Assembly (NCBI RefSeq): GCF_005876855.1
Contig: NZ_QLAE01000009.1
Location: 62,001-126,000, forward strand
DNA from: Stutzerimonas nosocomialis
GTDB lineage: Bacteria; Pseudomonadota; Gammaproteobacteria; Pseudomonadales; Pseudomonadaceae
Reading direction: 5' to 3'
Length of the DNA: 64,000 nt
Positions within the stretch are counted from its first letter, which is position 1. Each line of letters opens with the position of its first letter. The notes under the pieces are model-generated. The model searched no databases, was not told where the DNA came from, and worked only from the letters and a program-made list of their open reading frames with translations. The position numbers and the translations under genes were made by a program. Below are positions 1 to 64,000 of the stretch, piece by piece.

Positions 1-572
1 ATCTGCGTCGGGTTGGCGCCCAGCGCGTTGAAGGTGTCCTGGAACAGCGGCGAGCCGACCACGCGAATCTTCAGGCCCTTGAGATCGGCCGGCGCGCGCA
101 GCGCACGGGCCGAGTTGGAGATCTGCCGGAAGCCGTTCTCGCCCCAGGCCAGCGGGACGATGCCGCGCTTCTCGATGGCCTCGAAGGCGAGCACACCGGC
201 CTTGCCGCCGGTGATGGCGTCCAGGTCGGCGCTGTCGTTCATCAGGAACGGCAGCGAGAACAGATTGAGTTCCTGCACCTGGGGCGACCAGTTGATGGTC
301 GAGCCGACCGCCATGTCGATCAGGCCCGAGCGCATCGCGGAGAACTCCTTGGTCTGGTCCCCGGCCACCAGCTGGGCGTTGGGGTAGACGCGCAGGGTGA
401 TGCGGCCCTCGGAGCGTTCGTTGACCAGGTCGGCCCACTTCTGCGCCGCCTGGCCCCAGGGGAAGGCGTCCGACAGGACGGTGGACACCGAATACTCGCG
501 GGCCTGCGCGACGAAAGTGGCGGACAGCGCGGCGGCAGCGGCCAGCGCAGTGAAATAGCGGGACAGTTTCAT
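1..572 (-). CDS. TRAP transporter solute-binding protein, DctP family (C-terminus cut by window edge)
   Basis: Periplasmic binding component of a tripartite ATP-independent (TRAP) transporter, which captures a carboxylate-type solute for a DctQM membrane pair that would lie beyond the left edge. About 190 residues are visible. A 24-residue signal peptide (MKLSRYFTALAAAAA, cleavage after AQA) is followed by YSVSTVLSDAFPWGQAA, then SEGRITLRVYPNAQL and LKGLKIRVVGSPLFQDTF, the order and wording typical of the DctP family. The start is the ATG whose complement lies at 570-572; nothing upstream extends it convincingly. The substrate cannot be told from this fragment. The gene is divergent from the esterase downstream. 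Confidence 0.88.
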   Translation of the reverse strand, partial: MKLSRYFTALAAAAALSATFVAQAREYSVSTVLSDAFPWGQAAQKWADLVNERSEGRITLRVYPNAQLVAGDQTKEFSAMRSGLIDMAVGSTINWSPQVQELNLFSLPFLMNDSADLDAITGGKAGVLAFEAIEKRGIVPLAWGENGFRQISNSARALRAPADLKGLKIRVVGSPLFQDTFNALGANPTQ

Positions 573-984
573 GATGGCGTCCTAGGATCGTGGGTCTGTT
601 GTCTTTTTTATGCGAGCAGCCACGGCCGTGGTCGGCAGTGGCGATCCGTGGCAACAGGATAGTCGCCGGGCGGCGCCGGATAGGCGCGGGAGAAGGGACG
701 CGGGGGCTGAAGGATGGATCGACAGCGCGTGTTCGAGGGGCGTCACCGGCCGAGCTGCCTTGTGGGCAATACGGCAGCCTGGCTCAGGCCAGACGGGTGC
801 AATATCGCAGAACGTGACCGGGAGCGCCATTACCGGCGCTCCCCGCGGGCGCGTCAGGGTCCTGGCCTGAAGGATGCATCGCTCGACCGATACCGGCCGC
901 CTGCCGGACTAAATCTGCTCGCCGTGCAGCACCTTCTGCTGCCAACGGGTCGAATCTGTTAGACATGGCTTCCCGGAGGTGGAT
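573..984. other. Intergenic region between divergent genes, with one hairpin
   Basis: About 410 bases with no convincing gene; the short overlapping frames here look like GC-bias artefacts. It must hold the promoters of the TRAP binding protein and the esterase. The only clear structure is a 9-bp perfect stem GGGAGCGCC/GGCGCTCCC at 820-828 and 835-843 with a 6-base loop, without a following T-run. Confidence 0.6.
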
Positions 985-1638
985 ATGCCCGACATTCGAT
1001 TTCAACGGATTGACACTGCAACCCTGCCCTGCCTCATGACGGTGCCCGAAGGCACCCCTCCGCCCAGCGGATGGCCCCTGCTCTGCTTCCTGCACGGCTA
1101 TGGCGAAGCCGCACCGCTCCCGATCGAACAGGGCCTGACCCGCCACGGCCCCTGGCACGAAGCCGTCCCCGGGGAGATCCACCAGCGCTTCATCATCATC
1201 GCGCCGCAGCTGCCCCAGGCCGGCGACTACTGGAAACTGGTGGCCGGCGACGTCGAGGTCCTGGTGCGCCGCGCCCTGCTCGAACAGCAGGGCGACCCGT
1301 CGCGCTGCTACCTGTGCGGCTTCAGCTTCGGCGGCAACGGCGTGTTCGACATCGCGCTGAGCCAGCCGGGCCAATGGGCCGCGCTGTGGACCGTCGACCC
1401 GACGCGCGCGCCCCAGGTGCCGCTGCCCCATCCGCTGTGGGTGTCGATCGGGCAGGTCACCCGCCGGCTGCAGGCGCGCTTCATCCAGACGCTGCACCTG
1501 CAGCCGGTCACCGAGGAAGAGCCCAGCGGCGAGCGCCTGTACCTCGACGAAGGCGCGGACCACGTCAACTCGGCACGGCTGGCGTTCGCCGACCGGCGCA
1601 TCTATGCCTGGCTGCTGCGCCACCGCAGCGCCGGCTGA
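985..1638 (+). CDS. Alpha/beta-hydrolase, predicted esterase (phospholipase/carboxylesterase type)
   Basis: A 217-residue cytoplasmic hydrolase without a signal peptide. The oxyanion-hole region FLHGYGE is near residue 36, the nucleophile elbow GFSFGG around residue 113, and a late GADHVN supplies the likely catalytic histidine. This order fits the predicted-esterase/dienelactone-hydrolase branch of the fold. I chose the ATG at 985 because GGAGG at 975-979 sits five bases upstream; a GTG at 979 overlaps that ribosome-binding site and is less likely. It stands alone, five bases from a small convergent gene. The natural substrate is unknown. Confidence 0.8.
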   Translation: MPDIRFQRIDTATLPCLMTVPEGTPPPSGWPLLCFLHGYGEAAPLPIEQGLTRHGPWHEAVPGEIHQRFIIIAPQLPQAGDYWKLVAGDVEVLVRRALLEQQGDPSRCYLCGFSFGGNGVFDIALSQPGQWAALWTVDPTRAPQVPLPHPLWVSIGQVTRRLQARFIQTLHLQPVTEEEPSGERLYLDEGADHVNSARLAFADRRIYAWLLRHRSAG

Positions 1639-1643
1639 CCGCA

Positions 1644-1811
1644 TCACGGGCCGGGCGGCGGTTCGTCCCGGCCCCGCTTGCGGCGGATGTTGATCAGCGA
1701 CACCACGGCCAGCGCGATCATCAGCCCCGCCATGTCGTAGCTGCCGCGTCCGAGGTAGCCGAGCGCCGCCACCGCGCAGACGGTCAGGCCCAGCCAACTG
1801 ATGAAATTCAT
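1644..1811 (-). CDS. Small inner-membrane protein, about 55 residues
   Basis: A 55-residue protein with two hydrophobic stretches (ISWLGLTVCAVAALGYL and YDMAGLMIALAVVSLINI) and a basic tail RRKRGRDEPPPGP, so probably two membrane helices with the tail in the cytoplasm. The start at 1811 was chosen over the longer frame because AGAGGAG precedes it at a normal distance and the upstream residues are not hydrophobic. It is divergent from the binding lipoprotein at 1976. I do not recognise a family and assign no function. Confidence 0.55.
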   Translation of the reverse strand: MNFISWLGLTVCAVAALGYLGRGSYDMAGLMIALAVVSLINIRRKRGRDEPPPGP

Positions 1812-1927
1812 GTCCCGCTCCTCTGCCCTGGTGAGGGTTGGACCACCCGGCGCCAGGGTTGGCACCGACCGTTGCGCTTGCATTCTTTACACCTGCACGG
1901 ACCCTGCGCAGCGCGCCGCGCCTCGCT

Positions 1928-1947
1928 GTAATGATATGGTTTCTCAC
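1928..1947. promoter_or_regulatory. Possible Fur box upstream of the siderophore-type binding protein
   Basis: The left half, TAATGATA, matches the core of the Fur 19-mer; the right half is poor. It lies about 30 bases before the GTG start of an iron-complex-type binding lipoprotein, which makes iron control plausible but not established. Confidence 0.3.
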
Positions 1948-1975
1948 TTGCAAACGACCGAGGAGATTCCCACCC

Positions 1976-2908
1976 GTGAAAAAGCTCGCCCTGTCCGCTT
2001 CGATGCTGCTGGCGCTCACCGCCTGCAGCAGCTCGCCCGACGCGCCCACGCCGCCTGCGACCAGCGCCGGTCTGAGCGTCGGCCAGCCCGACGGCACCCA
2101 GATCGTCGTGCCTCGCAACCCGCGCAAGGTCGTGAGTTTCGACTTTGGTAGCGTCGATACGCTGGTCGCCCTCGGCCTGGGCGATCGCATCGCGGCCACC
2201 CCGTCGGGCGTTCCGGCCTACCTGCAGAGCAGCCTGCCCGCCCGGGCCGATGCCGGCAGCATGAAGGAGCCGGACCACGCGGCCCTGCGCCGGCTGAATC
2301 CGGACGTGATCATGATCACCGGGCGCCAGGGCGAGGAAGGCCAGGCGCTGGCCAAGATCGCCCCGACGCTGGACATGAGCATCAATGCACGGGACTACCT
2401 GAGCGGCTTCGAGCACAACGTCCTGACCCTAGGCTCGATGTTCGACAAGCTGCCCGAAGCCCAGCAGCAGCTGCGGGTGATGGCCGCCAAGATAGGCCAG
2501 GCCCATTCCCGCGTCGCGAATTCCGGACGGCGGACGCTGGTGCTGACCCACAACGCCGGCAACTTCTCGCCCACCGAACAGCCGCTGATCTACTCGGTCC
2601 TGCAGGCGCCGCGCGCCTTGCCGGCTCCGCCAGCCCCCAAGCCCGGCGAGCCGCGTCAGCGTCCGCAACCGGTGGACCTCGAACAAGTCCTGGCGGCCGA
2701 CCCGCAGGTGATCTTCATCATCGACCGCAGCGCGGCCATCGGCGCCGAGCCGCTGAGCAGCGAAGCCCTGCGCGCCTCGCCGCTGAGCCGCACCAGCGCC
2801 GGACGTGAGGGCCGCATCGTCTACCTGACTCCCGCCCTGTGGTATCTCTCGGGCGGCGGGCTGCTGAGCATGAGCCTGCAACTGGACGAGGCCGCCGCGG
2901 CCTACTGA
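1976..2908 (+). CDS. Iron-siderophore-type ABC transporter substrate-binding lipoprotein
   Basis: A 310-residue member of the Peripla_BP_2 (FepB/FatB-like) family, predicted to bind a ferric-siderophore or related metal complex in the periplasm. A short signal peptide ends in a lipobox (LLALTAC followed by SSS), so the mature protein is lipid-anchored. The core motifs RNPRKVVSFDFGSVDTLVALG, LNPDVIMITGR and LAADPQVIFIID are typical of the two lobes. The GTG at 1976 is preceded by AGGAG at 1961-1965; the longer frame upstream is not credible because the signal peptide begins here. No permease or ATPase gene lies beside it, so it must work with a transporter encoded elsewhere. Its end overlaps the convergent MBL gene by seven bases. 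Confidence 0.82.
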   Translation: MKKLALSASMLLALTACSSSPDAPTPPATSAGLSVGQPDGTQIVVPRNPRKVVSFDFGSVDTLVALGLGDRIAATPSGVPAYLQSSLPARADAGSMKEPDHAALRRLNPDVIMITGRQGEEGQALAKIAPTLDMSINARDYLSGFEHNVLTLGSMFDKLPEAQQQLRVMAAKIGQAHSRVANSGRRTLVLTHNAGNFSPTEQPLIYSVLQAPRALPAPPAPKPGEPRQRPQPVDLEQVLAADPQVIFIIDRSAAIGAEPLSSEALRASPLSRTSAGREGRIVYLTPALWYLSGGGLLSMSLQLDEAAAAY

Positions 2909-3780
2909 GGCATCCGACCGGCAGCCGCCGCCGTGGCGGCTGCCCTTGGCGGCTGACCGGCCCGCATGCGCTCCAGCTCCCGGGCGTCGTGGCTGCAGAA
3001 CAGGCTCACTTCGTCCTTGTGCTCGAGCGAGAGCATCCACAGGCGGTGCTGATTGGCCAGCCGCGCGCTGCGGTCGACCTCCATCATCCGCTGGTAGAAC
3101 GCCAGCCCCGGCGTGCAGTGGCGGTCGACCTGGCCGACTTCCTCGCGATAGAAATACGCATCGCCCGCATGCAGCAGCCAGCCCTCCGTGGTCTGCAACG
3201 CCACGCCCGCATGCCCGTGGGTATGGCCGGTCAGCGGAATCAGCAGGATTTCCGGCGGCAACCCCGCCAGCTCGCGCACCGCCTGGAAGCCGAACCAGGT
3301 GTCGCCGCCCGGCTGGTAGAACTGCCAGTCGCGCACCTCGTCCCACTGTTTTTCCCGGTAGCGGTTGCGGCCGATGATGCTGCGCGCCGTCCGGGCCGCA
3401 TCCATCTCGCGCTGCAGCACGTGCACCTTCGCCTGGGGGAAATCCTCGAGCCCGCCGGCGTGATCGAAATCCAGATGGGTCAGGACGATGTGGCGCACGT
3501 CCTCCGGCGCGAAGCCGAGCTGCTTCACCTGCTCCAGCGCCGTGTAGCGCCGCTCGAACCGGATGTTGTTGAATAGGATGAAGAACGGGCTCAGGCGCTT
3601 GCGTGGCGTGGCCACGTCGCAGCTGCCGAAGCCGGTGTCCACCAGCACCAGGCCGTGATGATCGGTTTCGATCAGCAGGCAGTGGCAGACCAGGCTGGCG
3701 GTCAGCCCTTTGCTGAAACCATCGAACAGGGCCCCGCCCACGGGACACATGCAGCCACAGTTCAGATGATGAACGCGCAT
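2902..3780 (-). CDS. MBL-fold metallo-hydrolase
   Basis: A 292-residue metallo-beta-lactamase-fold hydrolase. The signature THLDFDHAGG (metal ligands His102, Asp104, Asp106 and His107) is followed by TGHTHGHAG and LLHAGDAYF, which should supply the remaining metal ligands. The layout resembles lactonase-type MBL proteins, including those that open acyl-homoserine lactones, but MBL substrates cannot be assigned from sequence alone. A GGGGGAAG ribosome-binding site precedes the ATG. The C-terminus is an Ala/Pro-rich tail (about residues 273-292). It has no signal peptide, so it is probably cytoplasmic. Confidence 0.82.
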   Translation of the reverse strand: MRVHHLNCGCMCPVGGALFDGFSKGLTASLVCHCLLIETDHHGLVLVDTGFGSCDVATPRKRLSPFFILFNNIRFERRYTALEQVKQLGFAPEDVRHIVLTHLDFDHAGGLEDFPQAKVHVLQREMDAARTARSIIGRNRYREKQWDEVRDWQFYQPGGDTWFGFQAVRELAGLPPEILLIPLTGHTHGHAGVALQTTEGWLLHAGDAYFYREEVGQVDRHCTPGLAFYQRMMEVDRSARLANQHRLWMLSLEHKDEVSLFCSHDARELERMRAGQPPRAAATAAAAGRMPQ

Positions 3781-3913
3781 GGAAGGCTTCCCCCCGGCTG
3801 TTATAAATCGAACCTCGGCCCGGCCCGCGGCCTCATAGTCATGAGAGAAATCCCGGCGAAGGGAAGTTCAGCGAGCCCGCCGAACGTCGCCTTGCCTGCG
3901 AACGGAGGAACCG

Positions 3914-5281
3914 ATGCCCCGCCTGGTCTACCGGATGCTCTGCTGCCTGGGCCTGCTGCTGGGGCTCAACGCGCCGCTGCTGGCCGCCGCGCTGGCCGCC
4001 GCGCCGGTCGTCCTGCTGGACGTCGAAGGAGCGATCGGGCCGGCCAGCGCCGGCTACATCGAACGCGGCCTGGAGCACGCGGCGGACGAAGGCGCGCAGC
4101 TGGTGGTCCTGCAGCTCGACACCCCCGGCGGCCTGGACAGCGCCATGCGCAGCATCAACCAGGCGATCCTGGCGAGCCCGGTTCCGGTCGCCACCTACGT
4201 CACCCCCAGCGGCGCCCGTGCCGCCAGCGCCGGCACCTACATGCTCTACGCCAGCCACATCGCCGCCATGGCGCCGGGGACCAACCTCGGCGCGGCGACA
4301 CCGGTGGCCATTGGCGGGCCCGGCTCGCCCGCCGGCGGCGAACCCGCCGACAAGCCCGCCGAACCCGACGCCATGGGCAGGAAACAGGTCAACGACGCCT
4401 CGGCCTATATCCGCGGCCTGGCGCAACTGCGCGGGCGCAACGCCGACTGGGCCGAACAGGCGGTGCGCGAGGCGGTGAGCCTGTCGGCCAGCGAAGCGCT
4501 GGAACTGAAGGTCATCGACCACGTGGCCCGCGACGTCGACCACCTGCTCCAGCAGCTCGACGGCACCACCCTGACCCTGGCCGCCGGCCCGGTCACCCTG
4601 CGCACGGCCGACGCCACGCTCATCCACCACGACCCGGACTGGCGGGTGAAGCTGCTCGCCGTGATCACCAACCCCAGCATCGCGCTGATCCTGATGATGA
4701 TCGGCATCTACGGGCTGATCTTCGAGTTCTCCAGCCCGGGCGTGGGCGTCGGCGGCGTGCTGGGCAGCATCTGCCTGATCCTCGCGTTCTATGCCCTGCA
4801 GATGCTGCCGGTGAGCTATGCCGGGCTCGCGCTGATCCTGCTCGGCATCGGTTTCATGGCCGCCGAGGCGTTGCTGCCCAGTTTCGGCGTGCTCGGCATT
4901 GGCGGCGCGGCCGCCTTCGTCGCGGGTGCCGTGATGCTGATGGACACCGACGCGCCGGGCTTCGGCATCCCGCTGGGGCTGATCCTGACCCTCGCGGTGG
5001 TCAGCGCGGTGACCATCTTCGCCATCCTGTTCATGGCCGTGCGTGCCCGGCAGCGCGCGCCGCTGGGCGGCGATGCCGAGCTCATCGGCCACCTGACCCC
5101 CGTCACCGGGGTGCGCGAGGACGATCCGCGCCAGGGCTGGGTGATGCTGCGCGGCGAACAATGGCAGGTCCACAGCCAGGCGCCGTTGCTGCCGGGCCAG
5201 CAGGTCCGGGTGACGGCGCGCAACGGTCTGAAGCTGGACGTAACCGCGGCTGACCAACAGCCGCCCAGAGGAGGCAACTGA
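3914..5281 (+). CDS. NfeD-family membrane-bound serine protease (ClpP class)
   Basis: A 455-residue full-length NfeD protein. A signal peptide or first helix (residues 1-29) leads into a ClpP-like protease domain with [11 protein letters not shown] and the nucleophile in AASAGTYM (about Ser105). Lys157 in [12 protein letters not shown] is the probable general base of the Ser-Lys dyad. A block of four to five membrane helices follows (about residues 225-375), then a C-terminal NfeD OB-fold domain (about 385-445). The ATG at 3914 has GGAGG eight bases upstream. Its stop overlaps the slipin start (TGATG). Such pairs are known to act together, the protease cleaving the C-terminus of its partner stomatin in archaeal homologues. 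Confidence 0.92.
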
Positions 5282-6069
5282 TGGGTTTCGAAATGAGTTT
5301 CTTGGTGCTGGCGTTCCTGGTGATCGGATTGCTCGCCTCGACCTTCCGCATCCTGCGCGAGTACGAGCGCGGCGTGGTGTTCCAGCTCGGGCGCTTCTGG
5401 AAGGTCAAGGGCCCCGGGCTGATCATGGTCATCCCCGGGCTGCAGCAGATGGTGCGGGTCGAGCTGCGCACCCTGGTGCTCGACGTGCCGACCCAGGACG
5501 TGATCTCCCGCGACAACGTCTCGGTCAAGGTCAACGCGGTGGTCTACTACCGGGTGGTCGATGCGCAGAAGGCGATCATCCAGGTCGAGGATTACCACTC
5601 GGCGACCAGCCAGCTGGCCCAGACCACCCTGCGCGCGGTGCTCGGCAAGCATGACCTGGACGACATGCTGGCCGAGCGCGAACAGCTCAACAACGACATC
5701 CAGTCGGTGCTCGATGCGCAGACCGACGCCTGGGGCATCAAGGTGGCCAACGTGGAGATCAAGCACGTCGACCTCGACGAATCCATGGTGCGCGCCATCG
5801 CCCGCCAGGCCGAGGCCGAACGCGAACGCCGCGCCAAGGTCATTCATGCCGAGGGCGAGCTGCAGGCCTCGGAAAAGCTGATGCAGGCCGCCGAGATGCT
5901 CGGCCGGCAATCCGGCGCCATGCAGCTGCGCTACATGCAGACCCTGAGCAACATCGCCGCGGACAAGAACTCCACCATCGTCTTCCCGCTGCCGATCGAG
6001 CTGCTGCAAGGGCTTTCGGCGCTGACGTCGAAAACCATCAAGACCACTCCCGACACGGACAAGCCATGA
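5281..6069 (+). CDS. Slipin / stomatin-like SPFH-domain membrane protein
   Basis: A 262-residue stomatin homologue: an N-terminal membrane helix (residues 5-20, [14 protein letters not shown]), then the SPFH domain ([15 protein letters not shown] through [12 protein letters not shown]), and an Ala/Glu-rich coiled coil (about residues 180-220, [20 protein letters not shown]). Slipins form ring-like oligomers on membrane microdomains. The gene is translationally coupled to the NfeD protease upstream and to the LEA-type lipoprotein downstream (ATGA at 6066), so all three are probably one operon for envelope maintenance. Confidence 0.93.
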
Positions 6070-6572
6070 CCCACCGCTCCCTCGTACTGCCCCTCTCGCT
6101 CGCCCGCGGCCTGCTCGGCGCGCTGCTCGCCCTGACCCTGCTCAGCGGCTGCGCCGCCTTCACCCAGCGCGACCCGCTGAACATCCAGGTCGCGGGAATC
6201 GAACCGCTGCCCGGCGAGGGGCTCGAGCTGCGCCTGGCGGTGAAGCTGCGCCTGCAGAACCCCAACGATTCGGAGATCGACTACAACGGCGTGGCGCTGG
6301 ACCTGGAAGTCAACGGCCGCCGCCTGGCCAGCGGTGTCAGCGACCAGAGCGGGCGCGTCACGCGCTTCGGCGAGACGGTGCTGACCGTGCCGGTGACCAT
6401 CTCGGCGTTCTCGGCGGCCCGCCAGGCCTTGGGCGTCGCCGAGGCCGGCGGCATGCAGGAGGTGCCCTACGTGCTGCGCGGCAAGCTCGCCGGCGGGCTG
6501 CTCGGGACAGTGCGTTTCACCGAGAAGGGCACCTTCGACCTGTCCGCCGCGACGGGCGGGATCTACCGCTGA
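6066..6572 (+). CDS. LEA type-2 (WHy-domain) family lipoprotein
   Basis: A 168-residue protein whose signal peptide ends in LLSGC, a clear lipobox, so it is a predicted lipoprotein. The mature part (about residues 45-160) reads as a LEA_2/WHy immunoglobulin-like domain ([18 protein letters not shown] is the family hallmark). In plants and bacteria this domain is linked to stress tolerance; its molecular job is unknown. It overlaps the slipin stop by four bases (ATGA) and closes the nfeD-slipin operon. Confidence 0.82.
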
Positions 6573-6603
6573 GCGCCCGTCCAGCCAGCGTCATAGCGGC
6601 GTC

Positions 6604-7008
6604 TCACCACAGCATGAGGCCGTAGCCCACCACCCCGAGCCCGAAGCCCATCTGGGCCGTGAGCAGCGCCCGGATGGCGAAGGTGTAACTGACCACCGGA
6701 TTGTTGCCCTGCGCATCCAGGGCGAACAGGCGGTAGCTTTCCGGATAGTCGGCCTCGATTTCCCGCAAGGCCAGGATGGTGATGCTCAGCAGTTGCCGGC
6801 TGCGGGCATCGACCAGCCAGAACACGGCGGCCAGCAGGACGGTAAAGAGGCCCAGCAGTATCAGCAGGCCCGGCGAGAAGCCCCGCTCCAGGGCGGTCAG
6901 CACGCCTCCGTCGGCGAAGATCGCCAGCAGCACGAAGAAGTTGAACCCGCGCAGGCGCTGCTCGGCATTGAGCTTGAAATGCGCCCAGACAAACCCTCGA
7001 CTGTCCAC
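6604..7008 (-). CDS. Uncharacterised membrane protein, about 134 residues
   Basis: Three predicted membrane helices: FNFFVLLAIFADGG, LLILLGLFTVLLAAVFWLV and a C-terminal MGFGLGVVGYGLMLW. A polar middle segment contains LREIEADYPESYRLF. I chose the GTG at 7008 because AGGGGA lies six bases upstream; an ATG at 7044 in the same frame has no comparable site and would add 12 residues, and an even longer TTG start at 7152 looks unlikely. No family recognised. It converges with the LEA-type lipoprotein gene. Confidence 0.6.
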   Translation of the reverse strand: MDSRGFVWAHFKLNAEQRLRGFNFFVLLAIFADGGVLTALERGFSPGLLILLGLFTVLLAAVFWLVDARSRQLLSITILALREIEADYPESYRLFALDAQGNNPVVSYTFAIRALLTAQMGFGLGVVGYGLMLW

Positions 7009-7210
7009 AGGCAATCCCCTATCGAAACGGCCGTCGCCGTACATGAGAGCGCGGCCGCCGGCGATAAATCCCGGCACGGATGCGCAAGGCGCGGCGGATT
7101 GTTCATGCACGGGAAACGGTGCATCCAGCGCCACGCACTTTATCCCGGCCAACGGTCACAACAGACTGAACTCTGGAGGCGGCGTCCGCTGCCTGAGACA
7201 GGAGAACCCG

Positions 7211-7948
7211 ATGAACACTGACCAGAAGATTGCCATTGTCACAGGGGCGTCGCGTGGTATCGGCCGCGCGATCGCCCTGCGGCTCGCCGCCGACGGTTTC
7301 GCGGTGGTGGTCAACTACGCCGGAAACAGAAGCGCGGCCGAGGAAGTGGTCGGCCTGATCGCCGAACAGGGCGGCAAGGCCTTCGCCGTGCAGGGCGATG
7401 TCGCCGAACTGGCGGACATGCAGCGGCTGTTCGAGGACACCACGCGCCGGTTCGGCCGGGTGGACGTGGTGGTCAACAATGCGGGCACCATGCCCTACCT
7501 GAAGATCGCCGAACTGGACCTGCAGGGGTTCGACGAGGTCGTGCGCACCAACCTGCGCGGGGCCTTCGTGGTGCTGGGCCTGGCCGCGCAGCACGTGGCC
7601 CAGGGCGGGCGGATCATTGCCCTGTCGACCAGCGTGATCGCCAAGGCGTTTCCCGCCTATGGGCCCTACATCGCGTCGAAGGCCGGCGTCGAGGGGCTGG
7701 TGCACGTGCTGGCGAACGAACTGCGGGGGCGCGCCATCACGGTCAACGCCGTCGCGCCGGGTCCGGTCCCGACCGAACTGTTTCTCAACGGCAAGACCGA
7801 CCAGCAGATCGAGCAGATCCGCCAGCTCGCGCCGCTCGAACGCCTCGGCACGCCGGAGGAAATCGCCGCCGCGGTGTCCTTCCTGGCCGGCCCGGACGGC
7901 AGCTGGGTCAACAGCCAGGTCATCCGGGCGAACGGCGGGTTCGCCTGA
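7211..7948 (+). CDS. SDR-family NAD(P)-dependent oxidoreductase
   Basis: A 245-residue classical short-chain dehydrogenase/reductase. It has the cofactor motif TGASRGIG (about residues 10-17), the structural NNAG motif, a catalytic serine in ALSTSV and the YIASK (YxxxK) active-site pair, ending in a normal VIRANGGFA C-terminus. The end of the first beta strand reads VVNYAGNRSAAEE, which suggests NADP preference. The ATG at 7211 follows AGGAGA. It is a single gene followed by a strong hairpin terminator; its substrate is unknown. Confidence 0.88.
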   Translation: MNTDQKIAIVTGASRGIGRAIALRLAADGFAVVVNYAGNRSAAEEVVGLIAEQGGKAFAVQGDVAELADMQRLFEDTTRRFGRVDVVVNNAGTMPYLKIAELDLQGFDEVVRTNLRGAFVVLGLAAQHVAQGGRIIALSTSVIAKAFPAYGPYIASKAGVEGLVHVLANELRGRAITVNAVAPGPVPTELFLNGKTDQQIEQIRQLAPLERLGTPEEIAAAVSFLAGPDGSWVNSQVIRANGGFA

Positions 7949-7965
7949 GCCGGCCACGCGCAAAA

Positions 7966-7988
7966 AAGGCCCCTGCTCGAGGGGCCTT
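7966..7988. terminator. Bidirectional intrinsic terminator
   Basis: A nine-bp perfect stem AAGGCCCCT/AGGGGCCTT with a five-base loop lies between the convergent SDR and DUF2790 genes. On the minus strand it is followed by a run of T, making it a good terminator for the DUF1097-DoxX-DUF2790 operon, and it can also stop the SDR transcript. Confidence 0.85.
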
Positions 7989-7995
7989 GTTCCGT

Positions 7996-8253
7996 TCAGT
8001 GATGCTGACACGCCTGGGAAAGCGTGCGGTGCACCGAGCGCCGCTCGGTTCCGTTGCTGTCGAGGTAGACCATGGCCTCGTCCACCACTTCGCACAGCTC
8101 GGTGGCGGGCTGTTCGATGCGCAACACACGGGCGATATCCAGGCGGTCGCCGTAGCGATACGACTCGGATTCGCCGCCCTCGGCCGCCTGTGAAGGACCT
8201 GCGAGCGCCAGCAGTGGCAGTACGAACAGGATGAAGGGGGCACGCTTGTTCAT
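7996..8253 (-). CDS. DUF2790 family small secreted protein
   Basis: An 85-residue protein with a signal peptide (cleavage after PSQA, about residue 23) and a short mature domain. The pattern RYGDRLDIARVL...VVDEAMVYLDSNGTE is that of DUF2790, a family common in Pseudomonas and of unknown function. The mature domain is periplasmic or outside the cell. It is the last gene of a three-gene operon; its ATG overlaps the DoxX stop by four bases. Confidence 0.8.
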   Translation of the reverse strand: MNKRAPFILFVLPLLALAGPSQAAEGGESESYRYGDRLDIARVLRIEQPATELCEVVDEAMVYLDSNGTERRSVHRTLSQACQHH

Positions 8254-8765
8254 GGAGAGACACCGTTAGAAGATTGCGTGACAGAAACGCTCTGCGCCTT
8301 GAGGGAAGGGGTCGCCAGGCGACTATCCAGCGAGTGGACGCCCGGACCGCGCAGCACGAGGTAGAGCGAAAGCACCAGCATCAGCAGCGGATACTCGATG
8401 CCTCGATCGATCCAGGCCCAGGTCGGCGCCAGGATGTAGACGATGGCCAGCATCTGGATCGCCATCAGCGCCGCGACCACCCGGGTCGCCAGGCCGACGG
8501 CGAGCATCAGGCCGCCGAGGCCCTCCAGCAGCGCGACCATCAGGGCGAAGGTGCCCGGAAAGGGCAGACGGAGCACCTCGTCGATCAGCCGCGTCGAGGC
8601 GGCCATCGGGTCCCCCATCGAGCCGTGCGCCTGGCCGAGCAGCTTGGGCAGCCCGTGGGTCACCATGATCGCTCCGTAGGTCGCACGCAGCAGCGCGTAG
8701 GCGATCGCCTCACCCCGCGCCGCGCCGGGTGTCGCCAGGGCAGCGAACAGACTGAGCAGTTTCAT
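8250..8765 (-). CDS. DoxX family membrane protein
   Basis: A 171-residue DoxX-family integral membrane protein with four hydrophobic helices: YALLRATYGAIMVTHG, FALMVALLEGLGGLMLAVGLA, ALMAIQMLAIVYILA and PLLMLVLSLYLVL. The first helix carries the THGLPKLLG signature. Family members occur in oxidoreductase complexes and stress responses, but the precise role is open. It is coupled by four-base overlaps to DUF1097 upstream and DUF2790 downstream. Confidence 0.85.
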   Translation of the reverse strand: MKLLSLFAALATPGAARGEAIAYALLRATYGAIMVTHGLPKLLGQAHGSMGDPMAASTRLIDEVLRLPFPGTFALMVALLEGLGGLMLAVGLATRVVAALMAIQMLAIVYILAPTWAWIDRGIEYPLLMLVLSLYLVLRGPGVHSLDSRLATPSLKAQSVSVTQSSNGVSP

Positions 8766-9268
8766 GGGCGCCCCTCCGATACGGCCTGGGAATGTGCGCC
8801 CCAGAGGACGTGCAGCCTGGACGCCAGCAGCCCCGCCACCGCGCCGAGCGTGGCGGCGCCGCCCAGCTCGCCGAAGGTCAGGAGGGTCGGGGGCAGATGC
8901 GAGGCGAAATAACTGACCAGCCCGAGGAAGAACGCGAGCAGATTGTTGAAGACCGCCAGGCGCCGCGTCGACAGCACCAGGACCGCGACCACGAAGACCA
9001 CCGGCATCACGGTCAGCGGCCCCAGGGTCGGCGACAACGCCGCGGTTGCGGCGCCGGCCGCCATGCCCAGCGCCAGGCCGGCCAGGGTGCAGGCCAGGTT
9101 GATCGCGCCCTGGCGCACCCCCGGCGCTCGGGTGAAAAAGGAAATCCAGCCGATGAACATCGCCCAGATGGGCAGCTCGACGATCAGCGCACAGAAACTT
9201 GCGGCAAGCGCGGCGACGGCGGATTCACCAAGGGTCAACTTGAAATGGTCGGGGATGGTCAGGGTCAT
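8762..9268 (-). CDS. DUF1097 family membrane protein
   Basis: A 168-residue protein with about five hydrophobic helices, including SAVAALAASFCALIVELPIW, LGPLTVMPVVFVVAVLVL and LLAFFLGLVSYFA. This is the DUF1097 (YcdZ-like) pattern; the function is unknown. First gene of the operon with DoxX and DUF2790, transcribed away from a LysR regulator that starts 123 bases upstream and is its probable regulator. Confidence 0.75.
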   Translation of the reverse strand: MTLTIPDHFKLTLGESAVAALAASFCALIVELPIWAMFIGWISFFTRAPGVRQGAINLACTLAGLALGMAAGAATAALSPTLGPLTVMPVVFVVAVLVLSTRRLAVFNNLLAFFLGLVSYFASHLPPTLLTFGELGGAATLGAVAGLLASRLHVLWGAHSQAVSEGRP

Positions 9269-9391
9269 GCTTCACCTCCATAAGGACTTACCCGAGACGT
9301 GGGCAGGTCGATTGTGGAAGGCGAAGACGGTTGGATAATCGTCGCCGGGTTGTTAAGACTATTCCGGCACCCTGAACAATGGATAAGGCGC

Positions 9392-10300
9392 ATGGACCGG
9401 CTGGACACGCTCAACCTCTTCATCCGCATCGTCGAGCTCGGCAGCTTCACCCGGGCCGCCGGCGAGCTGAACCTGCCCCGGGCCACCGCCACCCAGGCGA
9501 TCAAGAGCCTCGAGGCCCGCCTCGGCGCGCGGCTGCTGGAGCGCACCACGCGGCAGGTCAAGCCCACCCGGGACGGGCAGGCCTACTACGAGCGCTGCAA
9601 GCGGATTCTCAGCGAACTGGACGACGCCGAATCCTCGCTCAGCACCCTGGCCGGCAACCCGAGGGGCACCCTGCGCCTGGACCTGCACGGCTCCCACGCC
9701 ACGCGCATCATCCTGCCCAACATCCAGGCCTTCCGGGAGCGCTACCCCGGGATCGACCTGGCCATCAGCAGTGGCGACCGCCTGGTCGACCTGGTGGGCG
9801 AAGGGATCGACTGCGTGGTGCGGGCGGGCAACCCGCGTGACTCCTCCCTGGTCGCCAGACGCCTGGCCGTGATGCCGGAAGTGATCTGCGCGAGTCCCGC
9901 CTACCTCGCCCGCTTCGGTACCCCCCGCCACCCGGACGAGCTGAGCGAACACCAGGTCGTCGGCTTCTTCAGCAGCAACCATGACATCCGCTACCCGCTG
10001 ACCCTGCTGGTCGACGATGAACCCACGGATTTCGAACCGCAAAGCTGGATCAGCGTGAACGACGCGGAGTGCTACACGACCTGCGCGCTCAACGGCTGCG
10101 GCCTGATCCAGGTGCCGCGCTTCAGGGTGGCGCCCCATCTGCAGGCCGGCGAGCTGGTGGAGGTGCTGGCCGACTGGCCGAGCCCGGGCCTTCCGGTGTC
10201 CGTGCTCTACCCCTACCACCGTGAGCGCTCGCACCGCGTGAAGGTGTTCGTCGACTGGGTGGTCGACCTCTATGCAGAGCGTTTCGCCGAGGCGCCCTAG
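9392..10300 (+). CDS. LysR-family transcriptional regulator
   Basis: A 302-residue LysR regulator. The N-terminal winged helix-turn-helix (residues 1-60) includes FIRIVELGSFTRAAGELNLP and a recognition helix around ATATQAIKSLEARLG. A LysR substrate-binding domain follows (about residues 90-295). The start at 9392 (MDRLDTLNLF) is the standard LysR N-terminus; the frame is open further upstream but the extension has no homology-like features. It belongs to the CrgA-like subgroup by its TLAGNPRGTLRL hinge. Divergent placement next to the DUF1097-DoxX-DUF2790 operon implies that it controls that operon. Confidence 0.88.
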   Translation: MDRLDTLNLFIRIVELGSFTRAAGELNLPRATATQAIKSLEARLGARLLERTTRQVKPTRDGQAYYERCKRILSELDDAESSLSTLAGNPRGTLRLDLHGSHATRIILPNIQAFRERYPGIDLAISSGDRLVDLVGEGIDCVVRAGNPRDSSLVARRLAVMPEVICASPAYLARFGTPRHPDELSEHQVVGFFSSNHDIRYPLTLLVDDEPTDFEPQSWISVNDAECYTTCALNGCGLIQVPRFRVAPHLQAGELVEVLADWPSPGLPVSVLYPYHRERSHRVKVFVDWVVDLYAERFAEAP

Positions 10301-10334
10301 CGCGCCGCCGGCTCCCTGACGCCCGTGCGGCGCC

Positions 10335-11981
10335 TTACAGCTTGAAATGCCCGACCAGCTCGTCGAGCTGGGTCGACAGGCTCTGCAGGCTGGTACTGGC
10401 CTGGTTGAGCTGATCGGCGATCTGCGCGGTTTCCTGGGTGAAGTGGTTGATCCCCTCGACGTTGCGGTTGATCTCCTCGACCACGCAGGACTGCTCCTCG
10501 GTCGCGGTGGCGACCTGGATGTTCTGGTCGCTGATCTGGCTGATGTGGTCGTTGATCTGCTCCAGGGCGGCGGAGGCCTTGCCGGCGAATTCCACCACCC
10601 GCTCGCTCTGCTGACGGCCCCTGGCCATGACTTCCACCGCGGCACGGGATTCGTTCTGCAGGCGGTCGATCACCTGCTGGATCTCCTCGGTCGAGGCGCC
10701 CGAGCGGCTGGCCAGGGTGCGCACCTCATCGGCCACCACCGCGAATCCGCGGCCCTGCTCGCCGGCACGCGCGGCCTCGATGGCGGCGTTGAGCGCCAGC
10801 AGGTTGGTCTGTTCGGAAATGCTGCGGATGGTGTTGAGGGTCGAACTGATGGCGTTGATCTGCCCGGCCAGCGTCTCGACCACCTGGGAGGCCTGCTGCA
10901 GCTCGCCGCTCAAGGTGTCGATCTGCTGGTGGGCCTGGACCACCACCTGGCGTCCATCGCTGGCGTGGCCGCTGGCTTCGCGCGCCACGTGGGCGGCGTT
11001 TTCCGCGTTGCCGGCGATTTCGTTGACGGTCGAGCCGAGCTCGTTGATCGCGGTGGCGACCTGCACCGTGCGATCGCTCTGCGCGGCGCAGTTGCTCTGG
11101 GTCAGGCGGGCCCGTTCGGCCACTTCGCGGGCCATGACCGACAGCTGGCGCGAGTTACCGGCGAGCTGTTCCATGGTGCGGTGGATCTTGTCGATGAAGC
11201 GGTTGAAGCTGCTGGCGATGTCGCTCAGCTCGTCCTGGCCGGGCAGCTCGATGCGGGTGTTCAGCGCCAGGTGCTCGGCGGCGTTGCCGAGTTTGTCCTG
11301 GAGAATGGAAACCCGGCGGCGCAGGTTGGCGACGATCAGCCAGGCGGTGATGGCCGACACCAGCAGGCCCAGGGCGATGATCGCCAGCTGGCGGCTGCGG
11401 CCGCTGGCATAGCTTTCGTGGCTGCGCTGGTTCTGCTGTTCGGCCTGCAGCAGCAGGCTGTCGAGCAGCTCGTTGGCGCCCTGGCGCATCACCCCGTAGC
11501 TCTTGGCGTACTGGTCACGGTAGATGAGTTGGGCACGGGCCATGTCACCGCTGTCGAGGGCGCGCAGCATGGGCGTCAGTTCGGCGCTCACCATGCTTTC
11601 GAACTGGTCGAACAGGCGCTGCGCCTGTGCCTTGCGCTCCGGGTTGGCCTGGGCTTCGACCGCGCGGCGCATGGCCTCGCGCATCTCGGGGATGTCCTCG
11701 TTGAGGGCCTCCTGGACACGGGTCTTGACCCCGCGCTCGTCGCGCAGGCCGGTCTCCTGCAACAGCATCATGTCGATGCCCACGCGCATGCGCGGAATGC
11801 GCGACGCGGCTTCGGCCATCGCACGCATCGGCGCCGCGGTATTGAGGTAGAGCGCGCTGGCCTCGCGCTGCATGGTGGACATGCTGTTGAGGCTGGTCAC
11901 CGCCACCAGGATCAGGGCGATGCAGGGAATGGCCACGGCGATGATCAGCCGGCTTTTCAGAGTCAGAGAGTCGAGGCGCAT
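10335..11981 (-). CDS. Methyl-accepting chemotaxis protein
   Basis: A 548-residue inner-membrane chemoreceptor. TM1 lies at about residues 10-32 ([19 protein letters not shown]), followed by a periplasmic helical (four-helix-bundle type) sensor domain of about 155 residues. TM2 ([20 protein letters not shown]) leads into a HAMP domain and a long cytoplasmic signalling coiled coil. The hairpin tip contains [20 protein letters not shown] and [15 protein letters not shown], the CheA/CheW-binding core. The start at 11981 is set by GGAAGG; the open frame upstream is not part of the gene. No pentapeptide methyltransferase tether is visible at the C-terminus. The ligand is unknown. Confidence 0.93.
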
Positions 11982-12246
11982 GGCGGCCTTCCTTTCGGGA
12001 GCACAGGGGGTGTCGTCCGTCCATGCCGGCAGGATGCGGCGGCATTCGGGTCCTATCAGGAGATCGGCAGAGCGGGACGAAACATGAGACGGCCTGCGAC
12101 CTGTCGTCGCAGGCCGGGCGTGCAGCGAGACGGCCGGAACAGGCGGAAACGGGCGGTTCACCCAGACGCCGGCCGTCCTGCTGCGCGGCTTTGCGCAGCG
12201 GGCGGTGGCGATCGAACAGACGGCTACGAACGCTCGGGCGGGCGCC

Positions 12247-13854
12247 TCAGTCCTCCGTGCGGCAGCGCCCGGCCCGGCAGCGATGGGCCTCGTGCTTGGG
12301 GTCTTCCTGCAGGAGCTTGCGGGTGACGCCGTTGGTCCAGCCGAAGCCGTCCTGCAGCGGATACTCGCCGCCGCCGGCGTGCTCGGCGGTGGGCCGCAGC
12401 ACGTATTTCTCGACCAGCTTGCTTTCGCGCTCGAACAGGTCCGAGACGATCATCAGCCAGCGCTTCTCGATCTCGATGGCCAGGTCGTGGTGCCCGTAGT
12501 GCTGCAGGCCGCGGATGCCCATCCACTGCAACGGCGCCCAGCCATTGGGACGGTCCCATTGCTCGCCGCTGCCGCTGACTTCGGTGGTGGAGAGCCCGCC
12601 CGGCGCCAGCAGCCGCTCGCGCACGATCCGCTCGACCTTCGCCGCCTGCTCGGCGGTGGCCAGGTGGACGAACAGCGGCACCACGGTCGCGGCGGTGAGG
12701 TTCTCGCGCCGCACGTCGCGCTGCCAGTCGTAGTCGAAGTAGGCGCCCACCTCCTCGTTCCACAGGTAACGGTCGATGCCTTCGCGGCGGCGATCGGCCC
12801 GTTCGCGAAAATGCGCCGCCGACTCATGGTCGCCCTTGATCTCGCTCAGGCGCGCGATCTGCTGCTCGAGCTTGTACAGGAAGGCGTTGAGGTCCACCGG
12901 CAGCAGGCGGGTGGTGCGAATGGTGGACAGGTCGGAGGGATCGTCCAGCCAGCGTGAGCTGAAGTCCCAGCCGGACTCGGCGCCGGCCCGCAGGTCAAGG
13001 TACACGTGGTGCGGTGGCCGGCCGGAGCGCGCGGCGGTTTCCACGTCTTCCCAGTAGGATTCGTCGCGCGGGGTATCGCGGTCATCCCAGTAGCGGTTGA
13101 GCAGCACGCCGTCGGCCATGCACACGCAACGCCGGTGGCTTTCGCCCGGGCGCAGCACCTCGGAGCCGTCCATCCAGAACGCGTGTTCCTTGCGCAGCTG
13201 CGGCAGGTAATCGCTGGCGCGGCGGATGCCGTGTTCCTCGAACAGGTCGGTCATCAGCGCGAACACCGGCGGCTGCGAACGGCTCAGGTAGTAGGAGCGG
13301 TTGCCGTTGGGCACGTGGCCGTAGGTGTCGATCAGGTAGGCGAAGTTGTCGGCCATCGCCTGCATCAGCTCGCACTGCCCGCTTTCGTCCAGGCCGAGCA
13401 TGGTGAAGTAGGAATCCCAGTAGTACATCTCGGTGAAGCGGCCTCCCGGCACCACGTACTCATAGGGCAGCGGCAGCAGCGAGGAACGCGGCGGATGCTC
13501 GGTGGGCGAGCGCGTCAGCACCGGCCAGAGCCGGTCGATGTGCTCCTCCAGGGTGTTGTCCGGGTCGGCGACAAACTCGCGCGGCTCGAACTCGAACACG
13601 CTGAAGTGCTCGTGCACGAAGGCCGCCAGGTCGAAATCCGGGCGCGAGCGCTGGGAACGGTAGGCGTCGAGGATCTGCTCGGGATAGCGCTTGGGCGCGC
13701 AGTCGGCGAAGGTCTTGCTGTCTTCGAAGATGCGCTTCATCTGCACTTCGACGAAGAACTCCTGGTAGCGGTCCGCCGGGCTCAGGGTGTCCGCGCCGGC
13801 GACCTTGCGCAGGGCCTTCTCGAACGGGTCGACCAGATGATTCTCGCTATTCAC
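12247..13854 (-). CDS. treF: Cytoplasmic trehalase, GH37
   Basis: Hydrolyses trehalose to two glucose molecules. The roughly 535-residue protein carries both GH37 signatures, [15 protein letters not shown] and [13 protein letters not shown], plus the glycine-rich C-terminal [17 protein letters not shown]. There is no signal peptide, so the TreF (cytoplasmic) rather than TreA (periplasmic) assignment fits. I prefer the GTG at 13854, which overlaps the upstream SDR stop as GTGA; a GTG at 13872 in frame is the alternative. Coupling to an SDR suggests joint expression, perhaps in osmotic or sugar metabolism. Confidence 0.9.
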
Positions 13855-14615
13855 TGTTCGCTGTAGTTCCACAGCAGACCTCCATCGACGAAAAGCGTGG
13901 TGCCGGTAATGTAGTCGGCGTCATCCGACACCAGGAAGGCCACCGCGCCGGCCACATCGCGGGGCTGGCCGAGCCGGTTGGCGGGAATGTTGCCCAGCAG
14001 GTTGGCGAGCTTGTCGGGCCGGTTCATCAGGTCGCGGTTGATCGGCGTCTCGATGGCACCGGGCGCGACGTTGTTGATGGTGATGCCCAGCGGGGCGAGC
14101 TCGATGGCCAGGTTGCGCATCATCATCTTCAGCCCGCCCTTGCTGGCGCAATAGTCGGTGAAGTTCGGCATCGGCAGCTCCTCGTGGACCGAGCTGTTGT
14201 TGACGATGCGTCCGCCACGACCGGTTTCGACCAGGTGACGGGCGAACGCCTGGGTGATGAAGAACGGGGCGCGCAGGTTGACGTTCAGTATCTGGTCGTA
14301 GTCCTGCGGCTCGGCATCGAGGAAGGCCGCGTTCTTCTGCATCCCGGCGTTGTTGACCAGGATGTCGAGGCGCCCCATCTGTCGGATCGCCTCCTCGACC
14401 AGCCGGCGGCAGGCGGACACCTCGGCCAGATCCGCCGGAATGACGCAGGCGCGCCGTCCCAGTGCACGGACCTCTTCGGCGGTTTCCCGGCCTTCGTCCT
14501 CGCTGCGCCCGGTGACGACGATATCCGCGCCTTCCTGCGCCAGACGCACGGCGATGCCGCGGCCGATGCCCTGGGTGCTGCCGGTGACCAGCGCCACTTT
14601 GTTCTCGAGCCTCAT
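13851..14615 (-). CDS. SDR-family oxidoreductase (glucose 1-dehydrogenase-like)
   Basis: A 254-residue classical SDR with TGSTQGIGRG (cofactor loop), NNAG, NNSSVHE (catalytic Ser) and YCASKGG (YxxxK). The C-terminal [16 protein letters not shown] and the pattern EELPMPNFTDYCASKGG resemble proteins annotated as glucose 1-dehydrogenase. The ATG at 14615 follows GGAGAG at five bases. It overlaps the trehalase start by four bases. If the glucose specificity holds, trehalase product would be its substrate; that link is inference. Confidence 0.85.
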   Translation of the reverse strand: MRLENKVALVTGSTQGIGRGIAVRLAQEGADIVVTGRSEDEGRETAEEVRALGRRACVIPADLAEVSACRRLVEEAIRQMGRLDILVNNAGMQKNAAFLDAEPQDYDQILNVNLRAPFFITQAFARHLVETGRGGRIVNNSSVHEELPMPNFTDYCASKGGLKMMMRNLAIELAPLGITINNVAPGAIETPINRDLMNRPDKLANLLGNIPANRLGQPRDVAGAVAFLVSDDADYITGTTLFVDGGLLWNYSEQ

Positions 14616-14885
14616 CAATGCTCTCCGTCGATGCTGATTGCAGGTGGGGTAATGATCTGACGAAGGTGCATCGGTGCCGTTCCACGGTTCGGCGCCGGCG
14701 AGCGGCCCAGGACCCGCGAGCAAAGCGCCCAGCCCAGAGATGACGGCGCCTGGGCCGCATCGGCGCCTGATGAGCCCGTTTTTGCAGAATATTGCCGGAC
14801 GCCCCGGGCGGGGCTTGCGATGGCCACGCCAAGGCCTGGCGGGCAACCGCGCGCCCGATGGAACACTGCGATCGGGACGCGGCGA

Positions 14886-16847
14886 TCAGGTCCCGATCAC
14901 GCCGCCGTCGTCCTTGGTGATCAGCACCGTGGTCGAGCGCGGCCGGGTGCTGCCGTCGCTGGCCGGGTAGCTCAACGACGGGTGCTGGATGTTGATCCAT
15001 AGGGCGCGGTAGTCGGGGCTCCAGGTGATCCCGGTGATCTCGCAGCCCCGCGGGCCGACCAGAAAACGCCGCACCTCGCGGCTTTGCGGGTCGGCGCAGA
15101 GCAGCTGGTTGCAGCCCATCGCCTGCATCGCCGGGTCGCGGTCCTCGTAGTCGGTCTCGATCCACAGGCGTCCGGCCCCATCGAACGCCAGCCCATCGGG
15201 CGAGGAGAACAGGTCGCCATTGATGGTGCCGATCAGGTTGGCCGGCACCGCTTCGCCCGTGGCGGTTTTCGCGCCTTCCGGCTCGCCGGCGAGGAGGAAG
15301 AACTCCCAGCTGAACTCGGTGGCGGTCGGGTCGGCGCCCTCCTCGTTCCAGCGGATGATGTGCCCGTGCAGGTTGGCCGGACGCCGGTTGGCCTCGTTGG
15401 CCGGCTGCCGGGTGCCGCGCCCGTCGTTGTTGGTCAGGGTCACGTAGACCTCGCGGGTGGTCGGGTGGACCGCGACCCACTCCGGCCGGTCCATCGGCGT
15501 CGCCCCCAGCAGGTCGGCCGCGGCCCGGGCGTTGAGCAGCACCTCGGCCTGGCTGGCGAAGCCGTTCTCGGCGGTCAGCCCGCCTTGGCCATGCACCAGG
15601 GGCAGCCAGCGGCCACGGCCCTCGGCGTCGAACCGGGCGACATAGAGCGTGCCCTCGTCGAGCAGGTCGCGGCTGGCCCTGGGGTTGGCCGCGTCGAAGC
15701 GTCCGCTCGGGACGAACTTGTAGATGTATTCGCCCTTGGTGTCGTCGCCCGAATAGAACGCCATGCGCCCGTCCTCGCCCAGCGAGAGCACCGAACACTC
15801 GCGGCAGTAGCGGCCGAACGCGGTGCGCTTGACCGGCTGGCTGTCCGGATCGAAGGGGTCGAGCTCGACCACCCAGCCGAAACGGTGGGGTTCGTTGACG
15901 TAAGCGCCGTGGGGCTGGCTGGCGTCCGGGGTGGCATCGAAGCGCGCATCGGCGGTCTCCCAGCCGTAGAGCTTGCTCATCCCCTCGTTGGCCAGCCCGT
16001 AGCGCTTGTGCGAGACGCGGCGGGCGAAGTCGGCCTGATCGTGGTTGACGAAGTAGTTGTGCCAGTTCTCTTCGCAGATCAGGTAGGTGCCCCAGGGCGT
16101 GAAGCCGCTGGAGCAGTTGTTGAAGGTGCCCAGCACCTCCCGTCCGGACGGATCGGCGACGGTCTTCATCGCCTCGTGTCCGGCCAGCGGGCCGCTGATG
16201 CGCATCGGCGTGAAACCCGAGATGCGGCGGTTGTAGCGCGACGGCATGACCCGCTGCCATTGCCCGTCGGCATCCTTCCTCACCTCGATGACGCTGGCAC
16301 CGTGGGCGGCCTGTTCCTTCTTGACCTCCTCGAGCGGACGCCTGCCGTCACTGAGCGTCATGCCGTTGGGGTGCAGCGTCGGATTGACGTACTCGTGGTT
16401 GATGACCAGCAGGCCGTGGCTGTCCGGCGCCTCGGGGAACGGGAAGAAGTGCATGCCGTCGTGGTTGTCGCCGGCCTGTCCGAGCTGCGCCTGCCAGTCG
16501 TCGCGGGCGTCCGGACGCCAGGCCGGCGCATCGGGCAACACCGCATCGCCCCAGGAAAAGAACGGCCGCGCCCGATAGCCTTCGGGTACCAGCACCTGGT
16601 CGAAATCATCGGCCTGCTGCACCGCCACGCCCTGGAAGCCAAGCAGCGGGCTGGCGGCCAGGCTGCCACGGCAGGCGGCCAGCCCGCCCCCCATGAAGCC
16701 GAGCGCGGCGAGCGTCAGGCTGCCCTTGAGCAGGTTGCGCCGGCCGCTGTCGATCATCTGCTCGAGGCTCGGGTTGCGGCTGGGGTTGATCGCCTGGTCG
16801 TCGTGGGCGGCCAGGCGGGCGTGAAAGGCTTCGAGATCCTGCTTCAT
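14886..16847 (-). CDS. PhoX-type (DUF839) phosphatase, Tat-exported
   Basis: A 653-residue member of the PhoX/DUF839 family of metal-dependent phosphatases. Residues 37-58 look like a twin-arginine signal (GRRNLLKG followed by a hydrophobic stretch), implying folded export to the periplasm. Family blocks include PEAPDSHGLLVINHEYVNP, SGFTPWGTYLICEENWHNY, GWVVELDPFDP and DGLAFDGAGRLWIETD. PhoX enzymes release phosphate from many phosphomonoesters. It is the last gene of the minus-strand run TBDT-phytase-exbB-exbD-tonB-phoX, 52 bases after tonB, which supports a role in organic-phosphate use. Confidence 0.87.
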   Translation of the reverse strand: MKQDLEAFHARLAAHDDQAINPSRNPSLEQMIDSGRRNLLKGSLTLAALGFMGGGLAACRGSLAASPLLGFQGVAVQQADDFDQVLVPEGYRARPFFSWGDAVLPDAPAWRPDARDDWQAQLGQAGDNHDGMHFFPFPEAPDSHGLLVINHEYVNPTLHPNGMTLSDGRRPLEEVKKEQAAHGASVIEVRKDADGQWQRVMPSRYNRRISGFTPMRISGPLAGHEAMKTVADPSGREVLGTFNNCSSGFTPWGTYLICEENWHNYFVNHDQADFARRVSHKRYGLANEGMSKLYGWETADARFDATPDASQPHGAYVNEPHRFGWVVELDPFDPDSQPVKRTAFGRYCRECSVLSLGEDGRMAFYSGDDTKGEYIYKFVPSGRFDAANPRASRDLLDEGTLYVARFDAEGRGRWLPLVHGQGGLTAENGFASQAEVLLNARAAADLLGATPMDRPEWVAVHPTTREVYVTLTNNDGRGTRQPANEANRRPANLHGHIIRWNEEGADPTATEFSWEFFLLAGEPEGAKTATGEAVPANLIGTINGDLFSSPDGLAFDGAGRLWIETDYEDRDPAMQAMGCNQLLCADPQSREVRRFLVGPRGCEITGITWSPDYRALWINIQHPSLSYPASDGSTRPRSTTVLITKDDGGVIGT

Positions 16848-16899
16848 GTCGACTCGCGTGTAGTGAATGGGCGGTGGGGCCGGCGGCTGCGCGCCCGCC

Positions 16900-17715
16900 T
16901 CACTCGATGCGGTAGCGAAAGGTATTCTTCACGCCGGCCACCGCCACGCTGCGGCCGTCGACGACCCGGGGCTGGTAGCGAAACCCCTTGGCGGCGTTGA
17001 GCGAGGGGCGCACGAACAGCGGATGACACTCGCCCAGTACCTGCGGGTCTTCCACCCGGCCCTGCGTGTTGACCGTGTAAATCACCGTGCATTCGCCCTC
17101 GATGCCCTTGTCCAGCGCGCGCTGCGGATAGGCCGGCGCCTGCTTGACCAGCGGCTCGTACTGGCGGCTGGCGGCGGCCGCAGCCTGACGCGCCTGTTCG
17201 GCGGCCGCCTCGGCCCGGGCTTGAGCCTGGCGCTCGGCCTGCAGGCGCTGTCGCTCGGCCTGGGCGAGACGTTCTTGCGCCTGACGTTCACGTTCGGCCT
17301 CGGCCTGCCGTTCGCGCTCGCGCGCTGCCTGGCGCTGCTGCTCGGCACGCTTTCGCGCCAGGGCCGCCTCTTCCAGGCGACGCTGCTCGCGCTGGGGGTC
17401 GACCTTCGGCACGTCCGGTTCCGGCGGTGCCTGCACCCGTGGCTCGGGCACGGGTTCGGCTTCGGCTTCGGCCACCACGGGCGTCGCTGGCACCGGCTCG
17501 GGCGCGGCCTCGGGCAACGGCCTGGGCAGGCTGACCAGCTGGGTCTTGAGCAACGGGGGCGCCGCCGGCGCGGGCGACTCGAAGGAGCCGCCGTGCAACA
17601 ACAGGGCGAACAGACCCAGGTGCAGGCCGAGGGTCAGGCTCAGCGCGGCGGCATGGCTGCGCCAGGCGCCATCGACGGCCGGCAGCGCCACGCCGCGCAG
17701 GGACAGGCTGCTCAT
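16900..17715 (-). CDS. tonB: TonB energy transducer with a charged helical linker
   Basis: A 271-residue TonB protein. An N-terminal membrane anchor (residues 22-44, HAAALSLTLGLHLGLFALLL) is followed by a short Pro-rich piece. Then comes a long Ala/Glu/Arg/Gln-rich segment (about residues 105-185, REQRRLEEAALARKRAEQ and similar) that should form one long helix. The C-terminal TonB domain contains YPQRALDKGIEGECTVIYTV and GFRYQPRVVDG. The linker differs from the Pro-Glu/Pro-Lys linker of classical TonB and resembles that of TolA. The gene starts one base after the exbD stop; it presumably powers the TonB-dependent receptor two genes further upstream. Confidence 0.9.
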   Translation of the reverse strand: MSSLSLRGVALPAVDGAWRSHAAALSLTLGLHLGLFALLLHGGSFESPAPAAPPLLKTQLVSLPRPLPEAAPEPVPATPVVAEAEAEPVPEPRVQAPPEPDVPKVDPQREQRRLEEAALARKRAEQQRQAARERERQAEAERERQAQERLAQAERQRLQAERQAQARAEAAAEQARQAAAAASRQYEPLVKQAPAYPQRALDKGIEGECTVIYTVNTQGRVEDPQVLGECHPLFVRPSLNAAKGFRYQPRVVDGRSVAVAGVKNTFRYRIE

Positions 17716-17716
17716 C

Positions 17717-18160
17717 TCAGGGCGCCTCGGTGATCAGGCCGATCTGGGACACCCCGCCGCGCTGCAACGCGGCGATGCCGGCGACCACCACGCCATAGTC
17801 GGCCCCCTGGTCGGCGCGGATGTAGACCTGGGTATCGCTGCGCGCGGCGACCACCGCCGAGACCTTGGCACTCATCTCGGCCAGGTCCACGGCGCTGTCG
17901 GTCTGCTGCTCGACGTTCAGCTCGTTGCCCAGGTTCCAGTAGTAGCTGCCGTCGGCCTTCACCGAGAGCGTGAGGACCTGCTGCCGGCTGTCGGCGGGCA
18001 TCGCCTCGGCGGCCACCTTGGGCAGTTCCAGCTTCACGCCCTGGGTCAGCATTGGCGCGGTGACCATGAAGATCACCAGCAGCACCAGCATCACGTCGAT
18101 GTAGGGCACCACGTTCATTTCGGCTTTCGGGCCGTGCTTGTGCGGGGGACGAACCAGCAT
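17717..18160 (-). CDS. exbD: ExbD/TolR biopolymer transport protein
   Basis: A 147-residue proton-channel subunit. The single membrane helix with the family signature (AEMNVVPYIDVMLVLLVIFM) contains the functional aspartate at about residue 21. A periplasmic domain ends in VVVAGIAALQRGGVSQIGLI. With PYIDVMLVLLVIFMVTAPML it is closest to the TolR-like branch. The ATG at 18160 is preceded by GAGGAG; the longer frame overlaps exbB and is not used. It lies ten bases after exbB and one base before tonB, forming a complete Ton motor. Confidence 0.92.
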   Translation of the reverse strand: MLVRPPHKHGPKAEMNVVPYIDVMLVLLVIFMVTAPMLTQGVKLELPKVAAEAMPADSRQQVLTLSVKADGSYYWNLGNELNVEQQTDSAVDLAEMSAKVSAVVAARSDTQVYIRADQGADYGVVVAGIAALQRGGVSQIGLITEAP

Positions 18161-18170
18161 GACGTTCTCC

Positions 18171-18875
18171 TCAAGCCGCCGCGGCGACCACCGGGACACC
18201 ATGCAGACGCCGGTGCAGACGCGCCTGCAGCTCGTTGCCGAAGCTGTAGTAGCGGGCGATCAGCCGTTGGCTGCGCGTTGCGAAGCGGTTGTAGGCCATC
18301 ACCGCGGGAATCGCCGCGAACAGGCCGATGGCGGTGGCGATCAGCGCCTCGGCGATGCCCGGCGCCACGGTGGAGAGGGTCGCCTGCTGCACCTGGGACA
18401 GGCCGAGGAAGGAATTCATGATCCCCCAGACGGTGCCGAACAGGCCGATGTAGGGGCTCACCGAACCCACCGTAGCGAGGAACGGCAGGCCCTTCTCGAG
18501 CCGTTCCTCCTGCTCGGCGATGGCCACGTAGAGGCTGCGTTCGACCCCTTCGATCACCGCCTCCGGTGAGATGCCCGGCTGGTGCTGCAACTGGGAAAAC
18601 TCGCCGTAGCCGGCCAGGAAGATGCGCTGCAGGCCGGCATCGGCGTGCGCCGCCTGGTTCTCGCGGTGCAGCCGGGCGAGGTCGCCGGTCTCGCGGAACT
18701 GACGCTGGAAGCCGTTGAGCAGACGTTCGCTGCGCCGCAGCAGGCTGCCGCGCTGGATGATGAGGTACCAGCTGATCAGCGAGGCCAGCACCAGGATGAG
18801 CATCACCGCCTGGACCACGGGGCTTGCGTCGCGAACCAGACCCCAGGCGCTCATGTGTTCGAGGCTGCTGTGCAT
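18171..18875 (-). CDS. exbB: ExbB/TolQ proton-channel protein
   Basis: A 234-residue MotA/TolQ/ExbB-family protein with three membrane helices: VVQAVMLILVLASLISWYLI, PFLATVGSVSPYIGLFGTVW and EALIATAIGLFAAIPAVMAY. The GLFGTVWGIMNSF motif is the family hallmark. The start at 18875 (MHSSLEHMSAWGL) has AGAGGAGA six bases upstream. Length and the MHSSLEHMS N-terminus are TolQ-like, but the following tonB rather than tolA shows that it serves a TonB motor. It lies 81 bases after the phytase stop; a lone CTGTCAT on its own strand (18940-18946) is too little for a Pho box. Confidence 0.92.
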   Translation of the reverse strand: MHSSLEHMSAWGLVRDASPVVQAVMLILVLASLISWYLIIQRGSLLRRSERLLNGFQRQFRETGDLARLHRENQAAHADAGLQRIFLAGYGEFSQLQHQPGISPEAVIEGVERSLYVAIAEQEERLEKGLPFLATVGSVSPYIGLFGTVWGIMNSFLGLSQVQQATLSTVAPGIAEALIATAIGLFAAIPAVMAYNRFATRSQRLIARYYSFGNELQARLHRRLHGVPVVAAAA

Positions 18876-18956
18876 GGTTTGTCTCCTCTGCCGCCCTGAC
18901 CGGGCGGCTGTTATTGGATGAGGTTGCAATTGCGCTTTGATGACAGCCGGCGCGGC

Positions 18957-20888
18957 CTAGGGCAGCTTCAGCGCCTCGGCGACGGCGCTCCAGGGCAGGT
19001 ACTTGTAGTTCTGCCGACCCTCGGGCATGCGCTTGCGCCCGTCCTGGACCACCAGCATGCCCCGGCTCCAGATACCGCCGAGGTTGGCCGAGGTGACCTC
19101 CAGCCCGTCGGTCTCGGAGACGCCATCGATGCCCCGCTCGGCGTTCAGGCCGATGCGGAAGGCGCCGCGCACCGCATAGGGCGCCTGCCCGTCGAGCACC
19201 ACGAAGCTGTCGTTGCCCTGGCTGGAAATCACCAGATAGTCGCCGCCCTCGCCCCGGTAGAAGGCCAGCCCTTCGATGTCGGCCTGCACCTCGGCACCGG
19301 CGTCGATGACCTTCTCCAGCACCGCCGGCGCGTCGCCGCGCGCATCGAGGGTCCAGACCGCGACGTCTTCCTCGCCAATGAACAGGCGCTGGTTGCGGTC
19401 ATCCGCGACGCACCCTTCGGGCTGGCTGGCGGTGGCGAATTCGCGCATCAGCTCGGCCTCGACCTTCCCGCTGCGACCGTCGAGGCGGTACTGCAGGAAG
19501 CGTCCGCTCTTGTCGTTGGGGATGGCGTGGATCGCCTCGGCGGCATCCTTGAACAGGCACAGCCCATAGATGTCGTCCAGCGGCGTGGGCAGCCAGCCGA
19601 GGTCGCTCAGCTCGCCGCTGCTGCGGTCGATGGCGAACAGTTGCAGGCCGTTGTGATCGCGATGGCTGGCGACGGCGAGGTCCACCGTGGCCTGCCCCAG
19701 GCGAAACCCCGGACGCACGTCGACGTTGTTCAGGCGACCCACCCGCAAATCCTGCAGCGCGCGGCCCTGCAGGTCGTACACCTGCAGCCCACCCTGCTTG
19801 TCGGTGCCCAGCACGCGGCTCGCGGCCGGGTCCTTCGGGTGAATCCAGATCGCCGGGTCATCGGCCGCATCGCCCAGGCTCGGCACCGGCTCGGTCTGCA
19901 CCTGGGCCGGCAGCACCGGCAGGGGCGCTGCGGCCCGGGGAGCCTCCGGCCGCCAGTCGAGCAGCGCACGGTGCTGGCCGTTGTCATCGCCGATCGACAG
20001 GGCCAGGCCCTGCCCGGAGAGACGCGCGCTGAGCTGTTCGGGCTCGGCCAGGCCCACCAGTTGCAGCGCCGGTTCGGCCTGCCAGCGCTGGCCGTCGCGG
20101 CGGTAGCGATGCAGGGCGCCGGCGGCGGGGTCGAGCGCCAGCACCGCGCCCGGCACAACGGCGACGCCGGCGAGGGCCTCGGCGATGTCGCCGAAGGGCT
20201 GCACCAGGGCGACCGGCTGGCGGACCAGATCGGCTTCTGGATGCGCCGCGTAGGCCCAGAGGCCGACCGCTTCCTCGTTCACGTAGAGCAACTCGTCGCG
20301 GTCGTCGACCTGGCAGTACTCGCTGGCCGGCGGCAGGCTCAGGCGCCGCACCCGCAGCGGCTCGCGCAAGGGCGTCTGCGCCGTGGCCACCAGCCACTGC
20401 TCGCCGATGCCCTCCTCGCCGACCAGAAAGAGGAAGGCGTTGTCGCCCTGGTCGCGATACAGGCACAGCCCGTCGACCTTGAAGTCGGGACGCGGCAGGT
20501 ACACCGGATCGCTCCAGCTGCGGTCGCGGGCCGAAAGCGCGAGCAGCACCGGCTGCTGACGGTCGACGTCGACGGTCGCCACCAGCAGCCCATCGGCGGA
20601 GGCGCGGTGGTCGAGCGCGCCGAAGGTCCCGGGCAGCGCGCTCAGGGTGGCGCCGGCGGCGTCAAGCAGGCGCAGCCCCTGGCGCTTGCTGGTCGCCAGC
20701 CGATCGGCGCCGGGCCAGAAGCGGTCGTCGGCCAACAGCTGGGCGGCCTCGATGCGCATCGGTTCGGCGGCCTGCCAGGGTTCGCTCTTCAGCGGGGCCG
20801 CAACAGCGGCGCCGGCCGGCGCGCCCAGCAGGGCGAAACTGGCCAGCAGTGCCCGCGCGAGCGGCTGGCGGGAAAAAGGAAGGTTCAT
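18957..20888 (-). CDS. Two-domain beta-propeller phytase
   Basis: A 643-residue exported protein (signal peptide to about residue 30) predicted to hydrolyse phytate in a calcium-dependent manner. The C-terminal half (about 330-643) is a complete beta-propeller phytase domain with the entry motif DDPAIWIHPKDPAASRVLG, DKQGGLQVYDLQG, NNVDVR and QPEGCVADD...RLFIGEED. The N-terminal half (about 35-325) repeats the pattern in divergent form (EYCQVDDRDELLYVNEEAVG), as in dual-domain phytases, where the incomplete domain widens substrate use. It lies 57 bases after the TonB-dependent receptor, on the same strand and probably in the same transcript. Confidence 0.9.
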   Translation of the reverse strand: MNLPFSRQPLARALLASFALLGAPAGAAVAAPLKSEPWQAAEPMRIEAAQLLADDRFWPGADRLATSKRQGLRLLDAAGATLSALPGTFGALDHRASADGLLVATVDVDRQQPVLLALSARDRSWSDPVYLPRPDFKVDGLCLYRDQGDNAFLFLVGEEGIGEQWLVATAQTPLREPLRVRRLSLPPASEYCQVDDRDELLYVNEEAVGLWAYAAHPEADLVRQPVALVQPFGDIAEALAGVAVVPGAVLALDPAAGALHRYRRDGQRWQAEPALQLVGLAEPEQLSARLSGQGLALSIGDDNGQHRALLDWRPEAPRAAAPLPVLPAQVQTEPVPSLGDAADDPAIWIHPKDPAASRVLGTDKQGGLQVYDLQGRALQDLRVGRLNNVDVRPGFRLGQATVDLAVASHRDHNGLQLFAIDRSSGELSDLGWLPTPLDDIYGLCLFKDAAEAIHAIPNDKSGRFLQYRLDGRSGKVEAELMREFATASQPEGCVADDRNQRLFIGEEDVAVWTLDARGDAPAVLEKVIDAGAEVQADIEGLAFYRGEGGDYLVISSQGNDSFVVLDGQAPYAVRGAFRIGLNAERGIDGVSETDGLEVTSANLGGIWSRGMLVVQDGRKRMPEGRQNYKYLPWSAVAEALKLP

Positions 20889-20945
20889 CGAGCGGTAAAT
20901 CCTTTTGACGAGCGGCGCCCACGCGGCGGTGGGCGCCTTCCGGGA

Positions 20946-23414
20946 TCAGAAGTGGGTGAAGGTCAGGCCGAGCCGATAGGTCGGGCCGTACTCTTCGTAC
21001 TGGGCGTTGTAGGCGCGGCGGCCGGTGTAGACGTAGTAGGACTCGTCGGTGAGGTTCTGCGCCTCGAAGGTCAGCTGCAGCCCGGGGGTGATGAAGTAGC
21101 CGGCGCTGAAGTCGACGAACAGCTGCTTGTCGGCGTAGAGGTCGTGGGCCGGATCGTCGATCGCCGCGACCTGCATCAGGTAGTCGGACTTGTAGTTGGC
21201 CGACAGGCGCAGGCTGAGCCGGTCGTTCTCCCAGCCGAGCATCAGGTTGCCGACCGTGTCGGACTGGTTCGGCAGGTCGATGCTGCGGCTCAAGCCCTGG
21301 CCTCGGACCTTGGCGTCGGAGCGGCTGAAGGTGGCGTTGGCGCCGAGCAGCAGGCCGTCCCAGGGCGCCGGCAGCCAGCTGAATTTCTGCGAGTAGGCCA
21401 GCTCGATGCCGTAGAGCCTGGCCTTGTCGCCGTTGGCGTAGCTCAGCGCCTCGTCGAAACCGGCCCAGTCGCCAGTGCCGGCCAGGTCGGTGTCGTAGAC
21501 GAAATTGTCGATGTCCTTGTAGAAGGCGAAGGCCGAGACCACGCCCGCGCGTCCCATGTAGTGCTCGATGCCCAGGTCGACGTTCATCGACTCCAGCGGC
21601 TTGAGGTTCGGGTTGCCGAACTCGGCGTCGTTGCCGTCGATCACGAAGCCCGGCGCCAGCTGGCCGAACGTCGGCCGCACCACCGTGTTGGTCCAGGCCG
21701 CACGGAGCTGGGTGTCGGGGTCCAGCTGATAGCGCGCATGCAGGCCCGGCAGCCAGTGGTCGTAGCGCTTGCTGCTCTGGGCCGCCTCGAAGGCGCCGTC
21801 ACGGATGCCGGTGCCCTTGGCTTCGAAACGGGTGCCCTCGTAGCGCAGGCCCGCGATCAGTCGCCAGTCGTCGATGTCCATCGTGTTCATCAGGTAGGCG
21901 GCGTTGATGTCTTCGCTCATCCGGAAGTCGTTCCAGCGCGACTCCTCGGCGTCGTGGAAGGCGTCGCGGTCGAGCCCGCCGATCAGGCGTTCGATGGCGC
22001 CCGCGCTCAGCCCCGGCCCGAAACGGCCCAGCGCGTAATCCACCTGGCCGCGCTGGAAGCCGTCCATGCCGATGGTGTTGAAGTTGTCGTAGACCCAGAC
22101 GTCGGTGTCGTTGTCCTTGTCGCGGCGGCTGAGCTTGCCGCCGAACTTGAGCTGCGAGGCGTAGCCGGCGAGCAGGTAGTCGCGGGCCAGGTCGAGCTTG
22201 ATGTTCTTCTCGGTGTCGGTGGTATCGGTCTTCTCCCACTCGACCTCGTCGAGGGTGAAGCTGGCCGGGTCGTAGAACGAGGGGTCGACCACCAGACGCG
22301 GCTTGCGGGTGCCGCTGTAGCCGGCATCGGTGAAGTCGCCGACGAAGGTGGCGCCCGCGATGCCACCGGGATTGCGCTCGCTCGAACGGCTGTAGCCGGC
22401 CTGGCCGTTGAGCGTCCACAGCCCCATCTGCCGCTCGCCACCGAACACGTAGGACTTGATCTCCTGGGTCTCTTCGCGCGATTTCAGCTCGCGCCAGCCC
22501 TCGGCATCGCCCAGTTCGCCGGGCAGCTGCGCATCGTCGAACTCCACCCCGGCGGCGTTGCGGGTCTCGGTGTCCTTGAAGCGGCTGTAGAGGGTGCGCA
22601 GGTAGTAGCTGGAGACGTCGTCGGGCTTGTAGTCGAAGTTCAGGCCGAACCCGGTGCGCTCACGGGTGATGCGGTAGTCACGCTGTTCGACCTCCTCGAG
22701 GCGGGCGCCGTTCTCGAAGTCCCAGGCACCGCCGGTCTCGACGTTGTCGGAGCCGAAGTCGCGCTTCTGCCAGCTCAGCGCGGCGGCCACGCCGAAGTTG
22801 TCCACCCCGTCGCCCAGGCTGAAGCGCTCGCTGATGGCGCCGGAGAACTTCGGGCTGCTCCGGTCGGTGTTGTCGTCGTAGCTGCCCTCGCCGCTGAAGG
22901 TGTAGAACAGCCCGTCATGGTCGAACGCCGAGAGGCTCTGAACCTCGATCGTGCCGCCGAGGGAGTTGGCGTCCATGTCCGGGGTCAGGGTCTTGACCAC
23001 CGACAGCGACTGCACCAGTTCGGCGGGCAGCACGTCCAGCGCCACGGCGCGACGGCCGCTTTCCGGCGCCGGCACCAGGGTGCCGTTGATGGTCACGCTG
23101 TTGAGGTCGGGGCCGATCCCGCGCACGCTGACGAAGCGGCCTTCGCCCTGGTCTCGCTCGACCGAGAGCCCGGGGATGCGCTGCAGCGCCTCGGCGGCGT
23201 TGTCATCGGGCAGCTGGCCGATGGCGTCGGCGTGCACCACGCTCCTGACGCTGTCGGAGCTGCGCTGGTCCTTGAGCGCCGCGTCGATGCTCGCGGCCTG
23301 GCCGATCACGTCCAGGTGCTCGACCTCCTCGGCGGCCCAGCCGCTGTTGATCGACGTGGCGATCGCCACCGCCAGAATGCTGATCCTGAAACCCGCCTTG
23401 CGCTGAACCTTCAT
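20946..23414 (-). CDS. TonB-dependent outer-membrane receptor, Xanthomonas/Caulobacter type
   Basis: An 822-residue outer-membrane transporter. It has a signal peptide (to about residue 24, SINSGWAAEE), a plug domain with the TIGR01782-like block SVRSVVHADAIGQLPDDNAA, EALQRIPGLSVERDQGEGRF and VSVRGIGPDLNSVTINGT, and a beta-barrel ending in YRLGLTFTHF with a terminal Phe. A candidate TonB box (VEHLDVIG) follows the signal peptide. I chose the ATG at 23414 because GGGAGG lies eight bases upstream; an ATG six bases earlier is too close to it. Position next to a phytase and a Ton motor suggests phytate or inositol phosphates as the ligand; that is inference. A Pho-box-like promoter precedes it. 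Confidence 0.9.
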   Translation of the reverse strand: MKVQRKAGFRISILAVAIATSINSGWAAEEVEHLDVIGQAASIDAALKDQRSSDSVRSVVHADAIGQLPDDNAAEALQRIPGLSVERDQGEGRFVSVRGIGPDLNSVTINGTLVPAPESGRRAVALDVLPAELVQSLSVVKTLTPDMDANSLGGTIEVQSLSAFDHDGLFYTFSGEGSYDDNTDRSSPKFSGAISERFSLGDGVDNFGVAAALSWQKRDFGSDNVETGGAWDFENGARLEEVEQRDYRITRERTGFGLNFDYKPDDVSSYYLRTLYSRFKDTETRNAAGVEFDDAQLPGELGDAEGWRELKSREETQEIKSYVFGGERQMGLWTLNGQAGYSRSSERNPGGIAGATFVGDFTDAGYSGTRKPRLVVDPSFYDPASFTLDEVEWEKTDTTDTEKNIKLDLARDYLLAGYASQLKFGGKLSRRDKDNDTDVWVYDNFNTIGMDGFQRGQVDYALGRFGPGLSAGAIERLIGGLDRDAFHDAEESRWNDFRMSEDINAAYLMNTMDIDDWRLIAGLRYEGTRFEAKGTGIRDGAFEAAQSSKRYDHWLPGLHARYQLDPDTQLRAAWTNTVVRPTFGQLAPGFVIDGNDAEFGNPNLKPLESMNVDLGIEHYMGRAGVVSAFAFYKDIDNFVYDTDLAGTGDWAGFDEALSYANGDKARLYGIELAYSQKFSWLPAPWDGLLLGANATFSRSDAKVRGQGLSRSIDLPNQSDTVGNLMLGWENDRLSLRLSANYKSDYLMQVAAIDDPAHDLYADKQLFVDFSAGYFITPGLQLTFEAQNLTDESYYVYTGRRAYNAQYEEYGPTYRLGLTFTHF

Positions 23415-23464
23415 GGCCATAGCCTCCCTTGCGTCCCCCGGCACGGCGCCGGCAATGGAGGCGA

Positions 23465-23498
23465 ACGGTAGGAACGCCCGATGACACTTCGGTGACGG
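23465..23498 (-). promoter_or_regulatory. Candidate PhoB-dependent promoter of the receptor-phytase-Ton-phoX operon
   Basis: On the minus strand 23498-23481 reads CCGTCACCGAAGTGTCAT. These are two seven-base units (5/7 and 6/7 to CTGTCAT) with a four-base spacer, hence the 11-base repeat that PhoB binds. Ten bases downstream is TACCGT (23470-23465), a weak -10 at the spacing expected of PhoB promoters. The receptor ATG is about 67 bases from the box. Confidence 0.6.
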
Positions 23499-23694
23499 CA
23501 ACCGGCCATGAACGCCGCTCCGGCCTTCCAGCGGCATGCGGAGTGGCTTTTTTGAGCCGAAACGACCTGTCGCAGCGCTCGGCGCGGCCCCTTGCGCGCT
23601 CCTCGACGGCCACTGCCGCAACACCCGGGCGCCCCCATGGCCCATCGGGTGCCGACGAGGGTGAAAAAGCACTGGTCCGATTCGACCCCCCGCG

Positions 23695-23723
23695 CTGTCA
23701 CCGAAGCGTCATGGCCCTGTGCT
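23695..23723 (+). promoter_or_regulatory. Candidate tandem Pho box upstream of the GGDEF-like/AraC pair
   Basis: Three units at an exact 11-base period: CTGTCAC (6/7), GCGTCAT (5/7) and CTGTGCT (5/7). The first two share the ten-base core GTCACCGAAG with the minus-strand box 197 bases away. The downstream gene starts at 23764. No good -10 is visible. Confidence 0.45.
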
Positions 23724-23763
23724 TCCGTGACGGCTGGCGCACGCGCGCCCTACTGGAGAGCCG

Positions 23764-24678
23764 ATGAGATCCTTCCTGAAACTGCATTCGCTGACGCTGA
23801 TCGGACTGACCGTGGCCGCCAACCTCGGCCTGCAGATCTACCTCGCCGTCGGCGACATCAAGACCTGGGCCGAGATCGACTGGATGGATGTCGCCGGCGA
23901 AGGTGGCTCGGCGTTGCTCGCCTTGTTGTGGCTGACGATGCTGCTGCACAGCCGCCCGGCCGGACGCGTCACCCGACTGCTCGCCCTCGGGCTGTGCTGC
24001 ATCTTCCTGTCCTGGTGGATGGATACGCTGGACGAATTCATCCGCCTGCCCGACTCGGTCGCCTGGACCAACTGGCTGGAAACCGCGCCGATGCCGATCG
24101 GCCTGCTGCTGCTCACGGCCGGCGTCTTTCACTGGCACCGCGAACAGCAGGCGATCAACCTGCAGATGAGCAAGCGCGAGCGACTGTTCCGCGAGCATCG
24201 CCTGTTCGACAAGCTGACGCCGCTGGGCGCGGCCGAATACCTGCGCCAGCAGGTGCAGCTGGCCCTGCAGCAGGCCCGCCAGCTGCAACAGCCATTGTCG
24301 CTGGTGGCCATCGACCTCGACGACTTCAGTGCGATCAACCACCGCTTCGGCCATGCCGAGGGGGACGAGGTGCTGCAGGCCACCGCCCAGTTGCTGCTGC
24401 TCAACCTGCGCCAGCAGGACCTGCTCTGCCGGCTGGCCGGCGATCGCTTCGTCGCCCTGTTGCCAGCCACCGGCGAAAGCCAGGCCCGGCAGATCGCCGA
24501 GGAACTCAGGCAGGCCGTGGCGAGCCTGGCCCATCGCAGCCGGCAACACGGCGAGCGGCTGCAGCTGAGCGCCAGCGTCGCGACGGTGATGGCCTTCGAC
24601 GAAACCCCGGAGCGCCTGCTCGAACGGCTGAACCTGGGCATCGCCCGGGCCAAGCAGGGGCTGGCCCGCTGTGCCTGA
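23764..24678 (+). CDS. Membrane protein with degenerate GGDEF domain
   Basis: A 304-residue protein with four hydrophobic segments in the first 125 residues (for example LTLIGLTVAANLGLQIYLAV and GLLLLTAGVFHW). A GGDEF-fold domain follows (about 140-300), recognisable from LVAIDLDDFSAINHRFGHAE and GDEVL. The active-site loop reads LAGDRF where an active enzyme has GG(D/E)EF, so diguanylate cyclase activity is doubtful and a binding or scaffold role is more likely. GGAGAG precedes the ATG. The stop overlaps the GTG start of the AraC regulator by eight bases. Confidence 0.82.
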   Translation: MRSFLKLHSLTLIGLTVAANLGLQIYLAVGDIKTWAEIDWMDVAGEGGSALLALLWLTMLLHSRPAGRVTRLLALGLCCIFLSWWMDTLDEFIRLPDSVAWTNWLETAPMPIGLLLLTAGVFHWHREQQAINLQMSKRERLFREHRLFDKLTPLGAAEYLRQQVQLALQQARQLQQPLSLVAIDLDDFSAINHRFGHAEGDEVLQATAQLLLLNLRQQDLLCRLAGDRFVALLPATGESQARQIAEELRQAVASLAHRSRQHGERLQLSASVATVMAFDETPERLLERLNLGIARAKQGLARCA

Positions 24679-25705
24679 AACGCCGATCGCCGCCGGCTAC
24701 GACTGCGACAGTCGCTTCATCGCCGCGCATTATCAGCCCGCCACGCTGATCGATCTGGCGCTGTCGCGCGGGATCGACAGCCATTGCCTGCTGCGCGGTT
24801 GCGAGCTGTTCCACGAGGACATCGTGCGGGGCCAGGCACGGGTCAGCCCCCGGCAGTTCCTCACGCTGATCGGCAATGCCGAACGCCTGCTGGGCGCGGC
24901 CGACAGCAGCTTCCTGTTCGGCCAGCGTCTGCTGCCGGGGCACTATGGCGAGGCCAGCCATGCGCTGCTGCATGCGCTGGACCTGCAGCAGGCGCTGGAC
25001 CATCTGTGCCGCTTTCGCGCCGTGCTCAGCCCGCTGCTGCGGCCATACCTGCTGTGCGACGAGCAACAGGCGCATCTCTACTGGCTGGACAGTTGCGGCA
25101 GCGGTGCGCAGCAGCGTTTCGTGCTGGAGGCGGGAATGACCGCCGTGGTGTCGATGGCGCGCCGGCTTTCGGGGGAACCCCTGCCGTGGCGCTTCCATCT
25201 CGCCCATCCGCAGCCCCGCCAGGTGGAGCAGTACTGGGTGCATCTGGGCGAGCAGCTGAGGTTCGACCAGCCGCTGAACCGGATGAGCCTGCCGCGCGAA
25301 TACCTGCATCGCCGCTGGCCTCATGCCTCGAGCACCGCGGGCGGCGTCGCGCAGCAGGGCGCACAGGCCCAGCTCGATGCCCTGGGCTGGTCGGCGAGCT
25401 TTATCGATCAGCTGCACGATCACCTGCGCGAGCACATCCGCTCGGCGCTGAACCTGGAGCGCGTGGCGCTGGCCTTCGGCATGAGCCCGTCGTCGTTCAA
25501 GCGGCGGCTGCAAAAGCACGGCACCCACTTCCAGGAACAGCTCGACCTCGTGCGCACGCACGTGGCGATTCATCTCTACCAGGCCAAGGGGTATACCAAC
25601 GAGGAAGTGGCCGCCTACCTGCGCTTCAACGACACCACCAACTTCCGGCGTTCGTTCAAGCGTTGGACGGGCCTCGTGCCCAGCAGCCTGAGGCAGCTGC
25701 TGTAG
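24671..25705 (+). CDS. AraC-family transcriptional regulator (OruR-like architecture)
   Basis: A 344-residue regulator. The N-terminal Arabinose_bd-type domain (residues 15-205) contains CLLRGCELFHEDIVRGQARV and LLPGHYGEASHALLHALDL. The C-terminal AraC DNA-binding domain (about 245-340) has two helix-turn-helix units: LERVALAFGMSPSSFKRRLQ and TNEEVAAYLRFNDTTNFRRS, ending in FKRWTGLVPSSLRQLL. It starts with GTG inside the end of the GGDEF-like gene, so the two are translationally coupled and may form a sensor-regulator pair. Possible targets include the divergent receptor-phytase operon. Confidence 0.87.
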   Translation: MPETPIAAGYDCDSRFIAAHYQPATLIDLALSRGIDSHCLLRGCELFHEDIVRGQARVSPRQFLTLIGNAERLLGAADSSFLFGQRLLPGHYGEASHALLHALDLQQALDHLCRFRAVLSPLLRPYLLCDEQQAHLYWLDSCGSGAQQRFVLEAGMTAVVSMARRLSGEPLPWRFHLAHPQPRQVEQYWVHLGEQLRFDQPLNRMSLPREYLHRRWPHASSTAGGVAQQGAQAQLDALGWSASFIDQLHDHLREHIRSALNLERVALAFGMSPSSFKRRLQKHGTHFQEQLDLVRTHVAIHLYQAKGYTNEEVAAYLRFNDTTNFRRSFKRWTGLVPSSLRQLL

Positions 25706-25760
25706 GCAGGGTTAATTCGTGGGGACTAATCCCAACCCTGTTTCCGGACCGCAGAAAAAG

Positions 25761-25783
25761 AAAAACCCCGCCGAAGCGGGGCT
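25761..25783 (-). terminator. Intrinsic terminator of rsmY
   Basis: On the minus strand CCCCGC-TTCG-GCGGGG is followed by TTTTTCTTTTT. The same hairpin lies 60 bases after the AraC stop on the plus strand and may also stop that transcript. Confidence 0.88.
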
Positions 25784-25882
25784 TTGCAGACTGTATCCTG
25801 ACATTCCTTAGTCTTGCGCCGTCCTGGCGCATCTCCAGTGCTTGTCCCTGTTGATAGGTGCGCTTCCTGCGCGAAGTCCATG
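25761..25882 (-). ncRNA. rsmY: RsmY-type regulatory small RNA (CsrA/RsmA antagonist)
   Basis: A roughly 122-nt RNA read on the minus strand. It holds seven GGA motifs, several displayed in hairpin loops: GCGC-AGGAA-GCGC and TGCGCC-AGGAC-GGCGCA are perfect, and GAC-TAAGGAAT-GTC is shorter. The 5' part (ATGGACTTCGCGCAGGAAGC) resembles the start of known Pseudomonas RsmY as I remember it. A -10-like TAATCT (25894-25889) sets the start near 25882, and a hairpin with a T-run ends it near 25761. Two GacA-type palindromes lie upstream. Such RNAs titrate RsmA/RsmE and so relieve translational repression. The assignment to RsmY rather than RsmX or RsmZ rests on this 5' resemblance and length. Confidence 0.88.
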
Positions 25883-25938
25883 AGCAGAAGATTAACGACC
25901 CGTTCATTGAACGAATAGCAGCCAACTGCGGCAGTCTT

Positions 25939-25997
25939 TGTAAGCGATTGCTTACAGGGAACCTTCCGTGGCTCAGGCCTGTAAGTAATGGCTTACT
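25939..25997 (-). promoter_or_regulatory. Two GacA upstream activating sequences of rsmY
   Basis: Two 18-base palindromes match the GacA operator TGTAAG-N6-CTTACA: a perfect one at 25939-25956 and one with a single mismatch at 25980-25997. Their centres are 41 bases apart (about four helical turns), near -66 and -107 from the predicted rsmY start. Confidence 0.88.
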
Positions 25998-26088
25998 CAA
26001 CGTGCACATCTATGACCGGGGTGATGGCTGAAACGTTCCGAAACATGGCCAAATAATTTCAATATGCCCTCAGATTAAGCCGATATCC

Positions 26089-27864
<1,776 letters not shown>

Positions 27865-28000
27865 GGAGAGAGCCTCGCAGATCGTGGCGCCGGGCCGGCT
27901 GGCCGCAGCGTTTTCCCGAGTCTAGCCGACACCGACAGGCGCCCGAAGCGTCTAGTTGTGACCAATCGGTTCCGCCTCTTCCAGGCCGGTCACCCATGAA

Positions 28001-28022
28001 AAAGCCCGCCGAAGCGGGCTTT
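28001..28022 (-). terminator. Intrinsic terminator after the second acyl-CoA dehydrogenase
   Basis: Stem AAGCCCGC/GCGGGCTT (28002-28009 and 28014-28021) with a four-base loop and a T-run on the minus strand, 17 bases after the stop codon of the gene at 28039. It shows that the first and second dehydrogenase genes are separate units. Confidence 0.87.
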
Positions 28023-28038
28023 GTGGCGCTGCCTTTTC

Positions 28039-29832
28039 TCAGAAGACGAACTGGTCGGCCGCAAGCTTCATCAGCGTCTCGCCGCCGGCCTCGATCGACG
28101 CCCGGTGGGCCGCGGTGCGCGGCAGCAGACGGCTGAAATAGAACTCGGCGGTGACGATCTTCGATTGGTAGAAGGCCGCATCGCCCTCGCCGGCCTGGAG
28201 CTTGGCCTGGGCGACCACCGCCATGCGCAGCCAGAAATAGCCGAGGACCAGGTAGCCGCAGTACATCAGGTAGTCGACCGAAGCCGCGCCGACCTCGTCG
28301 GCGTTCTTCATCGCCGCCATGCCGATGCGGGCGGTGATCGCCCCCAGGTCCTGGTTCAGCTCGGCGAGCCGCTGGACCTGTCCCTTGAGTTCGGGATGTT
28401 CGGCGTTGGCCTGGCAGAACCTGTGGACCAGCTTGGTGAAGCCCAGCATCAGCTTGCCCTGGCTGCCCAGGACCTTGCGGCCGAGCAGGTCGAGCGCCTG
28501 GATGCCATTGGTGCCTTCGTAGATCGGGGCGATGCGGCAGTCGCGCATCAATTGCTCCATGCCCCACTCGCGAATGTAGCCGTGGCCGCCGAACACCTGC
28601 ATGCCGAGGCTGGTGACCTCCAGTCCGGTATCGGTCATGAAGGCCTTGCAGATGGGCGTGAGGAAGGCCAGCAGCGCCTCGGCTTCCTCGCGCTTGCCCG
28701 CCTCGGGGCTGTGCAGCTGATCGAGCAGCTGCGCGGTGAAATAGGCCAGCGCGCGGTTGCCCTCGTTGAAAGCCTTCATGGTCAGCAGCATGCGCCGCAC
28801 GTCCGGGTGGACGATGATCGGATCGGCAGGCTTGTCGGGAAACTTCGCACCGGTCAGCGAGCGCATCTGCAGGCGCTCCTGGGCGTACTTCACCGCGCCC
28901 TGGTAGCTCGCCTCGCCGTTGCACAGCCCCTGCATGCCGGTGCCGAGGCGCGCATGGTTCATCATGGTGAACATGCAGTTGAGGCCCTTGTTCGGTTCGC
29001 CGATGAGAAAACCGCGGGCGCCGTCGAAGTTGAGCACGCAGGTGGCCGAGGCCTTGATGCCCATCTTGTGCTCGATCGAGCCGCAGGCCAACGCGTTGCG
29101 CTCGCCGGCATTGCCGGCCGCATCGGGCAGGAACTTGGGCACGATGAACAGCGAGATGCCCTTGGTGCCGGCCGGTGCGTCGGGCAGCTTGGCCAGCACC
29201 AGGTGCACGATGTTCTCGGCCAGGTCGTGCTCGCCGGCGGAGATGAAGATCTTGGTACCGCTGATGGCGTAGCTGCCGTCGGCCTCGGGCACCGCACGGG
29301 TCTTGATGATCCCCAGGTCCGTGCCGCAGTGGGGCTCGGTCAGGCACATGGTGCCGGTCCAGCGGCCCTCGGTCATGCGGCTGAGGTAAGTGGACTTCTG
29401 CGCCTCGCTGCCGTGGGCGCCGATGGCGGCCATGGCGCCGTGGGTCAGCCCCGGGTACATGCCGAAGGAGGTGTTGGCCGAGCCGACCATTTCGCCGATC
29501 ACCAGGCCCAGCGAGTGCGGCAGACCCTGGCCGCCATACTCGGGCGTCGAGGCCAGCCCCATCCAGCCGCCCTCGGCGTACTGGGCGAAGGCTTCCTTGA
29601 AGCCCTTCGGCGTGGTCACCACGCCATTGTCGAAATGGCAGCCTTCCTCGTCGCCGCTGCGGTTGAGCGGCGCCAGCACCTGCTCGCAGAACTTGGCGCC
29701 CTCCTCCAGGATCGCACCGACCATGTCCGGGGTCGCATCCTCGGCGCCGATGGCGGCATAGCTGGCGTGGAAATCGAACACGTCGTCGATCAGAAAGCGC
29801 ATGTCGCGCAGGGGAGCCTTGTACTCGGGCAT
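28039..29832 (-). CDS. Acyl-CoA dehydrogenase, about 600-residue DmdC/FadE-like type
   Basis: A 597-residue paralogue of its neighbours on both sides with the same N-terminus (MPEYKAPLRDMRFLIDDVFD). The flavin-domain motifs are [37 protein letters not shown] and MQVFGGHGYIREWGMEQLMRD, and the active-site Glu region is [14 protein letters not shown]. The C-terminal extension (about 470-597) is kept. It has its own terminator and its own upstream gap of 117 bases, where I see no PsrA-like site, so regulation probably differs from that of the third copy. Chain-length preference cannot be told from sequence. Confidence 0.92.
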   Translation of the reverse strand: MPEYKAPLRDMRFLIDDVFDFHASYAAIGAEDATPDMVGAILEEGAKFCEQVLAPLNRSGDEEGCHFDNGVVTTPKGFKEAFAQYAEGGWMGLASTPEYGGQGLPHSLGLVIGEMVGSANTSFGMYPGLTHGAMAAIGAHGSEAQKSTYLSRMTEGRWTGTMCLTEPHCGTDLGIIKTRAVPEADGSYAISGTKIFISAGEHDLAENIVHLVLAKLPDAPAGTKGISLFIVPKFLPDAAGNAGERNALACGSIEHKMGIKASATCVLNFDGARGFLIGEPNKGLNCMFTMMNHARLGTGMQGLCNGEASYQGAVKYAQERLQMRSLTGAKFPDKPADPIIVHPDVRRMLLTMKAFNEGNRALAYFTAQLLDQLHSPEAGKREEAEALLAFLTPICKAFMTDTGLEVTSLGMQVFGGHGYIREWGMEQLMRDCRIAPIYEGTNGIQALDLLGRKVLGSQGKLMLGFTKLVHRFCQANAEHPELKGQVQRLAELNQDLGAITARIGMAAMKNADEVGAASVDYLMYCGYLVLGYFWLRMAVVAQAKLQAGEGDAAFYQSKIVTAEFYFSRLLPRTAAHRASIEAGGETLMKLAADQFVF

Positions 29833-29949
29833 GTTGTTGTTCTCCAGAAGGCAGCGCCGGGCAGTTATCCAGCCGGCAACCTACTGCTGGGGAGCGGGGT
29901 CAACAATCACATCATGGGCGCTGAATGCGCCGCCATAACCACCGGTTCG

Positions 29950-31275
29950 TCAGGCCGGCTCGCGCGGCGCGCGCACCGCACCGCGGCGGTTCTCGCCATG
30001 GGCGCGTACGCAGTTTCGCCCGGCGCTCTTGGCACTGTAGAGCGCCTTGTCGGCGGCCTTGATGACCTCTTCGGCGTTGCGCTGCGAGGGTTGTCGCTCG
30101 GCCACGCCGATGCTGATCGTCACCGAGACCTGGCTCGCCGTCTTGCCGGCGCGGCGCTGCCGACCCTGCTCGTCGCTCTTCGGCCGGCTGGCCGTGTCGC
30201 GCAGCTGCAGGGCATAGCCTTCCACCGCCAGCCGGATGTCTTCCAGATGGGGCAGGCAGGCCTGCAGGTCGCGGCCGGGGAAGACCAGGGTGAATTCCTC
30301 GCCGCCATAGCGGTAGGCCCTTCCGCCACCGCCGATCCTGCGCAGCCGGCTGGCGACCAGGCGCAGCACCTGGTCGCCCACGTCATGCCCGTGGGTGTCG
30401 TTGAACGACTTGAAATGGTCGACGTCCGCCATGGCGATCACATACTGCCGGCCGAGTCGCTGCAACCGCTCGTTGAGCGCCCGCCGATTCGGCAAGCCGG
30501 TGAGCTCGTCGCGAAACGCCATCAGGTAGGCTTCCTGCACGATGGCGACCACCAGGATCAGCATCGTCAGGCTGGTCAGCACGTTCAGCGCGCCCGGCCG
30601 GCTGAACACCTGCGGCAGCATCAGCAGCAACCCGGGCAAGGCCACCAGTTGCGCCGCGTGCAGGGCACGGGGTCTTCGCCAGTACTGCACCGCCAGCGCG
30701 ACGAAGCCGAGCAGGAACGGCGGATAGGCCAGCTGGATCAGCTGCAGCCAGTCGGCCTGCAGCGCGGGCCAGCGAACCGTCACCAGCCATTCGTGCACGG
30801 CTTCGGGAAAGCGCCGCCCCAGCGCGAACGCGAGGCTGACCACCACCAGGAGCACGGCGGCGCGCGCCAGGCCGTCCTGCAGGAGATGGGTGCGCTCGTG
30901 CCAAAGGGCATAGACGCCGTAGAGCAGCGGCAGCAGCAGGCTGCACAGATGGAAGGTCAACGCCGCCTCGGGCAGCAGCGTGCCGGTGGCCCGGTAATGG
31001 TCGGCCTGGGTGTCGAGCAGGAAATAGGCGATGTACACCACGAGCAGCAGAAACAGCTCGCGCAGCCGCCCGTAACCCAGGCACAACGCGCCGCCCATCA
31101 GCACCAGCACGGTCGGCAGCACGTTGAACAGGGAAACGAAAAACTCGTTGAGCACGGGCCGACGTGCCGTCAACAGCCCGACCGCCAGCAATCCCAAGGG
31201 CGGCAGGACATGACTGAAGCGCGCGGCGGCTGAACGGGGCACGGGTACTCCGGCGGACGGCCAGGAAAGCGGCAT
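29950..31275 (-). CDS. Multi-pass membrane diguanylate cyclase (intact GGEEF)
   Basis: A 441-residue protein that should make cyclic di-GMP from two GTP. Roughly seven to eight hydrophobic helices fill residues 25-250 (for example LPTVLVLMGGALCLGYG and PLLYGVYALWHE), consistent with a 7TM-like sensor. The GGDEF domain (about 255-425) has DELTGLPNRRALNERL, MADVDHFKSFNDTHGHDVGD and the intact catalytic RYGGEEF. No RxxD inhibitory site is present at the usual place before GGEEF. An insertion rich in charged residues (SRPKSDEQGRQRRAGKTAS) sits late in the domain. It separates two acyl-CoA dehydrogenase genes; the reason is unclear. Confidence 0.9.
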   Translation of the reverse strand: MPLSWPSAGVPVPRSAAARFSHVLPPLGLLAVGLLTARRPVLNEFFVSLFNVLPTVLVLMGGALCLGYGRLRELFLLLVVYIAYFLLDTQADHYRATGTLLPEAALTFHLCSLLLPLLYGVYALWHERTHLLQDGLARAAVLLVVVSLAFALGRRFPEAVHEWLVTVRWPALQADWLQLIQLAYPPFLLGFVALAVQYWRRPRALHAAQLVALPGLLLMLPQVFSRPGALNVLTSLTMLILVVAIVQEAYLMAFRDELTGLPNRRALNERLQRLGRQYVIAMADVDHFKSFNDTHGHDVGDQVLRLVASRLRRIGGGGRAYRYGGEEFTLVFPGRDLQACLPHLEDIRLAVEGYALQLRDTASRPKSDEQGRQRRAGKTASQVSVTISIGVAERQPSQRNAEEVIKAADKALYSAKSAGRNCVRAHGENRRGAVRAPREPA

Positions 31276-31329
31276 TTTGCCTGCATTCGCTCAGCTGTAC
31301 ACCTTTCTTGTCCCGCGCGTGAAACAGGC

Positions 31330-31359
31330 GAAAAAAAAACCGCTGCCTGCGCAGCGGTT
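31330..31359 (-). terminator. Intrinsic terminator after the third acyl-CoA dehydrogenase
   Basis: Nine-bp stem AACCGCTGC/GCAGCGGTT (31338-31346 and 31351-31359) followed on the minus strand by nine T, starting about 20 bases after the stop codon at 31380. Confidence 0.9.
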
Positions 31360-31379
31360 CTTTTACGCGTCCGAAGGAC

Positions 31380-33185
31380 TCAGTACGCCAGGGCGAAGTG
31401 TTCTTCGTCCATGTCCATCAGGTTGTCGGCGCCCGACAGCATGGCTTCGACGTGGGTGCGGGTACGCGGCAGGATGCGCTTGTAGTAGAAGCGCGCCGTC
31501 TGCAGCTTGGCCTTGTAGAAGCCTTCCTCGGCGGTGCCGGCGGCCAGCTTCTCCGCGGCCACCCGCGCCATGTCGGCCCAGAAGTAGGCCAGGCAGGCAT
31601 AACCGCAGTACATCAGGTAGTCCACCGAGGCGGCACCGACTTCTTCGCGGTTCTTCATGGCCGCCATGCCGACCTTCATGGTGATGTCGCCCCACTCCTT
31701 GTTCAGCTTGGCCAGCGGCTCGACGAATTCCTTCACCGCCTCGTTGCCTTCGTTGGCCTGGCAGAACTTGTGCACGACCTTGGTGAAGCCCTTGAGCGCC
31801 TCGCCCTGGGTCATCAGCACCTTGCGGCCGAGCAGGTCGAGCGCCTGGATGCCGGTGGTGCCTTCGTACAGGCAGGAGATGCGGCTGTCGCGCACGTTCT
31901 GCTCCATGCCCCACTCGGCGATGAAGCCGTGGCCGCCATAGATCTGCACGCCGTGGTTGGCGGACTCGAAGCCCACTTCGGTCATGAACGCCTTGGCGAT
32001 CGGGGTCAGGAAGGCGAGCATGGAATCGGCGGCCTTGCGCTGCTCCTCGTCCGCGCTGCGCTGGACGATGTCCACCTGCTTGGCGGCGAAGTAGAGCATC
32101 GCGCGGTTGCCCTCGGCGAAGGCCTTCATGGTCAGCAGCATGCGGCGTACGTCCGGATGCACGATGATCGGGTCAGCGGCCTTGTCCGGCGCTTTCGGAC
32201 CGGTCAGCGAACGCATCTGCAGGCGCTCGCGGGCGTACTGGATACCGCCCTGGAAACCGATCTCGGCATGGGCCAGGCCCTGCAGCGCAGTGCCCAGGCG
32301 CGCGGTGTTCATGAAGGTGAACATGCAGTTCAGGCCCTTGTTCGGCGGGCCGATCAGGAAGCCGGTGGCGCCGTCGAAGTTCATCACGCAGGTCGCGTTG
32401 CCGTGGATGCCCATCTTGTGCTCGAGCGAGCCGCAGGACACGCCATTGCGCTCACCCACGCCGCCCTCGGCGTTCGGCAGGAACTTGGGCACGATGAACA
32501 GCGAGATGCCCTTGGTGCCTTCCGGCGCATCGGGCAGGCGGGCCAGTACGATATGGACGATGTTGTCGGCCATGTCGTGTTCGCCGGCGGAAATGAAAAT
32601 CTTGGTGCCGGTCACCTTGTAGCTGCCATCGGCCTGGGGTTCGGCCTTGGTACGCAGCATGCCCAGGTCGGTGCCGCAGTGCGGCTCGGTCAGGCACATG
32701 GTGCCGGTCCACTCGCCGGACACCAGCTTGGTCAGGTAGGTCTGCTGCTGCTCGGCCGTGCCGTGGGCGTGCAGCGTGTTCATCGCACCGTGGGACAGGC
32801 CGGGGTACATGCCCCAGGACCAGTTGGCTTCGCCGACCATCTCGCTGACGGCCATGCCGAGGGACTCCGGCAGGCCCTGGCCGCCGTGCTCGACGTCGTG
32901 GGCCAGGCTCGGCCAGCCGCCTTCGACGAACTGCTTGTAGGCTTCCTTGAAGCCGGTCGGCGTCTTCACGCCCGACTCGCTCCAGGTGCAGCCCTCGATG
33001 TCGCCGACACGGTTGAGGGGAGCGATCACCTGCTCACAGAACTTCGCGCCTTCATCGAGAATGGCATTGACCATGTCCGGCGTCGCGTCTTCACAACCCG
33101 GAAGGCTCTGATAGTGCGCCTCGTAGCCGAGCAGCTCGTCACGTACGAAGCGGATATCGCGCAAGGGGGCCTTGTAATCAGGCAT
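31380..33185 (-). CDS. Acyl-CoA dehydrogenase, about 600-residue FadE-like, probably PsrA-controlled
   Basis: A 601-residue paralogue of the two dehydrogenases to its left. N-terminus [20 protein letters not shown]; flavin motifs [37 protein letters not shown] and [20 protein letters not shown]; active-site region [15 protein letters not shown]-terminal extension retained. About 100 bases upstream are two tandem PsrA-type operators, the strongest hint that this copy is the fatty-acid-induced beta-oxidation enzyme. It is monocistronic, with its own terminator. Confidence 0.92.
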
Positions 33186-33282
33186 AGCGTAAACCTCAGC
33201 GGTGAGTTCTTTTGATCAGATGACCGGCTGGCCGGTCGCTTCAGGTTCGGATATTGACCGGTCGGCAGCAGGCCGAAGGGGT

Positions 33283-33309
33283 CAAACAGGCGTTTGAAAC
33301 ATACGTTTA
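33283..33309. promoter_or_regulatory. Two tandem PsrA-type operators
   Basis: CAAAC-aggc-GTTTG (33283-33296) fits the PsrA consensus (G/C)AAAC-N2-4-GTTT(G/C) fully. GAAAC-atac-GTTTA (33296-33309) fits in all but the last base. They share one base and lie about 100 bases before the start of the acyl-CoA dehydrogenase at 33185. PsrA is a TetR-type repressor released by long-chain acyl groups. Confidence 0.68.
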
Positions 33310-33379
33310 GGCCTGAGGGATGTCAAGCAGGCACCCCCTTTCCGTTTATCGGCAGATATCAGGATATGCAAGGCATGAC

Positions 33380-33407
33380 AGGGCGCCCGGCGATGGCCGG
33401 GCGCCCT
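33380..33407. terminator. Strong hairpin after the small rod-like gene
   Basis: A perfect 12-bp stem (AGGGCGCCCGGC/GCCGGGCGCCCT) with a GATG loop, just downstream of the minus-strand gene at 33445. No T-run follows on either strand, so termination is probable but not certain. Confidence 0.55.
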
Positions 33408-33444
33408 GGATTCGAAAGGAGAAGAAGAAAGAGGCGCTGAAAGG

Positions 33445-33693
33445 TCAGGCGCGGGTATCGATCAGCGTACCGAGCACTTCGTCGGCGCTGCGCACCAGGC
33501 GGGCCCCGATCTGGGCGTCGTAGCGGCCCTGCTGCAGCTCGACCAGCTGCAAGGCGAGTTCCGCACTGCTGGGAGCGTCGCTGTTGTCCGGAACCGATGC
33601 TCCGGCGATACGCCCTGCGGCCTGCTCGACGCGCTGTTGGCCCGCGTTGATGGCGGTCACTCCGTAGGAGAACAGGCTGTTGGAGATCTGCAT
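33445..33693 (-). CDS. Small protein resembling the D0 helices of flagellar rod/hook proteins
   Basis: An 82-residue protein. The N-terminal part (SNSLFSYGVTAINAGQQRVE) resembles the amphipathic N-terminus of FlgE/FlgG-type axial proteins. The C-terminal part (RLVRSADEVLGTLIDTRA) resembles their C-terminus (in FlgG roughly KTADEMLGTLLDIR). It is as if the two coiled-coil D0 ends were joined without the middle domains. A conserved hypothetical gene sits at the same place between the dehydrogenase and biotin genes in P. aeruginosa as I recall. Function unknown. It is cytoplasmic or exported by the flagellar route; no signal peptide is present. Confidence 0.72.
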   Translation of the reverse strand: MQISNSLFSYGVTAINAGQQRVEQAAGRIAGASVPDNSDAPSSAELALQLVELQQGRYDAQIGARLVRSADEVLGTLIDTRA

Positions 33694-33877
33694 GGCGGTA
33701 CCCGGGATGGAATCGTCTGGCCATTATTGAAGCAGAGTCGTTCCGTTGACGCCAGAGACATAACGGAATCAACCCGCCTTCCCTTATACCCAGCGCCACA
33801 TTCAGTCACTGCTGCACAGGAACGCCAGCGCCTCGGCGGCAGTCCTCTCTAGCAGTATCCATTGCCCGGAGCACGAC

Positions 33878-34603
33878 ATGAACCGATCGAAATCACCTTT
33901 GCTCGCACAGCGCCTCGACGCGGAAATGGCCCAGGCGCCGAACGTCCACGGCCTCGAACGCCTGGCGTCAGGGCTGATCGGCGGCTGGCTCGTCGGGCGC
34001 GGCCTGCGCAGCGGCGGCCTGTTCGGCCTGGTGGGAATCGCGCTGGGCGGCATGGCGATCGCCCGGGGTGGCTCGGGCCATTGCGCCGCCAAACGCGCCC
34101 TGTCGCCGAGCGACTATGAGAAGCAGGTGGCCGAGGAGAACCGCTGGAGCAGTGCCAAGGCGCTGTCGTGCAGCATCACGGTCAATCGCCCCCGCGACGA
34201 GGTCTACGCCTACTGGCGCGATTTCAGCCACATGCCGACCTTCATGGCGTTCATCGAGCGGGTCGAGGCTCGCGACGACCACCACGCGCACTGGGTCGCC
34301 CGACTGCCGATGACGGACAAGACCCTCGAATGGGACACCTACGTGACCGAGGACGTGCCCGGCGAACGCCTGGCCTGGATGTCCGAGGCCGACGCGCCGA
34401 TCCGCAACCTCGGCTGGGTGACCTTCCGCGATGCGCCCAACGGCAGCGGTACCGAAATCCAGGCGGTGATCGCCCACGAAGTGCCCGGCGGCCAGATCGG
34501 CTATGCGCTGGCCAAGGGTTTCAGCACCCTGTCCGGCTTCGAGGTCAGCCAGGACCTGCGCCGGTTCAAGGAACTGATGGAAACCGGCCGGGCCGGCGCC
34601 TAG
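33878..34603 (+). CDS. SRPBCC (START-like) family protein with N-terminal Gly-rich segment
   Basis: A 241-residue protein. Residues 28-66 form a glycine-rich hydrophobic segment (LASGLIGGWLVGRGL, GGLFGLVGIALGGMAIARGG), probably a hairpin in the membrane. Residues 93-235 make an SRPBCC/polyketide-cyclase-like helix-grip domain (SITVNRPRDEVYAYWRDFSH, FMAFIERVEARDD). Bacterial proteins of this layout are annotated cyclase/dehydrase or SRPBCC without known ligand. Its end overlaps the convergent bioD stop by four bases. Confidence 0.75.
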   Translation: MNRSKSPLLAQRLDAEMAQAPNVHGLERLASGLIGGWLVGRGLRSGGLFGLVGIALGGMAIARGGSGHCAAKRALSPSDYEKQVAEENRWSSAKALSCSITVNRPRDEVYAYWRDFSHMPTFMAFIERVEARDDHHAHWVARLPMTDKTLEWDTYVTEDVPGERLAWMSEADAPIRNLGWVTFRDAPNGSGTEIQAVIAHEVPGGQIGYALAKGFSTLSGFEVSQDLRRFKELMETGRAGA

Positions 34604-35286
34604 CCGACCCGCAACTGCCCCAGATCCAGATGTGGCGCGACGACCGATGGCGTCGCCGCCGCAAGCTGCGGCACGAGCCCGATACAGGGCGCATCCAGAC
34701 GGTCGGCCAGCGTGCCGAGGTTCTCTTCGAGACGCGAGGTCTGCGCATCGACGATGTTGGCGACCCAGCCCGCCAGGGGCAGCCCGTCACGGGCTATCGC
34801 CTCGGCGGTGAGCAGCGCGTGGTTGATGCAGCCCAGGCGCACGCCCACCACCAGGATCACCGGCAGGCCCAGCAGAACGGCGAGATCGGACAGGTTCTGC
34901 CGCCCCGACAGTGGCACCCGCCAGCCTCCGGCACCCTCCACCAGGCTGAAATCGGCCGCCAGCCCCAGCATCGCCCGCACCGGCGTTGCGAGCCCTCCGG
35001 CGCTCAGCTCGACCCCGGCTTCCCGAGCGGCCAGATGCGGCGCGATGGCTGGCTCGAAGGCGAACGGATTGACCTGCTCATAGCCCATCGGCAGCGTGCA
35101 TTCGCCCAGCAGCGCCAGGGCATCGGCGTTGCGCAGGCCGGCCGCGGTGCGCTCGCAGCCCGAGGCGACCGGCTTGGCGGCCGCCGTGCTCAGCCCGGCA
35201 AGCCGCGCGGCATGGAGCAGCCCCGCGGCAATGGTGGTCTTGCCGACCTCGGTGTCGGTACCGGTGACGAAAAACGCCGCGGCCAT
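34600..35286 (-). CDS. bioD: Dethiobiotin synthetase
   Basis: Closes the ureido ring of dethiobiotin from diaminopelargonic acid, CO2 and ATP, the penultimate step of biotin synthesis. The 228-residue cytoplasmic enzyme starts with the P-loop FFVTGTDTEVGKTT and has KPVASGC and VEGAGGWRVPL, all typical of BioD. It is the last gene of the bioB-F-H-C-D run, two bases after bioC. Confidence 0.95.
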   Translation of the reverse strand: MAAAFFVTGTDTEVGKTTIAAGLLHAARLAGLSTAAAKPVASGCERTAAGLRNADALALLGECTLPMGYEQVNPFAFEPAIAPHLAAREAGVELSAGGLATPVRAMLGLAADFSLVEGAGGWRVPLSGRQNLSDLAVLLGLPVILVVGVRLGCINHALLTAEAIARDGLPLAGWVANIVDAQTSRLEENLGTLADRLDAPCIGLVPQLAAATPSVVAPHLDLGQLRVG

Positions 35287-35288
35287 GC

Positions 35289-36107
35289 TCAGGCCTCCTT
35301 CAGCAAGAGGCCCTGGACGACCTGATAGGTCACCGGCAGGCCCTGGGGCTGGCGCAGGTGTTCGTAGGCCTCGATCAGCGCCCGCATGCGCGCCCGGCCG
35401 GTCAGTCCACCCGGGCGCCCGGGGTTGAGGTTATGGGCGCCGAGCGCCTTGAGGTCGTGGGTCAGCCGCCGCAGATCGGGGAAGAACAGCCGGTGGGGCA
35501 CCTGCTCGAGCTGCGCCGCCCGCAGGCCGCTGCCCCCGCACAGCGCCTGGTACTGCTCGAAACGGCGGAAGCGATTGACGTGGACGAAACCGTCGACCTG
35601 CTCCCAGCTGTCACGCAGCTCCTGCAGCGTGCCGGCGCAAAGGCTGGTGAAGGCGAACACCCCGCCCGGACGCAGCACCCGCCGGGCCTCGCCGAGCACC
35701 GCGGCGAAATCCGGACACCACTGCACTGCCAGGCTGGAAAACAGCACATCGACCGAGCCGTCGCGCAGCGGCAGCGCCTCGGCATCGCCGGCGACGAAAT
35801 CCTGCGCCCCGCCCTGCAGGCGCGCGTGCCGCAGCATGCCCTCGGCGATATCCAGCGCCAGCCCTTCGGCGGCGGGGAAACGCTGCGCCAGCTGGCGACT
35901 GAAGTAACCGGTGCCGCAGCCCAGGTCGACCCAGCGCTCGATGCCGCCCTTGGGCAGGGATTCGAGCAAGGCCTCGCCCACCTGGCGCTGCAGCTGGGCG
36001 ACGGCATCGTAGCTGGCCGCCGCCCGGGAAAACGACGCGGCCACCTCGCGCTTGTCGGGCAAGCCGGGCGCGCTGACCACAGGTCGCTCCGCGATCATCT
36101 CAGCCAT
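35289..36107 (-). CDS. bioC: Malonyl-ACP O-methyltransferase
   Basis: Methylates the free carboxyl of malonyl-ACP so that the fatty-acid machinery can build the pimeloyl chain. The 272-residue SAM-dependent enzyme shows motif I ([20 protein letters not shown]), [15 protein letters not shown] and [13 protein letters not shown], as in BioC. It overlaps bioH by eight bases and precedes bioD. An internal ATG three codons in is an alternative start. Confidence 0.94.
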
Positions 36108-36825
36108 CTTCGCCCTCGCGCATGAATCGAACCATCAGCCGCGCGACGGTATCGGGCTGCTCCAGCGGCAGGCCATGGCTGGCGTCATCCACGATGCGGA
36201 TGTCCACATCCGGCACTTCGGCCTGCAGCGCGTCGGCAGCGGCGACCGGCACCAGCGCATCGCGACCGGCGAACAGGTGCAGCTGCGGCCCGGCAAAGGC
36301 ACCCAGCACGTCGCGGTTGTCCAGGTGCGCGAGCAGTTGCAGGCCGGCGTCCAGGGCGGCCGGGCTCATGGCCGCGTGGGAGACCTGCAGCTGGCGGGCC
36401 AGGGTCTTCGGATCGAAGGCGCCACGACTGACCAGCAGGGTGAAACGCTTGAGGGTCAGCTCGGGATCGAGACCAAAGGCCTGGTGGAAGGTATCGAAGA
36501 TCTCGGCCGGCATCGCCGTCGGCCATTGTTCGCTGCTGCGAAAACGAAGGTTGCTGGCGATGCCGATCAGCCCACGGCAACGCTCGGCACGGCTGGCCGC
36601 CAGGCGCGCCGCCAGCATGCCGCCCAGCGACCAGCCGGCGAGCCAGGCGCCATCGGGGATCTGCGGATCGAGCGACTTGAGCCACTCGGCAGGCTCTGCC
36701 CGGTCGGGCAACGGCAGGATATCGACCTGCAGGTGGGAGTCGCGCTCGAGCAGCGCGTCGCGAAGCGGGGCCAGCGCCGCCTCGCCAAAGGCCCAGCCAG
36801 GCAGCAGAATCAGTCGGTTACGCAT
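36100..36825 (-). CDS. bioH: Pimeloyl-ACP methyl ester carboxylesterase
   Basis: Removes the methyl group added by BioC once the pimeloyl chain is complete. The 241-residue alpha/beta hydrolase has the opening [14 protein letters not shown], the nucleophile elbow GWSLGG (about Ser75), an Asp in FAGRDALVP and the catalytic His in [12 protein letters not shown]. It overlaps bioF by eight bases and bioC by eight bases, so all three are translationally coupled. Confidence 0.95.
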
Positions 36826-37999
36826 TCTCGAAGGCCTCCTGGGCCAGTCGGTTCCAGCATTCGGCCAGGATATCCAGCAGACGTTCCACCTGCGCCTCGC
36901 TGTGGGCGGCCGTCAGGGTCACCCGCAACCGGGCGCTGCCCGCCGGGACCGTCGGCGGGCGAATCGCACCGACCAGGATGCCGCGTTCGCGCAACAGCGC
37001 CGAAAGACGCAGGGCGCGCTCGCTGCTGCCGACCAGGATCGGCTGGATCGGCGTCGGGCTGTCCATCAGGGTCAGGCCGATGTCCGCCGCGCCCTGGCGA
37101 AAGCGTGCGATCAGCCGGTTCAGATGCGCCCGTCGCCAGCTCTCGCCCCGCAGCAGCTCCAGGCTTTTCAGGGTCGCGCAGGCCACCGCCGGTGGCTGGC
37201 TGGTGGTGTAGATGTAGGGCCGGGCGAACTGGATCAGGGTCTCGATCAGCTCTTCGCTGCCGGCCACGAAGGCACCCGCGGTGCCGAACGCCTTGCCCAG
37301 GGTGCCGACCAGCACCGGCACGTCGTCGATGCCCAGCCCGAAGTGTTCGACGATGCCACCGCCGGTCGCGCCGAGCGGGCCGAAGCCGTGGGCGTCATCC
37401 ACCATCACCCAGGCGTCACGGGCCTTCGCGGCGGCGCACAGGGCGGGCAGGTCGGCCAGATCGCCGTCCATGCTGAACACCCCGTCGGTCACCACCAGCG
37501 TGTTGCCGGTCGCCTTCTCCAGGCGCTTGGCCAGGCTCGGGGCGTCGTTGTGCAGGTAGCGCGAGAAACGCGCGCCGGACAGCAGGCCGGCATCGAGCAG
37601 CGACGCGTGGTTGAGGCGGTCCTCCAGCACGGTGTCGCCCTGCCCCACCAGCGCGGTGACGGCGGCGAGGTTGGCCATGTAGCCGGTGGAGAACAGCAAC
37701 GCCCGTGGCCGCCCGGTGAAGTCGGCGAGCTCCTCCTCCAGTTCGTGGTGCGGCGTGCTGTGGCCGACGACCAGATGCGAGGCACCGCCGCCGACGCCCC
37801 AGCGCTCGGCGCCCCGCTGCATGGCGCGGATCACTTCGGGGTGGTTGGCCAGCCCCAGGTAGTCGTTGGAACTGAACGCCAGCACCGCCTCGCCATCGAC
37901 CACGACCTCGGGCCCTTGCGGGGCCTGGAGCAGCGGGCGCTGGCGGTAGAGGTGTTCGGCCCGGCGGGCGGCGAGGCGGGAAGCGAGATCGAAGGGCAT
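36818..37999 (-). CDS. bioF: 8-amino-7-oxononanoate synthase
   Basis: PLP enzyme that condenses pimeloyl-ACP (or CoA) with alanine. The 393-residue protein has the family motifs [15 protein letters not shown], the [19 protein letters not shown] glycine region and [10 protein letters not shown] (PLP-ring Asp). The PLP lysine is expected in [15 protein letters not shown]. It lies 115 bases after bioB with a repeat element in between, and its end overlaps bioH. Confidence 0.96.
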
Positions 38000-38011
38000 A
38001 CGAAGCTCTCA

Positions 38012-38107
38012 GCTGGAAGCCTGAAGCGGGAAGCCACGCCGAACCGCTTCAAGCTTCCGGCTTATAACTTCCAGGGCGTAGGGTGGATGACGCGCAGCTC
38101 ATCCACC
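38012..38107. repeat. Two inverted-repeat elements between bioB and bioF
   Basis: CTGGAAG (38012-38018) pairs with CTTCCAG (38068-38074), with inner AAGC/GCTT pairs, around a tract of GAAGC-type repeats. Immediately after, GGTGGATGA (38082-38090) pairs perfectly with TCATCCACC (38099-38107). The second hairpin is of the GGTGGAT...ATCCACC kind scattered between genes in many pseudomonads. It could fold in the bioB-bioF transcript and lower bioF expression. Confidence 0.7.
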
Positions 38108-38114
38108 ATGGGCA

Positions 38115-39170
38115 TCAGGCGGTGGCGTCGTAGAACAGCTTCGAATCGCGCTGCTCCACCAGGGCCTGCTCGATGGCGGCCTGGTGCACTTCGTCGTCGT
38201 GCTCCTCGCGGGCCTCGGGCTGGATGCCCAGGCGCTTGAACAGCAGCATGTCCTTGTCGGCCTGCGGGTTGCCGGTGGTCAGCAGCTTCTCGCCGTAGAA
38301 GATCGAATTGGCACCGGCGAAGAAGGCCAGCGCCTGCATCTGCTCGTTCATCTGCTCGCGGCCGGCCGACAGGCGCACATGGGATTTCGGCATCATGATT
38401 CGCGCCACGGCGAGCATGCGGATGAAATCGAAGGGGTCGACGTCCTGCTCGTCGGCCAGCGGCGTGCCCTTGACCTTCACCAGCATGTTGATCGGCACCG
38501 ACTCGGGATGCTCGGGCAGGTTGGCCAGCTGGATCAGGAGGCCGGCGCGATCGTTCAGCGACTCGCCCATGCCGAGGATGCCGCCGGAGCAGATCTTCAT
38601 GCCCGCGTCACGCACGTAGCTCAGCGTCTCCAGACGATCGGCGTAGGTGCGGGTGGTGATGATGTTGCCGTAGAACTCAGGCGAGGTATCGAGGTTGTGG
38701 TTGTAGTAGTCCAGCCCCGCTGCGGCCAGTGCCTTGGTCTGCTCCTGGTCGAGCTTGCCGAGGGTCATGCAGGTTTCCAGGCCCAGCGCCTTCACGCCTT
38801 CGACCATCTTCAGGACGTAGGGCATGTCCTTGGCGGACGGATGCTTCCAGGCCGCGCCCATGCAGAAGCGGGTCGAGCCGATGGCCTTGGCTTCGGCCGC
38901 GGCCTTGAGCACCTTCTCCACCTCCATCAGCTTTTCCTTGTCCAGGCCGGTGTTGTAGTGGCCGGACTGCGGGCAGTACTTGCAGTCTTCGGGACAGGCG
39001 CCGGTCTTGATCGACAGCAGGGTGGACACCTGCACGCGGTTGGCATCGAAGTGCTGACGATGGACGGTCTGCGCATGGAACAGCAGATCGTTGAAGGGCT
39101 GCTCGAACAGCGCCTTGACCTCATCGAGGCGCCAATCGTGGCGCAGGGCGGAAGCGGAAGTGGCGCTCAT
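38115..39170 (-). CDS. bioB: Biotin synthase
   Basis: Radical-SAM enzyme that inserts sulfur into dethiobiotin. The 351-residue protein has the radical-SAM cluster [11 protein letters not shown] (Cys at about 54, 58 and 61), SAM-binding [11 protein letters not shown] and [11 protein letters not shown], plus the expected second-cluster ligands; the length is normal. The ATG at 39170 follows AAGGA at six to seven bases. The frame stays open upstream through the comF leader but that part is not coding. First gene of the biotin cluster, divergent from comF. Confidence 0.96.
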
Positions 39171-39255
39171 GGGCAGTCCTTGTAATAGAGTGGTGCCTGA
39201 CACGGATGCGAAATGGTTAGCCAACCCCGACAGGCTGTCAACCAGGAATGGAATC

Positions 39256-39963
39256 ATGGTGAACAACTGGCTAAATAATGAACACTTCTGCCTGCTGTGC
39301 GACGAACCGAGCGAAGCCGGCCAGGCCCTGTGCAGTCCTTGCGAGGCCGACCTCCCCTGGCTCGGCGGCCGCTGTGCGATCTGCGCGCTGCCCTTGCCCA
39401 CCCGTGGGCTGGCGTGCGGCGCCTGCCTCAAGCGCCCGCCGGCTTTCGATCACGTCGAGGTGCCATGGCGCTTCGCCTTTCCGGTCGATGCGCTGATCAC
39501 CCGCTTCAAGCACCAGGCACGCTGGCCGCTCGGCCGTCTGCTGGCGCAGCGCCTGGGACTGCACCTGAGCCACGCCTTCGACGAGGGGCTGGCGCGGCCG
39601 GATGCACTGCTGCCGGTCCCGCTGTCGCACAAGCGCCTGCGCGAGCGCGGCTTCAACCAGGCGCAGATGCTGGCCGGCTGGCTGGGCCGTTCGCTGGACA
39701 TCGAGGTCGACGAACACTCGCTGGTACGCACCCAGGACACCGCCTCGCAACAGCAGCTCGACGCCGCGGCGCGCCGGCGCAACCTTCGCCAGGCCTTCGC
39801 GCTGGGTTCGGCCGGGACGATACGGGGTCGCCACCTCGCGCTGGTCGACGACGTGCTGACCACCGGCGCGACCGCCGAGGCGCTGGCGCGGCTGCTCAAG
39901 CGCGCCGGCGCCGCCCGGGTGGATGTCTACTGCCTGGCCCGCACGCCGAAACCGGGCGACTGA
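39256..39963 (+). CDS. comF: ComF family phosphoribosyltransferase-like protein
   Basis: A 235-residue ComF protein. An N-terminal zinc-ribbon-like region has paired cysteines (CLLCDEP, CSPC, CAICALP, CGACLK). The C-terminal phosphoribosyltransferase-type domain (about 120-230) contains [10 protein letters not shown] and the PRPP loop [13 protein letters not shown]. In naturally transformable bacteria ComF is needed for DNA uptake, probably converting incoming single-stranded DNA. The ATG at 39256 gives the usual short N-terminus; the long upstream frame overlaps bioB and is discarded. Confidence 0.9.
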
Positions 39964-40053
39964 GCCGCCCCTGAACGGCAGTGCCTGGATGCACCGCGGT
40001 TGTGCAAACATCTGGTTGCAATACACTGACCGGCCACGCCCGCGGAGACGCCC

Positions 40054-41028
40054 ATGTCCCATCCCTTCGATACCCTCACGCCCGACCTGGTACTCGACGC
40101 GGTGGAGAGCCTCGGCTACCTCAGCGATGCCCGGGTACTCGCGCTCAACAGCTACGAGAACCGCGTCTATCAGGTCGGCATCGAGGACGAAACGCCGCTG
40201 ATCGCCAAGTTCTATCGCCCCGGGCGCTGGAGCGACGAGGCCATCCTCGAGGAGCATCGCTTCAGCCTGGAGCTGGCCGAGCGCGAGGTGCCGGTGGTCG
40301 CACCGCTCATGCGCGATGGGCAATCACTGTTCGAGCACGCCGGGTTCCGCTTCACGCTGTTTCCCCGACGCGGAGGCCGCGCACCGGAGCCGGGCAACCT
40401 GGACCAGCTCTATCGTCTCGGCCAGCTGCTGGGCCGGTTGCACGCGGTGGGCTCCGCGCGGCCCTTCGAGCATCGCGAAAGCCTGCTGCCGCGCCATTTC
40501 GGCCATGACTCGCTCGCCACCCTGCTCGACGGCAACTTCGTCCCCGCCAGCCTGCGCCCGGCCTACGCGTCGGTCGCCCGGGACCTGCTCGCCCGCATCG
40601 ACGAGGTCTTCGCGGCCACGCCGTACACGCCGATCCGCCTGCACGGCGACCTGCATCCCGGCAACATCCTCGGGCGGGACGATGCCTTCTATCTCGTCGA
40701 CATGGACGACTGCCGGATGGGCCCGGCGGTGCAGGACCTCTGGATGATGCTCGCCGGCGAGCGCCACGAGCGCATGAGCCAGCTGGCGGAACTGGTTGAG
40801 GGCTATCAGGAGTTTCACGACTTCTCGCCGCGCGAACTGCCACTGATCGAAGCGCTGCGGGCGCTGCGACTGCTGCACTACAGCGCCTGGCTGGCGCGCC
40901 GCTGGGACGATCCGGCCTTCCCGATGAGCTTTCCCTGGTTCGGCAGCGAACGTTACTGGGGCGACCAGGTGCTGATCCTGCGCGAACAGCTCTCGGCACT
41001 GGCCGAAGAACCGCTGAAGTTGTTCTAG
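40054..41028 (+). CDS. srkA: Stress-response serine/threonine kinase, SrkA/YihE family
   Basis: A 324-residue APH-fold kinase. The N-terminus has VLALNSYENRVYQVGIED (ATP-binding strand loop). The catalytic loop is RLHGDLHPGNILG and the metal-binding DMDDCRMGP follows. Length and motifs match the SrkA (RdoA/YihE) family, which in E. coli counters envelope-stress and MazF-dependent death. It is a monocistronic-looking gene downstream of comF. Confidence 0.92.
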   Translation: MSHPFDTLTPDLVLDAVESLGYLSDARVLALNSYENRVYQVGIEDETPLIAKFYRPGRWSDEAILEEHRFSLELAEREVPVVAPLMRDGQSLFEHAGFRFTLFPRRGGRAPEPGNLDQLYRLGQLLGRLHAVGSARPFEHRESLLPRHFGHDSLATLLDGNFVPASLRPAYASVARDLLARIDEVFAATPYTPIRLHGDLHPGNILGRDDAFYLVDMDDCRMGPAVQDLWMMLAGERHERMSQLAELVEGYQEFHDFSPRELPLIEALRALRLLHYSAWLARRWDDPAFPMSFPWFGSERYWGDQVLILREQLSALAEEPLKLF

Positions 41029-41154
41029 CGGGGGCGCCTCGCTGGGCACGCCTGGTGGAGCGGCGTCTGGAAGGCAAACAGCGGGAGCACGCGAAGGTGC
41101 TGGAGAAGGCAGGCTCAGGCCTGGATCGCGACAGGTTCGACCGAACCCTGGAGC

Positions 41155-41191
41155 GGAAAGAAGCGCCTGCGCATCGATTGCGGCAGGCGCT
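41155..41191 (-). terminator. Intrinsic terminator of the small secreted-protein gene
   Basis: Stem AGCGCCTGC/GCAGGCGCT (41162-41170 and 41183-41191) with a 12-base loop, followed on the minus strand by TTCTTTCC, just after the stop at 41198. Confidence 0.7.
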
Positions 41192-41197
41192 CGGAAA

Positions 41198-41542
41198 TCA
41201 GTTCTGGTAACCCTCGCCCGTGCAGCCCAGGCAGCGCACGAACGCCGCCTTGCCCGGCTCGACCACCAGTGCCTTGCCGGCTTCGCCGACGTTGCCGCCC
41301 AGCGCGGTGAACGGCAGGCTGACCAGGAACGCGCCGGCACCGATGACGGTAGCGCCGATCAGCAGCGGACGGGCGATCAGCAGGTCGCCGATCATGGAGA
41401 AGGCCTTGGGCGCCTCGACGGTGTACATCGGATCGCCGCTGGCGTTCTGGGGAGCGTTCACCACTTCTGCCGCCTGGGCCGGCAGTGCCATCAGGCCAGT
41501 GGTCAGTGCCAAGACAACGGCGGTCGAGCGGAACAGTTTCAT
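41198..41542 (-). CDS. Small secreted/membrane protein, conserved in pseudomonads
   Basis: A 114-residue protein with a signal peptide (cleavage after PAQA, about residue 24). The central hydrophobic glycine/alanine-rich hairpin is [20 protein letters not shown] followed by [14 protein letters not shown], and the C-terminus holds two cysteines ([12 protein letters not shown]). The ATG at 41542 follows AAGGA at seven bases; the longer frame is not used. Similar proteins are sometimes labelled multidrug transporter in databases, a name this sequence does not support. Function unknown. Confidence 0.75.
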
Positions 41543-41675
41543 GGTGTGGTCCTTCAGCTGTGCAGAGCGTGGCGATGAGTTGTAGTGCCGCCAACTATAA
41601 CAGCGGCGCACGGCTTACCAACGTGAACGCCGTCAACGACCGGACGGGAAAATCGGCCATCGATCGCCTTTCCCC

Positions 41676-42488
41676 TCAGCGCTGGCAACGCGCGCAATAC
41701 ACGCTGGCGCGTTGTCCCAGGCGGATTTCGCGCAGCGTCCCGCCGCAGGTCTTGCACAGTTCCCCGCCTCGTCCATAGACGAACAGCTCCTGCTGGAAGT
41801 AGCCGGGCTTGCCGTCGCCCCCGACGAAATCGCGCAGCGTGGTGCCGCCGCGCTCGATGGCCATCGCCAAGATCCGTTTGATCTCCACGGCCAGCTTCAG
41901 GTAGCGCGCCTTCGAGATGCTGCCGGCTGGCCGCCGCGGGTCGATGCCGGCGGCGAACAGCGCCTCGCTCGCGTAGATGTTGCCGACGCCCACCACCACC
42001 GCGTTGTCCATGATGAACGGCTTGACCGCCATGCTGCGCCCGCGCGACAGCCGGTACAGGCGATCGCCGTCGAAGGCCTCGCCGAGCGGTTCCGGGCCGA
42101 GCCCGGCGATCAGGACGTGGGCGTGGGGGTCGTCGCTCCAGAGCAGCGCACCGAAGCGGCGCGGATCGGTGTAGCGCAGCGCCATGCCCGAATCGAGCAG
42201 CACGTCGACATGGTCGTGCTTGCCGACCGCGAGCGACGGGTCGACCAGGCGCAGGCTGCCGGACATCCCCAGATGGGCGATCAGGGTGCCCTGCTCCGCG
42301 TGGATCAACAGGTACTTGGCGCGCCGCTCGACCGACTCGATGCGCTGGCCGGAGAGGCGCACGTCCAGGTCCTCGGGAATCGCCCAGCGCAGGCGGCGCT
42401 CGCGCACGATCACGCGGCTGACGCGGTGGCCGAGCAGGTGCGGCTCGATGCCGCGGCGGGTGGTTTCGACTTCGGGTAGTTCAGGCAT
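41676..42488 (-). CDS. mutM: Formamidopyrimidine-DNA glycosylase (Fpg)
   Basis: Base-excision repair enzyme that removes 8-oxoguanine and formamidopyrimidines and nicks the strand. The 270-residue protein starts [12 protein letters not shown], with the catalytic N-terminal Pro and Glu2 exposed after Met removal. It has RAKYLLIH (catalytic Lys region), the H2TH motif and [21 protein letters not shown]-terminal zinc finger is formed by CKTC and CARC. All key residues are present. Confidence 0.96.
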
Positions 42489-42557
42489 GGCAAACGGAGC
42501 GTGGGGAATGCGGGCGGCTACCCTAGCAGGAACGCCACCGGCCGACGAGGCGCGGCA

Positions 42558-43424
42558 CTAGGCCACGCCGAGTTCGCGGATGCTGTCCTTGAGGTTGAGG
42601 AAGTCGTATTCCGACAGGCCCACGTATTCGAGCACCAGCTGGGAAATGTGCGCCCACTCGTGGTCCTCTTCCTGCCCGCCGAGCACGCGGTGGCAGGCAC
42701 AGATGTGCTCGGCCATCTTGAGGATCGCCAGCAGCGTCTTGAGCTGGGCATCGCGCCCCGAATCGTCGACGAACAGCGACCAGGCGTTGTGGTGATTGGC
42801 GATCGCGTCGCACAGCCGCAGCGGCAGGTTCCAGGACTTGGCGGTGAAGTAGCCGACCACCGCGTGGTTGGTGTTGAGCACGCGGTTCTCGACATCGACG
42901 ATGCGCTGTTCGGCGCAGCAGCTGGCATAGGCTTCTTCGAGCACGCCCATGTAGTTGGGGAAGCGCTTGAGCATCAGCGGAATGCCGCAGTCGTGGAACA
43001 GCCCGAGGGTATAGGCCTCGTCGGGGGCCTGGTAGCCGATCCGCTTGGCCAGGGTCAGGCTGGTCATGGCCACGTCCTGGGCGGTGTCCCAGAAGCGGTT
43101 GAGGGTGACGATGGTCTCGTCGCTCATCTCGCCCTTGATCGACTGGGCGTTGATCAGGTTGATCACCGAGTCGCAGCCCAGCAGGTTGACCGCCTGCTGG
43201 ATCGAGGCGATGCGGTTGGACAGCTCGAAGAAACGCGAATTGACGATCTTCAGCAGCGCCCCGGAAAGCCCCGGGTCCTGGCTGATCAGGCGGGCGATGA
43301 TCTTGAGGTCCGGAACCGGCATCACCTGTTCCATCTGCAGGTCCACCAGGATCTGCGGCTGAGGCGGCACGCTGATTCCCTGCAACACGTGGCGGATCTG
43401 CTCCGCGGTTAATTCGACGGCCAT
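42558..43424 (-). CDS. HDOD-domain signalling protein
   Basis: A 288-residue single-domain HDOD protein (about residues 20-220). Diagnostic blocks are ISQDPGLSGALLKIVNSRFF, IASIQQAVNLLGCDSVINL, LFHDCGIPLML and NTNHAVVGYFTAKSWNLP. HDOD proteins lack the full HD phosphohydrolase site and act in signalling, motility or competence. The start at 43424 (MAVELTAEQIRHVL) was preferred to a longer form nine codons upstream. It lies between mutM on its own strand and the divergent PfpI gene. Confidence 0.87.
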   Translation of the reverse strand: MAVELTAEQIRHVLQGISVPPQPQILVDLQMEQVMPVPDLKIIARLISQDPGLSGALLKIVNSRFFELSNRIASIQQAVNLLGCDSVINLINAQSIKGEMSDETIVTLNRFWDTAQDVAMTSLTLAKRIGYQAPDEAYTLGLFHDCGIPLMLKRFPNYMGVLEEAYASCCAEQRIVDVENRVLNTNHAVVGYFTAKSWNLPLRLCDAIANHHNAWSLFVDDSGRDAQLKTLLAILKMAEHICACHRVLGGQEEDHEWAHISQLVLEYVGLSEYDFLNLKDSIRELGVA

Positions 43425-43557
43425 GGCAACGACTCGAGGGAGAGAAGGCAATAGGCCATCCTGTGGCCGGAGCGAAACTTTGGCCGAGAAGGTGGTCGGA
43501 TTTCAAGAGAGCGGCGCCAAAAGGCGTGTCCTTTTTTGTTACCGAGGAGGAGATAAC

Positions 43558-44100
43558 ATGGCCAATGAAATCGCGGGTAAACGTGTCGCCATCTTGGTCA
43601 CCGACGGCTTCGAACAGGCCGAGCTGACCGGGCCGAAGGAGGCGCTCGAGAAAGCCGGCGCCAAGGCCGAGATCATTTCCGCCAAGGGCGGCAAGGTCAC
43701 CGGCTGGAACCACACCACGCCGGCGGACGAGTTTCCGGTGGACAACACCTTCGACAGCATCCGCGTCGAAGACTACGACGCCATCCTGCTGCCCGGCGGC
43801 GTGGTCAATTCCGACACCATCCGCACCGACGAGATGGCCCAGGAGCTGGTCCGCGACGCGGCCCGCGCCGGCAAGACCATCGCGGTGATCTGCCATGGCG
43901 GCTGGCTGCTGATTTCCGCCGACCTGGTCAAGGGCAAGCGCATGACCAGCTGGCCGTCGCTGACCGACGACCTGAAGAACGCCGGCGCCAACTGGGTAGA
44001 CGAGCAGGTGGTGGTCGACGGCAACCTGATCAGCAGCCGCAAACCGGACGACATCCCCGCCTTCAGCCAGGCCCTGATCGACGCACTGGCAGCGGCCTGA
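43558..44100 (+). CDS. pfpI: DJ-1/PfpI family protein (YhbO-like deglycase or protease)
   Basis: A 180-residue class I glutamine-amidotransferase-like protein. It has VAILVTDGFEQAELTGPKEA with the conserved Glu, YDAILLPGGV, and the nucleophile elbow AVICHGGW (Cys at about 113) followed by the catalytic His. Relatives deglycate glyoxal-damaged proteins and nucleic acids or act as stress proteases. A very strong ribosome-binding site (GAGGAGGAGA) sets the ATG at 43558, suggesting high expression. Confidence 0.9.
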   Translation: MANEIAGKRVAILVTDGFEQAELTGPKEALEKAGAKAEIISAKGGKVTGWNHTTPADEFPVDNTFDSIRVEDYDAILLPGGVVNSDTIRTDEMAQELVRDAARAGKTIAVICHGGWLLISADLVKGKRMTSWPSLTDDLKNAGANWVDEQVVVDGNLISSRKPDDIPAFSQALIDALAAA

Positions 44101-44218
44101 GCCCCCACCCACTCCTTCCGGCCCGTGCTGCCGAGGCGGCCTCAGAAGCCGCCCGCAGCCGGTGCCTGGTGCCTATGGCTTTAGCCTATAATCCCGCCCC
44201 TTTTGCCGGAGCGCCTTA

Positions 44219-45415
44219 ATGACACTGCCCAGCCTGCGCCTCAAAGCCAACGCCGACCGTCGCCTGCGCGCCGGCCACCTGTGGGTCTACAGCAACGAGA
44301 TCGACACCGCGGTGACCCCGCTCAACGCCTTCCCGGCCGGGGCCCAGGCGGTGCTCGAAGCCGCGGGCGGGCGACCACTGGGCATCGTCGGCGTGTCGCC
44401 GAACAATCTGATCTGCGCGCGCCTGCTGTCGCGCGACCTCAAGCACAGCCTCGACAAGTCGCTGCTGGTGCACCGGATCAAGGTGGCGCTGTCGTTGCGC
44501 GAACGGCTGTTCGACCAGCCCTGCTACCGCCTGGTCTATGGCGACTCCGACCTGCTGCCCGGCCTGGTGGTCGATCGCTTCCACGACATCCTGGTGGTGC
44601 AGCTCGCCTCGGCCACCATGGAGCAGCACCGCGAGGCCGTCCTCGAAGCCCTGGTGCAGGTACTCAAGCCACGCGGCGTGCTGTGGAAGAACGACTCCAG
44701 CGCGCGCGACGCCGAAGGGCTCGAACGCTACGTCGACACCGCCTTCGGCGTGGTCCCCGAGTGGGTCGCGCTGGAAGAGAACGGCGTGAAGTTCGAGGCC
44801 CCGGTGATGCAGGGCCAGAAGACCGGCTGGTTCTATGACCACCGCATGAACCGCGCGCGCCTGGCGCCCTACGTCAAGGGCAAGCGCGTGCTCGACCTGT
44901 TCAGCTACATCGGTGGCTGGGGCGTGCAGGCGGCCGCCTTCGGCGCGACCGAAGTGATGTGCGTCGACGCCTCGGCCTTCGCCCTCGATGGCGTCGAGCG
45001 CAACGCCACCCTCAATGGCGTCGCCGAGCGTCTGGTCAGCGTCGAGGGCGACGTGTTCGAGGCGATCAAGGAACTCAAGGCGGCCGAAGAACGCTTCGAC
45101 GTGGTCATCGCCGACCCGCCCGCCTTCATCAAGCGCAAGAAGGACCTGAAGAACGGCGAAGCGGCCTATCGTCGCCTCAACGAGCAGGCCATGCGCCTGC
45201 TGAGCAAGGACGGGGTCCTGGTGAGCGCGTCGTGCTCCATGCACCTGCCCGAGGACGACCTGCAGAACATCCTGCTCTCCAGCGCCCGCCACCTGGACCG
45301 CAACATCCAGCTGCTCGAGCGCGGTGCCCAGGGCCCGGACCACCCGGTGCACCCCGCGATTCCCGAGACGCGCTACATCAAGAGCCTCACCTGCCGCCTG
45401 CTGCCCAACAGCTGA
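44219..45415 (+). CDS. rlmI: Class I SAM-dependent rRNA methyltransferase, RlmI-like
   Basis: Predicted to methylate a cytosine of 23S rRNA. The 398-residue protein has an N-terminal PUA-like RNA-binding domain (LKANADRRLRAGHLWVYSNE), a central domain, and a Rossmann methyltransferase domain. Motifs: GQKTGWFYDHRMNR, VLDLFSYIGGWGVQAAAFGA (SAM motif I) and VVIADPPAFIKRKKDLK. RlmI normally carries its catalytic Cys in SCSMHL, here ASCSMHLPEDDL. A consensus -10 TATAAT lies at 44187-44192 without a recognisable -35. Confidence 0.9.
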   Translation: MTLPSLRLKANADRRLRAGHLWVYSNEIDTAVTPLNAFPAGAQAVLEAAGGRPLGIVGVSPNNLICARLLSRDLKHSLDKSLLVHRIKVALSLRERLFDQPCYRLVYGDSDLLPGLVVDRFHDILVVQLASATMEQHREAVLEALVQVLKPRGVLWKNDSSARDAEGLERYVDTAFGVVPEWVALEENGVKFEAPVMQGQKTGWFYDHRMNRARLAPYVKGKRVLDLFSYIGGWGVQAAAFGATEVMCVDASAFALDGVERNATLNGVAERLVSVEGDVFEAIKELKAAEERFDVVIADPPAFIKRKKDLKNGEAAYRRLNEQAMRLLSKDGVLVSASCSMHLPEDDLQNILLSSARHLDRNIQLLERGAQGPDHPVHPAIPETRYIKSLTCRLLPNS

Positions 45416-45586
45416 GCGCACCGCCAAGGCACAGCCCGGCGCCAGGCCGCACCAGCGGCAGGCATGGCGCCGGCCGCCCACCCGCCGGGCGGGTGTTACG
45501 CGTCCCTACACCGCCATGATGACCAGGGCGACTTCCCGACCGCCTAGAGCCCGCCGCAGAGCGCAGCACCGTGGATGAGGCACCCA

Positions 45587-45602
45587 TGGCCCGCTAATTG
45601 CT
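45587..45602 (+). promoter_or_regulatory. Sigma-54 (-24/-12) promoter of the polyamine-type ABC operon
   Basis: TGGCCC-GCTAA-TTGCT differs from the consensus TGGCAC-N5-TTGC(A/T) by one base and has the exact GG-N10-GC spacing. It lies 100 bases before the ATPase start. It implies activation by an enhancer-binding protein, as for nitrogen- or polyamine-responsive operons. No NtrC-type palindrome was recognised in the 170 bases upstream. Confidence 0.68.
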
Positions 45603-45702
45603 TTTCAACCTCGCTGATACTGCCGCTCCCAAATGAAGCAGGCAGACGCCTCAAATCGGGCCAGGCCAGACGCCGCGCCCCTGGAAAGGACCTAGCGGGG
45701 AT

Positions 45703-46821
45703 ATGGACGCACAGGCCGGTGGCACACCCTTCCTGCAATTCACCCACGTCAAGAAGACCTACGACCACAAGACCCTGGTGGTGAAGGATTTCAACCTCGA
45801 CGTCGCCCGTGGCGAGTTCATCACCCTGCTCGGCCCGTCCGGCTCGGGCAAGACCACCTGCCTGATGATGCTGGCAGGCTTCGAGGACGTGACCAGCGGC
45901 GAGATCCTCATCGACGGCCGTCCGGTCACCAGCATCGCCCCCTACCATCGCAACATCGGCATGGTGTTCCAGCAATACGCGCTGTTTCCCCACATGACCC
46001 TGCGCGAAAACCTCGCCTACCCGCTGAAGGTCCGCAAGAGACCGAAGGAGGAGATCCGCGCCAAGGTCGACGAATACCTCGCTCTGGTCGAGCTGCAGGC
46101 CTTCGGCAACCGATATCCCGCCCAGCTTTCCGGCGGCCAGCGCCAGCGCGTGGCACTGGCCCGCGCGCTGATCTTCTCCCCCGACATCGTGCTGATGGAC
46201 GAGCCGCTCGGGGCCCTGGACAAGAAGCTGCGCGAGCAGATGCAGTTCGAGATCAAGCGCCTGCACGAGCAGCTGGGCTTCACGGTGATCTACGTCACCC
46301 ATGACCAGACCGAAGCGCTGACCATGTCCGACCGCATCGCCGTCTTCAACCACGGCGTGGTGCAGCAGTGCGCCGCGCCCCACGTGCTCTACGAGCGCCC
46401 GGCCAACCTGTTCGTCGCCGACTTCATCGGCGAGAGCAACAAGCTCGGCGGCGTGATCGAGGCGGTCGGCGAGGACACCGTCACGGTGCGGCTGGCCGAC
46501 GGCGAGCAGGTCAGCAGCCTGAAAGTCGACTGCAGCGAAGTCGGCCAGCCGACCACCGTCTCGATCCGTCCGGAAAAGCTCACCTTCAGCGACCACCTGG
46601 GCAGCGCCGGCAACCGGGTCAAGGCGCGCTTCGTGACCCGTCATTACGTCGGCGAATACATCCGCTACCACTTCGAGACGACGACCGGCACCGAGCTGGT
46701 GGTCAAGAACATGAACGACCGCTCGGCGCCGCAGTTCAACGCCCGGCAGGAAGTGTCCCTGGCCTGGCTGCCGCATGACAGCCAGGCCCTCGACGGCGCA
46801 CCGGCACCCGCGCCCGTCTAG
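45703..46821 (+). CDS. ABC transporter ATPase, spermidine/putrescine (PotA) type
   Basis: A 372-residue ATPase of the polyamine/opine/2-aminoethylphosphonate importer class. Walker A GPSGSGKTT, Q-loop FQQYALFPHMT, signature LSGGQRQRVALARAL, Walker B IVLMDEPLGALD and H-loop VTHDQTEAL are all intact. A C-terminal TOBE regulatory domain (about 285-365) includes TVSIRPEKL. First gene of a four-gene operon (ATPase, binding protein, two permeases) behind a sigma-54 promoter. Confidence 0.92.
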   Translation: MDAQAGGTPFLQFTHVKKTYDHKTLVVKDFNLDVARGEFITLLGPSGSGKTTCLMMLAGFEDVTSGEILIDGRPVTSIAPYHRNIGMVFQQYALFPHMTLRENLAYPLKVRKRPKEEIRAKVDEYLALVELQAFGNRYPAQLSGGQRQRVALARALIFSPDIVLMDEPLGALDKKLREQMQFEIKRLHEQLGFTVIYVTHDQTEALTMSDRIAVFNHGVVQQCAAPHVLYERPANLFVADFIGESNKLGGVIEAVGEDTVTVRLADGEQVSSLKVDCSEVGQPTTVSIRPEKLTFSDHLGSAGNRVKARFVTRHYVGEYIRYHFETTTGTELVVKNMNDRSAPQFNARQEVSLAWLPHDSQALDGAPAPAPV

Positions 46822-46954
46822 AGCAGGCAGCAAGCGTCGGCCCGAACGGGCCGCGTGGAGAGCAGGCGGCAAGGCATCGCCAGGCAGTGAATCGACGATG
46901 CACAGCGGACCCTGAGCAAGCGCGAACACCCACTGAACGGACGGAGCATCACCC

Positions 46955-48028
46955 ATGGCGAAACCACTGACACTTCACTTCCCCGCACTGGCCCTGGCGG
47001 CGGCCATCGGCCTGGCCGCCCAGACCGCCTACGCGGCCGAAAGCCTGACCGTCGTTTCCTGGGGCGGCGCCTATGGCGCGGCCCAGCAGAAGCACATGAT
47101 CGATCCCTTCCAGAACGACACCGGGGTCAAGGTGCTGTTCGAGGACTACACCGGCGGCGTGGCGGAAATGAAGGCCCAGGTCGAATCCGGCAACGTCCAG
47201 TGGGACGTGGTCGACGTCGAGGTGATCGACCTGGAGCGCGCCTGCTCCGAAGGCCTGCTCGAAGAACTCCCGCGCGACATCCTGCCGGCCGGCGCCGACG
47301 GCACGCCGGCGGCCGAGGACTTCATCCCCGAGGCCCTGGCCAGCGAATGCGCCGTGGGCAACATCGTCTGGTCGGTGGTCTTCGCCTACAACAAGGACAC
47401 CATCGGCGGTACCGCGGCCGCCTCGATCGGCGACTTCTTCGACCTGGGCAAGATCCCGGGCAAACGTGCCATGCGCAAGCGTCCGCAGGTGAACATGGAA
47501 TGGGCGCTGATGGCCGATGGCGTGCCGCCGGAAGACGTCTACGAGGTGCTGGCGACGCCCGAAGGGCAGCAGCGCGCCTTCGACAAGCTGGCCACCATCA
47601 AGAAGGACATCGTCTGGTTCGATTCCTGGTCCCAGGCACCGCAACTGCTCAACGACGGCGGCGCCGTGCTGGTGCAGTCGGCCAACGGCCGCTTCTACGA
47701 TTCGATCCGCCAGGAAAACAAACCCTTCGTGATCGTCTGGGACGGCCATGTCTACGACCTCGACGCCTGGGCCATCCTCAAGGGCTCGAAGAAAAAGGAC
47801 CTGGCGCTCAAGTTCATCGCCTACGCCACCGAGTCCAAGCCGCTGGCCGGAATGTCGGACGTCGCCTACGGCCCGACTCGCAAGTCCTCCACGCCGATGA
47901 TGGACCCCACCGCCGCGCCGCACCTGCCCACCGCCCACCTGGACAAGGGCATCCAGGCCGGTTCCGAGTTCTGGGCCGACTACGGCGAATCGCTCGGCGA
48001 GAGATTCAACGAGTGGCTGTTGAAGTAA
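46955..48028 (+). CDS. ABC transporter substrate-binding protein, polyamine (PotD/F-like) class
   Basis: A 357-residue periplasmic protein with a signal peptide (cleavage after TAYA, about residue 27). The mature start ESLTVVSWGGAYGAAQQK is typical of the extracellular solute-binding family 1/PotD-like class. Conserved blocks include VQWDVVDVEVIDLERACSEG, IVWSVVFAYNKDTI and QSANGRFYDSI. The acidic and aromatic residues expected for amine binding are present but do not prove the substrate. Second gene of the operon, 133 bases after the ATPase. Confidence 0.88.
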   Translation: MAKPLTLHFPALALAAAIGLAAQTAYAAESLTVVSWGGAYGAAQQKHMIDPFQNDTGVKVLFEDYTGGVAEMKAQVESGNVQWDVVDVEVIDLERACSEGLLEELPRDILPAGADGTPAAEDFIPEALASECAVGNIVWSVVFAYNKDTIGGTAAASIGDFFDLGKIPGKRAMRKRPQVNMEWALMADGVPPEDVYEVLATPEGQQRAFDKLATIKKDIVWFDSWSQAPQLLNDGGAVLVQSANGRFYDSIRQENKPFVIVWDGHVYDLDAWAILKGSKKKDLALKFIAYATESKPLAGMSDVAYGPTRKSSTPMMDPTAAPHLPTAHLDKGIQAGSEFWADYGESLGERFNEWLLK

Positions 48029-48098
48029 CCGACCCGCGCCCGGCCGAGCGGCCGGGCGCGATCCACCTCGACCGTCAGCGCTGCGCAGGAGCCCCTGC

Positions 48099-49331
48099 TT
48101 GTCATCCCTCACCACTACCGAGGCCGGCCAGGCCACACGCGCCAGACGCCGCAGACGGCTGACCGCTTTCCTGTTCGTCGTGCCGCTGCTGGCGTTCATC
48201 CTGGTGACCTTCGTCGCCCCCATCGCCAGCATGCTCTGGCGCAGCGTCCACCACCCGACGGTCGCCGAGCTGATTCCGCAGACCCTCGGACAGCTGCAGC
48301 GCTGGGATGGCCAGGCCACCCCGGACCGGGACACCCTCGACACCTTCGCCCGCGAGCTGCACGGGCTCGCCGGCGAACGCCTCTCCGGCAAGCTCGCCGA
48401 AGAGCTCAACCGCGCCTACGCCGGCATGTCCAGCGTGGTGAAGAGCAGCGCGCGCCAGGTCGGCCGGCTCGATGCCGGGCAGCTCCAGGCCAAGGGCGCC
48501 GACACCCTGCTCGACGCCCATCGCAACTGGAGCCGTCCGGACGTCTGGCATGCGATCCAGCGCGCCGGGCAGCGCTACACCTATGACTATTACCTGACGG
48601 CGCTGGACCTGCAGTTGCATCCCGAACAGGGCCTGCAGGTGCGCGAGGACACCCAGATCTACCTGCAGCTGTACGGCAAGACGCTGAAGATGGCGCTGGT
48701 GATCACCCTGCTCTGCGCCCTGCTCGGCTATCCCCTGGCCTATTACCTGGCCAACCTGCCGGAACGCCGCGCCAACCTGCTGCTGGTGATGGTGCTGCTG
48801 CCGTTCTGGACCTCGTTGCTGGTGCGCACCACCGCCTGGATCGCGCTGCTGCAGACCAACGGCGTGATCAACTCCCTGCTGCTCGGTATCGGCCTGATCG
48901 GCACGCCGTTCGAGATGCTCTACACCTCGTTCGCCACCGTGGTGGCAATGACCCACATCCTGCTGCCGTTCATGGTGCTGCCGCTCTACAGCGTGATGCG
49001 CGGCATCGACCCCAGCTACCTGCGGGCGGCGATGTCGCTTGGCGCCAAGCCGCTGCCGGCCTTCGCCAGGGTCTACTTCCCGATGACGCTGCCGGGCCTG
49101 AGCGCCGGGGCGCTGCTGGTCTTCATCATCTCGGTGGGCTACTACATCACCCCCGCGCTGGTCGGCGGGACCGATGGGCAGATGATCAGCAACATCATCG
49201 CCTTCCACATGCAGCGCTCGAACAACTGGGAGCTGGCCGCCGCGCTCGGCTCGCTGCTGCTCGCGGTGATCCTGCTGCTCTACTGGCTGTACGACCGCTT
49301 CGTCGGCGTCAGCAACATCAAGCTGGGGTAA
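48099..49331 (+). CDS. ABC transporter permease, PotB-like, with long periplasmic insertion
   Basis: A 410-residue inner-membrane permease. TM1 (AFLFVVPLLAFILVTFVAPI, about residues 24-46) is followed by roughly 150 hydrophilic residues predicted to be periplasmic. The usual five-helix permease core then contains LGYPLAYYLANLPE, LVRTTAWIALLQ and the EAA-type loop region around YLRAAMSLGAKPLPAFARVY. Typical PotB proteins are under 300 residues, so the insertion is unusual. The start is TTG: AGGAG at 48087-48091 lies seven bases before it and no ATG fits. Confidence 0.88.
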   Translation: MSSLTTTEAGQATRARRRRRLTAFLFVVPLLAFILVTFVAPIASMLWRSVHHPTVAELIPQTLGQLQRWDGQATPDRDTLDTFARELHGLAGERLSGKLAEELNRAYAGMSSVVKSSARQVGRLDAGQLQAKGADTLLDAHRNWSRPDVWHAIQRAGQRYTYDYYLTALDLQLHPEQGLQVREDTQIYLQLYGKTLKMALVITLLCALLGYPLAYYLANLPERRANLLLVMVLLPFWTSLLVRTTAWIALLQTNGVINSLLLGIGLIGTPFEMLYTSFATVVAMTHILLPFMVLPLYSVMRGIDPSYLRAAMSLGAKPLPAFARVYFPMTLPGLSAGALLVFIISVGYYITPALVGGTDGQMISNIIAFHMQRSNNWELAAALGSLLLAVILLLYWLYDRFVGVSNIKLG

Positions 49332-49335
49332 GCCG

Positions 49336-50187
49336 ATGACGACCGCCTATTACGGATTCTGGCACCGCCTCGGCGCCTGGCTGCTCAAGGCCAGCTCCTG
49401 GCTGGTACTGCTCTTCCTGATGCTGCCGATCCTGGTGATCGTGCCGCTGTCGTTCAACGTCGAGCCGTTCTTCAGCTTCACCGAAGGCATGCTGACGTTC
49501 CAGCCCGACGCCTATTCCCTGCGCTGGTACCGGGAGATCTTCAACGATCCCAAGTGGATGCTGGCGGTCAGGAACAGCTTCTTCATCGGCATCTGCGCGA
49601 CCCTGATCGCGACCGCCCTGGGCACCTGCGCGGCGGTGGGCCTGGCGCGGGACGACATGCCGCTGCGCCGGTTGATCACCGCCCTGCTGCTGTCGCCGAT
49701 GATCGTGCCGCTGATCATCACCGCCGCCGGCATGTTCTTCTTCTATTCGGACCTGGGCCTGGCCGGCAGCTACCTGGGCGTGATCCTGGCCCATGCGGCG
49801 CTGGGCACGCCGTTCGTGATCATCACCGTGACCGCCACCCTGGCCGGCTTCGACTATTCGCTGGTACGCGCGGCGCTCAACCTCGGCGCCAGCCCGCTGC
49901 GGGTGTTCTTCGACGTGATCATGCCGCTGATCCGCCCCGGCGTGATCTCCGGCGCGCTGTTCGCCTTCATCACCTCGTTCGACGAAGTGGTGGTGATCCT
50001 GTTCATGGCCGGCCCGCAGCAACGCACCATCTCGCGACAGATGTTCTCCGGCCTGCGCGAGCAGATCAGCCCGAGCATCCTGGCCATCGCCACCCTGCTG
50101 ATCCTGCTGTCGATCGCCCTGCTGGTGACGCTGGAACTGTTGCGCCGCCGGTCCGAACGCCTGCGCGGCGTCGAGCATCCCGTCTGA
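49336..50187 (+). CDS. ABC transporter permease, PotC-like
   Basis: A 283-residue six-helix permease: WLVLLFLMLPILVIVPLSF (TM1), FFIGICATLIATALGTCAAV and later helices. The EAA-loop equivalent is LVRAALNLGASPLRVFFDVI and the conserved ITSFDEVVVILFM follows. It starts four bases after the PotB-like stop and forms the second half of the transport channel. Last gene of the operon. Confidence 0.92.
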   Translation: MTTAYYGFWHRLGAWLLKASSWLVLLFLMLPILVIVPLSFNVEPFFSFTEGMLTFQPDAYSLRWYREIFNDPKWMLAVRNSFFIGICATLIATALGTCAAVGLARDDMPLRRLITALLLSPMIVPLIITAAGMFFFYSDLGLAGSYLGVILAHAALGTPFVIITVTATLAGFDYSLVRAALNLGASPLRVFFDVIMPLIRPGVISGALFAFITSFDEVVVILFMAGPQQRTISRQMFSGLREQISPSILAIATLLILLSIALLVTLELLRRRSERLRGVEHPV

Positions 50188-50478
50188 CGGCGCCTGGAGC
50201 GAGGATCGCGGTCGAGACCAGGCGTCCCCGACCGCGCCCGGCGCCCGCCATTGCACTTCATGGGCCAGTCTTTCGCCCCTGCGCCATGCGGCGTAGAATC
50301 GCGCCATTCCTCGCCAACCATCCCCCGGCGGGCCAGTGAGCCCAGGCCCCTGCGAGCGGTGACCCCGCCTCGCCGAATGGCCACTTCCGCACCGTACGGC
50401 CATCGCCGTTTGCATCCACACCGGTCGACGCTCACGATACGCACATAACCTGACTGCCTGATCGCGTAGGAAACCGCC

Positions 50479-52317
50479 ATGCCTGACTATCGCTCGAAAA
50501 CCTCCACCCATGGCCGCAACATGGCCGGTGCCCGCGCACTGTGGCGGGCCACCGGGATGAAGGACGAAGACTTCAAGAAGCCGATCATCGCCATCGCCAA
50601 CTCCTTCACCCAGTTCGTGCCCGGCCACGTGCACCTGAAGGACCTGGGCCAGCTGGTCGCCCGCGAGATCGAGAAGCACGGCGGCGTCGCCAAGGAATTC
50701 AACACCATCGCGGTCGACGACGGCATCGCCATGGGCCACGACGGCATGCTCTATTCGCTGCCTTCGCGCGAGATCATCGCCGACTCGGTGGAGTACATGG
50801 TCAACGCCCACTGCGCCGACGCCATCGTCTGCATCTCCAACTGCGACAAGATCACCCCCGGCATGCTGATGGCCGCCCTGCGCCTGAACATCCCGGTGGT
50901 GTTCGTCTCCGGCGGCCCGATGGAAGCCGGCAAGACCAAGCTCGCCAGCCACGGCCTTGACCTGGTCGACGCGATGGTCATCGCGGCCGACAGCAACGCC
51001 TCCGACGAGACGGTCGCCGAGTACGAGCGCAGCGCCTGCCCGACCTGCGGCAGCTGCTCGGGGATGTTCACCGCCAACTCGATGAACTGCCTGACCGAGG
51101 CCCTGGGCCTGGCGCTGCCGGGCAACGGCTCGCTGCTCGCCACCCATGCCGACCGCGAACAGCTGTTCCTGCAGGCCGGCCGCACCGCGGTCGAGCTGTG
51201 CAAGCGCTATTACGGCGAGGGCGACGAGTCGGTCCTGCCGCGCAACATCGCCAGCTACCAGGCGTTCGAGAACGCCATGACGCTGGACATCGCCATGGGT
51301 GGCTCGACCAACACCATCCTGCACCTGCTCGCCGCCGCCCAGGAGGCCGAGGTCGACTTCGACCTGCGCGCCATCGACGCGCTGTCGCGCAAGGTGCCGC
51401 AGCTGTGCAAGGTCGCGCCGAACATCCAGAAGTACCACATGGAAGACGTGCACCGCGCCGGCGGCATCATCGGCATCCTCGGCGAGCTGGCCCGTGGCGG
51501 CCTGCTCAACACCGACCTGCCCACCGTGCACAGCCGCACCCTGGGCGAAGCCATCGAGAAATGGGACGTCACCGTCACCCAGGACGAAGCCGTGAAGACC
51601 TTCTTCAAGGCCGGCCCGGCAGGCATCCCGACCCAGACGGCGTTCAGCCAGTCGACCCGCTGGGACACCCTGGACGACGACCGCCAGAACGGCTGCATCC
51701 GCAGCGTCGCGCATGCCTACTCCCAGGAGGGCGGCCTGGCCGTGCTCTACGGCAACATCGCGCTGGACGGCTGCGTGGTGAAGACCGCCGGGGTGGACGA
51801 ATCCATCCTGGTCTTCGAAGGCAACGCCAAGATCTTCGAAAGCCAGGACAGCGCGGTGAAGGGCATCCTCAACGACGAGGTGAAAGCCGGCGACATCGTC
51901 ATCATCCGCTACGAAGGCCCGAAGGGCGGCCCGGGCATGCAGGAAATGCTGTATCCGACCAGCTACCTGAAGTCCAAGGGCCTGGGCAAGGCGTGCGCCC
52001 TGCTCACCGACGGCCGCTTCTCCGGCGGCACCTCGGGCCTGTCCATCGGCCACGCCTCGCCTGAAGCGGCGGCCGGCGGCGCCATCGGCCTGGTTCAGGA
52101 CGGCGACAAGGTGCTGATCGACATCCCCAACCGCAGCATCAACCTGCTGGTCAGCGACGAAGAGCTGTCCCACCGCCGCATCGAGCAGGACAAGAAGGGC
52201 TGGAAGCCGGCCGCGCCACGCGCGCGCAAGGTGACCACCGCGCTCAAGGCCTACGCCCTGCTCGCCACCAGCGCCGACAAGGGCGCGGTACGCAACAAGG
52301 CCATGCTGGACGATTGA
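50479..52317 (+). CDS. ilvD: Dihydroxy-acid dehydratase
   Basis: Third step of valine/isoleucine synthesis, dehydrating 2,3-dihydroxy-3-methyl acids. The 612-residue enzyme has the iron-sulfur ligands in [12 protein letters not shown] and [18 protein letters not shown], the metal-binding [12 protein letters not shown] and C-terminal [19 protein letters not shown]. Length is normal for the bacterial [4Fe-4S] type. The 291 bases upstream hold no gene and no promoter I can name with confidence. Confidence 0.97.
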
Positions 52318-52326
52318 CGACCCACC

Positions 52327-52351
52327 GGCCGCTTCCCCCACGGGAGCGGCC
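52327..52351 (+). terminator. Probable stem-loop after ilvD
   Basis: GGCCGCT/AGCGGCC with inner CCC/GGG pairs and one bulge, ten bases after the ilvD stop. There is no T-run, so it may terminate weakly or protect the 3' end. Confidence 0.5.
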
Positions 52352-52590
52352 CGCCGGCGCGTCGCCCGTGACAGGCGACGCCCGCCTTCCAGCCGACTCG
52401 CAGAGACGCCCGCCTCCGATCGGCCATCGAAACTGTCCGAATCGAGCCTGCCGGACGCCGTCCGGGCGTCGTTCGCCGGGTATCGCGCCTGGCTGCGAGC
52501 CGCACGCGTCGTTGGGCTTGCATCGCTGCGCTTTAGGGCGTTTCATGCATAGCCATTGGCTACCTCTCCCCCGGCAAGACGGAGCTTCCC

Positions 52591-53070
52591 ATGGATCTTC
52601 CGACCCACCGAGCGCTGCGCATCGGACTGATCGCCGACACCCACGGCCTGCTGCGACCCGAGGCCCTGGAACGCCTGAGCGGCTGCGATCACATCGTCCA
52701 TGCCGGTGACATCGGCAAGCCGGAAATCCTGCAGGCGCTCGAACGCCTCGCGCCGCTCTCGGTCGTGCGCGGCAACAACGATCAGCAGGACTGGGCACAA
52801 GCGATTCCGGAGCGTCTGGTCATCCACTTCGGCCGGGTCTCGCTCTACCTGCTGCACGACCTCAAGGAACTGGACATCGATCCCGCCGCCGAGGGGATTC
52901 GCGTGGTCATCAGTGGCCATTCCCACAAGCCGGCGGTGGAAGAGCGCGACGGGGTGATCTACCTCAACCCCGGCAGCGCGGGACCGCGGCGCTTCAAGCT
53001 GCCGATCAGCCTGGCGCTGCTGCATATCCAGGGCCGCGACGTGAAACCCGAGCTGCTGACGCTGGGCTGA
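52591..53070 (+). CDS. Metallophosphoesterase, YfcE/MJ0936 type
   Basis: A 159-residue calcineurin-like phosphoesterase. Motifs in order: LIADTHGL (Asp/His ligands), HAGDIG, VRGNND and SGHSHKP, the complete two-metal site of the YfcE family. These hydrolyse phosphodiesters such as bis-p-nitrophenyl phosphate in vitro; the cellular substrate is unknown. A few bases separate its end from the convergent folA. Confidence 0.9.
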   Translation: MDLPTHRALRIGLIADTHGLLRPEALERLSGCDHIVHAGDIGKPEILQALERLAPLSVVRGNNDQQDWAQAIPERLVIHFGRVSLYLLHDLKELDIDPAAEGIRVVISGHSHKPAVEERDGVIYLNPGSAGPRRFKLPISLALLHIQGRDVKPELLTLG

Positions 53071-53073
53071 GCC

Positions 53074-53589
53074 TCAGCGGCGCTCCCACACCTCGCAGGC
53101 GTAGCCCGGACGGTCGTCCTCGGCGGCGTGTTCGTCGCGGCTGACGCAGCGCCACTGCGCCTCGTCCCAGGCTGGAAAGAAGGCATCGCCCTCCGGCGCC
53201 AGGTCCACCCGCGTCAGATAGAGACGCTGCACCTGCGGCAGCGCCTGCGTATAGAGCTGCGCCCCGCCGATCAGCATCTGCTCGCTGGCGCCCTGCTCGC
53301 GCCCCCAGGCATCGCCACGCGCCAGCGCCTCGTCGAGGCTGGCGAAGGCTTCGGCGCCTTCCGGCGAATAGCCCGTCTGGCGGCTGATCACCAGGTTGAG
53401 GCGGCCGGGCAGCGGGCGACCGAGGGATTCCCAGGTCTTGCGGCCCATGAGCACGGGCTTGCCGAGGGTGACGGACTTGAAGTACTTCAGCTCGGCGGGC
53501 AGGTGCCAGGGCAGGCGGTTGTCAACGCCGATGACGCCGTTACGGGCCACGGCAACGATGAGGGCGAGAGGCAGACGAGTGGTATTCAT
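53074..53589 (-). CDS. folA: Dihydrofolate reductase
   Basis: NADPH-dependent reduction of dihydrofolate for thymidylate and purine synthesis. The 171-residue protein has LIVAVARNGVIGVDNRLPWH (Met20-loop region), the catalytic acid in LPAELKYFK, MGRKTWESLGRPLPGR (cofactor motif) and IGGAQLYTQALP. It is full length and begins slightly longer than usual (MNTTRLPLAL). Confidence 0.95.
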   Translation of the reverse strand: MNTTRLPLALIVAVARNGVIGVDNRLPWHLPAELKYFKSVTLGKPVLMGRKTWESLGRPLPGRLNLVISRQTGYSPEGAEAFASLDEALARGDAWGREQGASEQMLIGGAQLYTQALPQVQRLYLTRVDLAPEGDAFFPAWDEAQWRCVSRDEHAAEDDRPGYACEVWERR

Positions 53590-53672
53590 CGCGCGAGAAT
53601 AGCAGAGTAGAGCGGGTGGCGAAGCGACGGGAAGCCGTCGCGTTCGTCAGAATGCAATGAACGCTCGTAAAA

Positions 53673-53690
53673 GCGTCAAGGGTTCGTCAT
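53673..53690 (+). promoter_or_regulatory. Possible Pho box upstream of glpQ
   Basis: GCGTCAA-GGGT-TCGTCAT holds two units (4/7 and 5/7 to CTGTCAT) with GTCA repeated at exactly 11 bases, 45 bases before the glpQ ATG. The match is weak and no -10 is clear; glpQ is a plausible Pho-regulon member. Confidence 0.3.
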
Positions 53691-53734
53691 CTTGCTGAGG
53701 CAGCCTTTGGGTTCCCACCCCAGGAGACGCCACC

Positions 53735-54856
53735 ATGGCCGACAAGAAAAACGCTGTGCTCCGCAACTGGCTGGCCGCCTTCGGCCTGCTGCTACCGCTC
53801 GCCACCTTCGCCGCGCCCGGCGACAACGCCGCGGCCCTGCACAAGGACCGCGCGGACGCCGAACCTCTGATCGTCGCCCACCGCGGAGCCAGTGGCTACG
53901 TGCCCGAACACACACTGGCGTCCTACGCGCTGGCGGTGATGCAGGGTGCCGATTACGTGGAACCGGACCTGGTCATGACCCGGGACGGCCAGCTCGTCGC
54001 CCGTCACGACAACGAACTGGGGTTGACCACCGACGTCTCGCAGCGCCCGGAATTCGCCGACCGCAAGCGCACCCAGACGGTCGACGGCGTGAGCCTCACC
54101 GGCTGGTTCAGCGAGGATTTCACCCTGGCCGAGCTCAAGACCCTGCGCGCCATCGAACGTATCCCGCAGATCCGCCCCGGTAACGCCCGCCTGGACGGCG
54201 GCCTGGAGATTCCGACCCTCCAGGAGATCATCGACCTGGTCAAATCGCTGCAGCTGAGCCAGCAGCGCGTCATCGGCCTGTACCCGGAACTCAAGCACGG
54301 GACCCACTTCCAGCAGCTGGGCCTGGCGATGGAAAAGCCGCTGGTGCGCATTCTCCAGCGCAACGGCTACAACAGCCCCCGCTCGCCGGTGTACATCCAG
54401 TCGTTCGAAGTCGACAACCTCAAGGCCCTGAGCCGCATGACCTCGATCCGCCTGGTGCAGCTGTTCGGTTCCGGACAGCCCTATGACCAGCAGGTGCGCG
54501 GCACCGGCCTGACCTACGCGCAGATGGCCACCCCGGCCGGCCTCAGGGAAATCGCCCGCTACGCCGCCGGCGTCGGCCCGGACAAGAGCTACATCATCCC
54601 GCGCGATGCCAACGGCAACCTCGGCACCCCTACCCGCTTCGTCGCCGACGCCCATGCCGCCGGGCTGAAGGTCCATCCGTACACCTTCCGCGCCGAGAAC
54701 GCCTTCCTGCCGACGAACCTGCGCAACGGCACCGAGCCGCAGGATCGCGGCGACATCGAAGCGGAAATCCGCGCCTTCCTCGATACCGGCATCGATGGCC
54801 TGTTCATCGACCAGCCGGACGTCGCGGTGCAGCTGCGTCAACGCCTGAACCCTTGA
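53735..54856 (+). CDS. glpQ: Glycerophosphodiester phosphodiesterase, periplasmic
   Basis: Splits glycerophosphodiesters to glycerol 3-phosphate and an alcohol. The 373-residue protein has a signal peptide (about residues 1-27, ending TFAAPG) and the GDPD active site LIVAHRGASGYVPEHT (His/Arg/Glu) with ADYVEPDLVMTRDGQLVARH. Later conserved pieces are LYPELKHGTHF and DGLFIDQPDVAV. AGGAG precedes the ATG. It is monocistronic and may supply phosphate together with the phytase/PhoX locus 30 kb away. Confidence 0.94.
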   Translation: MADKKNAVLRNWLAAFGLLLPLATFAAPGDNAAALHKDRADAEPLIVAHRGASGYVPEHTLASYALAVMQGADYVEPDLVMTRDGQLVARHDNELGLTTDVSQRPEFADRKRTQTVDGVSLTGWFSEDFTLAELKTLRAIERIPQIRPGNARLDGGLEIPTLQEIIDLVKSLQLSQQRVIGLYPELKHGTHFQQLGLAMEKPLVRILQRNGYNSPRSPVYIQSFEVDNLKALSRMTSIRLVQLFGSGQPYDQQVRGTGLTYAQMATPAGLREIARYAAGVGPDKSYIIPRDANGNLGTPTRFVADAHAAGLKVHPYTFRAENAFLPTNLRNGTEPQDRGDIEAEIRAFLDTGIDGLFIDQPDVAVQLRQRLNP

Positions 54857-55024
54857 CCGTCCCGTCGCGGCCAGGGACGGCCGCGCAGCGCTGGCCCGCC
54901 TGACGCCCTGTCGCCGGGCGCGACAAGCGCGGCGCGTACCACGTACTCTTTCGGCTGACCGGTGTCGGGACGATCACCTTCTCCCGACGGCGGTCCAACC
55001 GGACTACAGCCTGCGAGAGTACGC

Positions 55025-56404
55025 GTGCCCCATACCCCGCTCACTCCCCTTGATCGTCTCTGGCTGACCGAAGCCGTGCGCCTGCGCGAGGAGCATGCCG
55101 GTCCGCTGGAAGATGCCGAAGCCAACCGTCAGGCGCGCACCCTGGGTGGCGACCTGCCCACGCTGATCGAAAGCCGGGCGCTCTGGCTGGCACGCCGCGA
55201 CGGCCTCGTCGAGGCGTTACGGCACTGGCGCCAGGGCGCCCGCCTGGCCGGCTTCGGCCTGGTGCTGCTGGCCCTGATGACCGGCGCCGGGCTCGGGCTT
55301 GCCGCGCTCGGAGACGGCCAGCGGCCGGTCAACGTGTTCTGGGCGCTGGGCAGCCTGCTCGGGCTCAACCTGCTGACGCTGATCGGCTGGGCGCTGGGCC
55401 TGTTCCTTGCCGGCGACGGCGGTGCCCTCGGCAGGCTCTGGCTGTGGCTCAGCGAAAAGCTGGCGCGCGATGCCCGCGCCGCCCAGCTCGCCCCTGCACT
55501 GTTGTCGGTGCTGCACCAGCGCCGCCTCGGGCGCTGGGTGCTGGGCCTCGGTGTCCACGGCCTCTGGACCCTGGCGATGGGCAGCGCCCTGGTCACCCTG
55601 CTCGCCCTGCTGGCGACGCGGCGCTACGGTTTCGTCTGGGAAACCACCATCCTCGGCGAAGCCACCTTCATCTCGCTGACCCAGGCCCTCGGTGCGCTCC
55701 CGGCCCTGCTCGGCTTCAGCCTGCCGGACATCGGGCAGATCCGCGCCAGCGGCGGCACCGGCGGGGTGGAAAGCGCGCGCCAGGCCTGGGCCGGCTGGCT
55801 GGTGGGCGTGGTGCTGATCTATGGCCTGCTGCCGCGCCTGCTGCTCGCGCTGCTGTGCCTGTGGCGCTGGCGGCGGGGCCGCAAGGCGCTGCACCTCGAT
55901 CTGCAGCTGCCGGCCTACCGCCTGCTGCGCGAGCGCCTGCAGCCGCCGAGCGAGCGCCTGGGCATCAACGACGAGGCCCCCTCGCAGCTTCACGTGCCCA
56001 CCGCCGGCAGCCACCTGGGCGGCGAGGCGGGCGCGCTGCTGGTGGCGATCGAGCTGGACGACAGCCGGCCCTGGCCGCCCCCGCTGCCCGCGGGCGTGGC
56101 TGACGCCGGCATCCTCGACGACCGCGAGCAGCGGCGCCGCCTGCTGGAGCAGATGAGCCGCTTCGTCCCGGCGCGCCTGGTGATCGCCTGCGATCCGCTT
56201 CGCTCGCCGGATCGCGGCACCCTGGCCCTGATCGGCGAGCTGTCGCGCTGCGCCGGCAGCACCCGGGTCTGGCTGCTGCAGGCACCCACCGGACAGGCGC
56301 TGGACAGCGACCGCCTGAGCGACTGGCACCAGGCGCTCGACACCCTGGGCCTGCCTCATGCGAGCACCTCTCCCCTGACCTGGCTGGAGACCGGCCATGA
56401 CTAG
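55025..56404 (+). CDS. DUF2868 domain membrane protein
   Basis: A 459-residue protein with several membrane helices between residues 70 and 285 (ARLAGFGLVLLALMTGAGLG, VFWALGSLLGLNLLTLIGWA, WLVGVVLIYGLLPRLLLALL). A soluble C-terminal part (about 330-459) includes ARLVIACDPLRSPDRGTLAL and STRVWLLQAPTG. This is the DUF2868 pattern, typically found next to a DUF3482 GTPase, as here. The GTG at 55025 fits the N-terminus (PHTPLTPLDRLWLTEAVRLR) and has GAGAG five bases upstream. Function unknown. Confidence 0.75.
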   Translation: MPHTPLTPLDRLWLTEAVRLREEHAGPLEDAEANRQARTLGGDLPTLIESRALWLARRDGLVEALRHWRQGARLAGFGLVLLALMTGAGLGLAALGDGQRPVNVFWALGSLLGLNLLTLIGWALGLFLAGDGGALGRLWLWLSEKLARDARAAQLAPALLSVLHQRRLGRWVLGLGVHGLWTLAMGSALVTLLALLATRRYGFVWETTILGEATFISLTQALGALPALLGFSLPDIGQIRASGGTGGVESARQAWAGWLVGVVLIYGLLPRLLLALLCLWRWRRGRKALHLDLQLPAYRLLRERLQPPSERLGINDEAPSQLHVPTAGSHLGGEAGALLVAIELDDSRPWPPPLPAGVADAGILDDREQRRRLLEQMSRFVPARLVIACDPLRSPDRGTLALIGELSRCAGSTRVWLLQAPTGQALDSDRLSDWHQALDTLGLPHASTSPLTWLETGHD

Positions 56405-56425
56405 ACCCGTCGAAGGCGAACGCCC

Positions 56426-57799
56426 ATGAGCCGCCCGCTGAAACTCGCCCTGGTCGGCCACACCAATGCCGGCAAGACCTCGCTGCTGCGCACCCTGACG
56501 CGGGACGTCGGCTTCGGCGAGGTCTCGCATCGCCCCAGCACCACCCGCCACGTCGAAGGTGCGCGGCTGTCGGTGGACGGCGAGCCGCTGCTCGAACTCT
56601 ACGACACGCCCGGCCTGGAAGATGCCATCGCCCTGCTCGATTACCTGGAACGGCTGGAGCGACCGGGCGAGCGGCTCGACGGCCCCGCACGGGTCGCCCG
56701 CTTCCTCGAAGGCAGCGAGGCTCGGCAGCGCTTCGAGCAGGAAGCCAAGGTGCTGCGCCAGCTGCTGGCCTCCGACGCCGGGCTCTATGTGGTCGATGCC
56801 CGCGAGCCGGTGCTGGCCAAGTACCGCGACGAGCTGGCCGTGCTCGCCGCCTGCGGCAAGCCGCTGTTGCCGATCCTCAACTTCGTCGCGCTGCCGGGCC
56901 ATCGCGAAGAACAGTGGCGCGAGGCATTGGCGCGCCTGGGCCTGCATGCCCTGGTGCGCTTCGACAGCGTGGCGCCGCCGCTCGACGGCGAACGCCGCCT
57001 GTACGAAAGCCTTGCGCTGCTGCTGGAGACGTCGCGCCCGCAGCTGCAGCGGCTGATCGAGGACCACGAGGCGCAGGCCGCCGCGCGCCAGGCCGAAGGC
57101 GAGCGCCTGATCGCCGAGCTTCTGATCGACGCGGCGGCCTGCCGGCGCAGCGTCGCCGTCCAGCCCGAGCTGGAACGCCAGGCCATCGGCGAGCTGCACG
57201 ACGCGGTACGCGGCCGCGAACAGCGCTGCGTCGAGGCCCTGCTGCGGCTGTATGGGTTCCGTCCGCAGGACGCCTCGGCCAGCGACCTGCCGCTGCTCGA
57301 CGGGCGCTGGGGGGACGACCTGTTCAACCCGGAAACGCTGCGCCAGCTTGGCGTCAGGATCGGTGGCGGCGTGGCGGCCGGCGCGGCGGCCGGCGCCGGG
57401 GTCGACCTGCTGGTCGGCGGCATCACCCTCGGCGCGGCGGCGCTGCTCGGCGCGGTGGTCGGCGGCGGCGCGCAGACCGCGCGCCATTACGGCAACCGGT
57501 TGCTGGGCAAGCTCAAGGGCCAGCGCGAGCTGACCGTGGACGACGCCGTACTGCGCCTGCTCGCCCTGCGCCAGCGCCAGCTGCTGCAGGCGCTGGCCCG
57601 CCGCGGCCATGCCGCGATCGACGCCGTGCGCCTGGAGGCGCCGCAGGACAAGGTCTGGCGCGAAGGCAAGCTGCCCGCCGCATTGCAGCGCGCCCGCGCG
57701 CACCCACGCTGGTCCTCGCTCAACCCCGGAGCCACGCTGCAACAGGCCGAACGCCAGGCCGCGCTGGGGGAACTGGCCGGCGAACTCGCCCGCGCCTGA
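56426..57799 (+). CDS. GTPase with C-terminal DUF3482 domain
   Basis: A 457-residue protein with a G domain: P-loop ALVGHTNAGKTSLLRTL (residues 8-24), switch-region Thr residues in RPSTTRHVEG, and G3 ELYDTPGLED. A long helical part follows, then a DUF3482 region containing a glycine/alanine-rich hydrophobic hairpin (about 310-355, GGGVAAGAAAGAGVDLLVGG) that could insert into the membrane. It starts 21 bases after the DUF2868 gene; the pair probably forms a membrane-associated GTPase system of unknown role. Confidence 0.82.
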   Translation: MSRPLKLALVGHTNAGKTSLLRTLTRDVGFGEVSHRPSTTRHVEGARLSVDGEPLLELYDTPGLEDAIALLDYLERLERPGERLDGPARVARFLEGSEARQRFEQEAKVLRQLLASDAGLYVVDAREPVLAKYRDELAVLAACGKPLLPILNFVALPGHREEQWREALARLGLHALVRFDSVAPPLDGERRLYESLALLLETSRPQLQRLIEDHEAQAAARQAEGERLIAELLIDAAACRRSVAVQPELERQAIGELHDAVRGREQRCVEALLRLYGFRPQDASASDLPLLDGRWGDDLFNPETLRQLGVRIGGGVAAGAAAGAGVDLLVGGITLGAAALLGAVVGGGAQTARHYGNRLLGKLKGQRELTVDDAVLRLLALRQRQLLQALARRGHAAIDAVRLEAPQDKVWREGKLPAALQRARAHPRWSSLNPGATLQQAERQAALGELAGELARA

Positions 57800-57860
57800 G
57801 ACGGTCGCATCGTTCAGGGCCTGGCCGAAGCCCGACACTCCGTCCGTCATGAGGTCTTGC

Positions 57861-58649
57861 ATGGTTCAGCACATTCTCGTCGCCCACGACCTCAGCGCCG
57901 AAGCCGATCTCGCCCTGCGCCGCGCCGCCCAGCTGGCCCGCCAGGCCGGCGCCCGGCTGAGCCTGGTGCACGTCCTGGACGAGGCCACGAACCCCGCCTC
58001 GGCGCAGGCGTATCTGCGCGGTTGCCTGCGTGACTATGGCCTGCCCGAGGAGGAGCCGCGGATTCGCCAGGGGCGCCCGGTGGAGGAAATCCTCGCCCAG
58101 ACCGCCGGGCTCGAGGCGGACCTGCTGGTGCTCGGCGCGCACCACCGGCAATCGAGCCAGGGGTTTGCCGGCACCACCCTCGAACGGGTGCTGCTGCGCT
58201 GTCCGGCCGCCGTCCTGCTGGCCATCAGCCCCAACCTCGCGCCCTACCAGCGCGCCGTCGCCGCGCTGGACTTCTCCGGTAGCGCCAGCCGCGCCTTGCG
58301 CTGCGCCTGGCGCCTTTTGCCGGCCACCGGCGTGCTGCATGCGCTCAACGTGCACGAGGTCGCGGAAGTCCATGGCGCCGACGAGGACGGCCTGGCACTG
58401 CAGCGCGAACTCTTCGGCCAGCTGATCGAGGATCTGGCCGCCGAGCTGGACGCCCCCCCGGGCCGCCTGACCCACGCGGTCCGCCAGGGCGAGCGCAGCA
58501 ACTGCCTGGACGCCAGCCTCGCCGAACAGCGCCCGCAGCTGCTGGCCCTGGGCGGCCACAGCCGCGGCGAGCTGAGCAGCGCCCTGCTCGGCAGCCTCGT
58601 CCGGCAAATGCTGGAGCGGCCGCCGTGCGACCTGCTGATCGCGCCCTAG
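57861..58649 (+). CDS. Universal stress protein with two tandem UspA domains
   Basis: A 262-residue protein with two Usp folds. The first spans residues 1-125 (QHILVAHDLSAEADLALRRA, ADLLVLGAHHRQSSQGFAGT, CPAAVLLA), and the second spans 132-262 (AVAALDFSGSASRALRCAWR, LLALGGHSRGELSSALLGS, CDLLIAP). ATP-binding-type G-rich motifs are partly kept (GAHHRQSSQG). Tandem Usps are common stress and anaerobiosis proteins. The end overlaps the convergent parA-like stop by four bases. Confidence 0.9.
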   Translation: MVQHILVAHDLSAEADLALRRAAQLARQAGARLSLVHVLDEATNPASAQAYLRGCLRDYGLPEEEPRIRQGRPVEEILAQTAGLEADLLVLGAHHRQSSQGFAGTTLERVLLRCPAAVLLAISPNLAPYQRAVAALDFSGSASRALRCAWRLLPATGVLHALNVHEVAEVHGADEDGLALQRELFGQLIEDLAAELDAPPGRLTHAVRQGERSNCLDASLAEQRPQLLALGGHSRGELSSALLGSLVRQMLERPPCDLLIAP

Positions 58650-59416
58650 TGGCTTTCCAGCAGGTCGTGCAGCTCGACGAACTGCCGGGTCAGCTTGTGC
58701 CCCGGGTCCAGGTGCACCAGCGGCAGGCAGGCCTGGTGCGACTCGCGCATGCGCACCGAGCTCATCAGGTACACCGGCAGGACGGGCAGCCCCTCGGCCA
58801 ATAGCTCGTCGATGATCTGCCGGGGCAGCGCGGCGCGTGGCTGGAACTGGTTGACCACGATGCCCTCGACCTCCAGCGCTTCGTTGTGGTCTTCCTTGAG
58901 GTCGTCGATCTCGGCCAGCAGGCTGTACAGCGCCTGGCGGGAGAAGCTGTCGCAGTCGAAGGGCACCAGGCACCGATCGGCGGCTATCAGCGCCGAAACG
59001 GTGAAGAAATTGAGCGCTGGCGGCGTGTCGATGTAGATCCGCTCGTAGTCGGCGGAGAGTTCGTCGAGCAGCTTTCGCAGCTTGTTGATCTTGTGCTTGG
59101 CCTCGAGCTTGGGCTGCAGGTCGGCCAGCTCCGCGGTGGCGGTGACGATGTGCAGCAGGTCGAAGGGCGTCTCGTAGATATCCGGACGGGCCTTCTTGGC
59201 CGCAGGCCCGGAGGACAGCGTCAGCTTGAAGAAATCGGCGATGCCGGTGGGGATGTCGTCCCCGGTCAGGCCGGTCAGGTAGTGGCTGGAATTGGCCTGG
59301 GCGTCCAGGTCCACCAGCAGCGTGCGGTAACCCTGGGACGCGCTGACCGCGGCCAGGTTGCAGGCAATGCTGGACTTGCCGACACCGCCTTTCTGATTGA
59401 ACACCACGCGGCGCAT
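58646..59416 (-). CDS. Orphan ParA-family ATPase
   Basis: A 256-residue ParA/MinD-superfamily ATPase with the deviant Walker A NQKGGVGKSSIACNLA, Walker A' DLDAQANSSHYL and Walker B YIDTPPALNFF. AGGGGAG lies six bases before the chosen ATG at 59416; a start two codons earlier is possible. No parB, parS-like repeat, replication or partition gene lies nearby, so it is not obviously chromosome or plasmid partition; orphan ParAs position other cargo such as chemosensory arrays or enzymes. Cargo unknown. Confidence 0.88.
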   Translation of the reverse strand: MRRVVFNQKGGVGKSSIACNLAAVSASQGYRTLLVDLDAQANSSHYLTGLTGDDIPTGIADFFKLTLSSGPAAKKARPDIYETPFDLLHIVTATAELADLQPKLEAKHKINKLRKLLDELSADYERIYIDTPPALNFFTVSALIAADRCLVPFDCDSFSRQALYSLLAEIDDLKEDHNEALEVEGIVVNQFQPRAALPRQIIDELLAEGLPVLPVYLMSSVRMRESHQACLPLVHLDPGHKLTRQFVELHDLLESH

Positions 59417-59495
59417 GGTCATCTCCCCTTCGTCTGCGTTCCTGGAGTCTATACACACCACACGACAGCGATACGACCATGCGCCCGGTTGCACC

Positions 59496-59511
59496 CGGCA
59501 AAACCCCTGCT
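59496..59511 (+). promoter_or_regulatory. Possible sigma-54 promoter of the Liv-type operon
   Basis: CGGCAA-AACCC-CTGCT keeps the GG-N10-GC spacing and GGCA/TGCT bases of a -24/-12 promoter with three deviations. It would place the transcript start just before the CA motif and 35-codon frame at 59551. Confidence 0.42.
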
Positions 59512-59529
59512 ACGTTTATTCAGACCAAT

Positions 59530-59537
59530 AACAATAA
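59530..59537 (+). promoter_or_regulatory. CA motif (Crc/Hfq-type target) in the leader
   Basis: AACAATAA fits the AANAANAA catabolite-activity motif bound by Hfq with Crc in pseudomonads. It sits directly before a GGGAA sequence and an ATG at 59551, the placement seen in Crc-repressed mRNAs. Confidence 0.45.
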
Positions 59538-59550
59538 TAGGGAACACCCC

Positions 59551-59658
59551 ATGACCATCACGCCCCGCGAGCCCCGGCGACAGCCGCGCTACATCCCCAA
59601 GGCGCCAAGCCCCCGCCGTTCCGTCCCGCTCTTTCCTCCGCACTGCCCCCAGACCTGA
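59551..59658 (+). CDS. Possible 35-residue leader ORF upstream of the Liv operon
   Basis: ATG with AGGGAA eight bases upstream opens a 35-codon frame (MTITPREPRRQPRY..., Pro/Arg-rich, ending CPQT). The Pro/Arg composition looks like random GC-rich DNA, but the AT-rich translation-start region with a CA motif is unlike its surroundings. It is either a leader peptide or the remnant of a lost gene start. Between it and the binding-protein gene (59659-59849) I see no other feature. Confidence 0.3.
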   Translation: MTITPREPRRQPRYIPKAPSPRRSVPLFPPHCPQT

Positions 59659-59849
59659 CGCCTCCGGCATGCGCACTCGATGCGTAACGCCCTCCGCCAC
59701 CTGCGCGCCTGCGCCCGGCGGCCCGGCCCTGCCCGCGAACCGCTCCGACGAGCGGCGCGCAGGCCACGTTCATCCGAAACATCCCGCGGCAACCCCACGA
59801 ACCGGGCTGCCGCGCCCTCTGTGTGTGCGGTTCATCTAAGGAGACACCC

Positions 59850-61058
59850 ATGAAGCTTCTGGCAATCGCAACGGCAAGCGTGATCGCGGCAACCGGCGTC
59901 AGCGCCCAGGCCGCCGAGATTTCCGACGGCAAGGTGAAGATCGGCATCCTCAACGACCAGTCCGGGGTCTACGCCGACTTCGGCGGCAAGTGGTCGGTCG
60001 AGGCGGCGCGAATGGCCGCCGAGGACTTCGGCGGTTCGGTGCAGGGCGCGCCGATCGAGATCGTCACCGCCGACCATCAGAACAAGCCCGACATCGCCTC
60101 CAACATCGCCCGCCAGTGGTACGACCGCGAGCAGGTCGACGCCATCATGGAGCTGACCACCTCCTCGGTGGCCCTCGCCGTGCAGGGCATCTCCAGGGAC
60201 AAGAAGAAGATCGACGTGGTGACCGGCGCCGCGACCGCCGAGCTGACCGGCAAGCAGTGCTCGCCCTACGGCTTCCACTGGGCCTACGACACCCATGCGC
60301 TGGCGGTCGGCACCGGCGGCGCGCTGGTGTCCCAGGGCGGCGACACCTGGTACTTCCTGACCGCCGACTACGCCTTCGGCTATTCGCTGGAGGAGCAGAC
60401 CACCACCTTCGTCAACGCCAACGGCGGCAAGGTGCTGGGCTCGGTGCGCCATCCCCTGTCGAGCACCGACTACTCGTCCTTCCTGCTCCAGGCGCAGTCG
60501 TCCGGCGCCAAGGTCATCGGCCTCGCCAACGCCGGGCTGGACACCGCCAACGCGATCAAGCAGGCCGCCGAGTTCGGCATCGTCGCCGGCGGCCAGCGCC
60601 TGGCGGCGCTGCTGTTCACCCTTGCCGAGGTCCACGGGCTGGGCCTGGAAGCGGCGCAGGGGCTGACCCTCACCGAGAGCTTCTACTGGGACCGCGACGA
60701 GCAGTCGCGCGAGTTCTCCCAGCGCTTCTTCAAGCGCACCGGCCGGATGCCGAACATGGTCCATGCCGGCACCTACTCGGGCGTGCTGCAGTACCTCAAG
60801 GCCATCGACAAGGCCGGAACCGACGCCACCGAAGCGGTCGCCGCGGCGATGCACGAGATGCCGGTCGAGGACGTCTTCGCCCGCAACGGTCGCGTCGGCG
60901 CCAATGGCCGGCTGATCAGCGACGTCTACCTGATGGAGGTGAAGACGCCCGAGGAAAGCAAGCAGCCCTGGGACTACTACAAGGTGCTCGCCACCGTGCC
61001 GGGCGACCAGGCCTACATCAAGCCGGCCGACAGCGGTTGCCCGCTGGTCACGCCATGA
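59850..61058 (+). CDS. Branched-chain amino acid-type ABC transporter substrate-binding protein
   Basis: A 402-residue periplasmic protein with a signal peptide (cleavage after AQA, about residue 22) and the mature start KVKIGILNDQSGVYADFGG of the LivJ/Peripla_BP_6 class. Conserved blocks include VDAIMELTTSSVALAVQGIS, YFLTADYAFGYSLEEQT and KVIGLANAGLDTANAIKQA. Members of this class bind amino acids, amides, urea or aromatic acids; the substrate here is undecided. AAGGAG precedes the ATG at 59850. First structural gene of a Liv-type operon; its stop overlaps the next start (ATGA). Confidence 0.9.
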   Translation: MKLLAIATASVIAATGVSAQAAEISDGKVKIGILNDQSGVYADFGGKWSVEAARMAAEDFGGSVQGAPIEIVTADHQNKPDIASNIARQWYDREQVDAIMELTTSSVALAVQGISRDKKKIDVVTGAATAELTGKQCSPYGFHWAYDTHALAVGTGGALVSQGGDTWYFLTADYAFGYSLEEQTTTFVNANGGKVLGSVRHPLSSTDYSSFLLQAQSSGAKVIGLANAGLDTANAIKQAAEFGIVAGGQRLAALLFTLAEVHGLGLEAAQGLTLTESFYWDRDEQSREFSQRFFKRTGRMPNMVHAGTYSGVLQYLKAIDKAGTDATEAVAAAMHEMPVEDVFARNGRVGANGRLISDVYLMEVKTPEESKQPWDYYKVLATVPGDQAYIKPADSGCPLVTP

Positions 61059-61867
61059 GCCTGGCCAGCGTGAGCGACGCGGCGGTGCTGCCGCGGGACA
61101 CCGCCTCGCCGCAGCCCTCCCGGGTGGTCCTCTCGGCGCGCGGTCTGCGCCGGGAGTTCGGCGGATTCGTCGCGGTGAACAACGTCGACATCGACGTCGA
61201 GCACGCGCGCGTCCACGCCCTGATCGGCCCCAACGGCGCCGGCAAGACGACGGTGTTCAACCTGCTGACCAAGTTCCTCCAGCCCACCAGCGGCAGCATC
61301 CGCCTGCTCGATCAGGACATCACCCGCAGCGACCCGGCGAAGGTCGCGCGGATGGGGCTGGTGCGCTCGTTCCAGATCTCGGCGGTGTTTCCGCACCTCT
61401 CGGTGCTGGACAACGTACGCGTCGCCCTGCAGCGCCAGAACGGGCTGGCCACGCAGTTCTGGCTGCCGCTGCGGGCGCTGGACCGGCTGAACGAGCGGGC
61501 CCTGCAGCTGCTCGAGTCGGTCGGCCTGCAGGAGGCGCGTCACCGCGCGGCGGCCGACCTCTCCTACGGCCGCAAGCGGGTGCTGGAGATCGCCACCACC
61601 CTGGCGCTGGAACCCAAGGTGCTGCTGCTCGACGAGCCGATGGCGGGGATGGGCCACGAGGACGTGCACACGGTCTCGGCGATCATCCGCGAGGTGGCGC
61701 GCGAGCGGGCGGTGCTGATGGTGGAGCACAACCTGAAGGTGGTCGCCGAACTGTGCGACCGGGTGACGGTGCTGCAACGCGGCGAAATCCTCACGTCCGG
61801 CGACTACCGCACGGTCAGCCAGGACGAGCGCGTCCGCACCGCCTACATGGGGACCGAAGATGACTGA
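61055..61867 (+). CDS. Liv-type ABC transporter ATPase (LivG-like)
   Basis: A 270-residue ATPase with Walker A GPNGAGKTT, the LivG-typical signature LSYGRKRVLEIATTLAL, Walker B VLLLDEPMAGMG and H-loop MVEHNLKVV. The true start is the ATG at 61055 overlapping the binding-protein stop; the open frame reaching back over 1 kb is a shadow. The N-terminal 25 residues (SLASVSDAAVLPRDTASPQ) are a non-conserved extension. Confidence 0.92.
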   Translation: MSLASVSDAAVLPRDTASPQPSRVVLSARGLRREFGGFVAVNNVDIDVEHARVHALIGPNGAGKTTVFNLLTKFLQPTSGSIRLLDQDITRSDPAKVARMGLVRSFQISAVFPHLSVLDNVRVALQRQNGLATQFWLPLRALDRLNERALQLLESVGLQEARHRAAADLSYGRKRVLEIATTLALEPKVLLLDEPMAGMGHEDVHTVSAIIREVARERAVLMVEHNLKVVAELCDRVTVLQRGEILTSGDYRTVSQDERVRTAYMGTEDD

Positions 61868-62570
61868 GACCAGCCCGCTGCTCAAGGTCCGCGCGCTCAA
61901 CGCCTGGTACGGCGAAGGACATGCCCTGCAGGGCATCGATCTGGACGTGCGGGCCGGCGAGACCGTGACCCTGCTCGGCCGCAACGGCGTGGGCAAGACC
62001 ACCGCCCTGCGCACCATCATGGGCATCATCCGCAGCCGCACCGGCAGCATCGAGTTCGACGGCCGGGACATGATGCGCGTGCCGCTGCACCGCACCGCCC
62101 ACGCCGGCATCGGCTACGTGCCCGAGGAGCGCGGCATCTTCGCCACCCTCACGGTGGACGAGAACCTCAACCTGCCACCGGTGGTCGCCCCCGGCGGCAT
62201 GTCGCTGGAGGAGATCTACACGCTGTTCCCCAACCTCAAGGAGCGGCGCAACAGTGCGGGCACCAAGCTCTCCGGCGGCGAACAGCAGATGCTCGCCATC
62301 GCCCGCATCCTGCGCACGGGGGCCCGGCTGCTCCTGCTCGACGAACCCACCGAGGGCCTGGCGCCGGTGATCGTCCAGCGCATCGGCGAGGTGCTGGTCA
62401 CGCTCAAGCAGCGCGGCATGACCATCCTCCTGGTGGAGCAGAACTTCCGTTTCGCCAGCAAGGTGGCCGACCGCTTCTACGTCGTCGACCACGGCCAGGT
62501 GATCGACCACTTCGCCGTCGAGCAATTGCCCGACCGCATGTCCATGCTCAACGAAGCCCTGGGGGTCTGA
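61860..62570 (+). CDS. Liv-type ABC transporter ATPase (LivF-like)
   Basis: A 236-residue second ATPase: Walker A GRNGVGKTT, family motif GIGYVPEERGIFATLTVDEN, signature LSGGEQQMLAIARIL, Walker B LLLLDEPTEGLAP and H-loop LVEQNFRFA. It overlaps livG by eight bases and livH by one, and pairs with the LivG-like protein to drive the permease. Confidence 0.93.
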   Translation: MTETSPLLKVRALNAWYGEGHALQGIDLDVRAGETVTLLGRNGVGKTTALRTIMGIIRSRTGSIEFDGRDMMRVPLHRTAHAGIGYVPEERGIFATLTVDENLNLPPVVAPGGMSLEEIYTLFPNLKERRNSAGTKLSGGEQQMLAIARILRTGARLLLLDEPTEGLAPVIVQRIGEVLVTLKQRGMTILLVEQNFRFASKVADRFYVVDHGQVIDHFAVEQLPDRMSMLNEALGV

Positions 62571-63457
62571 TGACGACAATCTTCGGCGTACCGCTGCAGG
62601 CGTTTCTTGGACAGCTGCTGATCGGCCTGATCAACGGCTCCTTCTACGCCATGCTCAGCCTGGGCCTGGCGATCATTTTCGGCCTGCTCAAGGTGATCAA
62701 CTTCGCCCACGGGGCGCAGTACATGCTCGGCGCCTTCGCCGGCTACCTGCTGCTGACCTGGCTGGGCATCGGCTACTGGCCGGCGCTGCTGCTGGCGCCC
62801 TTGCTGGTGGGGCTCGCCAGCGCGGCGATCGAGCGTTTCGCGCTGTCGCGGCTGTACAACCTCGACCACCTCTACGGGCTGCTCTTCACCTTCGGCCTCG
62901 CGCTCGCCCTGGAAGGCACCCTGCGCTACTTCTATGGCTCCTCCGGACAGCCCTATGCCGTCCCCAAGGAACTCGCCGGCGGCTACAACCTGGGCTTCAT
63001 GTTCCTGCCCAAGTACCGCGCCTGGGTCGTGCTGGCCTCGCTGGTGATCTGCCTGGGCACCTGGCTGCTGATCGAGAAGACCCGCCTGGGCGCCACCCTG
63101 CGCGCGGCGACGGAAAACCCCACGCTGGTGCGCGCCTTCGGCATCAACGTGCCGCTGCTGCTGACCTTCACCTACGGGCTGGGCGCCGGGCTGGCGGGCC
63201 TCGCCGGGATTCTGGCCGCACCGATCTACCAGGTCAGCCCGCTGATGGGCTCGAACCTGATCATCGTGGTGTTCGCCGTGGTGGTGGTCGGCGGCATGGG
63301 CTCTATCCTCGGCGCGATCATCACCGGCTACCTGCTGGGCATTCTCGAGGGGCTGACCAAGGTGTTCTATCCGGAAGCCTCGAACATCGTGATCTTCGTG
63401 ATCATGGCCATCGTACTGCTGGTCAGGCCTGCGGGCCTCATGGGGAGGGACGCCTGA
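62570..63457 (+). CDS. Liv-type ABC transporter permease (LivH-like)
   Basis: A 295-residue inner-membrane permease with about eight helices. The opening LLIGLINGSFYAMLSLGLAI, the GLLKVINFAHGAQYMLGAF motif, and the cytoplasmic loop TRLGATLRAATENPTLVRAF followed by GIN are LivH hallmarks. It starts on the last base of livF and its stop overlaps the next gene (TGATG). Confidence 0.93.
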   Translation: MTTIFGVPLQAFLGQLLIGLINGSFYAMLSLGLAIIFGLLKVINFAHGAQYMLGAFAGYLLLTWLGIGYWPALLLAPLLVGLASAAIERFALSRLYNLDHLYGLLFTFGLALALEGTLRYFYGSSGQPYAVPKELAGGYNLGFMFLPKYRAWVVLASLVICLGTWLLIEKTRLGATLRAATENPTLVRAFGINVPLLLTFTYGLGAGLAGLAGILAAPIYQVSPLMGSNLIIVVFAVVVVGGMGSILGAIITGYLLGILEGLTKVFYPEASNIVIFVIMAIVLLVRPAGLMGRDA

Positions 63458-64000
63458 TGGATACCGTCATGACCGCTCCACGGCGTCGCCTGCGCGCGGA
63501 AACGGTGCTGATCGCCCTGGGCATCGTCGCCCTGGTGCTCGCACCGCTGTATTTCTACCCGGTGTTCCTGATGAAGGTGCTGTGCTTCGCGCTCTTCGCC
63601 TGCGCCTTCAACCTGCTGCTGGGCTACACCGGCATCCTCTCCTTCGGCCACGCGGCGTTCTTCGGCGGCGCGGCCTACTTCACCGCCCATGCGGTCAAGG
63701 AATGGGGGCTCTCGCCGGAGCTGGGGATTCTGGTGGGCGTCGCGGGCGCGGCGCTGCTGGGGCTGGTGATCGGCTTCCTGGCGATACGCAGGCAGGGCAT
63801 CTATTCGACGATGATCACCCTGGCGCTGGCGCAGATGTTTTTCTTCTTCTGCCTGCAGGCGCCGTTCACCCATGGCGAGGATGGCATCCAGGGCGTGCCC
63901 CGGGGCCATCTGCTGGGGCTGATTGACCTGAACGAGCCGCTGAACATGTACTTCTTCGTGCTCGCGGTGTTCCTGCTCGGCCTGCTGCTGATCTGGCGCA
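63457..64000 (+). CDS. Liv-type ABC transporter permease (LivM-like), cut by window edge
   Basis: About 181 residues are visible. Helices VLIALGIVALVLAPLYFYPV and KVLCFALFACAFNLLLGYTG lead to the LivM signature GILSFGHAAFFGGAAYFTAH and RRQGIYSTMITLALAQMFFF. The ATG at 63457 overlaps the livH stop. The C-terminal half lies beyond the window. Confidence 0.92.
   Translation, partial: MDTVMTAPRRRLRAETVLIALGIVALVLAPLYFYPVFLMKVLCFALFACAFNLLLGYTGILSFGHAAFFGGAAYFTAHAVKEWGLSPELGILVGVAGAALLGLVIGFLAIRRQGIYSTMITLALAQMFFFFCLQAPFTHGEDGIQGVPRGHLLGLIDLNEPLNMYFFVLAVFLLGLLLIWR

Follow-up and report, generated by a model that had tools for sequence, protein, structure and literature searches.

A conserved receptor-phytase-motor unit, with a phosphatase added, lies behind a Pho-box-like promoter in Stutzerimonas nosocomialis. 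The motor subunits are of TolQ/TolR type by sequence models and trees, and a divergent gene encodes a membrane protein with a degenerate GGDEF domain. We think it probable that the locus is a phosphate-starvation set for uptake and digestion of phytate. Phytate is a major store of phosphorus in soil and the phosphate store of plants. To our knowledge, the route by which Gram-negative cells take it up is not settled.

Gene content and conservation of the locus

We analysed a stretch of 64,000 nucleotides (the window). Six minus-strand open reading frames, spanning positions 14886-23420, encode the receptor, the phytase, two motor subunits, a TonB-type transducer and PhoX (Table 1). The coordinates and gaps of this run (57, 81, 10, 1 and 52 bases), listed in the original prediction, were re-found exactly. 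Pfam matched the barrel and plug of a TonB receptor, Phytase in two stretches, MotA_ExbB, ExbD/TolR, TonB_C and PhoX. A seventh gene, on the plus strand and divergent from the run, had been overlooked; it is conserved at the locus. The plus-strand frame opposite the receptor and phytase genes (18918-23471) was set aside as a presumed artefact of high G+C content.

Table 1. Features of the locus in window coordinates. Pho-box-like sites are ranked over 127,966 positions of the window.
Feature	Position	Strand	Basis
PhoX-type phosphatase, accessory	14886..16847	-	PF05787; sequence motifs by eye
TonB-type transducer, TonB_C at residues 193-270	16900..17715	-	PF03544
Motor subunit, TolR-type (originally called ExbD)	17717..18160	-	Cut-offs and tree
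Motor subunit, TolQ-type (originally called ExbB)	18171..18875	-	Cut-offs and tree
Weak Pho-box-like site before motor genes, CTGTCATCAAAGCGCAAT	18929..18946	-	8.2 bits, rank 19
Two-domain beta-propeller phytase	18957..20888	-	PF02333 in two stretches
TonB-dependent outer-membrane receptor, TonB-Xanth-Caul subfamily	20946..23420	-	TIGR01782 and Pfam
Pho-box-like site before receptor, CCGTCACCGAAGTGTCAT	23481..23498	-	12.4 bits, rank 3 (tied with second)
Pho-box-like site before divergent gene, CTGTCACCGAAGCGTCAT	23695..23712	+	12.4 bits, rank 2
Membrane protein, degenerate GGDEF domain (AGDRF) with RxxD site	23764..24678	+	Pfam GGDEF

The order receptor-phytase-motor was found in 80 of 80 named loci of relatives, as far as contigs reach. 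Hence, the arrangement is not due to chance. Conservation does not extend to PhoX, which had been taken as an integral member of the unit. The phosphatase slot holds PhoX in 33 of the 80 loci and a purple-acid-type enzyme in 10; none has both and 37 have neither. PhoX is therefore an accessory gene outside the core.

The receptor scored 619.2 bits against TIGR01782 (TonB-Xanth-Caul; curated cut-off 310), confirming its expected subfamily. No sequence match to a solved structure was obtained at E 0.001. Phytate is its putative ligand. The phytase scored 267.9 bits against PF02333 (cut-off 21). The two PF02333 stretches, and alignment of residues 328-639 with solved phytases (E 2.3e-60 to 3amr), bear out a two-domain beta-propeller enzyme. 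A rough lipobox pattern matches the phytase in 43 of 80 loci. PhoX scored 530.4 bits against PF05787 (cut-off 24) and had no NCBIfam match at 0.001. Judged by eye, it has a twin-arginine motif and a LAAC lipobox-like motif.

Receptor and phytase adjoin each other in Alphaproteobacteria-type loci too. A passage in PMC3400609 describes a TonB receptor beside a beta-propeller phytase in Citromicrobium JL354, and proposes phytate as the ligand. The locus described here shares that pairing. It differs in having a motor, TonB, an accessory phosphatase and the divergent AGDRF gene, and in the two domains of its phytase.

A motor pair of TolQ/TolR type

A private ExbB-ExbD-TonB motor had been predicted. 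We judged the stator subunits by NCBI equivalog cut-offs (TolQ, TolR, ExbB and ExbD) and by two trees. The supposed ExbB scored 259.9 against the TolQ model (cut-off 221) and 171.9 against the ExbB model, below the cut-off of 206.2. Similarly, the supposed ExbD exceeded the TolR cut-off (137.6 against 127.3) and fell short of that for ExbD_1 (78.7 against 152.95). In the TolQ-type tree, the locus clade (support 100/99) is sister to Pseudomonadaceae TolQ with support of just 86/87, from a bootstrap that had not settled. In the TolR-type tree, the corresponding clade (99/96) branches next to Pseudomonadaceae TolR (97/92). In both trees, the locus subunits lie outside E. coli ExbB/ExbD. By cut-offs and trees, the pair is thus not ExbB-ExbD but of TolQ/TolR ancestry.

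The transducer part of the prediction stands. This protein scored 53.8 bits against PF03544 (TonB_C; cut-off 24.6), and its C-terminus matches that of E. coli TonB (37% over 62 residues). A TolQ/TolR-type pair followed by a protein ending in a TonB domain suggests that a stator of Tol origin works for a TonB receptor here. The motor would then be coupled to the receptor of the locus as its private motor. Two further TonB-type genes in the genome count against such dedication.

The motor resembles the Tol-Pal system (TolQRA-TolB-Pal) in its stator and, by composition, in the helical type of the transducer middle. However, no TolA, TolB or Pal lies beside the stator; a protein ending in TonB_C and then PhoX follow, and a separate tol-pal operon is present at another place in the genome (L257). 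ExbBD-TonB systems likewise combine a stator pair with a transducer bearing a TonB C-terminal domain, but the pair here is TolQ/TolR-type. Dedicated copies are a known theme: in the relevant passages of PMC12204202, duplicated TonBs such as HasB serve single receptors. According to the same passages, domain exchanges between E. coli TolA and TonB retain partial function, which the C-terminal domain determines.

Pho-box-like sites and the divergent gene

Sites were scored with a matrix of eight E. coli Pho boxes. For conservation, we counted sites of at least 9 bits in dereplicated loci. Such sites precede the divergent gene in 43/53 loci, the receptor in 49/53 and the motor genes in 32/57, the last at a narrow distance. 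No such conservation was seen before phytase, exbD, tonB or phoX. None of 100 column-permuted matrices reached the site count at the three places. In the window, the site before the receptor agrees with the promoter originally predicted. The weak motor box stands, by alignment of the gap, where relatives have stronger boxes, and CTGTCAT is kept there. The top-ranked site of the window lies in the same gap on the opposite strand. Across the window's own genome, the Pho-box pattern with up to three mismatches gave 223 matches, and a reversed control 260.

Pho-box-like sites are thus conserved in sequence at three places, as expected of promoters in the Pho regulon. Pho control, and a response to phosphate, would be consistent with this pattern, and the gene set is probably switched on by phosphate hunger. 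However, a proteome study found no evidence of PhoBR regulation for phytase in any of P. putida BIRD-1, P. stutzeri DSM4166 and P. fluorescens SBW25 (PMC5082522); for the last two strains, this argues against control by Pho. The study also reports a distinctive PhoX of DSM4166 at low phosphate; were this the PhoX of the locus, the motor-PhoX part would respond to phosphate in that strain.

No promoter-like site was found in a sigma-70 consensus scan of positions 12000-26000, and no minus-strand terminator-like site in the gaps of the six-gene run. Iron control was also considered and rejected: Fur-like matches of at least 11/19 occurred in 9 of 73 promoter intervals, showing no enrichment over shuffled sequence (about 24%).

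The divergent protein scored 112 bits against Pfam GGDEF. Its motif, aligned opposite GGEEF of PleD, is AGDRF in every one of the 73 named loci. Hence, GG(D/E)EF is missing and a diguanylate cyclase was rejected. The RxxD site for c-di-GMP is present in all 73 loci and in 41 of 44 further rows. The membrane part is conserved, with invariant polar residues (e.g. D42, E46, D87, D90 and E106), and the Pfam search found no DNA-binding domain. PopA and PelD are degenerate GGDEF proteins that bind c-di-GMP; they too have an altered active-site motif and retain RxxD. The protein described here differs in its AGDRF form, its own membrane part and its tie to phytase loci. We infer that a role as c-di-GMP receptor is likelier than cyclase activity. 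Among the literature matches listed, none concerned this family by title. In L304 (G649), regulator and phytase are near each other, by coordinates.

A model for phytate uptake and its alternatives

In the model that we favour, PhoB would act at three promoters: those of the degenerate-GGDEF gene, of receptor-phytase, and of motor-TonB(-PhoX), with read-through from the second unit into the third likely. The receptor would carry phytate or its metal salts across the outer membrane. Pull would be supplied by the duplicated TolQ-TolR stator via the transducer with its TonB C-terminal domain. A periplasmic phytase, the location of the enzymes being presumed, would remove phosphates from phytate. 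The accessory phosphatase, which is PhoX in this species and of purple-acid type in others, would remove more, and freed phosphate would pass to the cell's phosphate transporters.

The original prediction was of a single operon. The lack of terminator-like sites in the gaps fits this. However, conservation of Pho-box-like sites at three places, the motor genes included, makes one operon too simple. Given the weak motor box and the terminator-free gaps, read-through from phytase into the motor genes is possible in the window. A lesser possibility is that transcription runs as a single unit from the receptor promoter to the end of PhoX, the motor box having decayed to no function in this lineage. 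The short gaps and the 8.2-bit score suit it; the narrowly placed site in 32/57 loci and the retained CTGTCAT do not. Less likely again, phytate rather than PhoB induces the locus, with the divergent membrane protein helping to sense it and the Pho-box-like sites minor. Induction by phytate is suggested for pseudomonad phytases in the excerpts from PMC5082522, and the invariant residues of the membrane part would suit a sensor. Against this, the three conserved places have sites at narrow distances, and the protein has no DNA-binding domain in Pfam.

Two further readings concern cargo and motor. Iron chelates are a frequent cargo of TonB receptors, and phytate is an iron chelator. A passage in PMC3400609 also notes this chelation. 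Even so, we consider it very improbable that iron-phytate is taken up mainly for iron, with the enzymes as phosphate by-standers: the promoter intervals lack Fur-like enrichment, and the locus has Pho-box-like sites and phosphatases instead. Slimmest of all is the chance that the motor pair is a spare Tol-Pal stator, at the locus by accident. Its ancestry would allow this, but a TonB_C protein follows rather than tolB or pal, and the pair stays with receptor and phytase throughout the 80 loci, within the reach of their contigs.

A broader scenario extends the favoured model, and we hold it to be doubtful. Here, a duplicated Tol stator became an uptake motor dedicated to phytate and spread with receptor and phytase among gamma- and betaproteobacteria. 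It would be under c-di-GMP control, via the AGDRF membrane receptor expressed from the same Pho-controlled promoter region. For deletion studies of phytate uptake, the locus provides defined targets: a receptor, a motor and a regulator. If the model is true, nature would here have paired a Tol-type stator with a TonB receptor, and the AGDRF protein would connect phosphate hunger with c-di-GMP in a way open to testing.

Gene order and spread of the phytase locus

The original prediction described six minus-strand genes. Our analysis recovered all six on that strand at identical coordinates, separated by 57, 81, 10, 1 and 52 bases. Receptor, phytase and TonB were named alike by Pfam and NCBIfam, and PhoX by Pfam only. 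Pfam placed two Phytase stretches in the phytase. Solved phytases, which we take to be Bacillus enzymes, align with residues 328-639. No terminator-like site was found on the minus strand in the gaps between the six genes. Similarly, a sigma-70 consensus scan of both strands from 12000 to 26000 gave no promoter-like site. Directly ahead of where ribosomes would bind for the TolQ-type gene, a G+C-rich hairpin is terminator-like on the plus strand only.

Features of the locus and its surroundings (window coordinates)
Feature	Position	Strand	Details
Pho-box-like site, phytase-motor gap, facing away from motor	18924-18941	+	12.7 bits, rank 1
Pho-box-like site before divergent gene	23695	+	12.4 bits, ranks 2-3 tied
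Pho-box-like site before receptor	23481	-	12.4 bits, ranks 2-3 tied
Motor-directed Pho-box-like site	18929-18946	-	8.2 bits, rank 19
Divergent gene	23764-24678	+	membrane part and GGDEF-family domain
TonB gene	16900-17715	-	
G+C-rich hairpin	18890-18908		
Trehalase gene	12247-13872		
Acyl-CoA dehydrogenase-type gene	26089-27864		
Second GGDEF-domain gene	29950-31275		
Acyl-CoA dehydrogenase-type gene	31380-33185		

A contig scan confirmed 420 relatives, from which the best 80 were taken; this set leans to close kin. The closest phytase among these 80 is that of Stutzerimonas azotifigens 115A1 (L063; 93%), and the genus assigned to the window rests on this match. A TolQ-type gene follows the phytase in all 80 loci; 79 also have the TolR-type gene and 78 have TonB. 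The absences are due to contig ends (L089, TolR-type and TonB; L098, TonB). The six-gene description overlooked a divergent gene, present in 73 of the 80 loci. In the other seven (L078, L080, L081, L082, L085, L089 and L133) the contig stops inside or shortly before the receptor. Of the gene order proposed for survey, receptor-phytase-motor-TonB held to the contig ends in these 80, and PhoX did not.

PhoX occurs in 33 of the 80 loci, a purple-acid-type phosphatase in 10, both in none and neither in 37, some of which are contigs ending early. Because the distribution tracks lineage, these loci cannot be treated as independent counts. All ten purple-acid-type genes (L076, L094, L096, L097, L099, L101, L103, L104, L107 and L113) are flanked by the divergent gene, whose strand they share, and the receptor. 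The three checked each carry Metallophos and Pur_ac_phosph_N domains. L096, a Pseudomonas-type locus with this gene, is filed under the title Pantoea sp. Ap-967, which may be incorrect.

Across the phylum, sampled evenly with 398 genomes, 43 encode a phytase: our own, 9 of the same family, 12 other gammaproteobacteria and 21 others. Loci were judged on fetched stretches of about 16 kb, some shorter. Within these, all nine same-family genomes have the divergent gene and motor, and none of the 33 outside the family has the motor. The divergent gene (>200 bits) was found in 9 of the 12 other gammaproteobacteria and 0 of the 21 others, and a receptor match of at least 500 bits adjoins the phytase in 8 of those 21. 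Among near relatives, 35 of 58 genomes have a phytase, including 30 of 36 of the same genus (own excluded). These 30 loci all carry TolQ-type and TonB genes, 27 with PhoX and 3 with the purple-acid-type gene. One same-genus locus, L248 (G035:C1:1495500-1512000), lacks a TolR-type match, and its divergent gene, receptor, phytase and PhoX are all fragmented into several pieces; decay and sequencing errors are indistinguishable here. The best-80 and drawn-genome sets have genomes in common and so are not independent.

Downstream of the locus, beyond a gene judged by eye to be short-chain dehydrogenase-like, is a trehalase gene; among the best 80 of 420 loci, L063 alone shares a nearby trehalase. 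In the interval 26089-33185, acyl-CoA dehydrogenase-type genes flank a second GGDEF-domain gene.

A TolQ/TolR-type stator with a TonB-type transducer

The motor pair had been named ExbB-ExbD, and this naming fails. The "ExbB" subunit passes the TolQ cut-off (259.9 against 221) but not that of ExbB (171.9 against 206.2). Likewise, "ExbD" passes TolR (137.6 against 127.3) but not ExbD_1 (78.7 against 152.95). The trees combined own-genome paralogues with sequences from 11 further genomes, from 17 of the best-80 loci and from E. coli K-12; two of the 20 locus rows (L285 and L286) were assigned by coordinates to loci of genomes G340 and G200. Of the 52 rows in the TolQ tree, the 20 from the locus cluster as a single clade (100/99). 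Its neighbour is Pseudomonadaceae TolQ (86/87), and both sit within a TolQ group that includes E. coli TolQ (98/99) and leaves E. coli ExbB outside. For this tree the program omitted one short row and flagged long branches, and its bootstrap had not converged. The TolR tree (53 rows) groups the locus rows (99/96), and these with Pseudomonadaceae TolR (97/92); E. coli ExbD falls outside, and the long branch of E. coli TolR was flagged. In both trees, sequences from Oxalicibacterium and Herminiimonas are nested among those of Pseudomonadaceae, which suggests that the unit passed between lineages by transfer. A tol-pal operon lies elsewhere in the genome (L257). There are also two further TonB-type genes, so use of the locus motor may not be exclusive.

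The transducer ends in a TonB_C domain, matched by E. coli TonB (37% over 62 residues). Its middle has an Ala, Glu, Lys, Arg and Gln fraction of 0.73, compared with 0.80 in own TolA, 0.50 in the own TonB of C3 and 0.39 in E. coli TonB; the median for relatives is 0.71 (the 73 of 78 loci long enough). PMC12204202 proposes that TolA derives from a TonB paralogue, reports that TolA/TonB chimeras work in part, and does not mention phytase. Two TonB_C cysteines (C211 and C232, L063 numbering) are conserved across 78 rows, each at 88% or more, and possibly form a disulfide.

Pho-box-like sites

We scored 127,966 window positions with a matrix built on eight E. coli Pho boxes. The predicted Pho-box-like site at the receptor promoter was borne out. 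The motor-directed site is overlapped by the rank-1 site. Relatives were counted in 57 of the 80 loci, after crude 90% dereplication, at a threshold of at least 9 bits. Sites precede the divergent gene in 43/53 loci (average for column-permuted matrices, 3.0), the receptor in 49/53 (2.6) and the motor in 32/57 (3.4). Counts were 2/57 for phytase (3.3), 2/57 for exbD (0.7), 0/56 for tonB (0.5) and 1/21 for phoX (0.2). The best single permuted matrices gave 31, 30 and 23 at divergent gene, receptor and motor; none of 100 reached the observed counts there. An earlier matrix including two own-genome sites gave 39/53, 49/53 and 30/57, with 2/57 for phytase, 0/16 for phoX and no exbD or tonB count. 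Median site distances are 55 (divergent gene), 104 (receptor) and 68 (motor) bases. As a check, the matrix was applied to the two further phoX genes that the genome carries (L253 and L254), and each has a site immediately upstream. In an alignment of 17 phytase-motor gaps, the window retains CTGTCAT where relatives have boxes.

Published work counts against Pho control. PMC5082522 reports no evidence of PhoBR control for the DSM4166, SBW25 and BIRD-1 phytases, and describes a distinctive DSM4166 PhoX expressed in low phosphate. Secreted proteins were measured there, with whole cells in addition for BIRD-1 alone. A periplasmic phytase could escape such a measurement.

The divergent AGDRF gene

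The divergent protein has two hydrophobic segments in the window and one to four across the 73 loci, mostly two or three. AGDRF and RxxD motifs occur in all 73. In 44 rows from further genomes, AGDRF is present in 40 (exceptions GGDRF, SGDCF, AGGRF and one broken copy) and RxxD in 41 (exceptions HxxD, KxxD and the broken copy). Aligned to PleD, AGDRF lies opposite GGEEF and RQQD opposite RAID; we infer that the protein would bind c-di-GMP. Of 274 genomes drawn from the class, two carry this family at E 1e-40; eight candidates were scored per genome, so misses are possible. Both have phytase, about 4 kb apart in one (G649); an equal-sized class draw (274) contained seven phytase genomes.

We conclude that the phytate-type locus is real and widely conserved. 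Its Tol-derived stator and AGDRF partner set it apart from known loci of this kind.
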